Of a stretch of 64,000 nucleotides of DNA, positions 1 through 64,000 are shown one piece after another. Source of the stretch: Prosthecobacter fusiformis (GTDB lineage Bacteria; Verrucomicrobiota; Verrucomicrobiia; Verrucomicrobiales; Verrucomicrobiaceae); NCBI RefSeq assembly GCF_004364345.1, contig NZ_SOCA01000001.1:1240001-1304000 (forward strand), read 5' to 3'. The translations under genes were made by a program, and so were the position numbers. The stretch's first letter is position 1. Every line of letters starts with the position of its first letter. A model generated the notes under the pieces. That model was not told the DNA's origin, ran no database searches, and saw only the letters and a program-made list of their open reading frames with translations.

Positions 1-381
1 GCCCGCCTTCCACCCTGTAAAGCTTCCCAGGAAAGCCAGCAGACCAAAACCTGCCAGGATGTTGATCAAAGCCCTGGCCAGGAAATAGGTTAAAAGCGCC
101 GCTGCTCCAGACATGATCAGCAGTGTATTCGTGCTCATGTTGGCACCGTAGGCACCAAAGACCTCCGCCCGGTGCCGGAAGATATAAAGTCCGGCCAGGA
201 CCGAAAGCGCCAGGCTCATCATCGTCAGGAATTGCTGCGCAATCCCGCGTGCAAAAGCCAGCCCGGCCAGGAAAGCCACCAGGGCCATCCCGCCCGCAGT
301 CATACCCCCTCCCGAAAAGGTGCGTTTCACACTTTCCAGGATGCCATCCAAGTCTGGCAGGCTAATGGCGAGTTCTTGCAT
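1..381 (-). CDS. CvpA-like small membrane protein, 3' end cut by window edge
   Basis: An open frame reads leftward from an ATG at 381 without a stop to the window edge, giving 127 residues. It begins MQELAISLPDLDGILESVKR, followed by three hydrophobic stretches (about residues 28-45, 52-68 and 88-115) separated by short polar loops. The pattern of a short amphipathic head followed by close-packed helices resembles small CvpA-type or other unassigned inner-membrane proteins. No catalytic motif is visible. The C terminus lies outside the window. It runs in the same direction as the aldo/keto reductase gene, 66 bases downstream of that gene's stop, so the two could share a transcript. Family assignment is weak; the coding call rests on the uninterrupted frame and the helix pattern. 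Confidence 0.6.
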   Translation of the reverse strand, partial: MQELAISLPDLDGILESVKRTFSGGGMTAGGMALVAFLAGLAFARGIAQQFLTMMSLALSVLAGLYIFRHRAEVFGAYGANMSTNTLLIMSGAAALLTYFLARALINILAGFGLLAFLGSFTGWKAG

Positions 382-447
382 CACTCAGCTTATCAAAGGG
401 GTGCCTAAGGCCACCTGCAAGCCGTTTGTGTGGGCGTTCTTCACCCG

Positions 448-1488
448 CTACAGCCTCCGCAGCCCATCTTCAGTCATCGGATTGGGGATCTCCACTTCCA
501 GTTCATCAATGCGGCGCAGCGTATCCCCATCCAGGATCAGGTCCGCTGCCTTCAGGCATTCATCCAGTTGCTCCACCGTGGTGGCACCGATGATGGTGGA
601 AGCGACGAAATTATGCTGCCGACTCCACGCCACGGCCAGCGCAGTGACGCTAGAGCCAATGTCCCCCGCGATTTCCCGCAGCCGCTCCGTGGTGGCCAGG
701 GTCCGTTCATTGACGAAACGCCTGGCCATTCGCTGCTGGCGTTCCGCTCCATTCACCAGGTAGTCACTGAAGCGTGCCCCCGGCGGCAGTGCCCCACCAT
801 TGTATTTGCCCGTCAGCACCCCACCGCCTAGCGGGGAATACGGCAGCAGGCTCACACCTTCCATCCGGCAGACTTGCGCCAGCTCATTTTGGCAGCGTCT
901 GTTAATGAGGGAAAAGTTGTTTTGGACAGTGTCAAAGCGGGACAGATGATGTTTTTCGGCGGCCCACAGGTTTTTCATCAGCCCCCAGCTTGTTTCATTG
1001 CTGCAGCCGATGGCGCGCACCTTTCCCTGTTTCACCAGTTCAGTCAGCGCTTCCAGCGTATCCTCCTGGCGCATACCGTGGTCTGGCCAATGCGTCTGAT
1101 AAAGATCGATGTAATCCGTCTGTAATCGCCTCAGGCTGTCCTCGCAGGACTGAAAAATCTGCCGTCGGTCCAGGGCCGTAAAGCCGCCTCTTACCGGCGG
1201 GCGGAACCACCCATGCCCCGGCCCGGTGATCTTCGTGGACACAATGACCTCTCCCCGGTTTTTGGTCTTCAGCCATCTCCCCACAATTTCCTCCGTGATG
1301 CCAAAACGCTCCGCTGCCGGGGGCACAGGATACATCTCCGCAGCGTCGAAGAAGTCGATTCCCGCTTCATAAGCTCGGTCCATGATGGCAAACGAAGTCT
1401 TTTCATCCGCCTGGAGCCCGAAGGTCATGGTCCCCATGCAGATGTCCGTTACCACGATGCCACTTCGTCCAAGTCGTCTGCGTTCCAT
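448..1488 (-). CDS. Aldo/keto reductase (Tas/YajO-like)
   Basis: A complete 346-residue member of the aldo/keto reductase superfamily, cytosolic NADPH-dependent carbonyl reductases with a TIM-barrel fold. The N terminus MERRRLGRSGIVVTDICMGT is typical of the family. The catalytic tetrad can be placed at D48, Y53 (in FFDAAEMYP), K86 (STKITGP) and H133 (LYQTHWPDHG). The C-terminal cofactor-binding part with STIIGATTVEQL is present. Length matches E. coli Tas. The gene is divergent from the porin gene, sharing a 156-bp intergenic region with several TGTGAC dyads. The physiological substrate cannot be read from the sequence. Confidence 0.93.
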   Translation of the reverse strand: MERRRLGRSGIVVTDICMGTMTFGLQADEKTSFAIMDRAYEAGIDFFDAAEMYPVPPAAERFGITEEIVGRWLKTKNRGEVIVSTKITGPGHGWFRPPVRGGFTALDRRQIFQSCEDSLRRLQTDYIDLYQTHWPDHGMRQEDTLEALTELVKQGKVRAIGCSNETSWGLMKNLWAAEKHHLSRFDTVQNNFSLINRRCQNELAQVCRMEGVSLLPYSPLGGGVLTGKYNGGALPPGARFSDYLVNGAERQQRMARRFVNERTLATTERLREIAGDIGSSVTALAVAWSRQHNFVASTIIGATTVEQLDECLKAADLILDGDTLRRIDELEVEIPNPMTEDGLRRL

Positions 1489-1548
1489 ACAGGCAGTTTA
1501 AAAAGAAACCTGCCACGGATCAACAAACTCCACGGTTTTCCACCCCTT

Positions 1549-1661
1549 TGTGACACCAAACCGTCACATTCCGCTCCAAAATAGGCTCAATGTGTCAAAC
1601 ATGTCACAGAGCATCGGTACTCACTCTGGAGAAAATCTCTCAATGTGACGGCCATGTCACT
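1549..1661. promoter_or_regulatory. Three TGTGAC/GTCACA dyads between AKR and porin genes
   Basis: Three inverted repeats with the same arms lie in the divergent intergenic region: TGTGAC-N8-GTCACA at 1549-1568, TGTGTC-N6-GTCACA at 1591-1608 and TGTGAC-N6-GTCACT at 1644-1661. A further half site TGTCACA lies at about 1697. Centres are about 41 and 53 bp apart. The arms resemble CRP/FNR-family half sites (TGTGA), but the spacing is longer than the canonical TGTGA-N6-TCACA. The third copy overlaps the porin start region, which would suit repression. Binding protein unknown. Confidence 0.45.
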
Positions 1662-3204
1662 GCGAAACCGCACTCACACCCCCATCTTGTCGAAGTTGTC
1701 ACAAAGCCTCCGGGCTCTCCTCTTCGTCTGCACTCTCGGTTCATTGGCCCTGCCTTCCCAAATCCTGGCGGACAATGCAGCCCTCATGAAGCTTTTTGAA
1801 ATCATGAAGGCCAAAGGCTCCATCACTCAGGAAGAGTATGACCAGCTTGTCGCCGTCGCCCAGGCTGAGGAAGCCGAGGCCGCATCCGCCCCTCCTGTGG
1901 TAGCAGTTGCCCCCGTGGCGGCTCCATCCATGGATCGCGTGGAGCAGATTGAGGATCGAATCTCCGAAACGGAGGCTGAATTGAAGGCTCTCGATGCTCA
2001 TATCGCCGAAAGCCGCAAATCCCTGGCTGACCTGGACAAGCTGTCCGCTGAGACTCCAAAAGACCTCATGGAAAAAATGCTGGATGGCAAATGGTATGAA
2101 AACCTCGGCATCCGCGGCTATGTCCAGTTCCGTTACCACGCCCTCTATGGGGAAAACGCCAAAGGCCTGAATGTGCCAAATGACCGTTCCGTCAGCGATA
2201 CGGAGTCCTTCATGATCCGCCGTGGCCGTCTCATCATCAGCGGTGATGTCTCGGATCACCTCTACATTTATGCCCAGTCAGATTACAATGCCTCCAACGG
2301 CAGCGGTGATTATGTGCTGCAAATGCGTGACCTTTATGCCGATATCTCCCTTGATTCAGACAAGGAATTCCGTTTCCGCATCGGCCAGTCGAAGGTTCCC
2401 TTCGGTTTCGTAAACCTTCAGTCCAGCCAGAACCGCGCCGCGCTGGAGCGCCCGGATGCCCTGAACTCCGCCGTCGAAGGTGAGCGCGATGTGGGAGCCT
2501 ACTTCTACTGGGCACCCAAGGAGAAGCGCAAACTCTTCAGCAAGCTGGTCAAAGAAGGCCTCAAAGGCTCCGGCGACTACGGCGTCTTTGGTATCGGAGC
2601 CTACAATGGCCAGGGCCTAAACCGCAGCGACACGAATGGCCAGCCTCATTACGTCGCCCGTTTTGCCTATCCGGTGGAGTTCAAAAGCGGTCAGATCATG
2701 GAATTCGGCCTTCAGGGTTATACTGGCAGCTTTGTTTCCCGAGTATCCGCCATTCCTGGAGTGGGCACCCCTTCATCACCTGATCATGGCAATAAAGATG
2801 AGCGTGTCGGCCTGAGCTATATCCTCTATCCTCAGCCTTTCGGGATCGAGGCGGAATGGACCTGGGGCCGTGGACCACAACTCACCGAAGATATGACGGC
2901 CATTGAAACGGACTCCCTCCAGGGCGGGTATATCCAGGCCAGCTACCGTATTCAGGATGGCCAGAGCAACTGGCTGCCGTTCGTCCGGTATAACCACTAT
3001 GATGGTGGCCGCAAATTTGGCACCAACTCCCCTTGGGATAAGGTCTCCGAACTCGACATCGGCCTGGAATGGTCCCCGCGGCCTGAAATTGAACTCGCGC
3101 TCATGTATACCCACACCTTCCATCGCACGAATACCGCCGCCGCGCCTTATGCCGAGGTGGAAAATGCAGACCGCCTGGGCCTGCAACTTCAGTGGAACTT
3201 CTAA
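1645..3204 (+). CDS. Phosphate-selective-type porin (Porin_O_P family)
   Basis: A 519-residue outer-membrane beta-barrel porin of the OprO/OprP type. An export signal (hydrophobic core about residues 22-40, ending SLALPSQILA) is followed by a short helical motif (LMKLFEIMKAKGSITQEEYD), an Ala/Val/Pro linker, and a coiled coil at about residues 95-130 (RVEQIEDRISETEAEL). Such a periplasmic coiled coil ahead of the barrel is common in Planctomycetes/Verrucomicrobia porins. The barrel starts near IRGYVQFRYHALYG and ends LQLQWNF, with the terminal Phe expected for BAM recognition. The GTG at 1645 has GGAGAAA 10-11 bases upstream; ATG 1654 and TTG 1687 are alternatives and also leave a signal peptide. 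Solute specificity (phosphate, sugar or nucleoside) is not decidable. It converges on the ribokinase gene. Confidence 0.88.
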   Translation: MTAMSLRNRTHTPILSKLSQSLRALLFVCTLGSLALPSQILADNAALMKLFEIMKAKGSITQEEYDQLVAVAQAEEAEAASAPPVVAVAPVAAPSMDRVEQIEDRISETEAELKALDAHIAESRKSLADLDKLSAETPKDLMEKMLDGKWYENLGIRGYVQFRYHALYGENAKGLNVPNDRSVSDTESFMIRRGRLIISGDVSDHLYIYAQSDYNASNGSGDYVLQMRDLYADISLDSDKEFRFRIGQSKVPFGFVNLQSSQNRAALERPDALNSAVEGERDVGAYFYWAPKEKRKLFSKLVKEGLKGSGDYGVFGIGAYNGQGLNRSDTNGQPHYVARFAYPVEFKSGQIMEFGLQGYTGSFVSRVSAIPGVGTPSSPDHGNKDERVGLSYILYPQPFGIEAEWTWGRGPQLTEDMTAIETDSLQGGYIQASYRIQDGQSNWLPFVRYNHYDGGRKFGTNSPWDKVSELDIGLEWSPRPEIELALMYTHTFHRTNTAAAPYAEVENADRLGLQLQWNF

Positions 3205-3217
3205 AGCGCCTTTCCTT

Positions 3218-4147
3218 TTAGGCGTTCATGGCGCTCTGAACATCGCCCCGGTGGGGGATGCCCTCCTGGGCACCCACCTTCAGCGTGGCCAGGGCGCCTG
3301 CCACATTCGCCCATCGCACACATTCCATCAGCGTGTTGCCTTCGGCCAGATGAGTCGTAAACACCCCGGCAAAGGTATCTCCTGCACCCACGGTATCCAC
3401 GGCTTTCACCTTATGAGTCGCCACCTTTTTCAAGCCTGACTCATTAAGCACCAGTGTGGATTTTTCCCCACGCGTGATGATAAGTGTGCGGATCTTTTTC
3501 TGAATCAGCCAGTTTTTCCATTCGTCCACGCGATCCGCAAGATCATCGGCTTCTGCTTCAAAAAGTTGCTTGGCTTCCCCGCTGTTCACGATGAGCACAC
3601 TGACGCTCACCTCACCCCAAGGGAAATCGGGCTGTAACGGGGAAGGATTCAGCACTACCGGTACCTCCCGGCCATTGGCCAGCTTGATAGCTTCCACCAC
3701 CGTTTCCAAAGGTACTTCCAGTTGCACAAGCAGAGCCTTCGCTACCTCAATTCGGGAGCGCTGCATCTTCAGTGCGGGTGCCGTGAGAGCCGCATTGGCC
3801 CCAGCGATGACAATGATCTGGTTTTCACCCTTCGCATCCACGGCGATGAAGGCATTCCCCGTCCCACCTTTCACTGTATTGACGGAGCTGCAATTGATGC
3901 CTTCCCGGCGCAAATGATTGCGATAATCCCGCCCATCTGGATCATCGCCCAGGCAGCCGATCAGAGTGACCTGCGCTCCATGCCGCGCCGCAGCGAGGGC
4001 CTGATTGGCTCCCTTGCCTCCAAAACGTTTTTCCAGGGAAGATGCCGAAACCGTCTCACCCGCAGCGGGCAGACGCTTCACAGCAGCGATGAGGTCCACA
4101 TTCATGGACCCCACGACGACGACTGAGGCTGCTGAGATCCTGGCCAT
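3218..4147 (-). CDS. rbsK: Ribokinase (PfkB family)
   Basis: A 309-residue PfkB-family sugar kinase, best matched to ribokinase, which converts D-ribose and ATP to ribose 5-phosphate in the cytosol. Signature 1 is visible as FGGKGANQALAAARHGA and signature 2 as DTVGAGDTFAGVF, with catalytic base D257. The N-terminal VVVGSMNVDL strand is typical of RbsK. It is the last gene of a same-strand run ThuA-like - nucleoside hydrolase - ribokinase, with 80 bp to the preceding gene. This fits a pathway in which nucleosides are split to base plus ribose and the ribose is phosphorylated. No rbsD or ribose ABC transporter is nearby. Confidence 0.9.
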   Translation of the reverse strand: MARISAASVVVVGSMNVDLIAAVKRLPAAGETVSASSLEKRFGGKGANQALAAARHGAQVTLIGCLGDDPDGRDYRNHLRREGINCSSVNTVKGGTGNAFIAVDAKGENQIIVIAGANAALTAPALKMQRSRIEVAKALLVQLEVPLETVVEAIKLANGREVPVVLNPSPLQPDFPWGEVSVSVLIVNSGEAKQLFEAEADDLADRVDEWKNWLIQKKIRTLIITRGEKSTLVLNESGLKKVATHKVKAVDTVGAGDTFAGVFTTHLAEGNTLMECVRWANVAGALATLKVGAQEGIPHRGDVQSAMNA

Positions 4148-4227
4148 GTGCTTGGGTTGCTTCTAATCAACGACCTGACGCAATCAGCATTGCATTGCAA
4201 GAGCAGGACGGGAATCTTTTTGCAGAT

Positions 4228-5271
4228 TCAATGCTTCCCTGGCGGCTCCACACAGAGCTGAACGATCGCCTCACGAACACGCTCGGCCTGTGTCACAGAC
4301 ATCACCAAGTAACGATGGTGGCCCTTGCCATCCTTGGATGGGCGATACCAAGTGGCCCCGTTTTCTTCGACGGTCACGCCGCCAGGAGGCGAGAGATCGA
4401 AGTAACCCCGATCTGGATAAATAGCATACAGTACAGATGTCGGGTCCCAGGTTGGCCGGTCATGAGGCGGCGGGTTATAGGCGTAGTAAGCCTCCTTCAG
4501 CGGGTGATGTTTCACATAGTCAAAATCGCGCTCGATGCTGACGTGCGGATAAGCCGCCGCCACGCCGATTTCAAAACCACTCCAAACGATAGGGGTGGGC
4601 CATTGACTGGCCAGCTTTTGCGCCGCCGGAATGTCCTTGATCACATTGTATTCCAGGTGCCGGGTATTCCAGTTCACTGTCTGAAACGCACCTGCCATGA
4701 TGGACAGCAGCGTGACTTTTTGTTTCAGCAAATCGCGACCGCTCAATGGGGAATGCTCATCCGGTTTTGAATCCAGCAACCGGGCAAAATTGGTGAAAAA
4801 ACCCACCTGCACCATGGCCACAGACTGGTCCGCCTGAGCAGCCAGCACTTTGCGCAGAAGGGCCACCGCTTCAGGCGCATCGGCACCGGTCAGTAAATCA
4901 TGAGGATAACGGAAGCTGCCATCTGGATTTTTTTCATCCGCCAGACTGTTAAACTTTCCGCCATCCTGCGCCACCCCATTCCTCACCACGCCCACCGGCA
5001 CATCGGGATAACCATGAAACGTATTCACCGCATCCACAAACGCCGCTGCCTGAGGATGATCCTTGGTGATCGTCACCGCCAGCAATTCACATGCCCCGCG
5101 CTTTTGCAGATTATGGATCATCTCCAGCGCCATGACGTCATCCACGTCGTTGCCCATGTCCGTATCGAAAATGACCTTCACCGGCGCAGCCAAGCCCGGT
5201 GTTACGATGAGCAGGAGTGAGAACAGGAGAGTCTTCAAAAGACAAGAATCAGGTTCAGAGTTTATGGACAA
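4228..5271 (-). CDS. Exported inosine-uridine-type nucleoside hydrolase
   Basis: A 347-residue protein of the IUNH family, which hydrolyses the N-glycosidic bond of ribonucleosides using a Ca2+-bound Asp cluster. The N-terminal calcium motif is VIFDTDMGNDVDD at about residues 33-45. A Sec-like hydrophobic segment (TLLFSLLLIVTPGLAAP) precedes it, so the enzyme probably acts in the periplasm, unlike the cytosolic RihA/B/C enzymes. A conserved middle region (VQVGFFTNFARLL) and an ending typical of secreted bacterial members are present. The start at 5271 gives a rather long polar head before the signal; a TTG just before the hydrophobic run is an alternative. It lies between a ThuA-like gene and ribokinase. 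Confidence 0.87.
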   Translation of the reverse strand: MSINSEPDSCLLKTLLFSLLLIVTPGLAAPVKVIFDTDMGNDVDDVMALEMIHNLQKRGACELLAVTITKDHPQAAAFVDAVNTFHGYPDVPVGVVRNGVAQDGGKFNSLADEKNPDGSFRYPHDLLTGADAPEAVALLRKVLAAQADQSVAMVQVGFFTNFARLLDSKPDEHSPLSGRDLLKQKVTLLSIMAGAFQTVNWNTRHLEYNVIKDIPAAQKLASQWPTPIVWSGFEIGVAAAYPHVSIERDFDYVKHHPLKEAYYAYNPPPHDRPTWDPTSVLYAIYPDRGYFDLSPPGGVTVEENGATWYRPSKDGKGHHRYLVMSVTQAERVREAIVQLCVEPPGKH

Positions 5272-5432
5272 AGTTTCCGGCAGCCGCAGAATGGGGAAAT
5301 GGCCGCGACAAGCTGTTTGTAGCCCGCGTTTTTAGTCGCAGGGGGAGCCTGATTCTTGGTCTTCATTATCCGTAGTGTTTCCTCACATTCGCATATGAAT
5401 GAACAGCCGCCACAGCATACTTCCGTAGAGCT

Positions 5433-6341
5433 CTACTTCTTCGCAGCGGCCTTTTTCAAGAACACTTTGCGGTCCCAATTTTTCGCCAGCGCATCGGGTG
5501 TCGTTTCGGAGTTCACGCCTTTCTCTGGCACGTCCAGTTTGCTGGTCCAAAGGATGCCGTTGAGGAGCAGCTTGCGCTGGTTGGCTTCGGCCCAGTTGCC
5601 ATGCAAATCACAGCCGGTGAATCCGAAACTGCGACCTCCATCCGGCCGCTCAAACGCCCAGGCCACAGTTTCCGCCCGGCCAGCATGAGCTTTGGCTGCC
5701 TCACTTTTCCGGCTGCTGTCCGGCATTGGACAGGCCAGCAGATGAGTGACGCCTTTTTCGGCAAAGTGGAGATTGTAAAGCCAGCCGTCTTTCAGCAGTT
5801 CAAACGGCACCAGCCCCTGGTTGATCGCGTGCTCCGGCACAGCATCAAATTTCACGTCCCAATGCCCACGACAGCCAATGTCACTCTGGAACACTGCGCC
5901 GAACCAATTTTTAAAATCAGCCGCACGATCTGGAGGACAGTCTATCGCCTGATGCAGAATGACAAGCCCTGTACCTGCATCGACCAGGGCTTTCATTCGC
6001 GCCCAGCGGTCCGGGGTGAGAAAAGACAGCCTATCCCCTCCGTCCATGTAGATCACCACAGAGCGGGCACCCTCCAGCACTGCCTCATTCTTTGGCCAGC
6101 CATCCGCCACCATCACTGGGGCGACGCCAGGCATGTCCTTCAGCCAGTCCATCAGCAGAGCGCAACCCGCGAAGTATTCGTGCTGTCCGGGTTTGTTACT
6201 CGGCGTACCTGCCAGCAGCACGACCTTCGCCTTGCTAGCATCCGTCGGCAGCACTTCCAGCGGCACCTGCTGCTGTTCGTTGGTGAATTCGGCCCTGGCT
6301 GTGCAAGCCAGGAGTAGAAGGGAAAAAAGGAAAGGGCGCAT
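5433..6341 (-). CDS. ThuA-like domain protein, exported
   Basis: A 302-residue protein with an N-terminal signal peptide (MRPFLFSLLLLACTARA) followed by a ThuA-like class I glutamine-amidotransferase-like fold (trehalose utilisation family). Recognisable stretches are VVLLAGTPSNKPGQHEYFAGCALL, SVVIYMDGGDR and GLVILHQAIDCP. ThuA-like proteins act in sugar oxidation or degradation and are very common as exported proteins in Verrucomicrobia and Planctomycetes; their reaction is usually unknown. The ATG at 6341 was chosen over 6377 because it puts the signal peptide at the N terminus. It heads the run with nucleoside hydrolase (160-bp gap) and ribokinase, so a role in sugar or nucleoside turnover is a reasonable inference only. 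Confidence 0.83.
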   Translation of the reverse strand: MRPFLFSLLLLACTARAEFTNEQQQVPLEVLPTDASKAKVVLLAGTPSNKPGQHEYFAGCALLMDWLKDMPGVAPVMVADGWPKNEAVLEGARSVVIYMDGGDRLSFLTPDRWARMKALVDAGTGLVILHQAIDCPPDRAADFKNWFGAVFQSDIGCRGHWDVKFDAVPEHAINQGLVPFELLKDGWLYNLHFAEKGVTHLLACPMPDSSRKSEAAKAHAGRAETVAWAFERPDGGRSFGFTGCDLHGNWAEANQRKLLLNGILWTSKLDVPEKGVNSETTPDALAKNWDRKVFLKKAAAKK

Positions 6342-6424
6342 GGTGGGAGCGTGATGACTGCCTTGCAAAACAGGCAAGCATCAAACGCCACAGAGCCACA
6401 CTCCCTTCCATTCAACTTTTCGGC

Positions 6425-7894
6425 TTAACGGCCAGACAGCCGCTTCCACAGACTACGCTGGCTACCGCTCTCGGTTGCAGGAGGGCTAGCGGCGGCCGAG
6501 TCGTTCTGAGGACGGCCCTGGCGTTGAGGACGCGCACCACCTGCGGAGCCGCGCTGATCACGCCCGCCAGACTGGGGCCGTGCCGGACGGTCCCCCACCG
6601 GTCTGCCGCCGCCTTCCTGCCTTGGCTGGCCTCCTTGACCACCCTGACCGTTCTGCCCGCCTTGGCCATTCTGGCCCTGGCCTCTTCCACCTCTGCCCTG
6701 ACCCTGTGGCGGCCGTCCGCGCGGATCCCGGTAGCGTGGCGGCTCTTCGCTGCGCGGAGGAGCGGAGGCATGATAGTCAAAACCCTCCGCCTTTTTGCGC
6801 ACGAGGCCGCGATTGATGAATCTTTCCAGACTCCGCAGGGGAGCCTGATCCTCTGGACTGATGAAGCTGATGGCATCGCCAATCGCCTGGGCACGGCCCG
6901 TCCTGCCGATGCGGTGGACGTAATCCTCCGCATGCATGGGGAAATCAAAGTTCACCACATGGGAAATGCCATCCACATCAATGCCGCGTGCGGCAATATC
7001 CGTCGCCACAAGAACACGCACCGCGCCTGATTTGAAGTCTGCCAGGGCTTTAAGACGCTGGTTCTGGGAGCGGTTGGCATGCAGCGTGGCGCATTTGACG
7101 CCTGTCTGTTCCAGCTTGCGTGCGACGCGGTCTGCACCGTGTTTTGTGCGGGTGAAGACCAGCACCATATTCATCTGGTCATCCTTCAGTAGATGGCTGA
7201 GCAAGGATGGCTTCAAATGGACAGGCACTTCATACACAAGCTGCGTCACTGTTTCAGCCGGATTTGAGCGGCGGCCGATCTGGACAATCTTCGGATGATT
7301 TTGAAACTCGTGGGTCAGTGATTCGATCTCCTTGGATAGCGTCGCGGAAAACATCAGCGTCTGGCGTTTGCGCGGCATCTTTTGGACGATGCGCTTGATG
7401 CTCGGCAGGAAGCCCATGTCCAGCATGCGGTCCGCCTCATCCAGCACCAGGTGCTGAAGGCCACTGAAATCCCCATGCCCCTGACCCATGAGGTCGATCA
7501 GACGCCCAGGTGTGGCGATGACGATATCGCAGCCATTGCGGAGAGAATTGATCTGTGGACGCTCGCCCACTCCTCCAAAGACTTTCGCAATCGTCAGCGG
7601 CAGATGTTTGGCATAAGCCAGCACGTTTTCTTCGATCTGCACCACCAGTTCACGGGTAGGAGCCAGGATGAGCACTTTGGTGCCGCGTTTACCCTGGGCA
7701 GCCGCCAGGAGAGTGAGCACAGGCAGTGTGAAAGCCGCTGTTTTGCCAGTGCCGGTCTGGGCAATGCCGATGAGGTCATTTCCGGCAATGATGGGTGGAA
7801 TGGCAGCCGCCTGAATAGGCGTAGGTTCGGTATAACCGGCTTCAGCGATGGCTTGGAGAATTTTGGCGTCGAGGCCAAGAGCTTTGAAAGGCAT
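6425..7894 (-). CDS. DEAD-box RNA helicase, RhlE-like
   Basis: A 489-residue ATP-dependent RNA helicase. All core motifs are present in order: Q motif (FKALGLDAKILQAI, GYTEPTPIQ), motif I AQTGTGKT, Ia PTRELVVQ, TPGRL, DEAD (VLDEADRMLD), SAT, ARGIDVDGISHVVNFDFP, and HRIGRTGRA. After about residue 385 a low-complexity tail rich in Gly, Gln and Arg follows (for example GRGGRGQGQNGQGGQNGQGG), an RGG-like RNA-binding extension common in RhlE-type cold-shock or RNA-decay helicases. The core length is standard. It is divergent from the membrane-protein gene at 8041, with 146 bp between. The exact RNA target cannot be inferred. Confidence 0.95.
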   Translation of the reverse strand: MPFKALGLDAKILQAIAEAGYTEPTPIQAAAIPPIIAGNDLIGIAQTGTGKTAAFTLPVLTLLAAAQGKRGTKVLILAPTRELVVQIEENVLAYAKHLPLTIAKVFGGVGERPQINSLRNGCDIVIATPGRLIDLMGQGHGDFSGLQHLVLDEADRMLDMGFLPSIKRIVQKMPRKRQTLMFSATLSKEIESLTHEFQNHPKIVQIGRRSNPAETVTQLVYEVPVHLKPSLLSHLLKDDQMNMVLVFTRTKHGADRVARKLEQTGVKCATLHANRSQNQRLKALADFKSGAVRVLVATDIAARGIDVDGISHVVNFDFPMHAEDYVHRIGRTGRAQAIGDAISFISPEDQAPLRSLERFINRGLVRKKAEGFDYHASAPPRSEEPPRYRDPRGRPPQGQGRGGRGQGQNGQGGQNGQGGQGGQPRQEGGGRPVGDRPARPQSGGRDQRGSAGGARPQRQGRPQNDSAAASPPATESGSQRSLWKRLSGR

Positions 7895-8040
7895 CGGAGA
7901 CTATGCACGGAATCGGGCATTGTGCGAGCGACCTTTTCCTGCCGGGTGGGAGACTGGCTGAAAATTGTAACTGGCAATGCCCGCACATCAGGCATTCTTT
8001 CCGATTGTCTGTGCAGGGGCAACCCCAAGATGTCACCACC

Positions 8041-9330
8041 ATGAATGCATCCTTCTTCAAATCTGCCTCCCTGGCTATCGTTCTGGGGCTTTCTCTCGTT
8101 TCCCCCGCTCTGGCCCAAGAAACGGCGGAAGCCGCCGCACCGCCAGCCAAAGCAGCCGCAGAAAAGCTGCGCACAGACCTCCTGGTCCCTGGCGTCACTT
8201 TGGCAGAAGGTGTCTCTGAGATCACCGGTGTCGCCATCAGCCCCTTGTTAGGCATGAGCGCCCTGGGTGCCTGGAAGTATTATCATACTGAAGAAAAACT
8301 TCGGGATCGCCTGCCTTGGTATTGCCATCCCTATGCCTGGGGTACCGGATTGGCACTCATCGGCCTCTGTCTGCTAAAAGACTTCCTCGGTGCCGCCGCC
8401 CCAGCCCTGGTCAAAAAGCCCCTCGATTTCGCTGAACTGTTTGAGGACAAACTCAGCGCCCTCGTTGCCAGTGCCGCCTTCGTTCCACTGGTCGCCCTAG
8501 CCATGTCGCATCTGGAAAGAATACCTTCACAGGCTTCGGATGGCGTTGCGGCCTCAGGGCTCGCCGTCATGCCCATGGCTAGCGCACTCGATGCCAGCCT
8601 TCATAGTCCCTGGATCACCATTCCTCTGGCCATCTTTGCCTTCGGCGTCGTCTGGCTTAGCTCTCATGCCATCAATGTGCTCATCGCCCTTTCACCCTTT
8701 GGCATTGTCGATGCCGGGTTGAAGTTGATCAAGCTTGCCCTCTTGACTCTGGTCACCGGTACCGCCGCCCTCATCCCCACCACACCAGTGCCAGCCCTCA
8801 TCGTCTGTGGCAGCCTCTTTCTGCTCGGCCTTCTCCTGGCGGGCTGGTCCTTCCGCCTCTCCATCTTTGGCACCCTGATGGGACGGGATTTTCTGCTCAA
8901 CAAACGCGCCCAGGGGGAAGATCTGGATACAGGCGTGCAAGGCTTCCTGGCTCGTCGCACGACGGGTGTCCCCGTTCGTACCTTTGGCCGCATGCAATTG
9001 GACGAAACCGGTGCCGCTCACTTCTCATATCGCCCCTGGCTGCTGCTACCCCGGCGTCGTATTGCACTAGTAGGAGCGGGCATGGTGGTCTGTCGCGGCC
9101 TTCTCCACCCCAGCGTTGCTCATCGCACAACAGGCGAAACCCGTCCACGCAGCTCTCTCATATTGCTCCCTCGCTACCGCCGACTGGAGGAATCCATTGC
9201 CGTTCGTTTTGGTTGCCAGGAAGTCATGGATAGCACCCTCATGCGTGGGTTTAAAGCCATGCGCATGTGGCTCACCACCACCCTCACACCTTCCCGATGG
9301 TATCGGGTAGAACGAATCGAAACGGCCTGA
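8041..9330 (+). CDS. Multi-pass membrane protein of unknown function
   Basis: A 429-residue protein. A clear signal peptide (MNASFFKSASLAIVLGLSLVSPALAQE) leads to an Ala-rich linker and then at least six hydrophobic segments, including GLALIGLCLLKDFLGAAAPALV, ALVASAAFVPLVALAM, ITIPLAIFAFGVVWLSSHAINVLIAL, LALLTLVTGTAALIP and LIVCGSLFLLGLLLAGW. The last 120 residues are soluble and Arg-rich. ATG 8041 was preferred over an upstream frame opening at 7903 because of the signal peptide. I do not recognise the family; a DUF4126-type integral protein is possible. The gene ends inside a hairpin shared with the convergent lipoprotein gene. Confidence 0.75.
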   Translation: MNASFFKSASLAIVLGLSLVSPALAQETAEAAAPPAKAAAEKLRTDLLVPGVTLAEGVSEITGVAISPLLGMSALGAWKYYHTEEKLRDRLPWYCHPYAWGTGLALIGLCLLKDFLGAAAPALVKKPLDFAELFEDKLSALVASAAFVPLVALAMSHLERIPSQASDGVAASGLAVMPMASALDASLHSPWITIPLAIFAFGVVWLSSHAINVLIALSPFGIVDAGLKLIKLALLTLVTGTAALIPTTPVPALIVCGSLFLLGLLLAGWSFRLSIFGTLMGRDFLLNKRAQGEDLDTGVQGFLARRTTGVPVRTFGRMQLDETGAAHFSYRPWLLLPRRRIALVGAGMVVCRGLLHPSVAHRTTGETRPRSSLILLPRYRRLEESIAVRFGCQEVMDSTLMRGFKAMRMWLTTTLTPSRWYRVERIETA

Positions 9331-9363
9331 ACTCGCCCCTGTTTGAAGAGGCGATCTCAGGCC
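9324..9363. terminator. Bidirectional hairpin terminator
   Basis: Inverted repeat with outer arms GGCCTGA (9324-9330) and TCAGGCC (9357-9363) and an inner stem around CTCGCCCCT / AGAGGCGAT with a GTTTGA loop and two or three mismatches. It starts at the stop codon of the gene ending at 9330 and lies 15 bp before the end of the convergent lipoprotein gene. No T tract follows, so termination strength is uncertain. Confidence 0.5.
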
Positions 9364-9378
9364 CTCCCGCATCTCCGG

Positions 9379-9576
9379 TTAATAGACCGTCTGCGTCGTC
9401 TGTGTCTGCACGGCACCCGAGTACGGGCTGCTCCGCACAGTCTCCTCCGTTACCGTTGTGTGCGTGCGGACAGGGCCTCCATCGTCATCGTCATCATCAT
9501 GCTCCACGGTATCGCAACTGGACAGGGAAAGGGCGCATACAGTGGTGCCAAGGAAGGAGTATAAGAGCTTTTTCAT
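9379..9576 (-). CDS. Small lipoprotein
   Basis: A 65-residue lipoprotein. The start at 9576 gives MKKLLYSFLGTTVCALSLSS followed by Cys21, a classic signal peptidase II lipobox (LSLSSC). The mature part is short and polar, with six consecutive Asp followed by a Thr-rich tail (TTVTEETV, TQTTQTVY). Tiny Asp/Thr-rich lipoproteins of this sort are common in this phylum with no known role. The frame extends upstream to 9807, but the extension has no signal peptide and is rejected. It is convergent with the membrane protein ending at 9330. Confidence 0.75.
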   Translation of the reverse strand: MKKLLYSFLGTTVCALSLSSCDTVEHDDDDDDGGPVRTHTTVTEETVRSSPYSGAVQTQTTQTVY

Positions 9577-9844
9577 AGGATGGGATCGTGTGCTTGCTTT
9601 GATGCACATGCAGTCCTTCAGCAGGTCTGCCATTGCATCACCATGACATCGAGTCCCGCCGACGAGGCGTGCGTAACAAAAAATGTGAAAAGCACATGCA
9701 TAATGCACGTCCAGGTACTGATCTTGTGACGATTTCCTTCCTGGCAGGAACCTCCTCCAAATTTCTCTGGTCAGAAATCTGTCTTTTCGTTGATCCTCAA
9801 CTATCATTCAATCGCCTGCCTAACTCCATTTGCCGTCCCCATCT

Positions 9845-11140
9845 ATGCTCCCCTTCCGCCGTCCGTCGCTCCAAAGCTGCCTCGCCCTCGTTTTGCTGCT
9901 CCAGGCATTGCCCTCATGCACCATTGAGGTCACCAAGCCCGCGCGGAATCCAACAGATCATGTATTCCTTCGCTACTGGCCTGCTCCTGAAGGCTATCAG
10001 GGGCTGAAAGTGGCGGTTAAAGATTTCATCGACATTGAGGGACAAGTCACCTCCGCCGGCTCCGCCTATCTCGCAAAAAACAATCCACCCGCGAGCAAGG
10101 ATGCCGCCTGCCTCCGGGGCGTACGTGCCCAGGGAGCCCACATCGTGGGCAAGACCAATGCCAGCGAATTTGGTGTCACTTCCTCAGGCTTAAACCCTCA
10201 CTTCGGCACACCCCGCAGTCCGCTCACTGACCGCAAACATCGCCTCATCTCCGGTGGCTCATCCAGCGGCTCCGCAGTCTCCGTGGCCACTGGCATGGCA
10301 GATGTCGCCCTGGGAACAGACACCGGCGGCTCCGTTCGCATCCCCGCAGCCTGCTGCGGTGTTTATGGACTTAAAACAACCTTCGGACTCGTTTCCCTAA
10401 AGGGCGTTTTCCCCATGTCGCCAAAGCATTTGGACACCGTCGGCCCGCTGGCCAAAAACATCCCCAATCTCGCCAAAGGCATGAGCCTGCTGAAGCCTGG
10501 CTTTGACGAAGAATATGCAGAAGCGAGGCAGGAGAAACCCAGTGGCCGCAGCATCCGCATCGGCCGCCTTTATGTGGACGGCACAGACCCCGAGATTGAT
10601 CGCGCCATTGATGCCGCTTTGAAAAAATCCGGTTTCCGTGTCGTCCGGCTGAACAAAGAATTCAAAGATGCCTGGGATCAAGCTCAAAAGGACGGCCTCA
10701 CTGTCGCAGTGGCTGACGCATGGACCAATGATGAGCAGTATGGCAATAAGCGCGGCGTATCCAGCGTCACCAAAGCAACCATTTTGTTAGGTCGGGTGGA
10801 GCATCTGACAGGCAATTATGACCGCGCCCTGAAAAGGAAACCCGGCTGGCAGCGCACATTGCGCCGCACCTTTGACCGCGTGGATCTGATTGCGCTGCCC
10901 ACACTGAAGAAATTGCCTCCGCCCATTCCCCGCTTCGGCGGATCAGCTCTGTTTGAAGCCCTGACCTTCAGCCTTCAAAACACAGTTAGCTTTAATTACT
11001 CAGGCAATCCTGCCATCGCCATTCCAGTCCCCGTGGAAGGCAAAGAAATCCCCGTGACCAGCTTGCAACTTGTGGGTCCCCGACTGAGTGAAGCGGAACT
11101 TTTGAACGCTGGGCGCATTGTGAGTTCCAAGCGCCTATGA
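9845..11140 (+). CDS. Amidase-signature lipoprotein
   Basis: A 431-residue amidase signature (AS) family hydrolase. The Ser-cisSer-Lys triad is placed by motif: K59 (VAVKDFID), cis-Ser S139 (ISGGSSSGSAVS) and nucleophile S163 (GTDTGGSVRIPA). The 24-residue gap between the two serines matches the family. The N terminus (SCLALVLLLQALPSC) is a lipobox, so this copy is probably anchored in the envelope, unlike cytosolic GatA. ATG 9845 is the first Met before the signal peptide. Some AS members act on amides, others on esters; the substrate is unknown. The stop codon overlaps the start of the TPR gene (ATGA at 11137), so the two are translationally coupled. Confidence 0.88.
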   Translation: MLPFRRPSLQSCLALVLLLQALPSCTIEVTKPARNPTDHVFLRYWPAPEGYQGLKVAVKDFIDIEGQVTSAGSAYLAKNNPPASKDAACLRGVRAQGAHIVGKTNASEFGVTSSGLNPHFGTPRSPLTDRKHRLISGGSSSGSAVSVATGMADVALGTDTGGSVRIPAACCGVYGLKTTFGLVSLKGVFPMSPKHLDTVGPLAKNIPNLAKGMSLLKPGFDEEYAEARQEKPSGRSIRIGRLYVDGTDPEIDRAIDAALKKSGFRVVRLNKEFKDAWDQAQKDGLTVAVADAWTNDEQYGNKRGVSSVTKATILLGRVEHLTGNYDRALKRKPGWQRTLRRTFDRVDLIALPTLKKLPPPIPRFGGSALFEALTFSLQNTVSFNYSGNPAIAIPVPVEGKEIPVTSLQLVGPRLSEAELLNAGRIVSSKRL

Positions 11141-11913
11141 AATTGTCATCCTTTCTGTTCGGCGCACAGGCGTTGATTGCCTCCGGCCTCTTGCTATCAG
11201 CGGGTATAACCGCACAGGCCCAGTCGGTTAGTGAACTAGTCGCCCAGGGAGAAATGCACGACACTCGGCTTGAAGCAGACAAAGCCTTGAGCTTATACCT
11301 TCAGGCTGAAAAAATGGAACCTAACAATGCAGATGTTCTCGTGCGCATTGCACGTCAATATCGGCACTTAATGGCCGATGCATCATCCAAACAAGAAAAA
11401 CTCCGGTTAGGCGGCATTGCTCTGGATTATGGGAAACGTGCCGCAGCACTCGCCCCCAACAATTCCGATGCCCAACTATCCACGGCCATCAGTCTCGGCA
11501 AAATGCTTCCTCTCCAAGATTCTGGCGAGCAGGTACGCGGATCTAAGCTCATCAAGCAAGGTGCCGAAAAAGCCATCAAGCTGAATCCTCGCAACGACCT
11601 CGCCTGGCACATCATCGGCCGCTGGCATCGCAATGTGTCAGACATCAGTGGCATCAAGCGCACGCTGGCCGCCTTGGTCTATGAAAAGCTTCCTGAAGCC
11701 AGCACCACCGATGCTGTCAAATGCCTCGAGAAAGCCATCGCCATCAATCCAAAGCGGCTCATTCATTACATTGAGCTTGGCCGCATCCACGCACAGATCG
11801 GCAATAAAAACGAGGCCCGTAAAAACCTCGCCAAAGGTCTCAAGATGCCTAGCCTGGAAAAGGATGACGAAGAGGCCAAAGCTGTTGGCAGAGCCCTCCT
11901 CGCTTCTATGTAA
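11137..11913 (+). CDS. RMDN-like TPR protein, exported
   Basis: A 258-residue protein with a signal peptide (LIASGLLLSAGITAQAQS) and tetratricopeptide-type helices throughout. The C-terminal half strongly recalls the eukaryotic regulator of microtubule dynamics (RMDN/FAM82) family: LAWHIIGRWHRNVSDISGIKR, ALVYEKLP, STTDAVKCLEKA, LGRIHAQIGNKNEARKNL and the acidic EKDDEEAKAVGRALL tail follow the same order and spacing as I recall for RMDN1-3. It overlaps the amidase stop by 4 bp (ATGA), so the pair is co-translated. The function in bacteria is unknown; periplasmic location argues against direct contact with any cytosolic tubulin. Confidence 0.82.
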   Translation: MKLSSFLFGAQALIASGLLLSAGITAQAQSVSELVAQGEMHDTRLEADKALSLYLQAEKMEPNNADVLVRIARQYRHLMADASSKQEKLRLGGIALDYGKRAAALAPNNSDAQLSTAISLGKMLPLQDSGEQVRGSKLIKQGAEKAIKLNPRNDLAWHIIGRWHRNVSDISGIKRTLAALVYEKLPEASTTDAVKCLEKAIAINPKRLIHYIELGRIHAQIGNKNEARKNLAKGLKMPSLEKDDEEAKAVGRALLASM

Positions 11914-11938
11914 ATGAGCTTTGGAGTGAGAATGCGCA

Positions 11939-11958
11939 GGGGGATATTCTCCCCCTTT
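11939..11958 (+). terminator. Rho-independent-like terminator after TPR gene
   Basis: Six-bp stem GGGGGA (11939-11944) / TCCCCC (11950-11955) with loop TATTC, followed by TTT and a T-rich stretch. It lies 26 bp after the TPR stop codon and just before the end of the convergent asparagine synthase gene. Confidence 0.6.
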
Positions 11959-11971
11959 GCCTTTTGGTTTA

Positions 11972-13954
11972 TTAAATAGTTACTAAAGGCTCTTTGCGCG
12001 CCTGGGAAGGCAGTTCACAAAGGCTGCCATCAATGTAAAGATGGTGCCATAGCTGGGTGGCCACCACCGCAGCCAGCCCCATTTCAATCGAAAGCCTTGG
12101 CAATGAAGTGGCCCGCAGGGAGCTATAAGTCTTGCGCCAATGATGCACCATTTTCGCATCGAAGTATCCCGTCCGATTCAGAGATTCCTCACTCATGAGC
12201 TGGCCGACATACGCCGGTTCTGGCTCCAAATGAAAGCTGTCCAAAGGAGCGCGAAAGATCACTTTTCCACGCTTATAAATGGAAGGTGGCAGCCAGCGCT
12301 CCGCCAGCAGCCGCAGGATGTGTTTATCGCGGAAACCGCGCAGCTTCCAGTCTGGATGCAGCTTCGCACAGAAATCGAAGACGTCTTCATCCAGGAAAGG
12401 ATAACGCACCTCCACGGAGGAATGCATCGCCACACGATCCCCTTTGCCCTGGAGCAAATGGCCCGCCAGCGTCACGCGTCCTCCCACCCAAATCCCCCGG
12501 TTCAGCGGATGCCAGTGTTTTGCACGGTCCAGATTCATACCCAGAGTTGCCCATGGGTCAGTGGATTCACGCAGCTCATGCATGGACTCAGAATAAAAGC
12601 GCAGTTTGGCTAGGCCTAACAATCCATAGGAATCAATCCAGGCATTGGGCCCACCCACATTGGTTTCTGTGCGTGCGCGAAAGCTCGGCGGATACTGTGG
12701 CACATCACTATATTTCAAAAACGCTCGTCGTGCCCGATCCCCCAGCCGCAGTCCCCCGATGGAATCGAGATAACCGATGATCTTCGCCGCTTTATACCAG
12801 GGATACCCCACCAGCCATTCGTCGGCACCTTCCCCGGTCAGCACCACTTTTTGTCCGCATTCATGCACTTTCTGCGCCAATTGCAGCAGGGAGGCACAGG
12901 AGGTATCAATAACGGGCTGTTCAGCCGCAGCGATCAGCGTCGGATAAGTTTTGATGGCGTCTTCATGCCGAAATTCCTGCACCACGGGCGGTGGTGCGCC
13001 GATGAATTTCGCCACCATGCTTGCCGCATCCAGCTCGTCCAGCTTGGGATCATCCACCCTCACCGTATAGGTCGAAATGGACTTGCCCCGCAGATGACAA
13101 GCCAGCGCCAGGATCATGCTGGAATCCACCCCACCAGAAAGATAAGACCCCACAGGCACATCCGCCCGCAGCCGTTTATCCACGGCATTCAGCAGCACGT
13201 GCTCAAATTCATCCACCAGCTTTTTCGGATCCTTCTCTGGATTCTCATGACCCGCGTCAGGGAAATCCATTTCCCAGTACTTCCGTTCCCGCACACCCGG
13301 GGCTTTGTGGGAGTGCCCCGGCAAGATCTCCAGAAAATGCGCGGGCGGCAGCATCTGGATTCCTTCAAAACAAGTGATCGGTCCCGGCAGCGCTGAAAAG
13401 GTGAATACGTGATCAATGCCTCGCCGGTCCGGGATGGCAGGCACCATGCCAGAGGCCAGCAAGCCCTTGATTTCAGAGGCAAACAGCAGCCAGTCCCCCT
13501 GGCGCGTCCAATACAAAGGACTGATGCCAAACCGGTCACGCCCCAGCATCAGCTTCTGCTCTCGCTCGTCCCACAGCGCGATGGCGAACTGCCCGCGCAG
13601 CTTCTCAAACATCCCCTCCGCGCTTTCTTCCCACATGTGCGGGATGATTTCCGTATCGCAGTGCGTCACCAATGTGTGCCCCCGGGCGGCGAGTTCTGCA
13701 CGCTTCTCCACATGGTCAAATAGTTCGCCATTGAAGACGACGGAGACATTCCGTTCTTCATTGTGCATCGGCTGCTGGCCATCCGCCAGCCCCACGATGC
13801 TTAGCCGGCGGGATGCCATCGCCAGCCCTGGACGCATAAAAAAACCCTCCTCATCAGGTCCCCGATGGTAGAGTGCCCGGGACATCCTTTGGATGATTTC
13901 ATCCGGCACCACCCGCTTTCCAGCCATATCGATCACGCCTGCAATTCCACACAT
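11972..13954 (-). CDS. asnB: Asparagine synthase (glutamine-hydrolysing)
   Basis: A 660-residue two-domain enzyme that transfers glutamine-derived ammonia to aspartate. The N-terminal class II glutaminase domain begins MCGIAGVIDMAGK with nucleophile Cys2 and contains SRRLSIVGL and VVFNGELFDH. The synthetase domain carries the pyrophosphate loop SYLSGGVDSSM, then TGEGADEWLVGYPWYKAAK and the C-terminal RYPFLDEDVFDF. Length is somewhat above E. coli AsnB (554), as in the long AsnB forms often found in secondary-metabolite or polysaccharide loci. It is divergent from the PKS gene with 290 bp between, so a role in modifying the PKS product is conceivable, but plain asparagine synthesis explains it as well. 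Confidence 0.92.
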   Translation of the reverse strand: MCGIAGVIDMAGKRVVPDEIIQRMSRALYHRGPDEEGFFMRPGLAMASRRLSIVGLADGQQPMHNEERNVSVVFNGELFDHVEKRAELAARGHTLVTHCDTEIIPHMWEESAEGMFEKLRGQFAIALWDEREQKLMLGRDRFGISPLYWTRQGDWLLFASEIKGLLASGMVPAIPDRRGIDHVFTFSALPGPITCFEGIQMLPPAHFLEILPGHSHKAPGVRERKYWEMDFPDAGHENPEKDPKKLVDEFEHVLLNAVDKRLRADVPVGSYLSGGVDSSMILALACHLRGKSISTYTVRVDDPKLDELDAASMVAKFIGAPPPVVQEFRHEDAIKTYPTLIAAAEQPVIDTSCASLLQLAQKVHECGQKVVLTGEGADEWLVGYPWYKAAKIIGYLDSIGGLRLGDRARRAFLKYSDVPQYPPSFRARTETNVGGPNAWIDSYGLLGLAKLRFYSESMHELRESTDPWATLGMNLDRAKHWHPLNRGIWVGGRVTLAGHLLQGKGDRVAMHSSVEVRYPFLDEDVFDFCAKLHPDWKLRGFRDKHILRLLAERWLPPSIYKRGKVIFRAPLDSFHLEPEPAYVGQLMSEESLNRTGYFDAKMVHHWRKTYSSLRATSLPRLSIEMGLAAVVATQLWHHLYIDGSLCELPSQARKEPLVTI

Positions 13955-14045
13955 ATCGTTAGGTCAGTCCTCAAGTTAGGGTTCGTTCACAATGCAATCG
14001 TAACTCGCCGCCTGGATGCGTTTGCCCCGGACCGAATTGTACGGA

Positions 14046-14059
14046 TTAAATGAATTTAA
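14046..14059. promoter_or_regulatory. TTAAAT-GA-ATTTAA dyad in asnB/PKS divergent region
   Basis: A perfect 6+2+6 inverted repeat sits in the 290-bp gap between asnB and the PKS gene, in an AT-richer patch. No clear sigma70 pair could be assigned with confidence. It is a candidate operator for one or both divergent units; a chance AT-rich palindrome is possible. Confidence 0.3.
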
Positions 14060-14244
14060 CCTCGCTAAATCAAGTCAGGCCACTGTATAAAGCTCCGATT
14101 TTGCCAAAACGCTCGTCCAGCACTCGCTCACGACGAAGATAAAAAAAATCTCAGGCACGCAAACACGGCACTTCGCACGATTCGGTAAGACTGGCGTTGT
14201 TGCTCTTCAAACTTTTCAAACATCCCCCCAACGCTAAGAACTGC

Positions 14245-17200
14245 ATGCATAAAGAAGGAATTGCCATTATCGGTATTGGTTGCCGCTTCCCCGGCGGAAT
14301 CAACGACGTCGAAGCTTTTTGGAAACTTTTGGCGGAGGGACGGGATGCAGTTTGCGAGATCCCACCAGATCGCTGGAACATTGAGCGTTACTATGACGCC
14401 GAACCAGGCCTCGCAGGTAAATCCATTGCAAAACGCGGCGGCTTCCTGGATTCCATTGATCAATATGATCCCCAGTTCTTCGGCATATCCCCGCGTGAAG
14501 CCCCGTATGTGGATCCACAACAGCGTCTGGTGCTGGAAACCGCCTGGGAGGCCATTGAAGACGCAGGCATCGTTCTGGATTTAGAAAACGGCACGGACAT
14601 TGGCGTCTTCGTTGGCGTATCCCATACCGACTATCAGGTCATCCAGGGCACACCGTTTGATTCGGTGGGCATCGGCGCTCACTCTTCCACAGGCAGCGCC
14701 CACAGCATCGCAGCGAACCGCATTTCTTATTCGCTGAATTTGACCGGCCCCAGCATGTCCATGGATACAGCCTGCTCCTCCGCTCTGACGGCAGTTCATG
14801 CGGCGTGTGAACACATCTGGACCGGGCGCGGCACCACCGCGCTGGCAGGCGGCGTGACAGTCATGATCACCCCCGGCGGGTTCATCGGCTTTTCCCAGGC
14901 TTCCATGCTGTCTCCAGATGGGATGTGCAAAGCTTTCGATGCAGATGCCAACGGCTTTGTTCGTGCCGAGGGCGCGGGCATGGTCATGCTGAAAAAACTG
15001 TCCCAGGCCATCGCCGATGGTGACCCCATTCAGGGCGTGATCCTGGGTACCTCGACCAACCAGGATGGACACACCAATGGCATCTCCCTGCCGAGTCCCG
15101 AGGCCCAGGCCCGTCTGGTGAAGGATGCCTGCAAGGACGCTGGCATCAGCCCAAGTGAAATTGGCTATATTGAGGCTCACGGCACAGGAACAGCCGTCGG
15201 TGATCCCATCGAGGCGACAGCCCTTTCTGAGGCTCTCTGCGCTGATCGTGAGGAAGACGCACCACTCGCCATGGGTTCGGTCAAAACGAATCTTGGTCAT
15301 ATGGAAACCGCTGCAGGCGTGGCCGGTCTGGTGAAGGCACTGTTGGTGCTGAAGCACGGCCAGATTCCCCCTAGCCTTCACTTCAAAACCCCGAATCCTC
15401 ACATTGATTTCCAGGCGCTGAAGCTGCGCATCCCGACCACGATGGAGGACTTTCCTGAAACCTACGCAGTGCGTATGGCCGGGGTAAATTCTTTTGGGTT
15501 CGGTGGTGCTAACTCGCACGTCATTGTCGCAGAAGCACCGGCCAAACCTCATGTTAAAATGCCAGCTTCCGCTTTTGAGCGGCCCTGGCCTCTGGTGATT
15601 TCCGCCCGCTCTGAAGAAGCACTGAAAGCGACTGCCTTCCGTCTCTCCACCTGGATAGAAGATCATGAGAAATCCAATGGCACTTCACCTGTGCTGCCTG
15701 ATCTCGCCTATACCCTGGGTGCCCGCCGCAACCATCATCAGCACCGCCTTACCATGGTGGCCCGCACCTCGCATGAGGCCATCGCCACACTAAACGCTTT
15801 TGGTGTTGGCCAGGAAGTACCGAACGTCCGCAGCGGCTTCTCACCACGTCGGGAAAAAGCAGCTCGCGTTGGCTTCGTCATGAGTGGTCAGGGCCCACAG
15901 TGGTGGGGCATGGGCCGCGAGCTCATGAAAAATGAGCCTGTCTTCAGCAAGTCCATGGAAGCCTGTGCCGAAGCGCTGAAACCTTGGGCCAAATTCTCAT
16001 TGCTGGAAGAACTCGCCCGCGATGAAAAAGATTCCAAGATGAGCATGACGGAGATTGCCCAACCGGCCATCTTTGCCATGCAGGTCTCCCTTTCTGAACT
16101 TTGGAAATCCTGGGGCGTTCAGCCTGCAGCGATTGTCGGTCATAGTGTGGGTGAAATCGCCGCCGCCTGCGTGGCCGGTGTACTCAGCTTGGAAGAAGGA
16201 GCCAAAGTCATCGCTCTGCGCGCCCGTTTCATGAACGGCTGCGCCCGTGGTGCCGGCACCATGCTGGCTGTGGGCCTGGATGAAGATGCGGCCCTCGCTG
16301 CCATCGCCAAGCACGACCGCGTGGTCAGCATCGCTGCCTTCAATGGACCGCGTTCTCTCACTCTCTCCGGTCCTAAAACTTCCCTGGAAGCCATTCAGTC
16401 GCAGCTCGAAGCCGAAGGTGTCTTTGCCCGCTTTGTGCGCGTGGACCATCCTTTCCACCATGCCTACATGCAGCCTGCGGCCGATGAGCTTGTCGCCGCT
16501 CTGGCAGACCTCAAACCTCGCGATGAAACGGTACCGTTTTTCAGCACCGTCACTGGGGCAAAGATCACGGGCAGCGAATGCGATGCCGGTCACTGGGGAC
16601 GCGGTATCCGTCAGGCCGTCATGTTTGCACCTGCCGTCAATGCACTGGCGGATTTCGGTGTGGACGTCTGGCTTGAAATCACCGCCCACCCTGCCCTTTC
16701 CCTCTCCATTCAGGAATGCCTGGGAGCACGCGGAATGAAAGCCCCCGTCGTTGCCTCCGCACGCCGGGACCGTGAACATGAAGCCATGCTTGAGGCTGCG
16801 TTGGAACTTCACCGTGCCTGTGTGGACCTGGACTTCAAGGGCATGACCCCGTCCCGTCACCAGCTCTCCTTGCCGACTTATGCCTGGGACAAGGCACGCT
16901 GGTGGAATGAATCTCCAGACTGGCGTGAAGGCCGTCTGGGTTCCGGTGGCAAAGGCTTGCTGGATGTGCGCCTCCCACGCGCCACACCCACATGGATTGC
17001 GCGTCTGGACAACCGCCACATGGCCTTCCTGAAGGATCACAAGGTAGAAAGCCACGTCATCTTTCCAGCCGCAGGTTTTGTGGAACTCATTCTCGAAGCC
17101 GGAACTCAATATTTCGAAGGCCGTCCATTTGCTGTCGAAGACTTTGAGATCCGCAAACCGCTCATCCTCACAGAGAATCCATCCGGCGTCGTGCTGGAAG

Positions 17201-20200
17201 TGACCTATGACCCGAACGAGCGTACCTTCACCATCCAGAGCAAATTTGACCAAGGGGCCGCATGGTCTGTGCATGTGGTCGGCTCCATGCGGGGTGAACG
17301 CACCGAATCCAATTTCAATACCTCCACCTGGGAGGGTTCCACGGCGGGCCTCACATCTCTGGATGTGACGGATTTCTACCAGCACATGAGTGACCTGGGC
17401 CTCCGCTATGGGGATGAATTCCGCGCCGTGCGTGAACTCTGGGCTGCTGGAGGCAAGGCTGCTGGTAAGGTGGCATTGTCAGAGAACATCTCCCACCGTG
17501 CAGGTGAATACTGCCTGCATCCCGTACTGCTGGATGGCGCTCTGCACACCTTCTCTGCCGGTTCAAAAACTGTGGAAGATCGCAAGGCCAAGATGAAGCT
17601 GCCTGTGCGCTTTGGCCGCATCCTTTACCTGCGCTCACCTGGCGCGGTGACGCATGTGCAAGCCAAAGTGGTCCAGTTTAACGACGAGTTTATTGAGGGT
17701 AATATCGGCCTCTACGATGCCTCAGGGAAACCCTGCGTCTTGGTGGATGGTTTCCGCGCCGTCAGCATGGCCGCCGCCCGCCGCGCCGGCACCTCCGGTA
17801 CCCGTGACCTCCTTTATCACGTGGACTGGGAGCGCACGGAGACCGCAGCAGTCCCCTCTCCTCTGGCCCCCATACCTTTGGCAGAACTGAAACAGGCCGC
17901 ACAAAAGACGCTGGAAGAAGTTATCTCCGTCCGTGGCAAAACCAAACTGGAAGCTACCATGGCCGCCGAGGATGATCTCGCCGCTGCCCAGATCGCCAGA
18001 GGCCTTAGCCAGATGGCATCAGGCCTCACGGCCAAGGACGTCTGGACTGTCGAGACTCTGAAAGTCGCCGAGCCGATGCGCCGGGTGTACAAACATTTGG
18101 TTAACGACCTGGCCAAACGCGGCCTGTTGGAAGCCAAAGGCGATGGCCACTTGCCCACTGCCAAATTTGCCACAGCTGCAGATTCTGCCACGGCTGAGCT
18201 AAACAAGTTCATTGCCCTCAATCCTGGCCACTTGCCGGAAGGCATGCTCTGCTCCATCACCTGTGCCGAATTAGGGCCTATCCTGCGTGGCGAAAAAGAT
18301 GCCGTGCAAGTGCTCTTTGGCGGCTCCAACAGCGACCTCCTGGATCAGTTTTATGGTGACGGTTTGCTCTCCAGTCACTGGATGGCCGCTATCACCAGCG
18401 CTGTGAATGAAGCCTCAAGGAAGCTTCCTGAAGGTCGTGGCCTGCGCATCCTCGAAGTAGGTGCTGGCACCGCCGGTCTCAGCGCCTACCTGCTGCCGCT
18501 GCTGCCACGCGGCTTGCATTCCTATACCTTCACCGATGTTTCCGCCGGGTTCTTCCCGCAGGCAGCTCAGAAACTGGCTGCATTTTCAGAAGTCGAATTC
18601 AAAGTCTTCAACCTCGAACAGTCGGGCCTCACCCAAGGCTTCGAAGCTGACAGCTATGACCTCGTCATCGGCACCAACGTCATCCACGCCGTGGCGGATG
18701 TCCGCGCGACTCTGGGTTACATTCACGAGCTCCTCAAACCCGGCGGTAGTCTGGTGTTCATGGACGTTGCCACCCCTCAGCTTTGGACGGAAAGCGTCTT
18801 CGGCCTAACCAGCGGCTGGTGGCATCTCACCGACCGTGAGCTGCGCCCTGACCAGCCCCTCATGCAGCGCCCCCAGTGGGAAGCCGCCATGAAGGAAGCC
18901 GGCTTCGCTGAAACGACCTCCATCCCCGGCCTGACAGGCCCGCGTGGTGGCGAAGGCCAGATCGGCCTTTTCGGTCGCAAAGCCTGGAAGGATTCCGTTA
19001 CAACTCCAGCCTCCGAGCCAACGATTGCACCAGCGACAGAACAGTCCTGGCTGGTTTTCGCCGACAAAGGAGGCCTCGGAGATCAACTCGCTGCCCGACT
19101 CCAATCGGCCGGAATACGGGTGCGCATTGCCCGCCGCGGTTCTGAGTATACGGCTAAAGGAAACGAATACACCGTGCGTGCCGATACACCGGCAGACTGG
19201 ATGACCCTGGTCACCTCCTATGCTGACGATGCACCTCCAGAACGCATGACCTACCTCTGGTCTCTGGATGAACCCGCAGGCCGGGGCGAGGGCGACTCCG
19301 CCCTCATGGGCATCGACGCCCTGCTTCACCTGACCCAGGCCATCGAGAACACCACTCCTGCCGCCAAGCTGCGCATGGACCTCATCACCCGCGGTGCCCA
19401 GCCTGCTGGCCAGCACATGGGCCTCACCAATGTCGCCCAGGCACCTTCCATCGGTGTCTTCCGTGTCATTCTCAGCGAGCATCCGAACTTCGCCTGCCGT
19501 GGTCTGGATCTCCCACCGGAGGTGGCAGACACTGACTCCGCCCTGCTCTGGCGTGAGCTGCTTCAGGAGCACGGTGAACGCGAAATCGCCATCCGTGGCG
19601 AAGCCCGTTACGTGCAGCGCATCAAGCGCGGCCTGCCGGTGCAGGAAACCACCCTTGATCGCAAGATCCCCCTCCGCCTGGAATCCCGCGAGCGTGGCAT
19701 GCTGGACACCCTGAAATTGACCGCCTTCTCCATGCCCGTTTGTGGTGATGGTGAAGTCCTCATCGAAGTCAAAGCCGCCGGCATGAACTTCCGTGACGTG
19801 CTCAAGGCCCTAGCCCTTTATCCGGCTGAAACTCCAGACGCCCGCATCTTCGGTGACGAAGTAGGTGGCATCGTGGTGGCCGCAGGCAAAAACGTCAAAC
19901 ACGTCGCCGTCGGTGATCGTGTCTTCGGTCTGGCCGTCTATGGTTTGTCCACCCACACACTGGCCCGTGGTGGTGATGTGGTGAAGATTCCAGAAGGGCT
20001 GTCCTTTGAAGATGCCGCCACCATCCCAGTCGTCTTCATGACCTCCTGGCACGCGCTGAATAACGTGGCCCGCATGCGCAAAGGAGAAAAAATCCTCATC
20101 CATGCCGGTGCTGGCGGTGTCGGCATGTCCGCCATTCAGATCGCTCTGCATCTCGGTTGCGAAGTCATCGCCACCGCAGGCAGCGCCTCCAAACGCGCCC

Positions 20201-21942
20201 TCCTGGAAACCCTCGGCGTGAAACACGTCGTCGATTCCCGCCGTGCCGACTTCGCCGATGCGGTCATGGAACTGACCAACCGCAAAGGGGTGGATGTGGT
20301 GCTCAACGCCCTGGCCGGAGAAGCCATCCCCATGGGCCTCTCCTGCCTGTCCGAGTTTGGCCGTTTCATCGAAATCGGCAAACGCGACATCTATCAAAAC
20401 TCCCGCATTCCCCTGTGGCACTTGCGGAAGAACTCCTCCTTCCACGTCGTGGCCATGGATGCCGTCTTCGGCGGCGATGAAGAACTGACACGCAATTTGT
20501 TAGGCGAAGTTGTGGAACTGGTTGAAAAGGGTGCCCTGCGCCCCCTGCCCTTCCGCGCCTATCCCGCCTGCCGTGTGGATGCCGCTTTCCGCCTCATGGC
20601 CGCTGGTAAGCACATCGGCAAGGTGGTCGTCACTTTTGCAGACGCCTTTGTGAACCGTCGTGGTGAGGCCCCAGTTCCTGGGTTCGATGTAAAAGCAGAC
20701 GGCACCTACCTCATCACCGGCGGCTTTGGCGGTTTCGGCCGCGTTCTGTCTGAGTGGCTCGTGGATTGTGGCGCACGCAATCTCGTGCTGGCCAGTCGCA
20801 GCGGTCCCTCCACCCCTGAGGCCAAGGACTTCCTGGATTCCCTGGCAGCCCGTGGCGTCAATGCCCAGGTCGTCAAAGCCGATGCAGGCGAGCCTGCGGA
20901 CGTGACCCGGATGCTTCAGGAAATCGAAAAAGCCGGAGTGCCCCTCAAAGGCATCTTCCATCTGGCCATGGTCATTGATGATGCACCAATGGGCGTGCTG
21001 AACCGTGAGCGCATGCGCACCGTTCTTGCTCCAAAAGCCCTCGGTGCCTGGATGTTGCATGAAGGCACCCTGGATCAAAATCTGGACTGCTTTGTCATGT
21101 TCTCCTCCATCTCCAGCGTCTTCGGCAATCCGGCCCAGAGCAACTACTCTGGCGCCAATGCCTTCCTGGATTCCCTTGCGCACCATCGCCGTGCGTTAGG
21201 CCTGCCAGCCCTCACCATTAACTGGGGCGTGCTGGGGGGTGAAGGTTACGTCGCACGCAATGAACGTGTGGCCGAATTCCTCGCCCGCCAGGGCACCTCC
21301 GCCATCACTCCCGGCGAGGTCATCTCCCTGCTCGAGACCTTCCTCACCGCTGGCTCCGCCCAGGTGGCCGCCATCCGTGTGGACTGGGCCAAGTGGCGCC
21401 AATCCTTCCGTGGCCTTCAAGAAAATCCCCTCCTGGAACACATCTTCTCCTCTGGAGTCGAAAGCGCCGAAGCGGGTGGTATGACCGGTGACTGGCGCGC
21501 AAAAATCGATGCCGCTCCGGCCGATGAACGCGCACCCATCATCGCCCAGGCTCTTCGCGAAGTGGTCGGCTCAGTTCTTCGTGTCAAAGCGGACAGCCTC
21601 CGCGATGACCAGCCGCTGACAGATCTCGGACTCGATTCCCTCATGGGCGTCGAGATTGAAAACCTCATCGAAAGCACCATCGGCGTAGCCCTGCCACCCA
21701 CCAGCCTCATGCGTGCTCGCACCATCGGCCAGCTCGCCGCCCTCATCGGCGAGCATCTCGGTGGCGCTTCCTCAGGCACGGCCAAACCCGCCGCCGCTCC
21801 GGCAGTCGTCGAAGCGCCCACCTCCGTGGATGAAGTGGACCTGGACGCCATCTCCGATGACGACATCGCCAGCCTCCTGGACGATGTCGCTGAAGAAACC
21901 CCGGCCCCAGCTTCCAAGTCCGCGCCAAAAGCCGGAGCCTGA
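14245..21942 (+). CDS. Highly reducing type I polyketide synthase (KS-AT-DH-MT-psiKR-ER-KR-ACP)
   Basis: A 2565-residue single-module PKS. Domains (ATG 14245 numbering): KS about 5-430 with C177 (DTACSS), H312 (HGTGT) and H352; AT about 535-850 with S634 in GHSVGE and an HPFH malonyl-type motif; DH about 905-1175 with H932 (motif HKVESHVIFP, Gly replaced by Ser) and D1097 (LDGALH); C-methyltransferase about 1220-1575 with EVGAGTAG at 1404; structural psiKR; ER about 1820-2130 with HAGAGGVG at 1953-1960; KR about 2152-2390 with TGGFGGFG at 2158, Y2301 and an IDD (B-type-like) motif; ACP with S2465 in GLDSL. There is no thioesterase or reductase. The set predicts iterative, fully reducing, C-methylating chain synthesis. 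ATG 14245 abuts the KS start; the longer frame from 14197 uses TTG. Confidence 0.95.
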   Translation: MHKEGIAIIGIGCRFPGGINDVEAFWKLLAEGRDAVCEIPPDRWNIERYYDAEPGLAGKSIAKRGGFLDSIDQYDPQFFGISPREAPYVDPQQRLVLETAWEAIEDAGIVLDLENGTDIGVFVGVSHTDYQVIQGTPFDSVGIGAHSSTGSAHSIAANRISYSLNLTGPSMSMDTACSSALTAVHAACEHIWTGRGTTALAGGVTVMITPGGFIGFSQASMLSPDGMCKAFDADANGFVRAEGAGMVMLKKLSQAIADGDPIQGVILGTSTNQDGHTNGISLPSPEAQARLVKDACKDAGISPSEIGYIEAHGTGTAVGDPIEATALSEALCADREEDAPLAMGSVKTNLGHMETAAGVAGLVKALLVLKHGQIPPSLHFKTPNPHIDFQALKLRIPTTMEDFPETYAVRMAGVNSFGFGGANSHVIVAEAPAKPHVKMPASAFERPWPLVISARSEEALKATAFRLSTWIEDHEKSNGTSPVLPDLAYTLGARRNHHQHRLTMVARTSHEAIATLNAFGVGQEVPNVRSGFSPRREKAARVGFVMSGQGPQWWGMGRELMKNEPVFSKSMEACAEALKPWAKFSLLEELARDEKDSKMSMTEIAQPAIFAMQVSLSELWKSWGVQPAAIVGHSVGEIAAACVAGVLSLEEGAKVIALRARFMNGCARGAGTMLAVGLDEDAALAAIAKHDRVVSIAAFNGPRSLTLSGPKTSLEAIQSQLEAEGVFARFVRVDHPFHHAYMQPAADELVAALADLKPRDETVPFFSTVTGAKITGSECDAGHWGRGIRQAVMFAPAVNALADFGVDVWLEITAHPALSLSIQECLGARGMKAPVVASARRDREHEAMLEAALELHRACVDLDFKGMTPSRHQLSLPTYAWDKARWWNESPDWREGRLGSGGKGLLDVRLPRATPTWIARLDNRHMAFLKDHKVESHVIFPAAGFVELILEAGTQYFEGRPFAVEDFEIRKPLILTENPSGVVLEVTYDPNERTFTIQSKFDQGAAWSVHVVGSMRGERTESNFNTSTWEGSTAGLTSLDVTDFYQHMSDLGLRYGDEFRAVRELWAAGGKAAGKVALSENISHRAGEYCLHPVLLDGALHTFSAGSKTVEDRKAKMKLPVRFGRILYLRSPGAVTHVQAKVVQFNDEFIEGNIGLYDASGKPCVLVDGFRAVSMAAARRAGTSGTRDLLYHVDWERTETAAVPSPLAPIPLAELKQAAQKTLEEVISVRGKTKLEATMAAEDDLAAAQIARGLSQMASGLTAKDVWTVETLKVAEPMRRVYKHLVNDLAKRGLLEAKGDGHLPTAKFATAADSATAELNKFIALNPGHLPEGMLCSITCAELGPILRGEKDAVQVLFGGSNSDLLDQFYGDGLLSSHWMAAITSAVNEASRKLPEGRGLRILEVGAGTAGLSAYLLPLLPRGLHSYTFTDVSAGFFPQAAQKLAAFSEVEFKVFNLEQSGLTQGFEADSYDLVIGTNVIHAVADVRATLGYIHELLKPGGSLVFMDVATPQLWTESVFGLTSGWWHLTDRELRPDQPLMQRPQWEAAMKEAGFAETTSIPGLTGPRGGEGQIGLFGRKAWKDSVTTPASEPTIAPATEQSWLVFADKGGLGDQLAARLQSAGIRVRIARRGSEYTAKGNEYTVRADTPADWMTLVTSYADDAPPERMTYLWSLDEPAGRGEGDSALMGIDALLHLTQAIENTTPAAKLRMDLITRGAQPAGQHMGLTNVAQAPSIGVFRVILSEHPNFACRGLDLPPEVADTDSALLWRELLQEHGEREIAIRGEARYVQRIKRGLPVQETTLDRKIPLRLESRERGMLDTLKLTAFSMPVCGDGEVLIEVKAAGMNFRDVLKALALYPAETPDARIFGDEVGGIVVAAGKNVKHVAVGDRVFGLAVYGLSTHTLARGGDVVKIPEGLSFEDAATIPVVFMTSWHALNNVARMRKGEKILIHAGAGGVGMSAIQIALHLGCEVIATAGSASKRALLETLGVKHVVDSRRADFADAVMELTNRKGVDVVLNALAGEAIPMGLSCLSEFGRFIEIGKRDIYQNSRIPLWHLRKNSSFHVVAMDAVFGGDEELTRNLLGEVVELVEKGALRPLPFRAYPACRVDAAFRLMAAGKHIGKVVVTFADAFVNRRGEAPVPGFDVKADGTYLITGGFGGFGRVLSEWLVDCGARNLVLASRSGPSTPEAKDFLDSLAARGVNAQVVKADAGEPADVTRMLQEIEKAGVPLKGIFHLAMVIDDAPMGVLNRERMRTVLAPKALGAWMLHEGTLDQNLDCFVMFSSISSVFGNPAQSNYSGANAFLDSLAHHRRALGLPALTINWGVLGGEGYVARNERVAEFLARQGTSAITPGEVISLLETFLTAGSAQVAAIRVDWAKWRQSFRGLQENPLLEHIFSSGVESAEAGGMTGDWRAKIDAAPADERAPIIAQALREVVGSVLRVKADSLRDDQPLTDLGLDSLMGVEIENLIESTIGVALPPTSLMRARTIGQLAALIGEHLGGASSGTAKPAAAPAVVEAPTSVDEVDLDAISDDDIASLLDDVAEETPAPASKSAPKAGA

Positions 21943-21958
21943 GCCAGGTCTTCATCCA

Positions 21959-23308
21959 ATGTCCCAAGACCTCCGAGCCAACCTCAAACAGTGGCTGGAA
22001 AGCGGTGAAATCCGCCTCCAGCCACTGAGCCTCCCGCAGCGTGAACTGTGGGAAAACTCCCCCGTTCCACCGGGAGACATCGGCAACCACATCTGCGCCT
22101 TCATTGAGGTGAAAGGCAACATCACGGCGGAGGATTGCACCGCCGCTCTGCGCTTGGTCGTGGAGCGTCAGGAAGTCCTGCGCCTGTCCTTTCTTCCCGG
22201 GAAAGGACAGCCCTTCCAAATGATCCGCCGGACCGGCATACCCGCCATCAAGTATCGGGATCTGGAGCCGGATCAATGCACCCCGGCGGGTATCGAAGGC
22301 ATCATGGACGAAATCTTTCGTCAGCCCTTCGACATGCTGCGGGGTCCGCTCTATCGCGTGGAAATGCTGCAAAAAGGCCCTGGCGATCTTGTCCTGGTCT
22401 TCGCCATCCATCACTCCATTGCCGATGGCTGGACTCTCGGCGTCTTCGTCCAGGACCTCGCTGGCGCTTATATTCAAAACAAGCTCAGTGGCGGGGGTCC
22501 TCTCCCCTCCGTGGAAATGTCTTATACCGCCTGGGCCGCAGCCGAGCGCGCCACTTGGCAGCCCGTCGAGTTGGAACTCCGAGCTGAATTTTGGCGCAAG
22601 CATCTGGCCGATACCATACGCCTTTGGGACCGCCCAACGGATGTGGCACAGCGAGCTGGAAAGCTTGCCTACTGGGCCTCCAGCATCCCTCCAGACCTTG
22701 TCCGGGAGATCCGTACCCTGTCCAAAAATTCCGGCACCACCCTTTTCAATACCCTCCTCACCGCCTTCCAGACCATGCTGGCTCAGTGGACAGGCCAGAC
22801 AGACATCGTCGTCGGCAGCCCTGTAGCCAATCGTACTCGCCAGCCCGCCAAAGAAACCATGGGTTACTTCGCCGGGGTGGTCCCACTGCGCGGAAAGGTG
22901 GATACCACACAAAGCTTCTCCACCGCCGCCCGCGCCGTCCAGGATTCCAGCATGGACTGCTTCGCTCAGGCCATGCCTTTTGCCGAGCTCGTCAAGTCCC
23001 TCGGCATCTCGCAGGAGGAAGGTCACAACCCCATTTTCGACGTCCGTTTTGCCCTGCAAAATCACCCCGTTCCGGATGTCACCCTGCCTAGCCTCTCTTT
23101 CAAACTGCGCATGCGCTCCACCGGCACCGCACGTTTTGACCTCGCCTGCGAAATCACCGAGGATGGCGATGAATTCGAAGTCGTCTGGCTCTACCGCCCC
23201 GGACTTTTTACCCTCGCGGATGCCGAAGAACTGAACCGCAGGTACCAGACCCTTCTGGAAAACGTATCCCGTTCACCCCATAGTCCCCTCTCCGCCATAC
23301 TGGCCTGA
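21959..23308 (+). CDS. Stand-alone condensation-domain acyltransferase
   Basis: A 449-residue free condensation (C) domain of the NRPS/PapA superfamily, which uses a His to catalyse ester or amide formation between a thioester-bound acyl chain and an acceptor. The HHxxxDG motif is intact as H151-H-S-I-A-D-G157. The early LPLSLPQRELW region matches C-motif 1, and the mid-protein GSPVANRTRQP and end region are normal. There is no adenylation or carrier domain. It starts 16 bp after the PKS stop, so it is very likely the release or transfer enzyme for the polyketide, doing the job of the missing thioesterase. An amide-forming or ester-forming role cannot be separated by eye. ATG 21959 avoids a long overlap with the PKS. 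Confidence 0.88.
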   Translation: MSQDLRANLKQWLESGEIRLQPLSLPQRELWENSPVPPGDIGNHICAFIEVKGNITAEDCTAALRLVVERQEVLRLSFLPGKGQPFQMIRRTGIPAIKYRDLEPDQCTPAGIEGIMDEIFRQPFDMLRGPLYRVEMLQKGPGDLVLVFAIHHSIADGWTLGVFVQDLAGAYIQNKLSGGGPLPSVEMSYTAWAAAERATWQPVELELRAEFWRKHLADTIRLWDRPTDVAQRAGKLAYWASSIPPDLVREIRTLSKNSGTTLFNTLLTAFQTMLAQWTGQTDIVVGSPVANRTRQPAKETMGYFAGVVPLRGKVDTTQSFSTAARAVQDSSMDCFAQAMPFAELVKSLGISQEEGHNPIFDVRFALQNHPVPDVTLPSLSFKLRMRSTGTARFDLACEITEDGDEFEVVWLYRPGLFTLADAEELNRRYQTLLENVSRSPHSPLSAILA

Positions 23309-23313
23309 ATGTG

Positions 23314-24330
23314 ATGAATGCCACAACCACATCCTCCGACCCTCTTGACCTCAATGTGAAAGGTGATCTCGCAGAGCCGCATGAGCCTCATTGGATCAGT
23401 CGCTCCGCTTTTCAGATCCTCGCCTGTTGCCTTTATGCGGTGCAGGCATCGCTTTTTCTCGCTCTGTATTACAACATCACCTGGCTGGTCGTGCTCCTCC
23501 TCTTCCCAGCCTCCCACCTCATGCATGGCGTCCTCATCGGCTTTCATGAGGCATCTCACGGCCTGCTGCGCAAAAATCGCCGCTTCAATGAATTCGATGG
23601 TGTCTTCATCGGCATCCTCAGCCTCACCAGTTTCAGCCTTTATCGCGCCGCCCATCAAACCCATCACATGCATCTCGCCACGGAGCGTGATGAAGAACTC
23701 TGGCCGTTTGTGGACCCCAAATCTCCCCGTTGGTTCCGCCGTTTGGCAGCTTTCCTAGAGCTCACCTTCGGCCTTTGGTTCACCCCTTATCTTTTCCTCC
23801 GCACCTTTTTCCGGAAGAACTCCCCCATCCGCAACAAGCGCGTTCGCAAACGCATCTGGCAAGAGCTCATCGGCATTGTTGCTTTTTGGACCGTCGTCCT
23901 AACCGCCGTCGCTTGGTTTGGCCTCTGGAAATATTACTTCTGCATGTACCTCATTCCCGCCATGTTCGCGGCCAATATGCAGAGCTGGCGCAAATACGTG
24001 GAGCATGTCGGCCTCAGCGGCACGTCTGCCACCGGTGCCACTCGCAGCATAGTCGATGAAGGCCTCACCGGTAAAATCCTGGCTTACTCCCTCCTTCACG
24101 AGCCCTTTCATGGTCTTCATCACCGCCACCTCGGCATACACCACTGGCAGTTGCCCCACCGCGCCTCCGAGCTCACCCCCACCACACCCGAGGAGACTGC
24201 CCCTTATCCCAGTTACCGCCTGGCCGTCATGGACCTCATTCGTGATCTTGCTGACCCAAAAGTAGGGCCGCATTGGCGCACGGAAACGAATGCTTCGGCG
24301 TCCCCTGCTTCCGTGGCCCTTCCGGGCTGA
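23314..24330 (+). CDS. Membrane fatty-acid desaturase/hydroxylase
   Basis: A 338-residue integral-membrane di-iron enzyme of the fatty acid desaturase superfamily. Three histidine boxes are present: HEASH (78-82), HQTHH (114-118) and HEPFHGLHH (262-270), with hydrophobic segments between them (for example YNITWLVVLLLFPASHLM and FWTVVLTAVAWFGLWKYYFCMYLIPAMF). It begins 5 bp after the condensation-domain gene (GTG 23311 just before ATG 23314 is an alternative start). Its placement suggests that it introduces a double bond or hydroxyl into the PKS-derived chain, or into an acyl partner, at the inner membrane. Electron donors are not encoded nearby. Confidence 0.9.
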   Translation: MNATTTSSDPLDLNVKGDLAEPHEPHWISRSAFQILACCLYAVQASLFLALYYNITWLVVLLLFPASHLMHGVLIGFHEASHGLLRKNRRFNEFDGVFIGILSLTSFSLYRAAHQTHHMHLATERDEELWPFVDPKSPRWFRRLAAFLELTFGLWFTPYLFLRTFFRKNSPIRNKRVRKRIWQELIGIVAFWTVVLTAVAWFGLWKYYFCMYLIPAMFAANMQSWRKYVEHVGLSGTSATGATRSIVDEGLTGKILAYSLLHEPFHGLHHRHLGIHHWQLPHRASELTPTTPEETAPYPSYRLAVMDLIRDLADPKVGPHWRTETNASASPASVALPG

Positions 24331-24348
24331 ATTGGCCCCTTTTCCCTC

Positions 24349-25092
24349 ATGAATCCCACCTCAGCGCCAGCAGGTATCCCCAGCCCCGTTTATGAGGCGA
24401 TCCATTTGAAAAAGGAATACGATGCTGGTCAGGTCCAGGCCCTACGCGGCATCAGTTTCAAAGTGAATGCGGGGGAATTCGTCGCCATCACCGGTCCCAG
24501 CGGTTGTGGAAAAAGCACCCTGCTTCAGATGCTCGGCGCATTGGACCGTCCCGCCTCCGGCACTCTCAATTATCGTGGCCAGTCCTTGCCGGATGTCGCG
24601 GACCCCTCCGCTTACCGCGCCCATGAGATCGGCTTCATCTTTCAGGCCTTTCATCTCCTCCCCACCTGCACCGCTGTGGAGAATGTACAGATCCCCATGT
24701 TTGAGGGCAAGCTGGGCATGAAACAGCGTCGGGAGCGCGCCGTGGATTTGCTAAAACAAGTCGGTCTTGGCCATCGGTTAGACCATTATCCAGGCAAGCT
24801 CTCCGGCGGTGAAAGGCAGCGCGTCGCCATCGCCCGCAGCCTGGCCAATTCTCCCACCGTTCTTCTCGCTGATGAGCCCACAGGCAATCTGGACAGCACC
24901 AATGCCACGCACGTATTAGACCTCCTGGTGCGGCTGCATGAAGAGCAAAAGATGACCCTCATCATGGTCACCCATGACATGGACATCGCCCGCATGGCCG
25001 GGCGCACCATTTTGATGAAGGACGGCCTTCTGGTCTCAGACAGTCTTAACCAGCCCGTTTCATCCCTTAACTCCCCGGCCGCTACAGCATGA
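24349..25092 (+). CDS. ABC transporter ATP-binding protein (LolD/MacB type)
   Basis: A 247-residue nucleotide-binding subunit. Walker A GPSGCGKST is at residues 49-57, the signature LSGGERQRVAIARSLA near 150, and Walker B VLLADEPTGNLD just after; FIFQAFHLLPTCTAVENV is the typical Q-loop region of the LolD/MacB/FtsE-like subgroup. These ATPases drive extrusion or transfer of envelope substrates by mechanotransmission and do not act as importers. It overlaps the next gene by 4 bp (ATGA at 25089), marking a two-component transporter. It is 18 bp downstream of the desaturase and appears to be in the PKS operon. Confidence 0.93.
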   Translation: MNPTSAPAGIPSPVYEAIHLKKEYDAGQVQALRGISFKVNAGEFVAITGPSGCGKSTLLQMLGALDRPASGTLNYRGQSLPDVADPSAYRAHEIGFIFQAFHLLPTCTAVENVQIPMFEGKLGMKQRRERAVDLLKQVGLGHRLDHYPGKLSGGERQRVAIARSLANSPTVLLADEPTGNLDSTNATHVLDLLVRLHEEQKMTLIMVTHDMDIARMAGRTILMKDGLLVSDSLNQPVSSLNSPAATA

Positions 25093-26204
25093 CTTTTTTT
25101 TCCATTGTTGTACGCGGCCTCCTGCGCCGTCCTGTGCGCACCGCCCTCACCCTGGTGGGCATCTCTCTCGGCATCGCCGCCGTCGTCGCCCTGGTCGGTC
25201 TTTCGGAAGGTTTTGAAAAAAGCTGGCAGACAGGACTCAAGGTGCGCGGGACGGACATCGTCGTCAGCAACATGGGCGGGGCCATGGTGCCAAAACCCTT
25301 CAGTCCCACCGTCCGGGACCGGGTAGCCAAAATCCCTCAAGTGGCGGAAACCTGCATGCTCATGGTGGAGCTCATGAGCGTGGAGGAGGCTGAAATGATC
25401 ATGGTCTCCGCGCGCGAATGGGGCGGTTTCACTTGGGATAATCTGCAAATCATTTCCGGCCGCCTTCCCAAAGACGCCAACGAGCAAGCGGTCGTATTGG
25501 GTCAGACCGCAGCCCAGGTCCTCAAGAAAAAAGTCGGCGATTCCCTCCTCATTGAGGCTGCCGAACTCAACGTCGTAGGCATCGTCAATGGCGGAGCTTT
25601 GGTGGAAGACGGTTCCATCATTCTCGCCCTGCCCGTCCTTCAGACCATCATGTCCAGTGAGGACAAAATCAACGTTGTGGATGTCCGCGCCGTGCCCGGC
25701 CTCACCGAGCAGGAACTAGATGCCCTGAGTGAGCGTATCACCACAGCCATCCCTGAAATACGGGCCGTCTCCGTCGCCCATCATTTTAATAACAGCCAGG
25801 GTTTCAAAATGATTCGCGCCATGAGCTGGGGCACCTCCCTCCTCGCCGTATTGGTGGGTGTGCTCGGTGTCATGAACACCATGCTCATGACCGTCTTCGA
25901 GAGAAAGCAGGAGATATGTGTCCTGTTGGCCATCGGCTGGAAGCGGGGACGCATCGTCCGCATGGTGCTACTGGAGTCCGCTATCCTAGGCCTGGCTGGC
26001 GGCATTTGTGGCATCTTGTTAGGCATTGCCGGGGTGAAGATCATGCAGGCCACTCCGGCCATCCGTGGTCTGCTGGAGGCGGATCTCGGAGCTCCACTGC
26101 TCCTCACTGCCTTGCTCATTTCCGTGATTGTCGGCGTGCTCAGCGGTCTGTATCCGGCCTGGCGCAGCTCCCGCTTGAATCCAGCAGCCGCGCTCAACGG
26201 CTGA
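25089..26204 (+). CDS. ABC transporter permease (MacB/FtsX family)
   Basis: A 371-residue permease with the MacB/LolC/E topology: one helix at about residues 15-38, a large periplasmic domain (about 40-245), and three C-terminal helices (SLLAVLVGVLGVMNTMLMTVF, ILGLAGGICGILLGIAG, LLTALLISVIVGVLSGLYPA). The PAWRSSRLNPAAAL ending is a family hallmark. With the preceding ATPase it forms a homodimeric exporter or lipid-extraction pump. The start codon overlaps the ATPase stop. No outer-membrane TolC partner or membrane-fusion protein is present; instead a LolA-like carrier follows, pointing to a Lol-like route to the outer membrane. Confidence 0.92.
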   Translation: MTFFSIVVRGLLRRPVRTALTLVGISLGIAAVVALVGLSEGFEKSWQTGLKVRGTDIVVSNMGGAMVPKPFSPTVRDRVAKIPQVAETCMLMVELMSVEEAEMIMVSAREWGGFTWDNLQIISGRLPKDANEQAVVLGQTAAQVLKKKVGDSLLIEAAELNVVGIVNGGALVEDGSIILALPVLQTIMSSEDKINVVDVRAVPGLTEQELDALSERITTAIPEIRAVSVAHHFNNSQGFKMIRAMSWGTSLLAVLVGVLGVMNTMLMTVFERKQEICVLLAIGWKRGRIVRMVLLESAILGLAGGICGILLGIAGVKIMQATPAIRGLLEADLGAPLLLTALLISVIVGVLSGLYPAWRSSRLNPAAALNG

Positions 26205-26257
26205 CCCGTTTTTGTTTCTTTGCGTGCAAACAGCCGCCGCCATACGAATCCTTGGTC

Positions 26258-27052
26258 ATGAAACGTCATCCCGCCTTTTTCACGCTGCTGTCGGTCCTCG
26301 GCCTGGTTATCCTAACTAATTTTACTTCATCGCTTCATGCAGCCGATGAGCCAGCCACTGCCGCTGATCTCGCCTCCCGCATGAACGCCATCCGCTCGGA
26401 TGGCACCTCCTTTGCACGCCTCCGCATGGAGATCAATGGCGGCGGTGCCATCCAGATCCAGACCAAGGAACGTCACACCCAAAGTGGCTCGGATGCCGTT
26501 TACCAGATCCTCTTTCCCAAAGAGCGCAAAGGTGAGTCCGTGCTGCTGCGCAAGTCCGCTTCTGGCGCTACTTCCGGCTCTCTTTTTGTCCCACCGGAAA
26601 CCCTCACCCAGCTCAGTGCCGCCCAGATGAAGAACGGCCTCTTCGGCAGCGATCTGGCTTACGAAGACGTCATCGAAAACTTCTTCGCCTGGAGCACTCA
26701 GTCCCTGGTCGGCACTGCGGAAATTGACCGCACCGCCTGTCAGATCCTCGAATCCAAACCAGGAAATTCCGACCGCTCCAGCTATGCCTCCGTGCGCACA
26801 TGGATCGACCCTCGTCGTATGGTGCCCCTCCGTGTGGAAAAGTACAATGCTTCCGGCACCCTCCTCCTCCGCATTGAAACGAAGGATGTCGCAAAGGATG
26901 ATCGAGGCCACTACCTCCCCGCCAGCCTCACCATCACCCGTGCTGGCAGTGGGGGAACAATGATTCAGGGCTCCCGCATCCGCCATGGCGTCCCCCTGAC
27001 CGATGCCGACTTCTCTCCAGCAGGAATCCAGACACTGACCACGCCCAAGTAA
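26258..27052 (+). CDS. LolA-like outer-membrane lipid/lipoprotein carrier
   Basis: A 264-residue exported protein of the outer-membrane lipoprotein-sorting (COG2834, LolA-like) group. The signal peptide ends near residue 28 (SSLHAADE). The mature part contains the alternating strands expected of the half-barrel lipid-binding fold (FARLRMEINGGGAIQIQTKER, VYQILFPKERKGESVLL), the YEDVIENFFAW helix, and a C-terminal VRTWIDPRRMVPLRVEKYNASGTLLLRIE segment. The carrier lies 53 bp after the permease. Known LolA-fold proteins shuttle lipids or lipoproteins across the periplasm; here the neighbours suggest the cargo is the PKS-derived lipid. That cargo is inference. Confidence 0.85.
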   Translation: MKRHPAFFTLLSVLGLVILTNFTSSLHAADEPATAADLASRMNAIRSDGTSFARLRMEINGGGAIQIQTKERHTQSGSDAVYQILFPKERKGESVLLRKSASGATSGSLFVPPETLTQLSAAQMKNGLFGSDLAYEDVIENFFAWSTQSLVGTAEIDRTACQILESKPGNSDRSSYASVRTWIDPRRMVPLRVEKYNASGTLLLRIETKDVAKDDRGHYLPASLTITRAGSGGTMIQGSRIRHGVPLTDADFSPAGIQTLTTPK

Positions 27053-27117
27053 TCGCCTGGATCTTGGTGTAGAAGAATCTGGTGAAACGGTCTCTATCGG
27101 CCTATTCTTTTCATCCC

Positions 27118-27876
27118 ATGAATCTCACCGACCTCAGCCATTACCTTGATACCACCCTGCGTATCCGCGAGCTTCCGGATTACAGCAACGCCGTGAATGG
27201 TTTGCAGCTTGCCAATCGCAAAGGTGAGATCACCCGCATCGCTGCTGCTGTGGATGCCACCTTGCCCGTCGTTAAAAAGGCCATCGCCACCGGAGCGGAC
27301 ATGCTCATTGTGCATCACGGCATGTTCTGGAGCGGCCTTCAGCCCTGGACGGGTGCCACATTTGAGCGCATGCGTCTGGCCATTGAAAACGACCTCGCTA
27401 TCTACAGCGTGCATCTGCCCTTGGATGTCCATCCGCAGTTGGGAAACAACGCCCAGATTGCCAAAGCCATGCAGCTTGTTCCAGGCGGTAACTTCTTGGA
27501 TTACAAAGGCATGCCCGTAGGAGTCACGTGCGAGCTCGTCATGCCTTTGGATGAAGTCGTCTCCCGCTTCACAGAGGCTCTCGGCGGCAGTCGTGTCCAC
27601 CTCTGCGCGGGCGGCCCTCAGTCCACACGGAAGATTGGCATCTGCTCCGGCGGCTCCGGCTCGGAGGTCGCCGCCGCCGCGAAAGCTGGTGTGGATACCT
27701 TCATCACTGGTGAAGGCCCACACTGGAGCTACACCCTCGCCGAAGAACTCGGCATCAATGTTCTTTACGGCGGTCACTACGCCACCGAGACCTTCGGCGT
27801 CAAAGCCCTCGCCCAGCACCTTCAGGCACAGTTCAGCCTGCCCTGGGAATTTGTGGACCATCCCACTGGACTCTGA
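27118..27876 (+). CDS. Nif3-like dinuclear metal-centre protein
   Basis: A 252-residue member of the NIF3/YbgI (GTP cyclohydrolase I type 2 fold) family. Metal-binding motifs are visible: IVHHGMFW (His pair), a YSVHLPLDVHP segment, and C-terminal GEGPHWSYTL...GGHYATE with the last His and Glu ligands. The start at 27118 (MNLTDLSHYLD) is typical; the frame opens at a GTG 36 bp earlier. The biochemical role of the family is unsettled (metal-dependent hydrolase or chaperone). It lies 65 bp after the LolA-like gene and 8 bp before the glycosylase gene and is probably unrelated to the PKS cluster. Confidence 0.9.
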   Translation: MNLTDLSHYLDTTLRIRELPDYSNAVNGLQLANRKGEITRIAAAVDATLPVVKKAIATGADMLIVHHGMFWSGLQPWTGATFERMRLAIENDLAIYSVHLPLDVHPQLGNNAQIAKAMQLVPGGNFLDYKGMPVGVTCELVMPLDEVVSRFTEALGGSRVHLCAGGPQSTRKIGICSGGSGSEVAAAAKAGVDTFITGEGPHWSYTLAEELGINVLYGGHYATETFGVKALAQHLQAQFSLPWEFVDHPTGL

Positions 27877-27884
27877 TCTGGACC

Positions 27885-28487
27885 ATGGCCTTTCTCACCC
27901 CTGCCTTTTTTCAGCGCGATGTTCTCACCGTCGCCCAGGATCTCATTGGTGTTGAACTCGTCTGGTTAGGCTGTTCAGGCATCATTGTTGAGACGGAGGC
28001 TTATGCCGTGGATGGAGATCCCGCCTGCCACACCGCCTCACGCCCCAGCGCCCGCGCTTTTGTCCAAAATCACCCGCCAGGTACTGCCTATGTCTATTTT
28101 AATTACGGCATGTACTGGCTCTTTAACCTCTTGGTAAAAGGCGGTTCCCACGATGGTCTCATCCTCATTCGTGCCCTTGATCCCCGCCTTGGCATTGCCG
28201 AAATGCGCCAGCGTCGGCAAAAGGAAAAACTGACGGATCTCTGCTCCGGCCCAGGTAAGCTCGCCCTGGCTTTGGGCATCGGCGGCATTCATCATGGCAT
28301 TCCCATGACCGGTCGTTCCCGCCCCTCCGGCTGCGGTCTGCGCACCAGCCCTTCCCCGGTCGAAGTCGTCAGTGATATCCGCGTCGGCATCAGCCAGGCC
28401 GTCGATTTCCCTTGGCGCTACTTGGCCCGTGACAACCCGCATGTCAGCGTGAAGCACGGGCGCGTGAAGCTGCCATCCGTCAAATGA
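27885..28487 (+). CDS. 3-methyladenine DNA glycosylase (AAG/MPG family)
   Basis: A 200-residue DNA base-excision enzyme removing alkylated purines. It begins FFQRDVLTVAQDLIGVEL and contains IIVETEAYAVDGDPACHTA, with the catalytic Glu in the ETEAY motif, then PPGTAYVYFNYGMYWLFNLL and the GPGKLALALGI motif. Length is normal for bacterial AAG. It overlaps the convergent small membrane-protein gene by 8 bp at its 3' end. Cytosolic, acts alone. Confidence 0.93.
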   Translation: MAFLTPAFFQRDVLTVAQDLIGVELVWLGCSGIIVETEAYAVDGDPACHTASRPSARAFVQNHPPGTAYVYFNYGMYWLFNLLVKGGSHDGLILIRALDPRLGIAEMRQRRQKEKLTDLCSGPGKLALALGIGGIHHGIPMTGRSRPSGCGLRTSPSPVEVVSDIRVGISQAVDFPWRYLARDNPHVSVKHGRVKLPSVK

Positions 28488-28698
28488 CGCCACCGCCCAG
28501 GAACAACCGTAGCGCGGCGATGAATGCCACGGCCAGGTTAATGGTTAGGCCGATCTTGCGCTTGGGGAATGCCCCGAAGATGATGCCGATCAGAGCACCA
28601 AACAAGGTTACCCAAAGGGTCCAGCCCAACAGCGGGATGAGCCCAGGGACGAGCAGAACCGCACAGACGATGCCAATGAGAACAGAGATGAATTGCAT
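28480..28698 (-). CDS. Small two-helix membrane protein
   Basis: A 72-residue protein starting MQFISVLIGIVCAVLLVPGL with two or three hydrophobic segments (residues 3-20, 25-45, 50-68) and a short basic loop FPKRKIG. It matches the general look of small inner-membrane proteins conserved in this group; no function is known to me. The start at 28698 leaves a membrane helix at the N terminus; the longer frame to 28824 runs into a REP-like hairpin region and is rejected. Confidence 0.6.
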   Translation of the reverse strand: MQFISVLIGIVCAVLLVPGLIPLLGWTLWVTLFGALIGIIFGAFPKRKIGLTINLAVAFIAALRLFLGGGVI

Positions 28699-28770
28699 AG
28701 CAAATCTATCCTCATCCTCCCTCCAAGAATCGCAAAGGTAATTCGAGGGCCGTTTTGTAAAGGGCACGGT

Positions 28771-28864
28771 CAAGCCCAAAGGGCTTGCGAAGTTAAGCCC
28801 AGGGTTCGCAGAACCCTGGGTCACGTACCCGATACCCCGTCCTCAGCCAACCTCAACGAGGTTG
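28771..28864. repeat. REP-like triple-hairpin element
   Basis: Three perfect hairpins lie within 94 bp: CAAGCCC/GGGCTTG with AAA loop (28771-28787); CCCAGGGTTC/GAACCCTGGG with GCA loop (28798-28820); CAACCTC/GAGGTTG with AAC loop (28848-28864). Elements combining a CCCAGGGT hairpin with a CAACC...GGTTG hairpin recur between genes in Planctomycetes and Verrucomicrobia and resemble REP/RAYT-mobilised repeats. No RAYT transposase is in the window. It lies between the starts and ends of two minus-strand genes. Confidence 0.6.
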
Positions 28865-28923
28865 CGTCCGACATCCCGCTCCGAAGCCCAAACACCCATT
28901 TTTAGCCTTCCTGCTTGTCCCCC

Positions 28924-30162
28924 TCAACAAAAATGCGCCCCACTCGTATTCACATACAGCGAATAGAGCGACTGGCTCGCCGTAATAAACAGGCGGTTAC
29001 GCTTCCGTCCGCCGAAGCAAAGATTGCTGGCAGTTTCGGGCAGCTTGATGAAGCCGATGCGCTGCCCCTCTGGAGAAAACACATGCACGCCATCATAGCC
29101 ATCGCCGATCCATCCAGCAGTGGCCCAGACATTGCCATCCACATCGCAGCGGATGCCGTCAGAACCGCCTTGGCCTTTGGTGCGTGAAGTTAAAAAGCCT
29201 TTCCGCTTAAAGGTCCACTCTTCAATCTTTTGCTCCAGGTCTCGAATCTCTGCAAACTTCTGTTGAAGCTCATCGGAAGGCATGCTCGTAGCGTTAAGAA
29301 GACGCCGAGACGTTGATCTAGCCTCATTTCGCCCTTGGGAGTAAAGCTCTTGATGAAGCAGCTCAGAGCGCTGGCATTCGGCCAACATACCTACGGATGC
29401 ATCTTCATTCATCACGGCTAACTCTTTGCCCTCACTCAGCTTCACTCCATCGCTAACGTCGTACACACGGATGTTTTTCGCAGCCCCTGTATCCACAATA
29501 TAAAGCTTCTTATAATCCGGGCTGAAGCATAACCCGTTAGGCTTAGCTTCTGCCTCGGTGACTTTTTCAATCTTGCCCCCAGGATCAATGCGATAGACCG
29601 CCTCCTTCAATTGCAGCTCACCCTTGTTGCCCTCGTAATCCCCCATGCTTCCGTAACCTGGATCAGTAAACCACACCCCGCCATCGGGATGAACCACGAC
29701 ATCGTTCGGCGCGTTGAGCGGCTTGCCTTCAAACTCAGAGGCCAGCACCGTCATTTTGCCATTCAGTTCATACCGCACCACACGGCGGTTAGCGTGCTCG
29801 CAGGAGATTTGCCGCCCCTGCCAGTCAAAGGTGTTGCCATTGCTGTTGCCAGAGTTGTTGCGCATCACGCTAACATGACCGTCTTCAGGCAGGTAGCGCA
29901 TCTGGGCATTGTTAGGGATGTCACTCCACACCAGATAATCCCCACTGCCATTCCAGGCCGGTCCTTCCGCCCAGAGCATGCCCGTGTGCAATCGCCGGAT
30001 CGGTGAATTGCCCTGGATATATTTTGAGAAGGCAGGCTCCAGGGCGATCACATCTGGATCGGGATAACGCTGTGGCACCTTCCCCGTCCAATCACGGGCA
30101 AAGGCGGACGTGGCGGCGCTGGCAGCAAGTGTGGCGAGAAATGTGCGGCGTGAGGTGGTCAT
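28924..30162 (-). CDS. SMP-30/gluconolactonase-like protein with in-frame insertion, Tat-exported
   Basis: A 412-residue six-bladed beta-propeller lactonase-like protein. MTTSRRTFLATLAASAATSAFA is a Tat signal. Family motifs include WAEGPAWNGSGDYLVWSDIPNN, NAPNDVVVHPDGGVWFTDPGYG, PNGLCFSPDYKKLYIVDTG and GGSDGIRCDVDGNVWATAGW. Between GVKLSEGK (residue 246) and GGSDGIR (332) there are about 85 residues, far more than the usual 10-20; residues 255-325 are polar, predicted coiled coil (DELQQKFAEIRDLEQKIEEW) and encoded by DNA that is visibly AT-richer than its surroundings. The insertion keeps the frame. The gene overlaps the upstream terpene cyclase stop (ATGA), so it is the second gene of that pair. 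Substrate unknown. Confidence 0.88.
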   Translation of the reverse strand: MTTSRRTFLATLAASAATSAFARDWTGKVPQRYPDPDVIALEPAFSKYIQGNSPIRRLHTGMLWAEGPAWNGSGDYLVWSDIPNNAQMRYLPEDGHVSVMRNNSGNSNGNTFDWQGRQISCEHANRRVVRYELNGKMTVLASEFEGKPLNAPNDVVVHPDGGVWFTDPGYGSMGDYEGNKGELQLKEAVYRIDPGGKIEKVTEAEAKPNGLCFSPDYKKLYIVDTGAAKNIRVYDVSDGVKLSEGKELAVMNEDASVGMLAECQRSELLHQELYSQGRNEARSTSRRLLNATSMPSDELQQKFAEIRDLEQKIEEWTFKRKGFLTSRTKGQGGSDGIRCDVDGNVWATAGWIGDGYDGVHVFSPEGQRIGFIKLPETASNLCFGGRKRNRLFITASQSLYSLYVNTSGAHFC

Positions 30163-32015
30163 GATAATGATGTCGTTGTACCCGCTTCATCAACGGACGA
30201 CAAGACTGCTTTTGCACTGCGAAATGCCTGCAGGCTCCAGATCACCGGATAAAGCTTCTCGTGATACCACAGCCGCGCGAAGTACAGTCCAATAGGCGCG
30301 CTTGGAAAATGCGTCCCATTTTGTGTGGCCGCGATCAGCCATTCGATACCCCGGAGTGCGGACGCCCTCGTCCGCCCCCCTTGCAGCAGCAGCGCATGCA
30401 CAGCCACCGCCGTCTCCTCAATGGAAGCCGGTGCATCCCCGTCCCCGCCCCAGCTCCCATCCATTTTCTGAGCCGCTTCCAAGTAAGCGCAACCACTGCG
30501 GATGAGCCTGTCCGCCTGCATCGCCAGTGCCTTATCCCCACTCAAATAAGCCACCACCTGCGCCGTCCCATACAGCGGATTTTCTTCATCTGAGGTATGC
30601 TCATTGCCGAACCACAGCGGTATCCACGATCCGTCCTTTCGCTGCGTTTTCCTCAAATAGCCCAGCGCCATTTCAGTGGCCTTCTTCAGCCGGTCTCGCA
30701 TGGCTTCGGGCATCTCCTTTTCCCACAGCCCCCACGCCAGCAAAGCATGCGCCGTCAGCTCAGGACTGCTGCGATCAAACGGCAATGTCCCCCATCCCCG
30801 GCAAAAGGTCGGCATCCCTCCATCACGGTTTTGCAGATCCAGAAGCCACTGAAGTCCCGCTTCGGCCGCCACTCGCGAACCCGCCTCTTCTTGAATCTTC
30901 AGACCGATCAGCGCCCCTGCCGTATCATCCGCATCCGGCACCCCGCCTGGCAAATCCGTCCACGCCCAGCCACCCGGCGCGGCGTTGGTGAAAGGGTGCA
31001 CCTCTTGATACTGCTGATTTTGCAACCACTGGCGCACAGGAACCTCCGCACTGCCGAGAGCCTTGCACGCCAGCGTCGTCCCCCAGGTGGCCAAGTTCGT
31101 GTCAATCGGCCAGCTCCCATCTGCCCTCATCGAGCGCTTCAAAAACTCGACCGCCCCCGGAATGCATGGATGCTCTTTATCTCCTGCCGCCGCCAACGCC
31201 ATGGTCACAAAACTTGTTAGGGGGGTCGCTTCCAGATAGCCGCCACTGGAAGGTTGCAGCGCCTTCAACATCGGGCGGATGCGTTTCCACAAAGCCCCCC
31301 GCAACCATCCCAAAGGATTCCACCACGCAGGCGGTGCCTTTTTAAACCGGGCATACCCAATGGCAATCAGAGCAGGCAGCGCATAGCTCACCACCGGCAT
31401 CCCCACTGCGCCAAACCACGCCCGTGGCAATGCTGCCAACTCAAACGGCAGCGGCAGCACCCTTTTCCACGCCCCCTCCCCCATCGTCCCGCCAATCGTA
31501 CACAGCATCAAAATCGGCACCGAAAAAGTCTTGTCCTTCCCATACCGCCCAATCACCGTCTTCGCGATCTCATCCGCCTCCAACGACCCCACCTGCCCCC
31601 TAATCCAAGTAGCTGCGCCCGCCAGGGCGTGGGTCCCCGTAGCCGCGCCCGCCAAGGCTCCCGCGTAGCTGCGCCCGCCAGGGCGTGGGATTTGCATAGC
31701 CGCGTGTCCCGCTCTTTTCATCTCACCACATACACTCAATGCACTCCAGCACAGCAGCGTCGTCGAAAGGTTGCTCTTGCTGATCGTCGTATCCCCCCAT
31801 CCCCCATCCGCATTCTGATTCTCGATAAGCCATCGCACACCTGCCTCGATCCATTCACGATATTCGGCCGCATCCACCTCATTCAAAGCCACGATGGCAG
31901 TCGCGGTCGAAAGCGCGCTGCTGGACAATTCCCCTTCCCAATGGCCAGCGGCATTGCGCAGGGACAGCAAATGGGTGCGGGTATTCGTGAGGGCCTGGTC
32001 CAGAGAATTTAACAT
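30159..32015 (-). CDS. Squalene-hopene-cyclase-like class II terpene cyclase
   Basis: A 618-residue alpha/alpha-barrel cyclase. The catalytic acid motif DxDD is present (GGVPDADDTAGAL), as are several QW-type repeats (QNADGGWGD, RADGSWPID, QNRDGGMPTF, QRKDGSWIPLWFG, QKMDGSWGG). Squalene-hopene cyclases protonate squalene to make hopene in the inner membrane. The context GGWAWTDLPGGVPDADD differs from the classical SHC wording and no hpn or squalene synthase genes are near, so another prenyl substrate is possible. Residues about 108-140 (rich in Ala/Gly, ALAGAATGTHALAGAAT) are an in-frame insertion made by a tandem DNA repeat. It is the first gene of a pair with the lactonase-like gene, and divergent from the PHP gene by 49 bp. 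Confidence 0.87.
   Translation of the reverse strand: MLNSLDQALTNTRTHLLSLRNAAGHWEGELSSSALSTATAIVALNEVDAAEYREWIEAGVRWLIENQNADGGWGDTTISKSNLSTTLLCWSALSVCGEMKRAGHAAMQIPRPGGRSYAGALAGAATGTHALAGAATWIRGQVGSLEADEIAKTVIGRYGKDKTFSVPILMLCTIGGTMGEGAWKRVLPLPFELAALPRAWFGAVGMPVVSYALPALIAIGYARFKKAPPAWWNPLGWLRGALWKRIRPMLKALQPSSGGYLEATPLTSFVTMALAAAGDKEHPCIPGAVEFLKRSMRADGSWPIDTNLATWGTTLACKALGSAEVPVRQWLQNQQYQEVHPFTNAAPGGWAWTDLPGGVPDADDTAGALIGLKIQEEAGSRVAAEAGLQWLLDLQNRDGGMPTFCRGWGTLPFDRSSPELTAHALLAWGLWEKEMPEAMRDRLKKATEMALGYLRKTQRKDGSWIPLWFGNEHTSDEENPLYGTAQVVAYLSGDKALAMQADRLIRSGCAYLEAAQKMDGSWGGDGDAPASIEETAVAVHALLLQGGRTRASALRGIEWLIAATQNGTHFPSAPIGLYFARLWYHEKLYPVIWSLQAFRSAKAVLSSVDEAGTTTSLS
31609..31689. repeat. Tandem 26-30-bp repeat inside the terpene cyclase gene
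   Basis: Three copies of a unit beginning GTAGCTGCGCCCGCCAGGGC: copy 1 at 31609-31633, a diverged and shortened copy 2 at 31639-31658, and copy 3 at 31665-31689. Copies 1 and 3 are identical over 25 bases. A fainter fourth half copy follows at about 31696. The array is a multiple of three overall and adds an Ala/Gly-rich loop to the cyclase. Confidence 0.75.
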
Positions 32016-32064
32016 GCGCGTCTGATTGTTCGTGCCCTTACACTCCGTTCAAGAAGAACCAACC

Positions 32065-33342
32065 ATGAGATTCTCCTTCCTTCCGATTCTTTTCATTGCG
32101 GCAACAGCCATGGTTTCGGCTGATGAACCCCGATGGTTCAAAGGCAACACCCATACCCATTCCCTATGGAGCGATGGCAATGATTTCCCGGAAATGATTT
32201 CGGCCTGGTACAAGGAGAAGGGTTACGACTTCCTCTGCATGTCCGACCACAACACCCTGGCCGAAGGGGAAAAGTGGGTGCCTGAAGCCACCATCGAAAA
32301 GAAGAAGATCTCACTCGGCCGCAAGGTGGTGGACAAATGTACGGATCGTTTTGGCCCCGGCTGGGTCACCACCCGCACCGACGAAAAAGGCCAGGTGGAA
32401 GTGAAGCTCAAAACCCTGGAAGAATACCGCGTTAAACTTGAGGAACCCGGCAAGTTTCTGCTGGTGCAGGCGGAGGAAGTCAGCGCCGGTTTTGCCAAGT
32501 CGCCCATCCACATCAATGCCATCAACCTCACCGAGGCTATTCAGCCCGTGAAGGATCTCGTTTCCATCCGCGAGACCATGCGCACCAACCTTCAGGCCAT
32601 TGCTGCCCAAGGCCTGAAAACCGGACGCCCCATCATGTCCCATCTCAATCACCCCAATTTCAAATGGGCCGTGAGTGCAGAAGACATCGCCCATGTCATC
32701 GAAGATAAATTCTTTGAAGTCTATAACGGCCATCCCTCCACCTATCCCGAAGGCGATCCTGCTCGTGCGGATACCTCCACGGACCGTATATGGGACATCG
32801 CCAATACCATCCGTCTTGTGGAACTGAAGGCTGCGCCTTTATATGCACTCGGCACGGATGACAGCCACCACTATCACGGCGGCACCGCCACCTCCGGTCG
32901 TGGCTGGGTCATGGTCAAGGCGGATAAACTGGATGCCAATGCCCTGGTGGAAGCCATGCAGCGCGGTGACTTTTATGCCTCCTGCGGGGTGGCCCTGGAA
33001 GACGTATCCTTTGACAAAACCACCCGCAAACTGACGGTGAAAATCAAGGGCGAACCCGGCGTGAAATATACGACCGAGTTCCGCGGCACCCCAAAAAACT
33101 ATGACCGCGCCATCAAGGAAGTACCCGCCCCCGCCGATGACAACTACCCCGTCCGCCTGAAGTATAGCGAAGAGGTGGGCAAGCTGCTGGCCAGCAGCGA
33201 AAGCTTGGAATCCAGCTACCAGATGACCGGGGATGAACTCTACGTCCGTGCCATCATCACCTCCGACCAGATCATGACCAATCCTGCCACCCCGGGCCAG
33301 TTGCAGAAAGCCTGGACCCAGCCCGTTGGTTGGCAGCCATAA
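32065..33342 (+). CDS. PHP-domain metal-dependent phosphoesterase-like protein, exported
   Basis: A 425-residue protein with a signal peptide (MRFSFLPILFIAATAMVSADE) followed by a PHP domain: motif 1 KGNTHTHSLWSDGND, motif 2 DFLCMSDHNTL, and later LVQAEEVSAG, MSHLNHPNF and ALGTDDSHHYH, supplying the His/Asp/Glu metal ligands. PHP proteins of this exported type are common in Verrucomicrobia and are annotated as histidinol-phosphatase-like or PHP metalloesterases; the natural substrate is unknown. ATG 32065 places the signal peptide at the N terminus. The gene is divergent from the terpene cyclase gene. Confidence 0.86.
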   Translation: MRFSFLPILFIAATAMVSADEPRWFKGNTHTHSLWSDGNDFPEMISAWYKEKGYDFLCMSDHNTLAEGEKWVPEATIEKKKISLGRKVVDKCTDRFGPGWVTTRTDEKGQVEVKLKTLEEYRVKLEEPGKFLLVQAEEVSAGFAKSPIHINAINLTEAIQPVKDLVSIRETMRTNLQAIAAQGLKTGRPIMSHLNHPNFKWAVSAEDIAHVIEDKFFEVYNGHPSTYPEGDPARADTSTDRIWDIANTIRLVELKAAPLYALGTDDSHHYHGGTATSGRGWVMVKADKLDANALVEAMQRGDFYASCGVALEDVSFDKTTRKLTVKIKGEPGVKYTTEFRGTPKNYDRAIKEVPAPADDNYPVRLKYSEEVGKLLASSESLESSYQMTGDELYVRAIITSDQIMTNPATPGQLQKAWTQPVGWQP

Positions 33343-33437
33343 CCTGTGGGTAAAGAAAAGTCGGCTCAAAAGCTCTTCCGAGGCAGGTAATCCTTGCGCT
33401 GGGGCTTTCGTTAGGCTTTGAACAAGAATAGCCGACC

Positions 33438-34241
33438 ATGTGGGAATTCTTAAAACAGCACTGGCGCGATGGCGTGGAGATCCTCATCCTCGCCGTGCTG
33501 GTCTATCAGGCCTATCTGTTCTTCCGGGCCACCCGTGGAGCACGCATCCTCACCGGCCTGCTCATGCTCCTGCTTGGTCTGGCGCTGGTCTCCCAGTTGC
33601 TGGAGCTTGAGGTCATCACTTGGCTGCTTCAGCGCATCTCGGTCTTCCTTGCCATTGCTCTTGTAGTTCTCTTTCAGCCGGAACTGCGCCGCGTCCTGGC
33701 CGAGCTGGGCAGCCACCGCATCTTCTCCCTGAACCGGCCCGACCCTGAATCCCTGGACGTCCTCTTGGAAGCCATGCAGCAGCTTTCCGCCCGCCGCTGC
33801 GGTGCCCTCTTTGCCATTAAGCGTGGCATCGACCTACGCCTGCTTTCAGAAACCGGCGTCAGTGTGGATGCCAAACTCTCACCCGAGTTGATCACCACCA
33901 TCTTCCATCCCAAGACCGCCTTGCACGATGGCGGGGCCATCATTGACCAAGGCCGCATCTCGGCAGCAGGCTGTGTCTTCCCCGTCAGTCAAAGGGAGGT
34001 GCGTGACCGGGCCATCGGCCTTCGTCACCGCGCTGCCATGGGAGTCACTGAGGAAACCGATGCCATTGCCCTCATCGTCAGCGAGGAAAGCGGAGCCCTG
34101 TCCCTGGCTTATCGAGGGAAGCTGGAGCATGATCTTGAACCCGACGAGTTGCGCACCCGCCTCAATGAACTGCTGACCTACGGAGCCGCCGCGCCTGAAC
34201 CTATCCTGGAGGAGCCAACCCGTGAACTGGGCCCAATTTAA
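33438..34241 (+). CDS. cdaA: Diadenylate cyclase CdaA (c-di-AMP synthase)
   Basis: A 267-residue membrane-bound DAC enzyme that condenses two ATP to cyclic di-AMP. Three N-terminal helices (about residues 12-75) precede the DisA_N domain. Catalytic motifs are intact: D164-G-G-A (LHDGGAIID) and R196-H-R-A (GLRHRAAMGVTE). Length agrees with CdaA/YbbP (about 270). It is followed, with overlap, by a 51-residue membrane gene like the start of CdaR, and then glmM. This is the cdaA-cdaR-glmM order known from Firmicutes, where CdaR and GlmM regulate CdaA. c-di-AMP usually controls potassium and osmolyte balance. Confidence 0.95.
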   Translation: MWEFLKQHWRDGVEILILAVLVYQAYLFFRATRGARILTGLLMLLLGLALVSQLLELEVITWLLQRISVFLAIALVVLFQPELRRVLAELGSHRIFSLNRPDPESLDVLLEAMQQLSARRCGALFAIKRGIDLRLLSETGVSVDAKLSPELITTIFHPKTALHDGGAIIDQGRISAAGCVFPVSQREVRDRAIGLRHRAAMGVTEETDAIALIVSEESGALSLAYRGKLEHDLEPDELRTRLNELLTYGAAAPEPILEEPTRELGPI

Positions 34242-34377
34242 AAACTTCTTTATCCGCAACTGGCGCGAGAAGCTCGTCGCCCTGCTGCTCGCCTTCTTGT
34301 TCTGGTTCATGATCAAGAGCCAGATCGGTGGCGGATACCGCACCCCAGAGCCACTGCCTCCACTGAGGGCAGTCTAA
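34222..34377 (+). CDS. CdaR/YbbR-like N-terminal membrane stub
   Basis: A 51-residue gene missed by usual length cut-offs. It starts with GTG at 34222, inside the last codons of cdaA, with a strong Shine-Dalgarno TGGAGGAG at 34207-34214 (7-base spacing). The product NWAQFKNFFIRNWREKLVAL then LLAFLFWFMIKSQIGGGYRT is a short basic head plus one helix, exactly the layout of the N terminus of CdaR (YbbR) proteins (a NW.LKL.SLLLAFLLW-like pattern), but the YbbR repeat domains are absent. Position between cdaA and glmM supports descent from cdaR. A real small regulator or a decayed gene are both possible; the good ribosome site favours the former. Confidence 0.68.
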   Translation: MNWAQFKNFFIRNWREKLVALLLAFLFWFMIKSQIGGGYRTPEPLPPLRAV

Positions 34378-34462
34378 ACGACCGGAATTTGGCAGGCTCC
34401 AGGCAGGAAGGCTGATGCCCGGCTTTGACACTGGCCCGGTCCTGCGTTAAACCGCGCGCTCT

Positions 34463-35824
34463 ATGTCTGAAAAGCGTCAATTCTTCGGCACCGACGGCGT
34501 CCGCGCGGTGGCCAACCGTCATCCCATGACCCCTGAGTTTGTCCTGCGCCTTGGGCAGGCGGCGGCTGGCGTGCTTGGACACCGGGCTGGAGGCGAGCGC
34601 CCGCGCTGCGTCATCGGCCGGGATACACGGGCTTCTGGAGAGATGCTGGAGGCCGCACTCATTGCCGGCCTGAACTCGGCAGGAGTGGATGTCGTCCTCG
34701 TCGGCATGGTCCCCACGCCTGCCGTTGCGATGCTTGCCGCCCAGACCGGAGCCGACTTCGGCGTGATCGTCAGTGCTTCCCACAATCCATTTGAGGATAA
34801 CGGCATCAAGTTCGTCCACGGCAATGGCCGCAAACTCAATGACAAGACAGAGATCGCCATTGAGCAGATCGTCCTTGGCAATGCAGAAGAGGCCCCACGT
34901 CCCGAAGGCCGTGGCATTGGCCGCGTCAGCCGCATGACGGACAGTGTGGAACTTTACGTGGCCCATGCTATCGCCAGCATGGAGGGCACCCGGTTGGACG
35001 GTATGCGTGTGGCCTTGGACAATGCCCACGGCGCTGCCTCCTATACCAGCGCCATTGCCCTGGAACGCCTGGGGGCAGATGTCCAGATCTTCCATAGCGA
35101 GCCCGATGGCTTCAACATCAATGAAGAATGCGGCTGCACCCATAGCGAAGAGCTGGAGCGCCTCGTCCGCCAGTCCCAGGCCCAGGCTGGCATCGCGCAT
35201 GATGGCGACGCGGACCGCATCGCCCTTTGCGATGAAGAAGCCATCGCCCTGGATGGTGATGAACTCATGGCCATTGCTGCCGAGTCCATGCTGCGGAAAG
35301 GCACCCTCAAGCAGAATACCCTGGCCGTGACCATCATGAGCAACTATGGCCTGGATGACCTCGTCTCCCGCCTCGGTGGCAGGGTGATCCGCACCAATGT
35401 GGGCGACCGTTATGTGCTGGAAGAGATGAATACCCGTGGCCTGAACCTGGGTGGTGAGCAGAGCGGACACATCATCTTTGGCGACTGGGCCACGACGGGC
35501 GACGGCCTTATCGCCGGGCTTCAAGTCCTGAAGATCATGAAGGAAACCGGCGAGCCGCTGAGCCAGTTGCGCAAGTGCCTCAAGAAGTTCCCTCAAAGCT
35601 CCCGCAATCTCCGCGTCCGCTCCAAGCCCCCGATCACGGAGCTTGTGGATGCCCAGAAGATCATCAAGGAAACAGAGAAGAAGCTGGGTGACTATGGCCG
35701 GGTCCTCCTCCGGTATTCCGGTACGGAGTCCCTGATCCGCCTTCTCATCGAAGGACGTGATGTGGAATACCTCGAAGCCCAGGCGGATAAAATCGCCTCC
35801 GCCATCCTGGCCCAGATTGGTTAA
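34463..35824 (+). CDS. glmM: Phosphoglucosamine mutase
   Basis: A 453-residue enzyme converting glucosamine 6-phosphate to glucosamine 1-phosphate for UDP-GlcNAc and peptidoglycan synthesis. It begins QFFGTDGVRAVAN. The phosphoserine loop GVIVSASHNPFEDNG places the active Ser at 106, the Mg2+ loop is HDGDADRIAL, the sugar loop LGGEQSGH, and the phosphate-binding loop RYSGTESLIRLLIEG. All key motifs and the standard length are present. It lies 85 bp after the CdaR-like stub; in other bacteria GlmM binds and inhibits CdaA, linking wall synthesis to c-di-AMP. Confidence 0.96.
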   Translation: MSEKRQFFGTDGVRAVANRHPMTPEFVLRLGQAAAGVLGHRAGGERPRCVIGRDTRASGEMLEAALIAGLNSAGVDVVLVGMVPTPAVAMLAAQTGADFGVIVSASHNPFEDNGIKFVHGNGRKLNDKTEIAIEQIVLGNAEEAPRPEGRGIGRVSRMTDSVELYVAHAIASMEGTRLDGMRVALDNAHGAASYTSAIALERLGADVQIFHSEPDGFNINEECGCTHSEELERLVRQSQAQAGIAHDGDADRIALCDEEAIALDGDELMAIAAESMLRKGTLKQNTLAVTIMSNYGLDDLVSRLGGRVIRTNVGDRYVLEEMNTRGLNLGGEQSGHIIFGDWATTGDGLIAGLQVLKIMKETGEPLSQLRKCLKKFPQSSRNLRVRSKPPITELVDAQKIIKETEKKLGDYGRVLLRYSGTESLIRLLIEGRDVEYLEAQADKIASAILAQIG

Positions 35825-35829
35825 AGTGC

Positions 35830-36420
35830 CTACTGGATCGCTGCCGTGGTGGGCAGTAATTCAACAGGCTCGGAAACGGGAAATAGTGGATTGGAACTCA
35901 TGAGGGACTGCATCAAGTCCTCGCGGGTGATCATTTTAAAAGGACCATTAACCTGGAGGCGGTTAGTGACCCAGAATGAGGTGGATTCGGAGGTGGCTTT
36001 GGCCACCTCCCCCCGATACATCATGATGGGGCTGCCTATCAGGCGGGCTTCCTGAGAGGTAATGATGGCCTCCTGGCAGAGACCGCTGGCTCTTTCAGGC
36101 AGGGTAGTATCCAGGAATACGTGGCCGGTCGCACGGACCTTTGATGGTTTGCCATTCTTGTCAGTCTTCAGCACTTCCACATTCTCTGCCGCCACCCGAA
36201 AGATAGACCCTACTTCCGCACACTGGGGACTGATGGCCTTCGCTTCCTCATAGTGCATCTCCAGCAAGGACCACTCCGTCGCGGTGACCGTTACTGGTAT
36301 TGAAGGTGCATCGGCCTTTTCCGGCTCGGTGCTGCAACTCACCAGACCTGCCAGGACCAGAGATACAAGGATATGGGGTATACCCCGCACCTGGAGGAGA
36401 CGATCAAGGGTATAACTCAT
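35830..36420 (-). CDS. Lipoprotein with LptA/OstA-like features
   Basis: A 196-residue lipoprotein. The N terminus carries a hydrophobic run ending in LVLAGLVSC, a lipobox, followed by a polar linker. The mature region has the alternating strands VRATGHVFLDTTL, CQEAIITSQEARLIGSPIMMYRGEVAKATSES, which resemble the OstA/LptA beta-jellyroll repeat pattern (A.G.V....; L.G.P......). LptA-type proteins carry lipopolysaccharide across the periplasm. The similarity is modest and could be coincidence of fold. ATG 36420 has GGA seven bases upstream; ATG 36432 is an alternative. Convergent with glmM, 5 bp apart. Confidence 0.6.
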   Translation of the reverse strand: MSYTLDRLLQVRGIPHILVSLVLAGLVSCSTEPEKADAPSIPVTVTATEWSLLEMHYEEAKAISPQCAEVGSIFRVAAENVEVLKTDKNGKPSKVRATGHVFLDTTLPERASGLCQEAIITSQEARLIGSPIMMYRGEVAKATSESTSFWVTNRLQVNGPFKMITREDLMQSLMSSNPLFPVSEPVELLPTTAAIQ

Positions 36421-36484
36421 GGGATGATCCATACACTGAGATTACACTTATACTTGGACAAAGTATCAGCAGAGGCTGGGACTC

Positions 36485-37372
36485 TTAACGAGCAAGAGGC
36501 AGGCCATGACGCTGCCAGAAGGTTTGCAAACCGGTGTAGGAACCATTGAAGACGTTGCGCTCCACCGGGCGGTCCAGATTACCGAAGTAAGGGCTGAAAC
36601 GTGAGGCCTCATGGTTATAAACTTTGGGCCGGGAGCGGCCGCCTTCCCAATCGACACCGCCATACTGCCAGAGGGTCCAGTCGGACCAGACGCGGTATTG
36701 GTTCACCAGCCCCTTAGGGCTGCCGGGAGCGGGGAACTGCGGACCAGCACCGCTTTCATGGGAGTATAAGGCCAGCCAATATGGCATACGACGCAGCTTG
36801 GCCTTGGTGGCGTCATCGGCATTGCCGAGGAGGATCTTTAAATGGGCGCTGTTTTCCAGATACGCCACAGGGACCACTCCGGTGCGTGACTCGACCCGGT
36901 CCATGAACCGCAGGATGTCTGAGAGACGGGAATTCGCATCAAAGTCCCCACACAGCAGCAGGGATGGGGTATTCCATGAGCGGCTGCTGGCCAGGGCCTG
37001 GGCACGGGAGATGAACTGGTCCGCCTGGGCCACGGCATCCACGTGGTTTTGCAGCCGGTAATAGACGCCAACGAGCATTCCTGTGCGGTCAGCCGCCGCC
37101 AGGAAGCTGGCGCATTTGGTATCCAGGTTTCCGCCTTTGCCTGCCCGAGCGATGAGGCCGCTGGCTCCATTGGCGCGGAGGGCGGAGACGTCGTTTTCAG
37201 TATATCCACGACCTTCGCGCTGCCGCTCTTTAGGATCATAGGCAGATACGTTAATGATCTGCGGCAGGCCACGTGTGGCCGCAGGCGGCAGGCTGCCGGT
37301 GGACCCGCCAGGCTGAGGGGCAGTACAATGGACCAAAAGGGCAGCCAAAGGCAGAAGCGAAAGAAATTTCAT
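36485..37372 (-). CDS. GH25-like lysozyme-fold lipoprotein
   Basis: A 295-residue lipoprotein (lipobox LLVHC at residues 12-16) with a TIM-barrel like glycoside hydrolase family 25: IINVSAYDP, SGLIARAGKGG, GMLVGVYYRL, NTPSLLLCGDFDA, VPVAYLEN, MPYWLALYSHE and WTLWQYGG follow the family order. GH25 enzymes cleave peptidoglycan with a DxE pair at the end of the LDIE-type strand. Here that strand reads CGDFDA, so the Glu is replaced by Asp, and the usual opening DVS is NVS. Activity may be altered or lost. It follows the sulfatase gene by 29 bp on the same strand. Confidence 0.72.
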   Translation of the reverse strand: MKFLSLLPLAALLVHCTAPQPGGSTGSLPPAATRGLPQIINVSAYDPKERQREGRGYTENDVSALRANGASGLIARAGKGGNLDTKCASFLAAADRTGMLVGVYYRLQNHVDAVAQADQFISRAQALASSRSWNTPSLLLCGDFDANSRLSDILRFMDRVESRTGVVPVAYLENSAHLKILLGNADDATKAKLRRMPYWLALYSHESGAGPQFPAPGSPKGLVNQYRVWSDWTLWQYGGVDWEGGRSRPKVYNHEASRFSPYFGNLDRPVERNVFNGSYTGLQTFWQRHGLPLAR

Positions 37373-37401
37373 GGTGGAAGAGGGCCTACGGGGCGAGTGG
37401 A

Positions 37402-38742
37402 CTATCGGGCAGCTTTTTTACCCTTGCCCTTGCCTTTTTTGGGTCGGCGCTGTTCTGCCCCATTCCAGCGCTGGTCTTCCCAGCGGGGAGGCTGCATGGA
37501 GGCATCCCATTTTTCCCAAAGCGTCTGGAGTTCGGCTTTTTTGGCGGGGTTTTCGGAAGTGAGATCTTTGGATTCACTAGGATCGGTGGAGAGGTTGACC
37601 AGCATGGGTTCCATTTCCTGGGTGGCCTTGACCAGTTTCCAGTCCCCCAGGCGCACGGCATGCTGGACGCCAAAACGGAAAAAGAGGGGGCGGGAATCGA
37701 GCTTCTCTGACTTTCCCTCAAGCAGGGGCATCAGGTTTACGCCATCCAGTTCCACGGTCGATGCAGGTGCATTGGCGGCAGCAAGGGCGGTGGGCAGGAC
37801 ATCAAGCTGGATGACAGGTTCATCCAGGACACGACCGGCAGGAATACGGCCTTTCCACTGGACCATCCAGGTGACACGGATGCCACCCTCCCAGACGAAC
37901 CATTTGCCACCACGCAAACCGCCTTTATCCGAAAGGGCCGAGGCACCGCCATTGTCGCTGATGCAAAAGATGAGGGTATTCTCCTCCAGGGCCAGCTCGC
38001 GCAGCTTGGCCATCACCGTGCCGATGGCTTCATCCGCCTCACTGACCAAGGCCGCGTATTCCTGCTCCCGCTTGTCCAGGTGCTTATACTTTTCCAACCA
38101 GGCCGGCGAAGCGACGATGGGGGTGTGCACGGCATTGAGGGAGAGGTATAGAAAGAAGGGCTTAGCCTTATTGGAATCGATAAAACCACAGGCCTCTCGG
38201 GCATACACAGGTGAAGTGATGGGGGCACCCTTGAGTTCTTCCTGCAACTCGTTCCCGTGGTAGAAGGCGGGGGCTTTGCCCTCGCCGAGATTGCCGACAG
38301 TCCCCATGGCAAAATCAAATCCGCGTGAAGTCGGCATAAACTCGGGGGCAGTGTCTCCCAGGTGCCACTTGCCAACAATGCCGGTGGTATAACCGGCTGG
38401 CTTCAGGTGCTGAGCCATGGTGGTTTCCGTGAGCAGGAGCTCCCGTCCTGGACGGCCGACATTGGCATCATGACCGGTGCGGGCCTGATAACGCCCGGTC
38501 ATCATCCCCACACGCCCTGGAGAGCAGACGCAGCCACTGGAATAGCCATTGGTAAAACGCACCCCTTGTGCGGCGATGGAATCCATATGCGGGGTGGCTG
38601 CCAGTTTACCCCCATAAGCCCCCGGTTGTGCCCAGCCCATGTCATCGATGTAAAAGACAACAATGTTAGGCTTTTCAGCCTCCGCTGCATGAAGAGAGGC
38701 GAGCGAGGTGAGGAGGAGTGAGGCGAGGAAGTGGAGTCTCAT
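37402..38742 (-). CDS. Sulfatase (type I, formylglycine-dependent), exported
   Basis: A 446-residue arylsulfatase-type enzyme. A signal peptide (MRLHFLASLLLTSLASLHAAEAE) precedes NIVVFYIDDMGWAQPGAYGG, containing the metal-binding Asp pair. The FGly motif CxPxR is C73-S-P-G-R77 in GCVCSPGRVGMMTGRYQ, so Cys73 is the predicted formylglycine. The KWHLGD motif and FYLSLNAVHTPI are also present. Such periplasmic sulfatases remove sulfate from polysaccharides and are strongly expanded in Verrucomicrobia/Planctomycetes. No dedicated FGE or anSME gene is nearby. It is followed by the GH25-like gene, and divergent from the AsmA-like gene across a 462-bp gap. Confidence 0.93.
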   Translation of the reverse strand: MRLHFLASLLLTSLASLHAAEAEKPNIVVFYIDDMGWAQPGAYGGKLAATPHMDSIAAQGVRFTNGYSSGCVCSPGRVGMMTGRYQARTGHDANVGRPGRELLLTETTMAQHLKPAGYTTGIVGKWHLGDTAPEFMPTSRGFDFAMGTVGNLGEGKAPAFYHGNELQEELKGAPITSPVYAREACGFIDSNKAKPFFLYLSLNAVHTPIVASPAWLEKYKHLDKREQEYAALVSEADEAIGTVMAKLRELALEENTLIFCISDNGGASALSDKGGLRGGKWFVWEGGIRVTWMVQWKGRIPAGRVLDEPVIQLDVLPTALAAANAPASTVELDGVNLMPLLEGKSEKLDSRPLFFRFGVQHAVRLGDWKLVKATQEMEPMLVNLSTDPSESKDLTSENPAKKAELQTLWEKWDASMQPPRWEDQRWNGAEQRRPKKGKGKGKKAAR

Positions 38743-39204
38743 GTCGGGCGTGGTAACGAAACAGAGGTGGGGATCTGGCGCTTCATTTGCGAGGTTGTTT
38801 GGAAAAAAGATTTTCCGGGCGCGGGGAAATGAGGATGATTTACATTTTTCCCCATTTGGGGATTTTCCGATTTAACCCGTTATGAATCAAAGAATTGAGA
38901 TGGGGATTTGATTTCCCCATGGGGGCTGGATGGGGACGCATGGGGAAAATTTCCCCCGAGATCTTCTAGGGGGATTCAAAGAGGTCAAAGAGCGGCATGG
39001 GTTGCGGATAACATCCATCCGGTAAGTAAGCTCACGCAAGGAGGTGCGGGGTGGACTTGGGCCAAGTGCCCAAAAAACATCTGTGAGCTGCTGCGGCACT
39101 GTTTGTGCAATCAGAACAAAAGTCTTCCCCATCACGATTGCAGATCGCGAGGCGTAACCTCTGGGGAAAACCTGTCTTTTTTGGCCCTTTTAACTCATTC
39201 CAAT
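38743..39204. other. 462-bp divergent intergenic region with clustered TCCCC/GGGGA dyads
   Basis: No coding region with a signal or domain was seen here. Between 38849 and 38956 there are nested inverted repeats built from TCCCCA/TGGGGA: TCCCCA-TT-TGGGGA (38849-38862), ATGGGGA-N7-TCCCCAT (38900-38920), CCCCATGGGG, two further ATGGGGA-type copies at about 38930 and 38940, and GGGGAAA-A-TTTCCCC (38942-38956). A separate odd palindrome ACTTGG-G-CCAAGT is at 39055-39067. The cluster looks like an operator array for a regulator of the flanking sulfatase or AsmA-like gene. Confidence 0.5.
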
Positions 39205-41079
39205 ATGTCACTGCGCACTCATCCCTCTCTTGTCCGAAGGCTCCGCTGGCCTCTCCTTGCTGCGGTGTTATTGGGAGGGCTGGCGTGGGGAGGGTCAGAA
39301 TGGCTGGTGAGCAAAGCCCGGAAGGAGGTAGATGAGCGGCTGGAAAAGCGCGGACTGGTGCTGAATGCCAAAAGCGAGTCATGGTCCCTGTGGGGAGGCA
39401 TCACCTTGAAGGAGGCGACGTTGAGCAGGCTCACCGGGGATCAGCCGCCTTTGTTCGAAATCAGCGAGCTGCATGTGGATGTGCCTTGGCGGGAGGTCTG
39501 GGCAGCGAAATCTGCCATCACCCATTGGCGTGCGGAGGACGCGATCCTGGTGCTGAATGATGACCAGGGAAGCGTCACCATGGAGGGACTGACCACGGAC
39601 TTTGCGGTGCGTCAGGGGACCATTGAAGTGGCGGGTTTGGGTATGCGCCAGGGGCCTTTGGTCATTGAACTGAAGGGGGAAATTTTGACAGCTACTGGAG
39701 GAGGAGGAAGCAGCGAATTTAATCCAAACTGGAATGGGCTGAGGTCGGTACTGAAAACCTTGAGCTTCAAACCGGGCAGTGACCCATTCCGCATCACAGG
39801 TCTATTTAATGTGGACCTGCGTACACCGCCCGCCATCTGGAGTGTGGATCTCCGAGGAGAAGGCAACCAAGTGAACTGGCGTGGCCTGCCGATGCAAAAT
39901 GCACTAGTGGAAGGACAGGCATCCCAAGGTGGCCTGAGGCTCACGGCTAACCTCAAATTGCTCAAGGGTTCCGGATTGGTGGAACTGTCACGCGAAGGCT
40001 GGAAGGATACGCCTCTGATCATGACGGGAACACTCACCGACAGTGCAGGCCGGAGTGATGAATTTATCGGCCGCTATGAAGGGAAGGCGCGCACCGTGAC
40101 GATCGAGCAGATTAGCGGTAGCGCAGATCTGGTGGAACTGGCGCAGGGGTTCCCTGCCCTGGCAGAGAAGATCCCGGCCGGGGTCACGGTGAAAACGTTT
40201 CCTGAGATCCTGGCGAAGGACTTTGTCCTGCAAACGGGAGTGCAACCGCCCGTATGGAGCCTGGCCAGTGCGCAATTCAAGACCCCAGCATCCATCGTGG
40301 TGATAGTGAGGGATCAACCGGTGAATGTGGAGAACATTACCGGAGGCCTTTCCTATCAGAAGGATCAATGGCATTTCCACAGTTTAAAAGGGAAATTGCT
40401 GGAGGGGACCTTCGCGCTGGATGCTGACTATGACGGCCAGAAGCTGACCGATGCGAAGATTTCCCTGAAGTCCCTGCGGCTGGCCCGCCTTTCTCCCTGG
40501 CTGGGCAATGTGGGGTCGGGGTTGGAGAACTCGGACCTGACGATGGACTATGCAGGCAGCATCTGCAATGACCCCGTGGACTCCACCGGGGGAGGCACCC
40601 TTGTCCTCTCGGACGCGCCCGTGGTACACATCCCGCTGCTGGAGCAGACGTATGCCCTTTTTCCAAAGCTGCTGCCGGACCGAGGCAGGGCTAGCGCAGG
40701 GTCGTTTCAAGTGACTTTTACGATGAACAATGGAGTGGCGACGATCGACCCCTTCAAGGCTAGAAGCGAGGCCCTGACGGTCACTGCAACCGGCACGGTG
40801 GATCTGGTCAAACGCCGGGTGCAAGGGCATGCCCGAGCGAACCTGCGCGGCATCGTGGGCAGGATCACCCTGCCGCTGAGCCATGTGCTGACGGATATGG
40901 AAATCAGCGGTCCGCTGGATGACATCCGTGTCTCACCCGAAGGCCCCATCGGCGGAGCCAAGAAGCTGATCGGCGGCAGTGCCGAGGCAGCGAAAGACAG
41001 CGTGAAGCTAAGCGGCGATGTTTTAAAAGAGGGTCTGAGCCTGCCCTTCCAGGCGCTGGGGATGTTTCGGGATAAGTAA
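39205..41079 (+). CDS. AsmA-like envelope protein
   Basis: A 624-residue protein with one N-terminal membrane anchor (RWPLLAAVLLGGLAWGGSEWLV) and a long region of regular beta strands. The C-terminal part (GSFQVTFTMNNGVATIDPFKARSEALTVTATGTVDLV...GRITLPLSHVLTDMEISGPLDDIRVSP) matches the AsmA_2/DUF3971-type C-terminal domain seen in AsmA, TamB and YhdP relatives, now thought to form bridges for phospholipid transport between membranes. ATG 39205 sets the anchor at the N terminus; the open frame extends to 38908 across the dyad cluster and is rejected. It stands alone on the + strand. Confidence 0.78.
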   Translation: MSLRTHPSLVRRLRWPLLAAVLLGGLAWGGSEWLVSKARKEVDERLEKRGLVLNAKSESWSLWGGITLKEATLSRLTGDQPPLFEISELHVDVPWREVWAAKSAITHWRAEDAILVLNDDQGSVTMEGLTTDFAVRQGTIEVAGLGMRQGPLVIELKGEILTATGGGGSSEFNPNWNGLRSVLKTLSFKPGSDPFRITGLFNVDLRTPPAIWSVDLRGEGNQVNWRGLPMQNALVEGQASQGGLRLTANLKLLKGSGLVELSREGWKDTPLIMTGTLTDSAGRSDEFIGRYEGKARTVTIEQISGSADLVELAQGFPALAEKIPAGVTVKTFPEILAKDFVLQTGVQPPVWSLASAQFKTPASIVVIVRDQPVNVENITGGLSYQKDQWHFHSLKGKLLEGTFALDADYDGQKLTDAKISLKSLRLARLSPWLGNVGSGLENSDLTMDYAGSICNDPVDSTGGGTLVLSDAPVVHIPLLEQTYALFPKLLPDRGRASAGSFQVTFTMNNGVATIDPFKARSEALTVTATGTVDLVKRRVQGHARANLRGIVGRITLPLSHVLTDMEISGPLDDIRVSPEGPIGGAKKLIGGSAEAAKDSVKLSGDVLKEGLSLPFQALGMFRDK

Positions 41080-41151
41080 TCACGTTCTGAGCTTTAATGA
41101 TTGTAATCGTGAGTGGATTGAGAAAGCTGGGGCTAATTAAGCCTGCCCAAA

Positions 41152-41532
41152 ATGCTTCTTACCAAAGCCGAACGACTCTCTCTCATTTATCAGCGCCTGA
41201 CGGAAGCAAATGCCGCTACGACCAGAGATGAGGCGCTTTGTCTTTTACAGCAAGTTTTCAGAGATATAGAAAACGCTCATAGCGGTATTCCAGATGAACC
41301 TGACCATCCTGGCAGGATGCATCCGCCAGTCGAAGACATGGAAGAAGATATCCCGACACTTCCCCATGCCAAACGATATCGTCACAAGCAACATTATACA
41401 GTCATTGCTAATAATGGGGCTTTCGAGATAAGACGCTTTCTTTACGGAATTCAGGATGGCAAAAAGCGCCGATTGGGAGAACAAATCGACTTTTCGAAGC
41501 TTGGTGCTGACGGCCGCGGGGTGAATGATTGA
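41152..41532 (+). CDS. Hypothetical protein, accessory island
   Basis: A 126-residue soluble protein I do not recognise. It has an N-terminal helical part (TKAERLSLIYQRLTEANAATTRDEALCLLQQVFRDIEN), a Pro/Glu-rich linker with DEPDHPGRMHPPVEDMEEDIP, and a C-terminal basic part (YTVIANNGAFEIRRFLYGIQDGKKRRLGEQIDFSKL). The base composition is clearly more AT-rich than the neighbouring AsmA-like gene. It ends just before a promoter for the next gene, which encodes an XRE-type regulator, so the two may be a toxin-antitoxin-like or other accessory pair. No toxin motif can be named. Confidence 0.6.
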   Translation: MLLTKAERLSLIYQRLTEANAATTRDEALCLLQQVFRDIENAHSGIPDEPDHPGRMHPPVEDMEEDIPTLPHAKRYRHKQHYTVIANNGAFEIRRFLYGIQDGKKRRLGEQIDFSKLGADGRGVND

Positions 41533-41557
41533 CACGAACATTACATCTGTGTAATAT
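41529..41557 (+). promoter_or_regulatory. Sigma70-type promoter with operator dyad for XRE gene
   Basis: A perfect -35 TTGACA (41529-41534), 17-base spacer, and -10 TAATAT (41552-41557) lie 10 bases before the ATG at 41568. A perfect inverted repeat ATTACA-TCTG-TGTAAT (41540-41555) covers the spacer and most of the -10 box. This is the layout of an autorepressed HTH-regulator promoter. Confidence 0.75.
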
Positions 41558-41567
41558 ACATACAGTT

Positions 41568-42089
41568 ATGAATGAGGTACATCCCACCCTACTTCGCCAA
41601 TTCGTTGAGAGCCTTGAAGTGCTTTATCCAGAGGCCGAGATCGTGATTGAGCGAGGAGGCAAGTCTTCCGGCATATGGTGGATCGACATCGCCTCAGGCA
41701 CTGTCCACGTGGTGGTGCAATGGACCCCGACTCTTGGTTTTAGTCTTGAAGAGGTGAGCAGCGAACCTGTCTATGGGGAACTGCCAGTCGAGCGATATAG
41801 AACCGTGGAGTTGGCGCTGAAACGCATGACTCAGTTGCTAGCCGAATCTTCTCAAGCGGAAGCTGGCGGCGTTGGTCTGCGCGAATTACGTGATCTTCAT
41901 GGAGTATCACAGACAGTTCTCGGGACCAAGCTTGGCATCAAGCAAGCCGCTGTTTCCCGTGTCGAGCACCGCAGCGACCTGCATTTGGACACTTTGATGG
42001 CCATTGTACAAGCTCTTGGTGGCACGTTGGAAATCCGCGCGCGGTTTCCAGATTGTGTAGTGCCAATGAGGTTCACGACGAATTCGTAG
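41568..42089 (+). CDS. XRE-family HTH regulator with N-terminal sensor-like domain
   Basis: A 173-residue protein. The first 100 residues form a compact domain (LYPEAEIVIERGGKSSGIWWIDIASGTVHVVVQWTP...) of unknown role; residues about 110-165 are an XRE/Cro-type helix-turn-helix (LRELRDLHGVSQTVLGTKLGIKQAAVSRVEHR). It resembles HigA-like antitoxins in the HTH part. ATG 41568 follows a consensus promoter whose -10 box is overlapped by a dyad, so self-repression is likely. The gene is AT-richer than its surroundings, which suggests horizontal gain together with the upstream 126-residue gene. Confidence 0.8.
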   Translation: MNEVHPTLLRQFVESLEVLYPEAEIVIERGGKSSGIWWIDIASGTVHVVVQWTPTLGFSLEEVSSEPVYGELPVERYRTVELALKRMTQLLAESSQAEAGGVGLRELRDLHGVSQTVLGTKLGIKQAAVSRVEHRSDLHLDTLMAIVQALGGTLEIRARFPDCVVPMRFTTNS

Positions 42090-42234
42090 AACTCTAAAAG
42101 AGCCGCCCAGAGGATATAAAGAAAGCAGCTTTCCAGGTGCTTTGAGACGACCTGCTCACACTTCCCCCGCAAGGTGGGTGAAGAGAGCGTAGCGGACGAT
42201 GTGAAGACCTGATTTATTGCGCGCGGCTAGCGCT

Positions 42235-42690
42235 TTATTCATTCGGCAAGCGGCTGGTGTCTGCCTGCTGGATTTCATACAGGCGGACCACGGAATCACG
42301 GCTGAGGACGATGAGGGTAAAGACACCTAGCAAGGTGCCGATAGGAAACTGCATGCAGTTTAACCCGGCGACGACCATCGAAAACGTTCGACGAACCCTG
42401 GCCCTGATGCTGAGGCCGGCAAGCAATGTCAACACTGCGGAGGCGAGAATCATCACCCCCATAATCAGGTAAAACCACTGCATGCCGGTGACGATGAGTG
42501 CGGGATCAAAGGGAGGTGGCTCCTTGGCTTTTTCCCAAAGTTTGGGATTGGAAAAAACGGCATTCATGATGCTGTAATGCAGGACGAGGAAGGCCATGCC
42601 TGCCAGACCGAAGCCAGCGCAGACATAATGACAGATGACCAGACTGCGGAGATGTTCCCGGTCTTTGCTGGGGAGTGGTGGTGGCGACAT
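42235..42690 (-). CDS. Four-helix membrane protein of unknown function
   Basis: A 151-residue protein with a short polar, Pro-rich head (MSPPPLPSKDREHLRSL) and four hydrophobic segments: YVCAGFGLAGMAFLVLHYSIM, WFYLIMGVMILASAVLTLLAGL, TFSMVVAGLNCMQFPIGTLLGVFTLIVL, with a polar loop between the first two. Proteins of this form, starting PPPLP, recur in Verrucomicrobia and Planctomycetes without known function. ATG 42690 is preferred to 42822, which would overlap the LRR gene. It lies 28 bp downstream of the LRR gene on the same strand. Confidence 0.65.
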   Translation of the reverse strand: MSPPPLPSKDREHLRSLVICHYVCAGFGLAGMAFLVLHYSIMNAVFSNPKLWEKAKEPPPFDPALIVTGMQWFYLIMGVMILASAVLTLLAGLSIRARVRRTFSMVVAGLNCMQFPIGTLLGVFTLIVLSRDSVVRLYEIQQADTSRLPNE

Positions 42691-42718
42691 GGGTGGAATG
42701 GACCTAACAAATGATGAT

Positions 42719-43615
42719 TTATTTCCCAATCTGAGCCCAGAAGGCGGCCGGAGGGAGGAGATCGCTGCCGGTTTCATCAAAACGAGTGCCGATTTCGGTA
42801 AGGGGAAGTGCCTTGGCGGCATCCAGCCCGGCTGTGATGGTGGCGGGGGTGAAGACGAGGCGCGTCAGGCGCATGCCAGCGAGGGGGGACAAATCTGTCA
42901 CCGGAGTCTCACCAATGTGAAGACGCTGAAGGGAGCTGCCGCTGAGCGGGGACAGATCCTGCACCTGGGTGCGATGCAGGGTGAGTGAGACGAGGGGGAT
43001 GCCTTTCAGTCCGCTGATGCTAGAGACTGGGGTGCCGGTGAGCCAGAGCATCTGGATGGGGCATTTGGAAAGAGGGGAGACATCGGTGACTTTGGTATCC
43101 ACGGCGTTCAGTTCGACAAGGGGGGCTCCTTCGAGGGCGCTGAGATCCGAGACGGGGGTACGGCTGAGGTACAATTTCTCCAAGGGCATGCCACGCAGCG
43201 GGGAGAGATCCGTTACGGGGCTGTCTTCGAGGTAAAGCTCAACGAGCTTCATGCCTTTAAGGGGGCGGATGTCCTGGATGGGTGTGCCGCTGAGGTCCAG
43301 GGCGAGGGGTTTTAATTTTTCCAGGAAGACGAGGTTGGTGACTTTAGCCTCGCGGAGGTTCAGGGCGATGGGCTGGCCGTCCTCAATGCTGAACTCGCCA
43401 TTGCCGGCGTATTCGTGGTTGTGGTATTTGATCTCCGTGTGGAGCTTTTCAGCGGTCCAGTAGGTTGCTGTGGGGGCTGCGGGCGCTGGCTGAGCTGCGG
43501 TGGTGGGGACACTGGCCGGTGCTGGGACGGCGGCAGATGGCGCGGAGCTTTTTTCTTCGCCGCAGGAGGTGAGAAAGAGGGCGAGTGAGCAGGCGGTAAG
43601 GGAGCGGCGGATCAT
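42719..43615 (-). CDS. Leucine-rich-repeat lipoprotein
   Basis: A 298-residue lipoprotein (lipobox ALFLTSCGEE). After an Ala/Pro linker come about seven 21-residue internalin-like repeats with consensus L..L.L..TPV.DLSPL.GMP, for example LVELYLEDSPVTDLSPLRGMP and LEKLYLSRTPVSDLSALEGAP. Such repeats form a curved surface for protein binding. There is no cysteine cap or other domain. It sits upstream of a small membrane-protein gene on the same strand (28 bp). ATG 43615 was chosen; the longer frame begins with a TTG at 43621. Ligand unknown. Confidence 0.85.
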   Translation of the reverse strand: MIRRSLTACSLALFLTSCGEEKSSAPSAAVPAPASVPTTAAQPAPAAPTATYWTAEKLHTEIKYHNHEYAGNGEFSIEDGQPIALNLREAKVTNLVFLEKLKPLALDLSGTPIQDIRPLKGMKLVELYLEDSPVTDLSPLRGMPLEKLYLSRTPVSDLSALEGAPLVELNAVDTKVTDVSPLSKCPIQMLWLTGTPVSSISGLKGIPLVSLTLHRTQVQDLSPLSGSSLQRLHIGETPVTDLSPLAGMRLTRLVFTPATITAGLDAAKALPLTEIGTRFDETGSDLLPPAAFWAQIGK

Positions 43616-43845
43616 GGACAAAAGGGAACGGTGGGGAAACGGCGGGATTTCAGGGGAAGAGAAGATGACACTAAATACGCCATCAGGATGATGGTTTCCG
43701 TCCTGGAGACAAGTGTTTCTGCTGCTATCTCAATCCATCCTGCTGGGCCTTTGGAATCATGGCAGGTTTCGAGGTGTGCGCATTTCTACAGCTGGCACGC
43801 CATACCTTTATTGACGGGAGTCATGAACGGCTTTTGACTCAGTGC

Positions 43846-45132
43846 ATGCCTGTTTCTTCTGTCCTCAAACGCCGCCAGTTCATCCGCCAAGCCTCTGCTA
43901 CCGTGACGGCTTCGGCGGTGTTTGCCAACTTGTTTGCAGCGGGTGGCCGGGCACCGCGAATCGTGCTGCGTTCTTCGTGGCAGACGGTGAACATTGGGGA
44001 CATCGGCCACACGCCGGGGGTGCTGGCGCTGATCGAAAAACATATCCCGGAGGCGGAGGTGACCCTGTGGCCGATGGATGTGCGCAACGGGGTGGAGGAG
44101 ATGCTGAGGAAGCGCTTTCCGAAACTGCGCATTGTGACGGAAAAGGCGGAGGCTTTTGAATGTGATTTTCTGGTGCATGGCTCGGGTCCGTATCTGACGG
44201 CGCATCGCGATGTGGCGGCGTGGAAAAAGGAAACGGGGAAGCCCTACGGAGTGTATGGCATCACCATGGCGGCGGCGGGTGACCCAGGACTGAAAATCAT
44301 GCGCAACAATGGCCTGGACGAGTATTGCAGAGAGCTGCTAGACGGAGCGAGCTTTGTGTTTTTGCGCGATGGGAAATCACTGGAAGTGGTGAAGAATGCC
44401 GGAGTGAAAGCTCCGGTGATTGAATTTGGTCCGGATGGGGCTTTTGCGGCGGATGTGCGCGATGATGAGAAGGCGCTGGCCTTTCTAAAAGAGCACAGTT
44501 TGGAAGAGGGAAAGTTTATGTGCTTCCTGCCCAACCTGCGCAACGCCCCCTACTGGAAGGTCAAGCCTAACTATGAGTTTAACGAAGCCAAGCACCTGCG
44601 AAATGAAGAGATGAAGGAGCATGACCATGCGCCGCTGCGGGATGCGATGATCGCGATCGTGCGTGAAACTGGCATGAAAATATTGGTGTGTCCCGAGGAC
44701 TCCACCCAGATGGAAACTGGCAAGGAGCTGCTGGTGGATCCGCTGCCGGAGGATGTGAAGGCAAAGGTGGTGTGGCGGGAAAATTTCTGGCTGACGAATG
44801 AAGCGATCAGCACCTATGTGCGCTCAGCAGGACTGGTGAGTAATGAGATGCATAGCCCGATCATGGCCATCGGGAATGGGATTCCGGCGATTGTCTGCCG
44901 GTTTGTGGAGCAGACGACCAAGGGCTTCATGTGGGAGGACATCGGGCTAGGCGAATGGTTGTTCGATCTGGACAAACCCGAGGAGCTAGCACGGGTGGCC
45001 CCGACGGCTTTGGCCATCGCAAAAGATCCGGCGGCTGCCCGAAAGAAGGCGGCCAAGGCGCGTGAATTTGTGCAGCAGCGGCAACATGACACCATGGCCA
45101 TCCTGAAAAAGGCGGCGAGCGGAGCGGCCTAA
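43846..45132 (+). CDS. Polysaccharide pyruvyltransferase-like protein with Tat signal
   Basis: A 428-residue protein. The N terminus (LKRRQFIRQASATVTASAVFANLFAAGG) is a twin-arginine signal. The rest follows the polysaccharide pyruvyl transferase (PF04230) fold: VLRSSWQTVNIGDIGHTPGVLALIEKHIPEAEVTLWP, FLVHGSGPYLTA, KPYGVYGITM, VFLRDGKSLEVVKNAG, and a C-terminal SNEMHSPIMAIGNGIPAIVCRF. Classical members add pyruvate ketals to sugars in the cytosol using PEP, so a Tat-exported version is unexpected and probably does something else. ATG 43846 puts the signal at the N terminus. Convergent with the beta-helix gene. Confidence 0.78.
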   Translation: MPVSSVLKRRQFIRQASATVTASAVFANLFAAGGRAPRIVLRSSWQTVNIGDIGHTPGVLALIEKHIPEAEVTLWPMDVRNGVEEMLRKRFPKLRIVTEKAEAFECDFLVHGSGPYLTAHRDVAAWKKETGKPYGVYGITMAAAGDPGLKIMRNNGLDEYCRELLDGASFVFLRDGKSLEVVKNAGVKAPVIEFGPDGAFAADVRDDEKALAFLKEHSLEEGKFMCFLPNLRNAPYWKVKPNYEFNEAKHLRNEEMKEHDHAPLRDAMIAIVRETGMKILVCPEDSTQMETGKELLVDPLPEDVKAKVVWRENFWLTNEAISTYVRSAGLVSNEMHSPIMAIGNGIPAIVCRFVEQTTKGFMWEDIGLGEWLFDLDKPEELARVAPTALAIAKDPAAARKKAAKAREFVQQRQHDTMAILKKAASGAA

Positions 45133-45139
45133 CAAATCT

Positions 45140-46786
45140 TTATCTTCTGCCGTGATTGAATCCAACGGGGGCGTTTTTGACCTCGGCTCCCTGGTTCTCA
45201 CGGAAGATGAGATTCTCGCAGGAAGGATCCACGACAATGTGAGCAGTGCGGTTTTGGAAAACGTTGCCGGTCATCTGAATATCGCGGCCATTGGGGGCAA
45301 AGGTGACGGCGTCTTCGGGAGCGGAGTCGCCGAGGGCAAAGACGTTGTCTTTGACGATGACGGGACCGTAACTGGCACCTTCTTCATAAAGGGTGAAATA
45401 GAGTTCAGGAAAAGCCACGGGCTTACCGGTCTGGAAAGCGATGCGGCCCCGGCGCATATCGGGCTCATTTTTGGTGGTGTTGTTCACGAACACATTGCCC
45501 TGAAGGATGAAGTTTTTGGGCTGGTTGATCCAGCTTCCACGGCCGCCGTTGCGGAAGGTATTGCCGGTGATGGTGACGTCGGTACAGGATTTTTCGACAC
45601 TCATGACACGGGAGCCATTGGTTCCATCGATGAGGTTGCCGGTGATGGTGGCATTTTGGCAAAATTCGGCCAGGAAAAAGGCCCCCATGCGAGAGCCGAG
45701 GATCTGATTATTCGCAAAGACGATGTTGCGGCAACCCTGGATATGCATGGTGTCGCCCAGGGCGCTGAGCTGGCAGCCAGTGACGCGGACATCTTTGGTG
45801 CCAGTGATATCAAAGGCTCCCTTGCCAGGGCCGGCTCCGGTGGGTGCCCAGGCGGAATAGCAGGCGGAGAGGTTGTAGCACAAACTGGTGGCGGGTCCTG
45901 CGTTTCCATCAAATTTCAGAGGCGGACCACCAAGCTGGTCAGATATCTTGATATACTTTTCGTTAGTCCCGACAATGAAATACTGGCGTCCATGGAGTAT
46001 GTTTTTGGGCAAGTCTGTGGTGAGGAAGGTAATGACCTCGCGAGGCTCGTCCGTCAGGCTCACGACCAATGGCTTGATGCGGTTATCAAACCGCACTCGA
46101 TCATCGCCATCCTCCATGACGAGGTTGTCGTGGACCATGTCCATTCTAAAGTATTGCTTTGCGCGTTCCACCTCCCAAGCTTCATAAGCATCAGGCCAGG
46201 TGAGGATCTGCCAGAGGTAACCGTAGTCCCACATGAATTTGCCGCTGCGAAGAAGCGTGCAGCTTTCCACTGCCACTCTCTCAGCATGGGTGATGACCTG
46301 CCCATCTCTGCCTTTTTGGGTGAGGCCGTGCACACCGATGACGGCACCGGCGACGCCGTTTGATTTCACATCCCGAAAGAGGATGTCGTGCGTGGCACCG
46401 CCCTCGGTCGTGGTGATCTCGATGGCTTTGGTATTCACACTTGGCTCCCAAGCATTCTCCTTCTGGGCTGGGTCAAACACATGGCCGATGAACTCGCCGC
46501 CTAACCAGGTGAAGTGGACTAGGTCTGTACCCTGGAAGAGTATGATGCGGGACTTATCGCCTAACTTTTCAGGCAGGTGAAAGCGCGCTCCGTAAGCGGA
46601 GACGGTGGTGTTGGATGATAACGTGATAGGCACTACACCATCCAGATGATAATCGCCTGGCGGAATTGTGACGATGCCGCCTGCCTGGGCGGCTGGGGCG
46701 AGCAGGGTGGCAATTTTCGCCGTATCATCAGCACGGATGACGCCAATGATCCATAGACAGAGGAGAAGAGGAATAAATGCTTTCAT
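45140..46786 (-). CDS. Exported right-handed parallel beta-helix protein
   Basis: A 548-residue protein with a signal peptide (MKAFIPLLLCLWIIGVIRADD) and repeated short strands typical of pectate-lyase-like helices: GGIVTIPPGDYHLDG at the start, then VRVTGCQLSALGDTMHIQGCRNIVFANNQILGSRM, NATITGNLIDGTNGSRVMSVEKSCTDVTITGNTFRNGG and FILQGNVFVNNT. Such proteins are often polysaccharide lyases or glycoside hydrolases (for example GH28/PL families) in carbohydrate loci. The catalytic family cannot be fixed by eye. An upstream TCCAC-N12-GTGAA element (46820-46841) links it to the LacI locus. Confidence 0.83.
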   Translation of the reverse strand: MKAFIPLLLCLWIIGVIRADDTAKIATLLAPAAQAGGIVTIPPGDYHLDGVVPITLSSNTTVSAYGARFHLPEKLGDKSRIILFQGTDLVHFTWLGGEFIGHVFDPAQKENAWEPSVNTKAIEITTTEGGATHDILFRDVKSNGVAGAVIGVHGLTQKGRDGQVITHAERVAVESCTLLRSGKFMWDYGYLWQILTWPDAYEAWEVERAKQYFRMDMVHDNLVMEDGDDRVRFDNRIKPLVVSLTDEPREVITFLTTDLPKNILHGRQYFIVGTNEKYIKISDQLGGPPLKFDGNAGPATSLCYNLSACYSAWAPTGAGPGKGAFDITGTKDVRVTGCQLSALGDTMHIQGCRNIVFANNQILGSRMGAFFLAEFCQNATITGNLIDGTNGSRVMSVEKSCTDVTITGNTFRNGGRGSWINQPKNFILQGNVFVNNTTKNEPDMRRGRIAFQTGKPVAFPELYFTLYEEGASYGPVIVKDNVFALGDSAPEDAVTFAPNGRDIQMTGNVFQNRTAHIVVDPSCENLIFRENQGAEVKNAPVGFNHGRR

Positions 46787-46819
46787 TGCGAGGAGTTTAA
46801 CGAATTTTGCGCGCTCAAC

Positions 46820-46841
46820 TCCACGACAAAGAATAGGTGAA
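46820..46841. promoter_or_regulatory. Candidate LacI-regulon operator upstream of the beta-helix gene
   Basis: TCCAC (46820-46824), 12 bases, GTGAA (46837-46841). The same arms and spacing occur at 52577-52598 and 57464-57485. Around this copy, the 17-mer CTCAACTCCACGACAAA (46814-46830) is identical to that at 57458-57474. It lies 34-55 bases before the minus-strand start at 46786. Confidence 0.6.
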
Positions 46842-46868
46842 ATGCGTCATTTCTCTGACTGAGGACGA

Positions 46869-48419
46869 CTATTCCTTCACCAATGCCTCGATATCAAAGG
46901 CTGAGACTTCGATATCCTCTTTGTTAGTCGCATAGATGACCCACAGCTTGCCATCGTGCTCGATGGCGTGGGAATACTGAAAGCTGTGATCGTTTTTGGC
47001 ACCGCCTGGATAGCGGCGCGCGGGTGACCCGACGCGAAGATTTTTGGGGGAACCGAAGGTCCAGCCATCACGACTGACGCTGATGCTCAGTGGATCGCGC
47101 CCGGTCTCCATGGGATTGTTGATGAGGTAATACAAGCCGTTGCTCAGCCTGCCCGCCATGTTTTTGCTGACGGCATCTGGATAGTTGGTCTTCACGGGAA
47201 GTGTCCAGGTATCGCCATTATCAAAGCTGAGGGAATGATAAAGCCGACGAGTTTTGGCCTGATCGCGGATGATGAGGTGTAATGTGCCGTCCGCATCTGC
47301 ATAGGATGAGGTTTCGCTCATGCGATAATCGGGCGGAAAGTTGGGGTGCTTCTTCACCTCCCACTGCGCTTTTCCAGGAAGGGAACGGGCGGTGAAAAAA
47401 TGTGCCCGCTCATCCCGCCAGACAAAAAAGTCACGGCCTGCGACTTTCATGGGTGGGAAGTAAACCATGCAGTTGTCCGCAAACACACCGAGGTCTTTCC
47501 AGCCGTCCTTCGTCCACTGGAGACGTACGAGTTTGGCCTCAGCCCAGATCTTGCCTTTCTTGTCGCTGCCTTCGTTCAGGCAGCCTAAAGCGTAGAGTTT
47601 TCCATCCTCCACATACAAACCGGAGGCAAGCCAACGCAGAGGGCCGACTTCGCCATCGGGATCCCCGGCCACGACTCCGGAATCGCTCCATTTCAGGCCA
47701 TCCTTGCTGGTGGCGTAACGGATGAACTGATTGCTGCTGTCTTCATCGACACGACCTGAAGACCAGGTGGCCCAAAATTTGCCTTCATGATGGGCGATGT
47801 AGGAATGGAGATTGAACTGCCATTGGCCTTCCTCAGCACGGAAGACCATGGATGTCTGTGATGGGACGAGCGGCAGGGAGGCGGGATTTGAAAGGAGGCC
47901 GTCTTGCTTTAAAAGCTGAGCCGGATCGCGCTTTTCGTCTTTAGGCAGGGTGGCCCAGGGAGTGGAGTTTTTTAGCAGAGCTTGTGTCAGCGTTTCTTCG
48001 AGTGATTTGGCATCGGCTTTCTGGCCAGGTTCACGCCAGATAATGTGCGCATCGATTTTTTCAAGACGGGTGCGGATTTGTGTCGTGGCATCACCGTCAG
48101 CAGACAGGTTGATGACAAGGACGTGCCAGGTGCGGGCGAGCATTCTTTTTCCTTCCGCACTTTTAATTAGGCCGAGCAATTGTTCTACCGTCTCCGTTTT
48201 TTGATCGAGTCGATAGAGTGTGGTGACGTCTTCCATCGATGTCTGGACGGATTCGACAATGGCTGGGGACAGCGGTTGGCCCAAGAGCAGTACGGAACTG
48301 CGGGAGGGCCGCGATTTACCCACGGGTAGCAAGGGTTTTGGCACAAGATCGGCGGCGGGAGATGCCAGGGTCCAGACCAGCATCGTGGCAAGGAGTGTGA
48401 TGATGTATGGGCGATTCAT
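46869..48419 (-). CDS. Sialidase/BNR-repeat-like exported protein
   Basis: A 516-residue protein with a signal peptide (MNRPYIITLLATMLVWTLASPAADL) and a beta-propeller of the sialidase/BNR type from about residue 160: FATWSSGRVDEDSSNQFIRYATSKDGLKWSDS, LYHSLSFDNGDTWTLPVKTNYP and SVSRDGWTFGSPKN carry Asp-box-like turns. The N-terminal 150 residues are a separate alpha/beta region (SVLLLGQPLSPAIVESVQTS) of unknown type. ATG 48419 was chosen for the signal peptide. It lies 41 bp downstream of the other sialidase-like gene in the same operon. True sialidase activity is unproven; the Arg triad was not confirmed. Confidence 0.8.
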   Translation of the reverse strand: MNRPYIITLLATMLVWTLASPAADLVPKPLLPVGKSRPSRSSVLLLGQPLSPAIVESVQTSMEDVTTLYRLDQKTETVEQLLGLIKSAEGKRMLARTWHVLVINLSADGDATTQIRTRLEKIDAHIIWREPGQKADAKSLEETLTQALLKNSTPWATLPKDEKRDPAQLLKQDGLLSNPASLPLVPSQTSMVFRAEEGQWQFNLHSYIAHHEGKFWATWSSGRVDEDSSNQFIRYATSKDGLKWSDSGVVAGDPDGEVGPLRWLASGLYVEDGKLYALGCLNEGSDKKGKIWAEAKLVRLQWTKDGWKDLGVFADNCMVYFPPMKVAGRDFFVWRDERAHFFTARSLPGKAQWEVKKHPNFPPDYRMSETSSYADADGTLHLIIRDQAKTRRLYHSLSFDNGDTWTLPVKTNYPDAVSKNMAGRLSNGLYYLINNPMETGRDPLSISVSRDGWTFGSPKNLRVGSPARRYPGGAKNDHSFQYSHAIEHDGKLWVIYATNKEDIEVSAFDIEALVKE

Positions 48420-48460
48420 GGTTGGAGTGGTGAGGAAAGGATGCCTTTTTTCGAACTGGA

Positions 48461-49564
48461 TCACGGTTGCCAAAGGGTGGCTTCAATGTGCTGCTGCGGT
48501 CTTTCCTGAGTCGAATAGTAATAGATGACCGTGACGCGGCCATCGTCTCTCAAGGCGGCACGAGTGTAACCGAGATCCCATTTGCGACCGGCTTCACGCA
48601 GAGTGATTTCTTCACTCCAGGTGGCACCAGCGTCTTCACTGATCTTAGCGGAGATGCTGCAGGGGACCTTGCGACGGTTGCCATAGATGGCGGCCACTTT
48701 TCCGCCATCCAGGCTGAGCAAGGTCACTGGATTGGTGGCACCTTTTTCGAGGATGCTGAGGGGCTGCCAGGAATGTCCATTGTCCGAGGACTGCTGGATG
48801 CTGCTCCACTTGCGGCTCTTGATGCGGTGACGCAAGGCGCAGATGAGATGGCCATTTTCCAATCGGATGACGGAGGGCATGGTGGAGCTGACATCGTCGC
48901 CATTTGGAATAACTTCACCGATGGTTTCATCGAGGGGGTCGGGACCGATCCATGAGAGGAAATGGAAGGTTTTGCCGCCGTCCAATGTCTCCACTGAACA
49001 GGAGCGAATGCGTGAACCACGGCCGTCGCTAACCGTGCAGGGAATAAAAAATAGGCAGGAGCTTTTGCCAGTGACTATATAGCTGGTGCGTGCGTCCATG
49101 GACTGGCCAAAGCTGGGGATTTTGAAAGGCCCTTGCCACTGGCGACCACGATTGATGGAAGTATAGAAAAAGCGACCGCGCAGTTTCATAGCGAAGTCAG
49201 GATGCGTGAAATCCACTCCACCAGGGGCGACGAGGCTACTCTCTGGTTGTCCCAACATGGCTGGGGGCACGACGTGATCATGATTTTCCAAGGCCCAGGT
49301 GATGCCGCCATCCAGGCTCCTGGCAAAGGCAATGCGCTGGCGGCCACTGAAGCTGTGCAAGTGGCCACGTTCTTCAAATTTAGCCACATTGAATCCGACC
49401 AGGATTTCATCTCCCCAGTTCCACAGACCTTCATTGGCAGGCCATCCCGCGAAGCTGTCCTCGCGATGAAACACAAGCGACTGTTGAGTTTTCGGTGCTT
49501 GAGCCCATATGCTGCTGGAGAGCAGAAGCTGGATGAAAAAACAGGCGGACAGAAAGGTCTTCAT
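48461..49564 (-). CDS. Sialidase family protein, exported
   Basis: A 367-residue beta-propeller protein. A signal peptide (FLSACFFIQLLLSSSIWAQ) is followed by sialidase-like blades with Asp boxes: AFARSLDGGITWALE, SVETLDGGKTFHFLSW, IQQSSDNGHSWQPL, KISEDAGATWSEE (S.DGG.TW pattern). The family (exo-alpha-sialidase, GH33-like) releases terminal sialic or related acids, though many environmental members have other targets. The start codon overlaps the symporter stop (ATGA at 49561-49564), so uptake and hydrolysis are translationally coupled. Confidence 0.87.
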   Translation of the reverse strand: MKTFLSACFFIQLLLSSSIWAQAPKTQQSLVFHREDSFAGWPANEGLWNWGDEILVGFNVAKFEERGHLHSFSGRQRIAFARSLDGGITWALENHDHVVPPAMLGQPESSLVAPGGVDFTHPDFAMKLRGRFFYTSINRGRQWQGPFKIPSFGQSMDARTSYIVTGKSSCLFFIPCTVSDGRGSRIRSCSVETLDGGKTFHFLSWIGPDPLDETIGEVIPNGDDVSSTMPSVIRLENGHLICALRHRIKSRKWSSIQQSSDNGHSWQPLSILEKGATNPVTLLSLDGGKVAAIYGNRRKVPCSISAKISEDAGATWSEEITLREAGRKWDLGYTRAALRDDGRVTVIYYYSTQERPQQHIEATLWQP

Positions 49565-51135
49565 GAAGGCTCTTTGTCGTTGGGATTTTCCATTGGGCGA
49601 TCCCAGATGGTGAGATGGCTGAGGTCTCGGTTCGCGGCAGGCAGAGCTTTGGCGGCGAGGGCGCAGGAAGTGAGCATCACCCCGTTGGCCAAGATGGAAG
49701 TATAATAAGGATCAAAGGAGCGAGGCAGGATCTTAAACTGCATCAGGAGCGCATATCCTGTGAAGGCAACTGTTGAGGCGATGCCGACCAACACGGCGCG
49801 ATGATCTCCGGCACGGGTGAACATGCCAAAGAGAAAGGCCCCCGAGATACCGCCCCCGAACAGGGCTGTCATGGTTATGGAAGCATCCATGATGGTCTTC
49901 GTATCCGCCAGATGAAACAGAACCGCACCGCCCATCATGAGCAGGGTGAATGCGGCAGAGGCGATTTTCCCGGAGCGTAAATAATGACCATCGCTGCGTC
50001 CCCTAACCAAATATTTGCGCTGGATGTCATTCACCCAGACCATGCTGGCGGCACTGACGCAGCAGCCGAGGCTGGACATGCCTGCGGCAAGCGCGGCGGA
50101 CACCACCAGACCTGCCATACCGACTGGCAAAGCGGTGAGAATAAAATGCGGCAGAATGTCTTCGGACTTGCGTGATCCGGCAAGGATGGCCGCAGAGGCA
50201 GCATCTGGATGTTGCTGGTAATATACCCAAAGACAGGTGCCGAGGAACATGAAAGTGGTCCAGACAGGCAAGGCCCCCAGACCAAGTACCACCATGGATT
50301 TTCGGGCCTCCTTGACGGACTTCGCCGAACACCAACGCTGCACCGTATCCTGATCCAACTGCCCGGCGATGTACTGGGATGCGCCTACCAACATAAGCAT
50401 CCACATCGTTTTCTCTGATAAGGCCCAGCCGCTGCGCAGCGGCTCTAGAGTACCTGTAGTGACATTCAGTTCATCGAATGAAATTTTGCCCGCATTCATG
50501 GCCTGGGACCACACCTCACCGAATCCACCAGGCACAGCATTTAGAACAACCACCACGCATACCAACGCGCCGAGAATGAGGACTACGGTTTGCAAAACCT
50601 CCGTCCAGATCACAGCCTCGAAGCCACCTATCGTGGCATACAGACCGGTTAGACCGGCAGCCAACACGATGCACCAGGGGACGGCAAGACCTGAGAGACT
50701 GGCAAGTAACACTGCCAGTAAATAGGTGATGGTGGCCATTCGCACAATCTGCGCTGCCATGTAAACACACGCGGCATAGGCAGCCACCGGTGCGCCAAAC
50801 CGAAGGTGTAAATACTGATAAGCGGATGTCACTTTTCCCTGGCGGAAAAAGGGGATGAATACCCATGCGGCCAGCAGTGCGACGAATGGGAAAGCGAGAT
50901 TGGGCAGCAACCGCACCCAAGATGTTTTAAAGCTGTCCGCCGGATATCCGATGAACGTCATTGAACTGATGGTGCCGCCGATAAAGCTGAGACCAACAGC
51001 CCAGCCCGGAAAGTTACGTCCCCCCAAATAATAGCGGTCCGTGCTGCGACTCTTCCGGGTGAACCACAGGCCCACGGTCAATGTCACCGCGAAGTAAGCG
51101 ATGATGACCAGCAGATCTACCCAGTGGAGGTTCAT
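49561..51135 (-). CDS. Sodium:solute symporter (SSS family)
   Basis: A 524-residue transporter with about 13 helices. It starts with LHWVDLLVIIAYFAVTLTVGLWFTRKSRSTDRYYLGGRNFPGWAVGLSFIGGTISSMTFIGYPAD, a typical SSS opening, and contains the family region AGLTGLYATIGGFEAVIWTEVLQTVVLILGAL. SSS proteins import sugars, sialic acid, amino acids or vitamins with Na+. Placement between an FAD oxidoreductase (18-bp gap) and a sialidase-like gene (4-bp overlap) suggests a sugar or sugar-acid substrate released by the latter. Specificity is inference. Confidence 0.93.
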   Translation of the reverse strand: MNLHWVDLLVIIAYFAVTLTVGLWFTRKSRSTDRYYLGGRNFPGWAVGLSFIGGTISSMTFIGYPADSFKTSWVRLLPNLAFPFVALLAAWVFIPFFRQGKVTSAYQYLHLRFGAPVAAYAACVYMAAQIVRMATITYLLAVLLASLSGLAVPWCIVLAAGLTGLYATIGGFEAVIWTEVLQTVVLILGALVCVVVVLNAVPGGFGEVWSQAMNAGKISFDELNVTTGTLEPLRSGWALSEKTMWMLMLVGASQYIAGQLDQDTVQRWCSAKSVKEARKSMVVLGLGALPVWTTFMFLGTCLWVYYQQHPDAASAAILAGSRKSEDILPHFILTALPVGMAGLVVSAALAAGMSSLGCCVSAASMVWVNDIQRKYLVRGRSDGHYLRSGKIASAAFTLLMMGGAVLFHLADTKTIMDASITMTALFGGGISGAFLFGMFTRAGDHRAVLVGIASTVAFTGYALLMQFKILPRSFDPYYTSILANGVMLTSCALAAKALPAANRDLSHLTIWDRPMENPNDKEPS

Positions 51136-51153
51136 GATTTTTGAATAAGAATT

Positions 51154-52530
51154 TTAGGCCGAAGATGATCCATTCCAAGGTGGGCCGAAATCTGGACCTT
51201 CTGCCATATACGGGATTTGATCCCGCACCCATTCCCCAGGAATTTCGGATACGGCACAATGACGCAATGTCGCCTCAGCAACAGCGATGCCTGCAGCCTC
51301 ACCAATGCCATGCATGGTGGCCATCACCCGCACTGCTGCTGCGGCTTCATGGGTGGCTGAAAGGGCACGGCAGGCGACGAGAAGATTTGGGCAATCCACA
51401 GGGACCAGACTGCGGAAAGGGACTTCGTAATAGTCATCCTTGGGGGGACCATACTCGGCTTTCACCTGGCCTTTGGCACCTTCCTGCTGATGCACGTCCT
51501 TGGCACCTGCCGGATTATGAATGTCGATAAAATAACGTGAACGGGCGATGCCATCCGGGAACTTGCGCGCCTGGACAATGTCTTCCTGTGTCATGGTGTG
51601 CAGACCGTGGATATGCCGGGTCTCGCGAACGCCGACCTGGCAGGCGATTTTTTCAAGATAAGCCTCGGAGAAACAGGGCACCGCTTTGCACAACCAATCC
51701 GACATCACATAGGCTTGGCGGCGGCCTTCCATCTCCGCAGCAGAGAGATCTTCAGCACTCAGTCCGGACACATGATTGATGCGGGTCATGTTAAAATGAA
51801 GCACGCCCGGCCTAGGGTAGTCGTAGAAGTGGATGAAGTTCCGGTAAGGATAGTGCAGATCCCCGGCGGCAAGGGCCTTTTGAAAATAAGGTTCTATCAA
51901 AGCGCGGGCCTTGCGCAGGCTGCCAGTGGCCAGCATGGCGCTCTTGTCCACATTGGCCATGCGAAAGCTCACGGTCATGGCCTGGGTGAGGCCATCCTCA
52001 GGACGGCCTATGGTAAAACCACACCCGGCCAGGGCGGCCAGATCCGCATCACCCGAGGCATCGATAAAATTATTCGCGGAGAAGCTTTCGCTGCCGCCTT
52101 TGGAAGCAAGACTGATGGATAGCAAACGTCGTCCTTCAAGTTGCACACCTGTAATGTAAGAGTGATAACGAACGATCACGCCAGCCTCCATCAACAGGGC
52201 GTCATACACTCTTTTGAGAAGCTCCTCATCAAAGGCTGAATCCGAAAGTGCTGAGCCATATCCCCCGCCCTGCTGCAACCTGAGCGCGACTTCTTTAAAG
52301 ATGCCGCCAGTCAATGAGGCCCGCCTGCCTCCTTGCTCATCCACATGGTCATGCCAGGCGTGACCGGCCCATGGATTCACCAGACCGGCCGTGGCCATGC
52401 CACCGCAAAAGCCGTAGCGCTCCACCAGCAGTGTCCTAGCCCCGCGCCGTGCCGCTGACAAGGCAGCGGCCACGCCTGCGGGTCCGCCGCCGGAGACGAT
52501 CACATCATAATGGGAAGAGGGTGGTGTCAT
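51154..52530 (-). CDS. FAD-dependent oxidoreductase (FAD_oxidored family)
   Basis: A 458-residue flavoprotein. The Rossmann motif is VIVSGGGPAGVAAALSAARRGARTLLVER; the GFCGGMATAGLVNPW stretch is characteristic of PF12831 FAD_oxidored, and NNFIDASGDADLAALAGCGFTIGR is its second FAD motif. Family members are common in carbohydrate gene clusters of Verrucomicrobia and Planctomycetes; substrates are mostly unknown but sugar or sugar-derivative oxidation is often proposed. It is the first gene of the oxidoreductase-symporter-sialidase operon, divergent from the LacI regulator with a shared dyad at 52577-52598. Confidence 0.9.
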   Translation of the reverse strand: MTPPSSHYDVIVSGGGPAGVAAALSAARRGARTLLVERYGFCGGMATAGLVNPWAGHAWHDHVDEQGGRRASLTGGIFKEVALRLQQGGGYGSALSDSAFDEELLKRVYDALLMEAGVIVRYHSYITGVQLEGRRLLSISLASKGGSESFSANNFIDASGDADLAALAGCGFTIGRPEDGLTQAMTVSFRMANVDKSAMLATGSLRKARALIEPYFQKALAAGDLHYPYRNFIHFYDYPRPGVLHFNMTRINHVSGLSAEDLSAAEMEGRRQAYVMSDWLCKAVPCFSEAYLEKIACQVGVRETRHIHGLHTMTQEDIVQARKFPDGIARSRYFIDIHNPAGAKDVHQQEGAKGQVKAEYGPPKDDYYEVPFRSLVPVDCPNLLVACRALSATHEAAAAVRVMATMHGIGEAAGIAVAEATLRHCAVSEIPGEWVRDQIPYMAEGPDFGPPWNGSSSA

Positions 52531-52576
52531 TCTGAGCCAAATATGAATGCGCCTTAGCTTGCAAGAACAGCTTCAT

Positions 52577-52598
52577 TCCACTTTTACTGTAAAGTGAA
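52577..52598. promoter_or_regulatory. Candidate LacI-type operator between oxidoreductase and lacI genes
   Basis: TCCAC (52577-52581), 12 bases, GTGAA (52594-52598). Inside it are CACTTT-N6-AAAGTG (52579-52596) and the odd palindrome TTTAC-T-GTAAA (52583-52593), so this is the most symmetrical of the three copies. It sits 47 bases before the oxidoreductase start and 22 before the regulator ATG. Confidence 0.65.
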
Positions 52599-52620
52599 AA
52601 CAGAGGCTTTATATGAGCTC

Positions 52621-53667
52621 ATGAAAAACCGTATCTCTCAGCGTGATCTGGCACTGATGGCCGGAGTATCTCCGATGACGGTGTCCCTGGCTTTACGGGG
52701 GCATTCCTCCATTCCCGAAGCCACCCGCGTGAAGATTCGCAAGCTGGCGGAAAAGCATCGCTACCGGCCCGACCCTGCGCTGGCGGCTCTGAATGCCTAC
52801 CGTATTCAGGGGCGTACGCGGCAGTTTCAGGGAACACTGAGCTGGCTGACGACCTTCTCCACAGCGGATGGATGGCGAGGCATGATTCACGCAGAAGGTT
52901 ATTTCCATGGAGCCGAAGTGAGGGCCAATGAGCTTGGCTATCAACTGGAGCCGTTCTGGCTAAATGAGCCAGGGCTTAGCCCGAAACGGGCCGCCCAAAT
53001 CCTGCTGGCCCGTGGCATTCAGGGAATCATCATCGCGCCTTTGCCCGTGACGCACGGTGAAATCAAGTTCGACTGGAAACCTTTCTCCTCGGTGGCTTTG
53101 GGCTATTCTTTGCGGCAGCCACAAATGCATGTGGTGATGAATCATCAGTCTCGAAATATGAAGCAGACAGTGCATCGTTTGCATGCCCTGGGTTACCAGA
53201 GAATCGGCCTGGCACTGCCCTCAGCCAACAATGCACGGGTGGACCAGAACTACCTCAGTGGCTACCTCATCGCCCAGCGTGAAACCGGGGGAGAAAGCCT
53301 GGAGCCGCTGCTGGCGGATGTCTTTGATGCCCCCACATTTCAATCTTGGTTAGACCTTGAACGCCCCGACAGTGTGATCGTTTCACCGGCCTGGATCAAC
53401 CAAGTTACGGAGTGGCTGGCCAATGTCGGCCTGAAGGTGCCGAAGCATATCGGTCTGGCCGCTGCCTCCATTCCTGACATGCCGAATGCCGTCAGCGGCA
53501 TGGACGAAGATCCGGCCCTCATCGGACGTATGGCCGTGGATGCCGTGGTGGGGATGATTCAACGCCAGGAATGTGGGGTGCCAGCACGCCCCTGGAGCTT
53601 ACTGGCGGAGGGAGTGTGGTCACCAGGGAAAACTGTGCGCCGCATCAAGCTCACTGAGATGACATAA
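52621..53667 (+). CDS. LacI-family transcriptional regulator
   Basis: A 348-residue regulator. The N-terminal LacI helix-turn-helix is RISQRDLALMAGVSPMTVSLALRGHSSIPEATRVKIRKLAEKHRYRPDPALAAL, followed by a periplasmic-binding-protein-like effector domain (GTLSWLTTF..., RGIQGIIIAPLP, VHRLHALGYQRIGLALPSANNA). ATG 52621 was chosen because the alternative GTG at 52594 lies inside the operator-like dyad. It is divergent from the oxidoreductase operon and upstream of a glycosidase-like gene, and is the obvious candidate for binding the TCCAC-N12-GTGAA motif shared by three units of this locus. The inducer would be a breakdown product of the target sugar. Confidence 0.93.
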   Translation: MKNRISQRDLALMAGVSPMTVSLALRGHSSIPEATRVKIRKLAEKHRYRPDPALAALNAYRIQGRTRQFQGTLSWLTTFSTADGWRGMIHAEGYFHGAEVRANELGYQLEPFWLNEPGLSPKRAAQILLARGIQGIIIAPLPVTHGEIKFDWKPFSSVALGYSLRQPQMHVVMNHQSRNMKQTVHRLHALGYQRIGLALPSANNARVDQNYLSGYLIAQRETGGESLEPLLADVFDAPTFQSWLDLERPDSVIVSPAWINQVTEWLANVGLKVPKHIGLAAASIPDMPNAVSGMDEDPALIGRMAVDAVVGMIQRQECGVPARPWSLLAEGVWSPGKTVRRIKLTEMT

Positions 53668-53772
53668 CTCTGGGCTAACAATTAACATCCCAAGCTGATA
53701 CCTCACCGCACTGGTGCCGGGGAGTTGTGCCCCCCGTGAAAGAAATACACCTGTCCGTCCCGTGATAAAGGC

Positions 53773-55392
53773 ATGCAACCGATGACTGTTCATCACTTTA
53801 TTCTCCTTCAAGGCAGATTCATTGCCACCATTCTAATAACGGCTTTTCTGACTGCTTCCAGCGGCATGGCAGAGGAGCTGTTTGACGAAACCCAAGTCAC
53901 GACACTCTTCGCTTTTGACAATGTCTCCATACCCCATGTCCAAAACCTGCGAATGGAAATGCGGAGTCCAAAAAAGCATCCGAGTAATCCTGTGCTTACC
54001 CGAGGTGCAGCGGGCACGCCGGATGCGAAAGGGGTTCAGTTTTACGGCTCCATCATCCGTGAAAATAACAAATATCGCCTATGGTATGTGGCCTTCGATG
54101 ATGACAAAACCAACAAGGTGGCCTCATCGCGCTGGCGCGCCGCCTATGCGGAAAGCGACGATGGTCTCAACTGGGTCAAACCCAACCTTGGCCTGGTCGA
54201 ATTCGCAGGCAACAAGAACAACAATCTCATCCTTACGCAACCTGCCCCTTTTGGTTTCGTCAACGTCAAGGTGCTCCTCGACCCAGAAGATCCAGATCCC
54301 GCCCGGCGCTACAAAATCTCTTCCCACGTTTACTTCCGGCACAACACTCGCCTGGGCACTCTGATGCCTTTTGTCAGTGCAGACGGTCTGACGTGGAGGA
54401 GTGAACGGGAGATCATCACTAAGAAGGCAGAGTTGCAGAAGAAGGACGTCCTTCTTCCAGGTATTCACTTTGAACCTTCGGGTGGGCTATATAAATGGGA
54501 TGGCATGTTTTATGCCTCGGGGCAGAACTCCATGGACGCTCCCCGTCCCTATCATGGGCGTGTGGCACGTGTTTATCGCTCCCCAGATTTCTACCATTGG
54601 TCGCAGACCAGCAGTCTGGCCTTTACCCGCACGGCTCAAAACACTTTGTTAGGCCCAGGTCGCAGCCGCGAAGGGGAACAAACGCATGAAGGCATCAGCG
54701 TATGGAACCGGGGGAATATCCTGCTGGGTATTTCCGGCGTCTGGCACGGGGCCAAGGAATGGAAAGATGTGTCCATTGATCTCGGGTTCGTGGTTAGCAA
54801 TAACGGTGTTCACTTCCGCGAGCCTGCCTATGAGCGATTGTTCTTGGAACGAGGCAAGGATGGCGAGTGGGATCAGGGCGGCCTTATTCAAGGTCAAGGT
54901 TTTGAGAACATCGGCGATGAGACCTTTGTTTACTACGGGGCCTGGGATCCGCGCCATTGGGAAGAGGAGCCACTGCGTGGTGGCGTTGGAATCGCGGTCC
55001 TGCCTCGTGACCGCTTTGGCGATCTCGTTGTAGAAAAATCGGGCGAAGGTCCAGGTGATTACCAGCTTCCAGAGGTCACCAGCGAATTCATCACCAAGGC
55101 GATTGATGTGAGGACAGGCAGCTCTCCACGCTTTTATGTTAATGCTGAGGGCTTGGGTAATGAAGCTTCCCTCAAGATTGAGCTGTTAGACGCTCAGGAG
55201 AGACCTGTCCCTGGATACTCAGGCAAAAATGCTGCTATCGTTACAAAAAGCGGCTTTCAAACTCCCGTTGAATGGAAGGGTAAGACTGGGGCTTCGGGAT
55301 TGCCAAAGCGAATCTGTGTGCACGTTTCCTTTGAGGGCAAGCGCAATACCGACATCCGCTTCAGCGCTTTATATATCAGCCCCGATCTTTAG
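53773..55392 (+). CDS. Exported five-bladed beta-propeller glycoside-hydrolase-like protein
   Basis: A 539-residue protein. A signal segment (GRFIATILITAFLTASSGMAEE) leads to a GH32/43/68-like propeller: LTRGAAGTPDAKGVQFYGSIIRENNKYRLWYVAFDD, AAYAESDDGLNWVKPNLGLVEFAG, VYRSPDFYHWSQTSSLAF and GISVWNRGNILLGISGVWHGAKEWKDVSIDLGFVVSNNGVHF. A C-terminal beta-sandwich (TGSSPRFYVNAEGLGNEASLKIELLDAQERPVPGYSG) may bind carbohydrate. Family and bond specificity cannot be fixed. ATG 53773 or 53782 both work. It lies 105 bp after the LacI gene on the same strand and ends before a strong hairpin. Confidence 0.8.
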   Translation: MQPMTVHHFILLQGRFIATILITAFLTASSGMAEELFDETQVTTLFAFDNVSIPHVQNLRMEMRSPKKHPSNPVLTRGAAGTPDAKGVQFYGSIIRENNKYRLWYVAFDDDKTNKVASSRWRAAYAESDDGLNWVKPNLGLVEFAGNKNNNLILTQPAPFGFVNVKVLLDPEDPDPARRYKISSHVYFRHNTRLGTLMPFVSADGLTWRSEREIITKKAELQKKDVLLPGIHFEPSGGLYKWDGMFYASGQNSMDAPRPYHGRVARVYRSPDFYHWSQTSSLAFTRTAQNTLLGPGRSREGEQTHEGISVWNRGNILLGISGVWHGAKEWKDVSIDLGFVVSNNGVHFREPAYERLFLERGKDGEWDQGGLIQGQGFENIGDETFVYYGAWDPRHWEEEPLRGGVGIAVLPRDRFGDLVVEKSGEGPGDYQLPEVTSEFITKAIDVRTGSSPRFYVNAEGLGNEASLKIELLDAQERPVPGYSGKNAAIVTKSGFQTPVEWKGKTGASGLPKRICVHVSFEGKRNTDIRFSALYISPDL

Positions 55393-55408
55393 AAAAAACG
55401 CAAATCTT

Positions 55409-55437
55409 TCGCCTGAGGAGAGCCGCTCCTCAGGCGA
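55409..55437. terminator. Perfect 12-bp hairpin between convergent genes
   Basis: Arms TCGCCTGAGGAG (55409-55420) and CTCCTCAGGCGA (55426-55437) pair perfectly around loop AGCCG. It lies 16 bp after the glycosidase-like gene and 24 bp past the end of the convergent small membrane gene. No adjacent T tract on either strand, so Rho-independent action is probable but not certain. Confidence 0.7.
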
Positions 55438-55461
55438 TCCTAATCCACTAGCAAAGGCTGA

Positions 55462-55581
55462 TTACGTACAGCCGCGGAGAAAGAAAAGAACGAGCAAGAT
55501 TGGGACAGGAATCCCGATCAGCCAGAGGAAAATCCAGCCGATTTTGCCGGATTCAAAAGGACGGTTCATCTTAGTTTTCAT
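55462..55581 (-). CDS. Small single-helix membrane protein
   Basis: A 39-residue protein, MKTKMNRPFESGKIGWIFLW followed by LIGIPVPILLVLFFLRGCT. The IGWI.LWL.GIP.P.LL.LFLLRGCT pattern is one I recognise from short proteins annotated in many unrelated bacteria, which supports a real gene despite its size. One membrane helix, positive-inside head, C-terminal RGCT. Function unknown. It is 129 bp downstream of the epimerase gene on the same strand. Confidence 0.68.
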   Translation of the reverse strand: MKTKMNRPFESGKIGWIFLWLIGIPVPILLVLFFLRGCT

Positions 55582-55710
55582 AAAGTTTCCAGGTTGGTTT
55601 AGTCTGTCATCCAGTATTCGCAGCCCATGTGCGAACCAGCCTTGTCGGGAGATTTTTTTATCTCCAGAAGCTGATACTGGCCTAACCAATGGAATCCTCA
55701 ATTAACCGAG

Positions 55711-56598
55711 TTATGCAGGCCAATGCTGTGCGATCTTCCTTTTTAAAAAGTCCACGCTACGCGCCAGTTGATCCATTCCATCGACTCCATCCTCAATGCT
55801 GATCCAGCCATCGAACCCCTTGCTTTTGAGTTCGGTAAAAATGGCGTCATAGTCATTGAGTCCTTTGCCAATTTCTCCATGCCGGAGGCGTTTGGCGTAT
55901 CCCTGAGCCCCGCCCTCCTCCTTGCGCAGATCCTCAATGGTACCTTCCGCGAGATAGCGGTCGCTGGCATGCATGGTGACCACACGGTGGGAAACGCGCT
56001 TCAATAGCTCAATGGGATCTTCACCGGCCAAATACGTGTTACTAGGATCATAATTAACTCCGAAGTTTGGATGCTCCACAGCAGCCACAAGCTGGCAAAA
56101 GACTTCCATCTTTTGAGCGAACTCCGGGTAATCCCAAAAGTCGTCCTTGTAATGATTTTCCAGGATGAGCGTGATGCCGCGCTCCTGCGCATACGGCAGG
56201 CAGGAATGAATACACTCCGCCGCGAATTTCACGCCTTCATCCACGCTCAGCTCAGGCCGGCGCTGACCGCTAAGCACCCGGCAATAACTGCCGCCCAGCG
56301 TGTGGGTCATCTCAATCCAGCGCTTCTGCTTTGCGATCTCCTTTTCACGGAAAGCTTTATCAGGATGCGTGAAGTCCGGGGAGCAGCACATCATCGGGAT
56401 GACCTTGCCTGTATCCTCCACTTCTTGGCGTAAACGCGACCAGTTAGACTCGTCTGCCATCTCAAGGAATCCAGCATACCATTCCAGCCCTTGAATATCG
56501 AGCTTCGAGGCGAGGCTGATCCATTCGGACACGGTCATTGTTCCATCTTTGCAGAGCGCCTGCATGAAGGCTTTGGGAAAGGCAGCGAGCTTAGGCAT
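55711..56598 (-). CDS. Sugar phosphate isomerase/epimerase (xylose-isomerase-like TIM barrel)
   Basis: A 295-residue AP-endonuclease-2/xylose-isomerase-like TIM barrel. Typical stretches are LASKLDIQGLEWYAGFLE, CCSPDFTHPD, VLSGQRRPELSVDEGVKFAAECI, GITLILENHYKDDFWDYP (metal-binding Glu), NFGVNYDPSNTYLAGEDPIELLKRVSHRVVTMHASD and DYDAIFTELKSKGFDGWISIEDG (second Glu). Such enzymes isomerise keto-sugars or act on sugar-like metabolites; no signal peptide, so cytosolic. It follows the SDR gene by 12 bp, the two forming a likely operon under the element at 57464. Confidence 0.9.
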   Translation of the reverse strand: MPKLAAFPKAFMQALCKDGTMTVSEWISLASKLDIQGLEWYAGFLEMADESNWSRLRQEVEDTGKVIPMMCCSPDFTHPDKAFREKEIAKQKRWIEMTHTLGGSYCRVLSGQRRPELSVDEGVKFAAECIHSCLPYAQERGITLILENHYKDDFWDYPEFAQKMEVFCQLVAAVEHPNFGVNYDPSNTYLAGEDPIELLKRVSHRVVTMHASDRYLAEGTIEDLRKEEGGAQGYAKRLRHGEIGKGLNDYDAIFTELKSKGFDGWISIEDGVDGMDQLARSVDFLKRKIAQHWPA

Positions 56599-56610
56599 GG
56601 GATAAAATTG

Positions 56611-57408
56611 TTACTTGGAGGGGATGGTGGAGCTGTCCTTGGGCGGATTGCGCCCCATGAAGGGGTGCTGCTCAAGGTCCATCACTTGACCACTGACAGG
56701 ACCGCTTTCATCCGCCAGCCAATAGACTGCGGCGGCGGCGATCTCCTCCGGCCAGAGGATGCGCCCAGAGGGAGCATACATCTTTGGAAGGTCTGCATAC
56801 CAGTCCTCGCGCAGACCATGCTCGCGTTTGCGCCTGGCCTCGTTTTCTGTGAGCACCCAGCCGGGATTGATCTGGTTCACACGCACGCCATTTTCCCGCA
56901 TGAGGGTATCGCCCAGGTTACGCGTCATGGTCATCAGTGCGCCTTTAGAGATGCTATAGGGAAGGAGATCCGGCTCGCCGCTCCAGGCATTGACACTGCC
57001 AATGTTTAGTACGCTGCCACGCGTTTTTGACAGCTCTTCCAGCGCGGCCTGGATGAGTAGAAACGGGGCCAACGTATTCACGGAAATCATCTTCATGAAA
57101 TAGGCGGCATCCGTGTTGTGGATGTTGCCCTGGGTCACCATGGCCGCGTTGTTGACAATGGCATCCAGCCTCCCGAACGTTTTGATCGCGAGATCCACGA
57201 GGCGTTGAGGACAACCTTCACTTGTTAGGTCTTCGATGTGTGACACCGCATTGGCCGCCCCCAGCTCAGCCACCACCGCTGCCGCCAAATCCACCTCCAG
57301 GCCATGCACGACGACTCGTGCACCTTCTGCGACACAACGTTTGGCAATGGCTTTGCCAATGCCTGTGGCGCTGCCAGTGATGAGGATGACTTTGTTTTCG
57401 AGGCGCAT
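56611..57408 (-). CDS. Short-chain dehydrogenase/reductase
   Basis: A 265-residue classical SDR. The cofactor motif is VILITGSATGIGKAIAKRC (TGxxxGIG), followed by NNAAM, the catalytic Ser in LNIGSVNAW and YxxxK in YSISKGAL. Residue pattern after beta-2 (VVVHGLEVD) does not clearly decide NAD or NADP. It is likely to oxidise or reduce a sugar or sugar acid in the locus, together with the epimerase 12 bp downstream. Its upstream region carries the same 17-base block and TCCAC-N12-GTGAA element as the beta-helix gene. Confidence 0.92.
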   Translation of the reverse strand: MRLENKVILITGSATGIGKAIAKRCVAEGARVVVHGLEVDLAAAVVAELGAANAVSHIEDLTSEGCPQRLVDLAIKTFGRLDAIVNNAAMVTQGNIHNTDAAYFMKMISVNTLAPFLLIQAALEELSKTRGSVLNIGSVNAWSGEPDLLPYSISKGALMTMTRNLGDTLMRENGVRVNQINPGWVLTENEARRKREHGLREDWYADLPKMYAPSGRILWPEEIAAAAVYWLADESGPVSGQVMDLEQHPFMGRNPPKDSSTIPSK

Positions 57409-57463
57409 GTGGATCCGTGTTTGGGCTAAGTCAGCCTATACTAACCGAGCCTGCCAACTCAAC

Positions 57464-57485
57464 TCCACGACAAACTCTATGTGAA
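57464..57485. promoter_or_regulatory. Candidate LacI-regulon operator upstream of the SDR gene
   Basis: TCCAC (57464-57468), 12 bases, GTGAA (57481-57485), inside the identical 17-mer CTCAACTCCACGACAAA (57458-57474) also found at 46814-46830. A following ATGCGTCA (57493-57500) is also shared with 46842-46849, at an eight-base longer distance. It lies 56-77 bases before the SDR start. Confidence 0.6.
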
Positions 57486-57517
57486 AGACGACATGCGTCA
57501 CTTTCGCCTCGCCGAAC

Positions 57518-58891
57518 TCAGGCGACGAATTTGCCTGGGTTCAAGATGCCCTTAGGATCCAGGGCTTTCTTCAACCGCGAATGCATATCGCGCGCTTCCT
57601 CCGATAATGCTTCAGGGAACCAGCGGCCCTTGGCGATGCCGATTCCATGCTCGCCGGTGATGGCTCCATTCCAGGCGATGACCTGGCGGAACAGCTTATC
57701 CAGGGCGTCTTCTGCACGGGCACGCAGCACGGGGTCATCCATACTCAAGACCATGATGTTGACGTGGATATTGCCATCCCCCGCATGGCCAAAACTGGCG
57801 ATAGGGAAACCGCACTCCAACTGTAAAGCTTCGGCAAATTCCACCAAGTCCACCAGTCGGCTGCGGGGCACCACGATGTCTTCATTCAGCTTGATGAGCC
57901 CGGTATTGCGCAGGCTGTAGCTGAACTCACGGCGCAGTTTCCAGAAACGTTCACATGCCTCTTCACCCAGTGCTTCTTCCAGGGAAATGCAACCGAGCTC
58001 CCTAACCAATTTCGCAAGCGTCAACAGCTCTCCTTTGACGGATTCCTCCTGGCCGTCGATCTCCACCAGCAGATGCGCATCTCCCTGTGGCGTCACGGAT
58101 TCGCCAAGATAATCCCGGGCGGCACGCAGAGTGAACTTATCGGCGATCTCCAGAGCACTCGGCAAAAATCCGGCATTCAGGATGCGCTGCACGGCATTGG
58201 CGGCTTCAGCGAAGGTATCAAAACCGGCCGAGAGCATGGCACGCATGGGCGGGTGCGGGATCAGGCGAAGGGTGGCCTGGGTGACCACGCCGAGGAGGCC
58301 TTCACTGCCGACCATGAGACCCACGAGGTCAAAACCCGTCTTGTTTTTATGACAACGGCCCCCTGCTTTCACAATGGAGCCATCCGCCAGCACTGTCTCT
58401 AGGCCTAACACATAGTGTCGAGTGACACCATACTTCAGGCAGCGCGGGCCGCCTGCATTGGTGGCAATGTTTCCGCCCAGGCTGCACTCCTTCAGGCTGG
58501 CGGGGTCAGGTGGGTAAAACCAGCCCAGTTCGCGCACGGCAGCCTGCAGTTCCCCCGTGATGACACCTGGCTCCACCACGGCCACGCCATCGGCGATGTT
58601 GATTTCCACAATGCGGTTCATCCTGGCCAAAGACAGGGCGATGCCGCCGCGGAGTGGCACACAGCCACCTACATATCCGACCCGGGATCCCTGGGGAGTG
58701 ACAGGGATGCCGTGATCATTGGCGTACTTCAGCACCTTCGAGACATCCTCTGTGGACTCGGCATGCACGACCACCTCCGGCGGGTTGGATGCGAACCATT
58801 TGTCTGTGCTGTGGGTGGCGAGATCCTCGGCGGTGGAGGATACGCGGGATGCACCGATGAGGGAAATAAGATCGTCTGCCAGGGAGGCCAT
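57518..58891 (-). CDS. glcD: FAD-linked oxidase, glycolate/lactate dehydrogenase GlcD-like
   Basis: A 457-residue VAO/PCMH-type flavoenzyme. The FAD-binding half has VVVHAESTEDVSKVLKYANDHGIPVTPQGSRVGYVGGCVPLRGGIALSLARMNRI and the DPASLKECSLGGNIATNAGGPRCLKYGVTRHYV motif; the C-terminal FAD-oxidase domain ends with FGHAGDGNIHVNIM and GAITGEHGIGIAKGRWFPE. This matches GlcD and D-lactate dehydrogenase relatives oxidising 2-hydroxy acids. No GlcE/GlcF partners are adjacent, so a single-subunit D-lactate-type enzyme is an alternative. ATG 58891 replaces a longer frame opening at 59008 that would invade the mtnA start. Confidence 0.9.
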   Translation of the reverse strand: MASLADDLISLIGASRVSSTAEDLATHSTDKWFASNPPEVVVHAESTEDVSKVLKYANDHGIPVTPQGSRVGYVGGCVPLRGGIALSLARMNRIVEINIADGVAVVEPGVITGELQAAVRELGWFYPPDPASLKECSLGGNIATNAGGPRCLKYGVTRHYVLGLETVLADGSIVKAGGRCHKNKTGFDLVGLMVGSEGLLGVVTQATLRLIPHPPMRAMLSAGFDTFAEAANAVQRILNAGFLPSALEIADKFTLRAARDYLGESVTPQGDAHLLVEIDGQEESVKGELLTLAKLVRELGCISLEEALGEEACERFWKLRREFSYSLRNTGLIKLNEDIVVPRSRLVDLVEFAEALQLECGFPIASFGHAGDGNIHVNIMVLSMDDPVLRARAEDALDKLFRQVIAWNGAITGEHGIGIAKGRWFPEALSEEARDMHSRLKKALDPKGILNPGKFVA

Positions 58892-58991
58892 CTGGCACCG
58901 TGGACGGGGGAGGCCTGTGGTGCAAGATTTCTGCCGCAATCTGGCACAACATCTTCCTTGCACCGCCGCCGCCTCTCCCGTCAGTCCGCCC

Positions 58992-60104
58992 ATGCTCGTT
59001 TCCGGCATCCCCTACCGTACCATCTGGCTCCATGAGGCGTCAGTGCGCATCATTGACCAGCGGCGGCTGCCCTGGACCTTTGATCTGCTGGACCTACACA
59101 CCGTCGCTGAAGTGGCTGAAGCCATCCGCGATATGGCCGTGCGCGGCGCGGGCTTGATCGGGGCCACCGCTGGATACGGCATGTGGCTGGCGGCACAGGA
59201 GGCAGCGACGCAAAAAGAACTGCAAAGCCTGGCGGACAGCCTCATTTCCACCCGGCCAACGGCCGTCAATTTAAGCTGGGCCGTGAACCGCCAGCTTGCC
59301 GCCATCCAGGCCGCAGGATTTCAAAACCGGATCGAAACCGCACGCATCACCGCCGAGACGATTGCGGATGAAGATGCAGCCTCCTGCGCCGCCATCGGCC
59401 AGCACGGGCTGGAAATCATCCAGGCCATCTCAGCCCGCAAGCCAGGACAGACTGTTCAGGTGCTGACCCATTGCAATGCCGGCTGGCTGGCCTTTGTGGA
59501 CCACGGCTCCGCCACAGCCCCCATCTATGCAGCCCACGCCGCAGGCATCCCCATCCATGTGTGGGTGGATGAAACCCGCCCGAGGAACCAGGGTGCCCGC
59601 CTCACCGCCTGGGAACTGGCCCAGCAGGGAGTGCCGCATACCGTCATTGCCGATAACACCGGCGGCCACCTCATGCAGCAGGGCATGGTGGATCTGGTGA
59701 TCACGGGAGCGGACCGGGTCACGCGCACTGGGGATGTTGCTAACAAGATCGGCACCTATCTAAAAGCGCTCGCTGCCATGGACAACGGCGTCCCGTTTTA
59801 TGTAGCCCTGCCCAGCTCCACCTTTGACTGGACCCTTAGCGATGGTGTCAAAGGCATACCCATTGAGCAGCGCGCTCCGGATGAAGTGACTGAAATGGAA
59901 GGCATCACCGACAGTGGCAGCATTGAGACGTTGCGTATTGTTTCTCCAGGTTCGGCAGCGGCCAATTATGCCTTTGATGTCACACCGGCCCGTCTGGTGA
60001 CAGGCTTGATCACTGAAAAAGGTCTCTGTTCCACGAACGAAGCCGCCATCTGTGCTCTGCACGGCAAGATACCAAATTCTAACCTCACCGCCCCCCTTTC
60101 ATGA
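58992..60104 (+). CDS. mtnA: Methylthioribose-1-phosphate isomerase
   Basis: A 370-residue enzyme of the methionine salvage pathway, isomerising 5-methylthioribose 1-phosphate to the ribulose form. Family motifs: IRDMAVRGAGLIGATAGYGM, THCNAGWLAFVDHG with catalytic C161, VDETRPRNQGARLTAWEL, and ITGADRVTRTGDVANKIGTY with catalytic D241. These numbers match known MtnA (C160/D240 in B. subtilis). No other mtn gene is in the window. ATG 58992 begins MLVSGIPYRTIW. The stop overlaps the next start (ATGA at 60101). Divergent from the GlcD-like gene with 100 bp between. Confidence 0.95.
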   Translation: MLVSGIPYRTIWLHEASVRIIDQRRLPWTFDLLDLHTVAEVAEAIRDMAVRGAGLIGATAGYGMWLAAQEAATQKELQSLADSLISTRPTAVNLSWAVNRQLAAIQAAGFQNRIETARITAETIADEDAASCAAIGQHGLEIIQAISARKPGQTVQVLTHCNAGWLAFVDHGSATAPIYAAHAAGIPIHVWVDETRPRNQGARLTAWELAQQGVPHTVIADNTGGHLMQQGMVDLVITGADRVTRTGDVANKIGTYLKALAAMDNGVPFYVALPSSTFDWTLSDGVKGIPIEQRAPDEVTEMEGITDSGSIETLRIVSPGSAAANYAFDVTPARLVTGLITEKGLCSTNEAAICALHGKIPNSNLTAPLS

Positions 60105-61705
60105 TCCACGGCTGGCGCTCCCAAATCCACTACTGGAGCCGCAACAGTGGCTTTCTCAAGCGACTCGCTCTGGCCATCGCCACCGCCGGCTTCCTGCTTT
60201 CTCTGCTGATCATCGTACTTACTCCCGATGCCAGCCAGTTCACCTCCACAGATCCTTTGGAGCAAAAATTGCGCACGGAGTGGCAAGTACTTAACCGCGC
60301 GGACAAACCGACCCCGCATGAACTCGTCCGCTGGCTGCATCATGCGACGGATAATATTCATCATTTATGCAGCGTCCTCGGCATCAAAACCACCACCTGG
60401 GACGACTACAAGACCGATGGCCGCCTAGCCGGACATGAAGTACGTCCTTTGCTGGAAAAACACAGTGCCGATCCTGCTGTCGTTCTACTTTGGGAAAACT
60501 ACATCCAGGCATCCCTAAACCGGGATGTGGAGACCTCCCGCTGGCTCAGTGAACAGGCTGCTTTGCCAGCACCTCTTATCACCGCGCCTCTCATCGAATC
60601 TTTTCAACTGGCCGAGCTATCTCCATCCCGGTCACTGGCCGCACTCATGCGGGAGGCGACCCTTTTCCCCAGCCCCCTCGTTCGCGAAGCCGCACTGCAT
60701 ACCGCTTTGGTGCAGAAGGATCTGCCCGCCATGAGGCTGATCGCGGACCAGCCAGACTGGTGGTCCACCATGCCTGCCCAATTACGCCGCGCTGCCGCAT
60801 CGGAGCTGGGAGATTTCCGGCTGCAGCTCCAAAGCATGCTGGCCTATCGATTTATACTGGAGGCTCCCGGCGGCACCCTCGCCGTGGCCTTGCTGGCGGC
60901 TGCCATTTGGTATGTCATTCTGGTCTTGCATGGTCTGCGTGGTACCTGGCGGTGGGTATTCCCACTGCTTCCCTTGCTGGCAGGCATCTTCAGTGTCTGG
61001 CCCGTTTTTTTCATCTCTTCATGGCAGGAATTCACCCTGGGAATGAAGGAGGACGGTCCTTTTCCGCAGGATCTCTGGTACCAAATTGGCGGCGTCGGGA
61101 TGAGGGAGGAGCTATGCAAACTCCTCTTCGCCTCTCTTTTTATGCCTTGGCTGCTCATCAAGAGACCAGCAGGTGGTGCGCTGATGATCGGAGCCTTTGT
61201 CGGCCTGGGCTTCGCCTTGGAGGAAAACATCGGTTATTATCTCCGTGGGGATGACGGGGTTCCCCTCACACGCTTCTTCACGGCGAATTTCTTCCATGCA
61301 GCGCTCACAGGCATCTCCACCCATGCTTTTTATCAATTGTGGCGCTCACGTTTTGGCACGGCTGACCGGTTCATTATCACATTCCTGGGGGTGGTCGTGG
61401 CTCACGGAGCTTATAACTTTGGCTACTCCGACCGCTTCGCAGACACGAATGCGTATCTTTCCATCATCATCCTCGCCTTCGTCGCCTGGCACTTTTTGGA
61501 TCTGGTGGACCAGGAGTGCCCGCCTGGGAGGCAATGGCTGTCCCCGGCAGCGGTCTTTTTAGTGGGCACCGCTTCCCTCATGGCGGTGATCTTTTTATCC
61601 ATCGCCATTCGCACTCCAGACCGGCATATCCTGGTCCTGGCTGCAACCCAATGCATCTCCATGTTCCCTATCGCCTTCATTTATTGGCGCAGATTGAGTC
61701 CCTGA
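60101..61705 (+). CDS. PrsW-family intramembrane metalloprotease with long N-terminal region
   Basis: A 534-residue membrane protein. Helix 1 is LALAIATAGFLLSLLIIVLT; residues about 45-245 are a soluble, mostly helical region; then about eight helices follow. PrsW/CPBP-like metal motifs are visible: MREELCKLLFASLFMPWLL (EExxK), GFALEENIGYYL (ExxxEN-type) and FFHAALTGISTHAFY plus VVAHGAYNF (His ligands). PrsW cleaves the anti-sigma factor RsiW in Bacillus; other members have unknown targets. The translational coupling to mtnA is unusual, and the 200-residue N-terminal extension is longer than in small PrsW proteins. No sigma/anti-sigma pair is in the window. Confidence 0.85.
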   Translation: MIHGWRSQIHYWSRNSGFLKRLALAIATAGFLLSLLIIVLTPDASQFTSTDPLEQKLRTEWQVLNRADKPTPHELVRWLHHATDNIHHLCSVLGIKTTTWDDYKTDGRLAGHEVRPLLEKHSADPAVVLLWENYIQASLNRDVETSRWLSEQAALPAPLITAPLIESFQLAELSPSRSLAALMREATLFPSPLVREAALHTALVQKDLPAMRLIADQPDWWSTMPAQLRRAAASELGDFRLQLQSMLAYRFILEAPGGTLAVALLAAAIWYVILVLHGLRGTWRWVFPLLPLLAGIFSVWPVFFISSWQEFTLGMKEDGPFPQDLWYQIGGVGMREELCKLLFASLFMPWLLIKRPAGGALMIGAFVGLGFALEENIGYYLRGDDGVPLTRFFTANFFHAALTGISTHAFYQLWRSRFGTADRFIITFLGVVVAHGAYNFGYSDRFADTNAYLSIIILAFVAWHFLDLVDQECPPGRQWLSPAAVFLVGTASLMAVIFLSIAIRTPDRHILVLAATQCISMFPIAFIYWRRLSP

Positions 61706-61836
61706 ACCTTGCTTAAGGAGGCTATTCAGCCTTATAGACCACACGCCGCAAGCCAGTTAGAATCTGGGGAACTTTCACACGCGCCTTGCCCCCGGGCAGA
61801 CGTATGCTAAGCTGCACACCCACAAAAACTCTGCAC

Positions 61837-63252
61837 ATGGGCAAAACACTCTTCGAAAAAGTCTGGGAATCACACGTCGTCGGAACGCTCGCCAACGGAC
61901 AGACACAATTGCTCATTGATACCCACTTGGTGCATGAAGTGACCAGCCCGCAGGCTTTTGGTATGCTTCGCGATCTGGGCCTGAAGGTGGCGTATCCGCA
62001 CCGCACCTTTGCGACCGTGGATCACATCGTGCCGACGGATAGCCAGGTTTCCCCTTTTTCCGATCCGTTGGCTGAAGCCATGATCCAGGAGCTCAACAAG
62101 AACGCCAAGGAATTTGGCGTCACCTATTTCAGCCTTTCCAGCGGCAAGCAGGGCATCGTCCACGTTGTCGGGCCGGAGCAGGGCATTACCCAGCCAGGCA
62201 CCACGATCGCCTGCGGTGACTCCCATACCGCCACACACGGTGCCTTTGGTGCCATCGCTTTCGGCATCGGCACGACTCAAGTGCGGGACATCCTGGCTAC
62301 ACAGACCATGGCTCTGAGCAAGATGAAGGTCCGCCGCATCAATGTGGAAGGCAAGCTCCGCCCGGGTGTTTACTCAAAGGACGTCGCCCTTCACATCATC
62401 CGCCTTCTGGGCGCTGGAGGCGGTGTAGGTTACGCCTATGAATACGGTGGCAATGTGTTTGACGGTTTCACGATGGAAGAACGCATGACCGTCTGTAACA
62501 TGGCCATCGAAGGCGGCGCCCGCTGCGGTTATGTGAATCCTGATGAGACCACCTTTGAATACCTCAAAGGCCGTCCTTATTCTCCTAAAGGTGATCAATG
62601 GGACACCACCGTCGCCAAATGGCGCGAGACTGCATCGGATGCGGACGCCAAGTATGATGACATCGTCAACATCCGTGCCGAGGACATCCCGCCGACTGTG
62701 ACCTGGGGCACCAGCCCTGACCAAGCGATCTCCGTCACTGAAAACGTGCCGACTGCGGAAAGCGCCACGACTGAGCCAGGACGCATTTCCATCCAGGACG
62801 CGCTTGATTACATGAAGCTGCCCCCTGGCGAGCCCATCAAAGGCACCAAGATCGACGTGGCCTTCATCGGTTCTTGCACCAACGGTCGTCTCAGCGATTT
62901 CCGCGAAGTAGCCAAGTTCATCAAGGGCAAGAAAGTGGCTGCGAACGTCAAGGCGATTGCTGTCCCAGGATCCCAGATCGTGGATGCCATGGCCCGTCAG
63001 GAAGGCCTGGATAAAGTCTTCTCCGAAGCTGGCTTCGAATGGCGTGGTGCAGGCTGCTCCATGTGCCTGGCCATGAATCCGGACAAGCTCGTGGGTGACC
63101 AGCTTTGTGCTTCCTCCAGTAACCGTAACTTCAAAGGCCGTCAGGGCAGCACCACGGGACGCACCGTTCTGATGTCACCCGTCATGGTGGCCGCCGCAGC
63201 GCTTACCGGCAGCATTGCCGACGCACGCGAGGTGTTCTCCATCGCGGGCTAA
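61837..63252 (+). CDS. leuC: 3-isopropylmalate dehydratase large subunit
   Basis: A 471-residue aconitase-family enzyme of leucine biosynthesis, interconverting 2- and 3-isopropylmalate with LeuD. The [4Fe-4S] ligands are C347 (FIGSCTNGR), C407 and C410 ([15 protein letters not shown]), the same positions as in E. coli LeuC. It begins [32 protein letters not shown]-type substrate motif is present as [20 protein letters not shown]. leuD is not the next gene on this strand inside the window: a cut alpha/beta hydrolase gene follows 84 bp later, so leuD must be elsewhere. Confidence 0.97.
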
Positions 63253-63336
63253 GCAGTCAGTTTGGTGTCTTTTGTATCGGTTTCAGATACATAACCAGGG
63301 AAGAAAAGGCATGAGTGATGGGTACTCTCCATCCTC

Positions 63337-64000
63337 ATGTCCAGTATTCCGAGCACCCACCGCCGTGACTTCCTACAGACCACAGGTCTGAGCCTCCTCA
63401 GTCTGCCAGTGCTCTCCCAGTTGGGCGGCCCGGCAGCCATCGCTGCGGAAGCCGCTGGCAAAGCGACTTCCCCTGAGTCCCTGCCTCCGCTGAACCGCTT
63501 TCCGCGCATGATGCAGGAATGGCTGATTGATCAGGTACGGGAAGCAGAATCACGCGGCAATGCCAGGCGGGATACTCTCAAAACCCGGGCTGACGCTGAG
63601 GCGTATGTGAAGTCTGTTCAGGAGCGTATTCGCCAGTGCTTTGGCCCTATGCCGGAAAAGACTCCGTTGAACGCCAGGGTGACCGGCACAGTGGTGAGGG
63701 ATAACTACCGCATTGAAAACATCATCTTCGAAAGCCGTCCCGGATACCTGGTGACGGGCAATCTATACCTGCCGTCTGGCCTCGGCGGGAAGAGGCCAGC
63801 GACCATTGGCGTCTGCGGACATTCGGCCAATGGCAAAGCTGCGGAAAGTTATCAAGGCTTTGCTCAGGGGCTGGCCCTCCAGGGTCATATCTGCTTCCTC
63901 ATTGACCCAGTGGGACAAGGGGAGCGCTTTCAATATCTGAAGGATGGCAGCCTGAAGTCTCGCCTCGGTGGCGGCACCTCAGAGCACATCCAAATGGGCA
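63337..64000 (+). CDS. Exported alpha/beta hydrolase (acetyl-xylan-esterase-like), 3' end cut
   Basis: An open frame from ATG 63337 runs to the window end (221 codons). The N terminus STHRRDFLQTTGLSLLSLPV is a Tat-like signal. The following region (NRFPRMMQEWLIDQVREAESR, then IENIIFESRPGYLVTGNLYLP, ATIGVCGHSANGKAAESYQGFAQGLALQGHICFLIDPVGQGER) matches the alpha/beta hydrolase group near acetyl xylan esterases and prolyl oligopeptidases, in which GHSANGK marks the oxyanion region before the distal nucleophile. The catalytic Ser-Asp-His lies mostly beyond the window. Probably a periplasmic carbohydrate esterase. Confidence 0.82.
   Translation, partial: MSSIPSTHRRDFLQTTGLSLLSLPVLSQLGGPAAIAAEAAGKATSPESLPPLNRFPRMMQEWLIDQVREAESRGNARRDTLKTRADAEAYVKSVQERIRQCFGPMPEKTPLNARVTGTVVRDNYRIENIIFESRPGYLVTGNLYLPSGLGGKRPATIGVCGHSANGKAAESYQGFAQGLALQGHICFLIDPVGQGERFQYLKDGSLKSRLGGGTSEHIQMG

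Follow-up and report, generated by a model that had tools for sequence, protein, structure and literature searches.

It is poorly understood how polyketide and other unusual lipids cross the periplasm and reach the outer membrane, and the natural products of Verrucomicrobiota are little known. A locus of Prosthecobacter fusiformis, lying in a window of 64,000 nucleotides (the whole stretch of DNA analysed), brings synthesis, release, pump and carrier genes together in a single compact block that is conserved and has a co-inherited amidase. Taken together, the evidence makes it reasonably probable that the locus encodes a system dedicated to the synthesis, conjugation and envelope export of an acyl conjugate (an amide or an ester) made by a polyketide synthase (PKS). 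Its features are as follows, with gene coordinates that include stop codons:

9830 to 11140, plus strand: amidase-signature enzyme (PF01425; Pfam match)
11137 to 11913, plus strand: TPR protein, the start of which overlaps the amidase stop by 4 bp
11972 to 13954, minus strand: asparagine-synthase-family protein, divergent from the PKS
13955 to 14244, no strand: intergenic region between the asparagine-synthase gene and the PKS gene (sequence read)
14245 to 21942, plus strand: single-module type I PKS (domain matches; an alternative upstream TTG at 14197 is possible)
21832 to 21885, plus strand: acidic C-terminal tail of the PKS (conserved columns between variable linkers)
21959 to 23308, plus strand: free-standing NRPS-type condensation protein (PF00668)
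23311 to 24330, plus strand: desaturase-family membrane protein (PF00487)
24349 to 25092, plus strand: LolD/MacB-type ABC ATPase (PF00005)
25089 to 26204, plus strand: FtsX/MacB_PCD-type permease (PF02687 and PF12704)
26258 to 27052, plus strand: LolA-like, predicted periplasmic protein (PF17131)

The six genes from 14245 to 27052 all lie on one strand, separated successively by 16, 2, 18, -4 and 53 bp, as the preliminary description had reported (gaps of 53 bp or less, with one 4-bp overlap); the part types it had named, namely a reducing PKS, a condensation enzyme, a desaturase, an ATPase, a permease and a LolA-like protein, were all confirmed by Pfam. Three more associated genes outside those six, encoding the amidase, the TPR protein and the asparagine-synthase paralogue, extend the locus upstream to 9830. 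The interval 13955 to 14244 between the divergent genes is likely a control region, and a terminator and promoter scan of positions 26950 to 27200 found none. The downstream NIF3 and MPG genes were rejected as members, since they adjoin the cluster in only one of 29 relative regions (L034).

Comparison with relatives shows that the gene set is a real unit. Among 96 related genomes, 27 carry an orthologue of the condensation protein at ≥50% identity and are referred to here as cluster-bearing. Across 58 named Verrucomicrobiota loci, with denominators restricted to those with enough flanking sequence, a full PKS precedes the condensation gene in 38 of 38, and the desaturase (47/52), ATPase (36/40), permease (36/40) and LolA-like (26/33) genes accompany it. 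The gene order recurs in relatives, so the set is more than chance, and mere chance neighbours were rejected in view of the linkage in several genera. Linkage of the PKS genes with transporter and carrier in related genomes, which had been set beforehand as a refutation test, is thus kept, and the earlier suggestion of a dedicated biosynthesis-plus-export unit is supported both by this linkage and by a separate LolA elsewhere in the genome.

Co-occurrence tests across the 96 genomes, with P values that ignore shared ancestry, give a similar picture. The desaturase is present in all 27 cluster-bearing genomes versus one of the 69 others, and the LolA-like protein (≥45% identity) in 26 of 27 versus one of 69, the exception in both cases being G044, where the cluster is cut at a contig edge; the identity cuts were chosen after gaps in the identities were visible, and weaker thresholds blur the picture, LolA-like matches at E ≤ 1e-10 occurring also in 6 of the 69 other genomes. 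Within the sequence available, six named loci keep the PKS and condensation genes but show neither the ABC genes nor the carrier gene (L069, L070, L088, L113, L065 and L084), the last two with less than 4 kb of flank. A phylum-wide search, which scored at most four candidates per genome and therefore yields a lower bound, places the cluster in at least 4 of 387 genomes. Pairwise-distance correlations between the cluster genes range from 0.70 to 0.98; they also reflect species descent and are not functional evidence. A literature search found no paper recognisable from its title and abstract opening as describing the cluster, and a description within a full text is possible.

The PKS is a single module with the domain order KS-AT-DH-cMT-(putative KR-like structural stretch)-ER-KR-ACP, in which no thioesterase domain was matched. 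In 47 distinct full-length PKSs, obtained from 61 collected sequences after removal of duplicates, the catalytic residues inspected in each domain are kept throughout. Across this set, the DH motif HxxxGxxxxP is altered, mostly to N, S or T at the G position, and the AT motif is mostly HPFH, which we take to mark a malonyl-type domain. At the C-terminus, D2532 and L2544 are present in 47 of 47 proteins and L2545 in 46 of 47, with adjacent columns mostly below 50% conserved, and this acidic tail is proposed to be a docking tail for the condensation protein. Docking pairs of this general kind, as presented in the available portion of PMC9113145, match a short C-terminal carrier-protein motif (SLiM) with a partner that has a beta-hairpin docking domain; the condensation protein has only about 20 residues ahead of its C domain, seemingly too few for the fold presented there. 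The PPTase family is represented in the genome by one matched protein, of AcpS size; this and the altered DH motif were counted against the preferred explanation.

The condensation reading frame opens at 21713, and its start was set at 21959, where most aligned orthologues begin. The 449-aa protein contains PF00668 alone, without an A or carrier domain, and its motif HHSIADG is well preserved, H152, D156 and G157 being invariant in 21 aligned rows and H151 present in at least 90%. Among solved proteins it comes nearest to NRPS C domains, with 2jgp the best (3e-62 by profile). A single C domain with the second His and Asp intact places it with the VibH/OaaC-like proteins. The (D/H)HxxxDS motif of the OaaC clade was not found in it, G157 being invariant instead of S, yet 17% of the clade members themselves have G, according to the available portion of PMC13142362. 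The protein is proposed to be the chain-release enzyme, because the PKS lacks a thioesterase domain. In the PF00487 protein, the His residues of the His boxes are invariant in 19 aligned rows, and no significant solved relative was found by sequence. Its predicted model is of moderate quality (pLDDT 73) and finds its best fold matches in 8xks_K (2e-4), 8xqw_M (6e-4), FtAlkB (0.018) and stearoyl-CoA desaturase (0.32), which fail to decide between the desaturase and the hydroxylase that it may be.

The upstream genes track the cluster closely. The amidase has a lipobox-like Cys (LPSC, by eye) near its N-terminus and is predicted to be membrane-anchored and to face the periplasm; its GGSSSGS motif occurs in 21 of 21 orthologues, 11 of which fit the strict lipobox pattern, whereas in the other 10 a Cys can be seen by eye behind a run of hydrophobic residues. 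Amidase matches at E ≤ 1e-70 occur in 23 of 27 cluster-bearing genomes and in none of the 69 others, whether linked or not, the gene being unlinked in at least two cluster-bearing genomes: the amidase-TPR pair sits on another contig in G019 and lies about 50 kb away in G042. In L092 and L112 the pair directly follows the LolA-like gene. The TPR protein, which has a signal peptide by eye, is a cluster-associated paralogue of a TPR protein common in relatives; single copies exist in many cluster-free genomes, and the second copy alone tracks the cluster, at least two copies (E ≤ 1e-30) occurring in 23 of the 27 cluster-bearing genomes and in none of the 69 others. The asparagine-synthase paralogue retains an N-terminal MCGI and an SGGVDS loop (by eye) and scores over the NCBIfam asparagine synthase cut-off, and a second, stronger family member is encoded elsewhere in the genome. 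At ≥68% identity it is found in 21 of 27 cluster-bearing genomes and 0 of 69 others, and relatives at 49% occur in the cluster-free genomes G067, G082 and G085. Of 34 named loci with sufficient flanking sequence, 18 have its gene within 10 kb; it was not seen at that range in the other 16, at least two of which (L093 and L102) carry one further off.

On the export side, the ABC pair is of the MacB/LolDE type, with the ATPase domain and the FtsX and MacB_PCD domains of the permease all over their Pfam cut-offs. NCBIfam models for LolD, MacB and DevA all match the ATPase below their cut-offs, and the closest solved relative of the permease is MacB, followed by LolC/LolE. The LolA-like protein matches PF17131 at 79.3 bits against a cut-off of 30, its sole Pfam match at E ≤ 0.001, and has by eye a signal peptide and no lipobox Cys, so it is predicted to be soluble and periplasmic. 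Its predicted model (pLDDT 90) adopts a LolA-type fold. Nearest in fold are 4z48 (Z 27.3, rmsd 2.2, 224 aligned), 3bk5 and LolA3 (Z 26.3, rmsd 2.9, 228 aligned), whereas LppX (2byo) matches weakly (Foldseek E 1e-4, TM 0.28). LppX is also missing from the matches listed in a second structural comparison, an observation that carries no evidential weight. The cluster yielded no match to a LolB-like or outer-membrane gene.

Likeness to the LolD, LolCE and LolA families could mean that the ABC pair and the LolA-like protein form a module for lipoprotein sorting and adjoin the PKS genes by happenstance. A related ATPase-permease-carrier cassette indeed occurs apart from the PKS, in the cluster-free genomes G055, G056 and G057 and as a second copy in G050, and is therefore not intrinsically tied to the cluster product; its neighbours in L132, L133 and L134 (a peptide transporter, methionine synthase, M3 peptidases, DUF1501 and MnmE) give no clue to its cargo. 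Against this stand the adjacency of the pump genes in 36 of the 40 loci, the nearly perfect co-occurrence of the orthologous carrier with the condensation gene, and a standard LolA (PF03548) outside the window at G000:C5:160561-161025, the genome's only match at E ≤ 0.001, so that the LolA-like protein is not a sole housekeeping copy. The last two points lead us to reject a housekeeping Lol module, a reading that is very improbable.

A more serious competitor, possible though rather unlikely, holds that the product is a secreted bioactive metabolite, such as a zeamine-like polyketide amide, and not a membrane lipid, with the ABC pair and carrier serving detoxification and secretion and the amidase activating or detoxifying the compound after export. 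The cluster looks accessory, being present in 19 of 48 genomes of one genus and leaving apparent remnants in G038 and G008:C11. MacB-type pumps and RND pumps with HlyD adaptors are typical of secretion, and in L088 a HlyD adaptor and an RND pump stand directly 3' of the condensation gene instead, which is compatible with a need for export. The zeamine cluster, in the portion of PMC3547906 available, combines a free-standing condensation protein with ABC and HlyD genes, and another of its genes encodes an acyl-aminoacyl peptidase domain. However, the window's cluster proteins gave no match to a HlyD-type adaptor, and a soluble LolA-like carrier in place of the adaptor/TolC-type route fits a hydrophobic cargo bound for the outer membrane.

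In the preferred system for a PKS-made acyl conjugate, the domains and motifs suggest that the PKS, probably acting iteratively, would assemble malonyl units and SAM-derived methyl groups into a reduced, probably C-methylated acyl chain carried on its ACP. The condensation protein, perhaps recruited by the acidic tail, would then, in the manner of VibH or OaaC, take the chain off the ACP and pass it to a free acceptor at an amine or hydroxyl group, and the desaturase-family enzyme may desaturate or hydroxylate the chain or the product. Judging from family and fold, the ABC pair would extract the product from the inner membrane and hand it to the LolA-like carrier, which would take it through the periplasm towards the outer membrane. 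Co-occurrence and localisation signals further suggest that the asparagine-synthase paralogue, a member in many clusters, may supply asparagine as the acceptor or form an amide in the product, and that the lipoprotein amidase with its periplasmic TPR partner may hydrolyse or exchange the amide after export. A fuller version, tentative and on the whole unlikely, is a compartmentalised amide-lipid cycle, in systems found so far only in Verrucomicrobiota: in the cytosol, PKS and condensation protein would produce a branched acyl amide, with an amide head group supplied or shaped by the asparagine-synthase paralogue; the LolDE/MacB-type pump and a private LolA-type carrier would deliver this lipid through the periplasm; and the lipoprotein amidase with its TPR partner would cleave it or transfer its acyl chain at the envelope. 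If true, this would represent a lipid-sorting pathway parallel to Lol that handles a polyketide lipid, not lipoproteins, and includes processing after transport. Several apparently cultured strains are among the records (Brevifollis gellanilyticus NBRC 108608 and Verrucomicrobium sp. BvORR106 and BvORR034), making the product and the role of the private LolA-type carrier directly testable.

The preliminary description had likened the locus to mycobacterial phthiocerol dimycocerosate (PDIM) assembly, the parts of which include, in the available portion of PMC11237470, a PKS, the joining enzyme PapA5, the DrrABC pump and LppX. The general logic of PKS, joining enzyme, pump and carrier is common to both and that part of the analogy holds; the part-by-part correspondence does not. 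The condensation protein matches PF00668 alone with NRPS C domains best, PapA5 being absent from the best 60 of 64 matches at E ≤ 0.1 in a profile search and from the 60 matches listed in another search of solved structures; the permease is of the FtsX/MacB_PCD type and nearest MacB, unlike DrrABC; and the carrier shares neither the LppX/LprAFG family nor a lipobox Cys. Common descent with the mycobacterial system could draw on mycocerosic acid synthase (MAS), the best match of the KS-AT-DH part among solved proteins, and on the NCBIfam Pks2 model, which matches below its cut-off. On the methylmalonyl units used by MAS/Pps-type PKSs, the signs are mixed, the likeness to MAS standing beside the mostly HPFH motif of the AT and the cMT domain. 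With the condensation protein, pump and carrier, three of the four parts in the comparison, belonging to other families, an additional cMT domain in the PKS, and a Pfam scan of 38 window proteins that matched neither an AMP ligase nor an MmpL-type protein, such descent is extremely improbable, and PDIM membership is rejected on the three differing families.

Closer parallels come from the aryl-polyene, heterocyst-glycolipid and zeamine/OaaC systems. Aryl polyene clusters (E. coli ApeL, ApeM and ApeN), as far as the available portion of PMC8253772 describes them, likewise pair a polyketide-like lipid with their own LolA-like protein and transporter, with proposed placement in the outer membrane. 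In that description their enzymes are separate FAS-like proteins, the transporter is of the RND type and a LolB-like protein takes part, whereas the present cluster has a type I PKS and a MacB-type ABC pair. Neither an RND nor a LolB-like gene was matched in the window's cluster. The heterocyst system shares the combination of a PKS with an ABC exporter, DevA being among the ATPase models matched below cut-off, and is not known to include a LolA-like carrier or a free-standing condensation protein. There, putative PKS enzymes make the aglycone, the ABC exporter DevBCA is required for glycolipid export, and a TolC protein is involved according to the title of a reference cited in the available portion of PMC8064123. 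VibH, Zmn19 (zeamine), OaaC (fatty acid amides) and Bamb_5915 (enacyloxin) are single condensation domains shown or proposed to join a carrier-bound chain to a free acceptor, in the available portions of PMC3547906, PMC13142362 and PMC9113145. OaaC carries (D/H)HxxxDS where the cluster protein has the canonical HHxxxDG, and Bamb_5915 has a separate N-terminal docking domain, which the cluster protein lacks. A further difference of the cluster protein from these single-domain counterparts is its linkage to a reducing PKS and to LolA-like export. The carrier, in turn, is alike in sequence and fold to LolA3 of Porphyromonas gingivalis (PDB 9tp6), 4z48 and 3bk5.

Pfam searches bore out the functions named for all six genes at 14245-27052 in the preliminary description; these genes are separated, from the PKS through the LolA-like gene, by 16, 2, 18, -4, and 53 bp, and no thioesterase was matched in the PKS by Pfam. 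The unit is larger than the six genes, with asparagine-synthase, amidase, and TPR genes associated.

Genes of the cluster and associated genes in the window (G000:C1:1240001-1304000, source genome and contig)
9830-11140, amidase-signature gene, lying with the TPR gene just before the asparagine-synthase gene in window coordinates
11137-11913, TPR gene, overlapping the amidase gene by 4 bp
11972-13954, minus strand, divergent, asparagine-synthase-family gene, cluster-associated
14245-21942, PKS with KS, AT, DH, cMT, ER, KR, and ACP (Pfam)
21959-23308, condensation protein, a lone PF00668 domain (Pfam)
23311-24330, desaturase-family protein (Pfam)
24349-25092, ABC ATPase (Pfam)
25089-26204, FtsX/MacB_PCD permease (Pfam)
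26258-27052, LolA-like protein, PF17131 (Pfam)

Among 96 relative genomes, 35 match the condensation protein at E 1e-40 or better, and 27 of those, spread over 8 of 27 genera, contain an orthologue with at least 50% identity and are termed cluster-bearing here, the other matches reaching at most 29%; the regions surrounding 29 further copies were examined. Scanning a single genome from each species with two peptide patterns, a search that is not exhaustive, returned 69 condensation loci as a lower bound, comprising 58 with at least 47% identity, all in records titled as Verrucomicrobiota and several as Prosthecobacter or unclassified Verrucomicrobiaceae, and 11 from other phyla with at most 33% identity, which were excluded from the counts. 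The 58 named loci are partly the same contigs as in the 96-genome set, and at least two genomes contribute two loci each. In tblastn searches, every one of the 38 loci with 8 kb or more of sequence upstream of the condensation gene carries all seven PKS domains there. Among loci with sufficient downstream sequence, 47 of 52 (1.2 kb or more) have the desaturase gene (not L065, L084, L088, L092, or L112), 36 of 40 (5 kb or more) have the ATPase and permease genes (not L069, L070, L088, or L113), and 26 of 33 (6 kb or more) have the LolA-like gene (not the latter four, nor L090, L107, or L129). An HlyD adaptor and an AcrB-type RND pump replace the desaturase and ABC genes directly 3' of the condensation gene in L088 (11361-15850).

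Co-occurrence of the associated genes with the cluster gives Fisher P values of 4e-16 to 5e-23 over the 96 genomes, with shared ancestry ignored. The thresholds of 68% identity for the asparagine-synthase gene and 45% for the carrier were picked after the results were seen, and dropping the latter brings in carrier matches in 6 of the 69 other genomes. Orthologues of the asparagine-synthase gene with at least 68% identity occur in 21 of the 96 genomes, every one cluster-bearing, and two of the six cluster-bearing genomes without a match (G048 and G021) have a fragment at a contig edge; relatives at 49% identity occur outside the 27, in G067, G082, and G085. Of 34 named loci with sufficient sequence, 18 have the gene within 10 kb of the cluster (tblastn), and at least two others (L093 and L102) have it at a greater distance. 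Its product may simply make asparagine, because it scores above the NCBIfam asparagine synthase cut-off; a stronger PF00733 protein is encoded on contig C6 of the same genome.

The amidase (E 1e-70) is present in 23 of 27 cluster-bearing versus none of 69 other genomes, and within the genus in 19 of 19 versus 0 of 29. The TPR protein, single copy in many genomes, has at least two copies (E 1e-30) in 23 of 27 cluster-bearing genomes versus none of the 69 others. The pair is also conserved away from the cluster: G019 has it on a different contig, and G042 at a distance of about 50 kb. In L092 and L112, both genes lie directly 3' of the LolA-like gene. The GGSSSGS motif is found in 21 of 21 amidases examined, of which 11 match the strict lipobox pattern and the rest show, by eye, a Cys behind a hydrophobic stretch (start codons being uncertain); inspection by eye shows ordinary signal peptides on the TPR proteins. 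These localisation signals suggest that both proteins are located outside the cytosol, which would make processing of the product after export plausible.

The PKS comparison covered 47 distinct full-length sequences, left from 61 collected after removal of duplicates. All keep the KS Cys and His, AT Ser, DH His and Asp, ER and KR nucleotide motifs, KR Ser-Tyr-Asn, and ACP Ser, and the DH motif is without the usual Gly. The AT motif is mostly HPFH (H in 44, P in 46, F in 43, and H in 47 of 47), which we take to indicate malonyl units. The closest solved proteins are mycocerosic acid synthase for the KS-AT-DH region and CurJ for the methyltransferase domain. A variable linker after the ACP leads into a conserved acidic tail, V-D-L-[DE]-A-[IL]-S-D-[DE]-[DE]-I-D-x-L-L (D2532 and L2544 in 47 of 47, L2545 in 46). 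By analogy, the tail resembles short C-terminal motifs to which hairpin docking domains bind (excerpt of PMC9113145), but only about 20 residues, holding a conserved stretch of their own, precede the catalytic domain of the condensation protein.

The condensation protein most resembles NRPS C domains, for example that of TycC, and keeps HHxxxDG, with H152, D156, and G157 invariant in 21 aligned rows. All 19 aligned rows of the desaturase-family protein retain the His boxes; desaturation is not assured, because both the GntB hydroxylase and DesA models match, far under cut-off (NCBIfam). The ATPase is closest to the LolD and MacB models, under their cut-offs (NCBIfam), and the permease to MacB, then LolC and LolE. 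The predicted model of the LolA-like protein (pLDDT 90) is nearest to 4z48 (Z 27.3), 3bk5 (26.4), and LolA3 of Porphyromonas gingivalis (26.3), followed by 3buu (21.7) and then LolB and LolA (about 10 to 14). A standard LolA is located elsewhere in the genome.

The most likely mechanism, predicted from the genes, is that the PKS would make a reduced, probably methylated chain, which the condensation protein would release by coupling it to a free amine or alcohol, with the desaturase-family enzyme modifying the product and the ABC pair and carrier exporting it. Such release by a free-standing condensation protein has been described for VibH and is also the proposal for Zmn19 (excerpt of PMC3547906), and OaaC was shown to release its chain by coupling to a free acceptor (excerpt of the preprint PMC13142362). 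An amide would be somewhat favored over an ester, because an amide/asparagine-making enzyme and an amide-cleaving enzyme travel with the cluster. Against this mechanism, 16 of the 34 named loci have no asparagine-synthase gene next to the cluster, and export genes are absent from the available sequence of some loci. Three genomes without the cluster (G055, G056, and G057) also carry a cassette related to ATPase-permease-carrier, and G050 has one as a second copy. Moreover, at E<=0.001 the genome yields a single PF01648 (PPTase) match, of AcpS size (G000:C2:245799-246086), and no Sfp-type PPTase for a type I PKS was seen at that threshold. A serious rival is that the product is a secreted bioactive amide, as suggested by the patchy distribution of the cluster inside the genus (19 of 48 genomes) and by apparent remnants of lost clusters, namely LolA-like gene fragments in L137 (G038:C95), which also holds an amidase fragment, and L135 (G008:C11).

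An alpha/beta-hydrolase-like protein of 527-535 aa is encoded between the desaturase and ATPase genes in L045 (13255-14859, plus), L060 (4967-6547, minus), and L057, and three of the 40 named loci, partly the same contigs, have the gene at this position as well. An adhesin-like protein of about 1566 aa (Big_3_5, YDG, and PATR matches) lies there, inside the operon, in L099 (12421-17121). After the permease, at the position expected for the LolA-like gene, L107 has an LpxD-like acyltransferase and a leucine-rich-repeat protein (14287-17251), and L056, the same contig as L129, likewise has a leucine-rich-repeat protein. A family of about 370 aa adjoins the cluster in 10 named loci, immediately downstream in 7 (members include L114:15151-16254, L098:9833-10936, and L085:16495-17610); the one member scanned had no Pfam or NCBIfam match and is methyltransferase-like by eye. 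Nine of 30 desaturase matches were flagged with one internal TGA, for example G008:C8:743574-744512, where the coordinates suggest that the match only overruns the stop by a few codons. In the window, a squalene-hopene-cyclase-family protein adjoining a gluconolactonase-like gene is encoded 3 kb past the cluster (30159-32015, minus), a neighbor that recurs in just one (L034) of the 29 relative regions examined, and a 539-aa open frame without Pfam match (53773-55392) adjoins a LacI-type regulator. L132 encodes a 1657-aa methionine synthase (6086-11056, MetH domains) with a Zeta_toxin match (E 5e-9), an odd kinase-like insertion, between two B12-binding domains.

Literature searches, judged by titles and abstract starts, brought up no recognised published description of the cluster. 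The proposed likeness to mycobacterial PDIM does not extend to the families of the transferase, pump, and carrier, which the cluster does not have in common with the PDIM parts listed in an excerpt of PMC11237470. Heterocyst glycolipids require the DevBCA exporter (excerpt of PMC8064123), and a LolA-like protein is already known from the aryl polyene cluster, where it accompanies an RND transporter and a LolB-like one (excerpt of PMC8253772). The novelty lies in the combination of a single-module type I PKS, a free-standing condensation protein, a MacB/LolDE-type pump, a private LolA-like carrier, and a co-inherited lipoprotein-like amidase.
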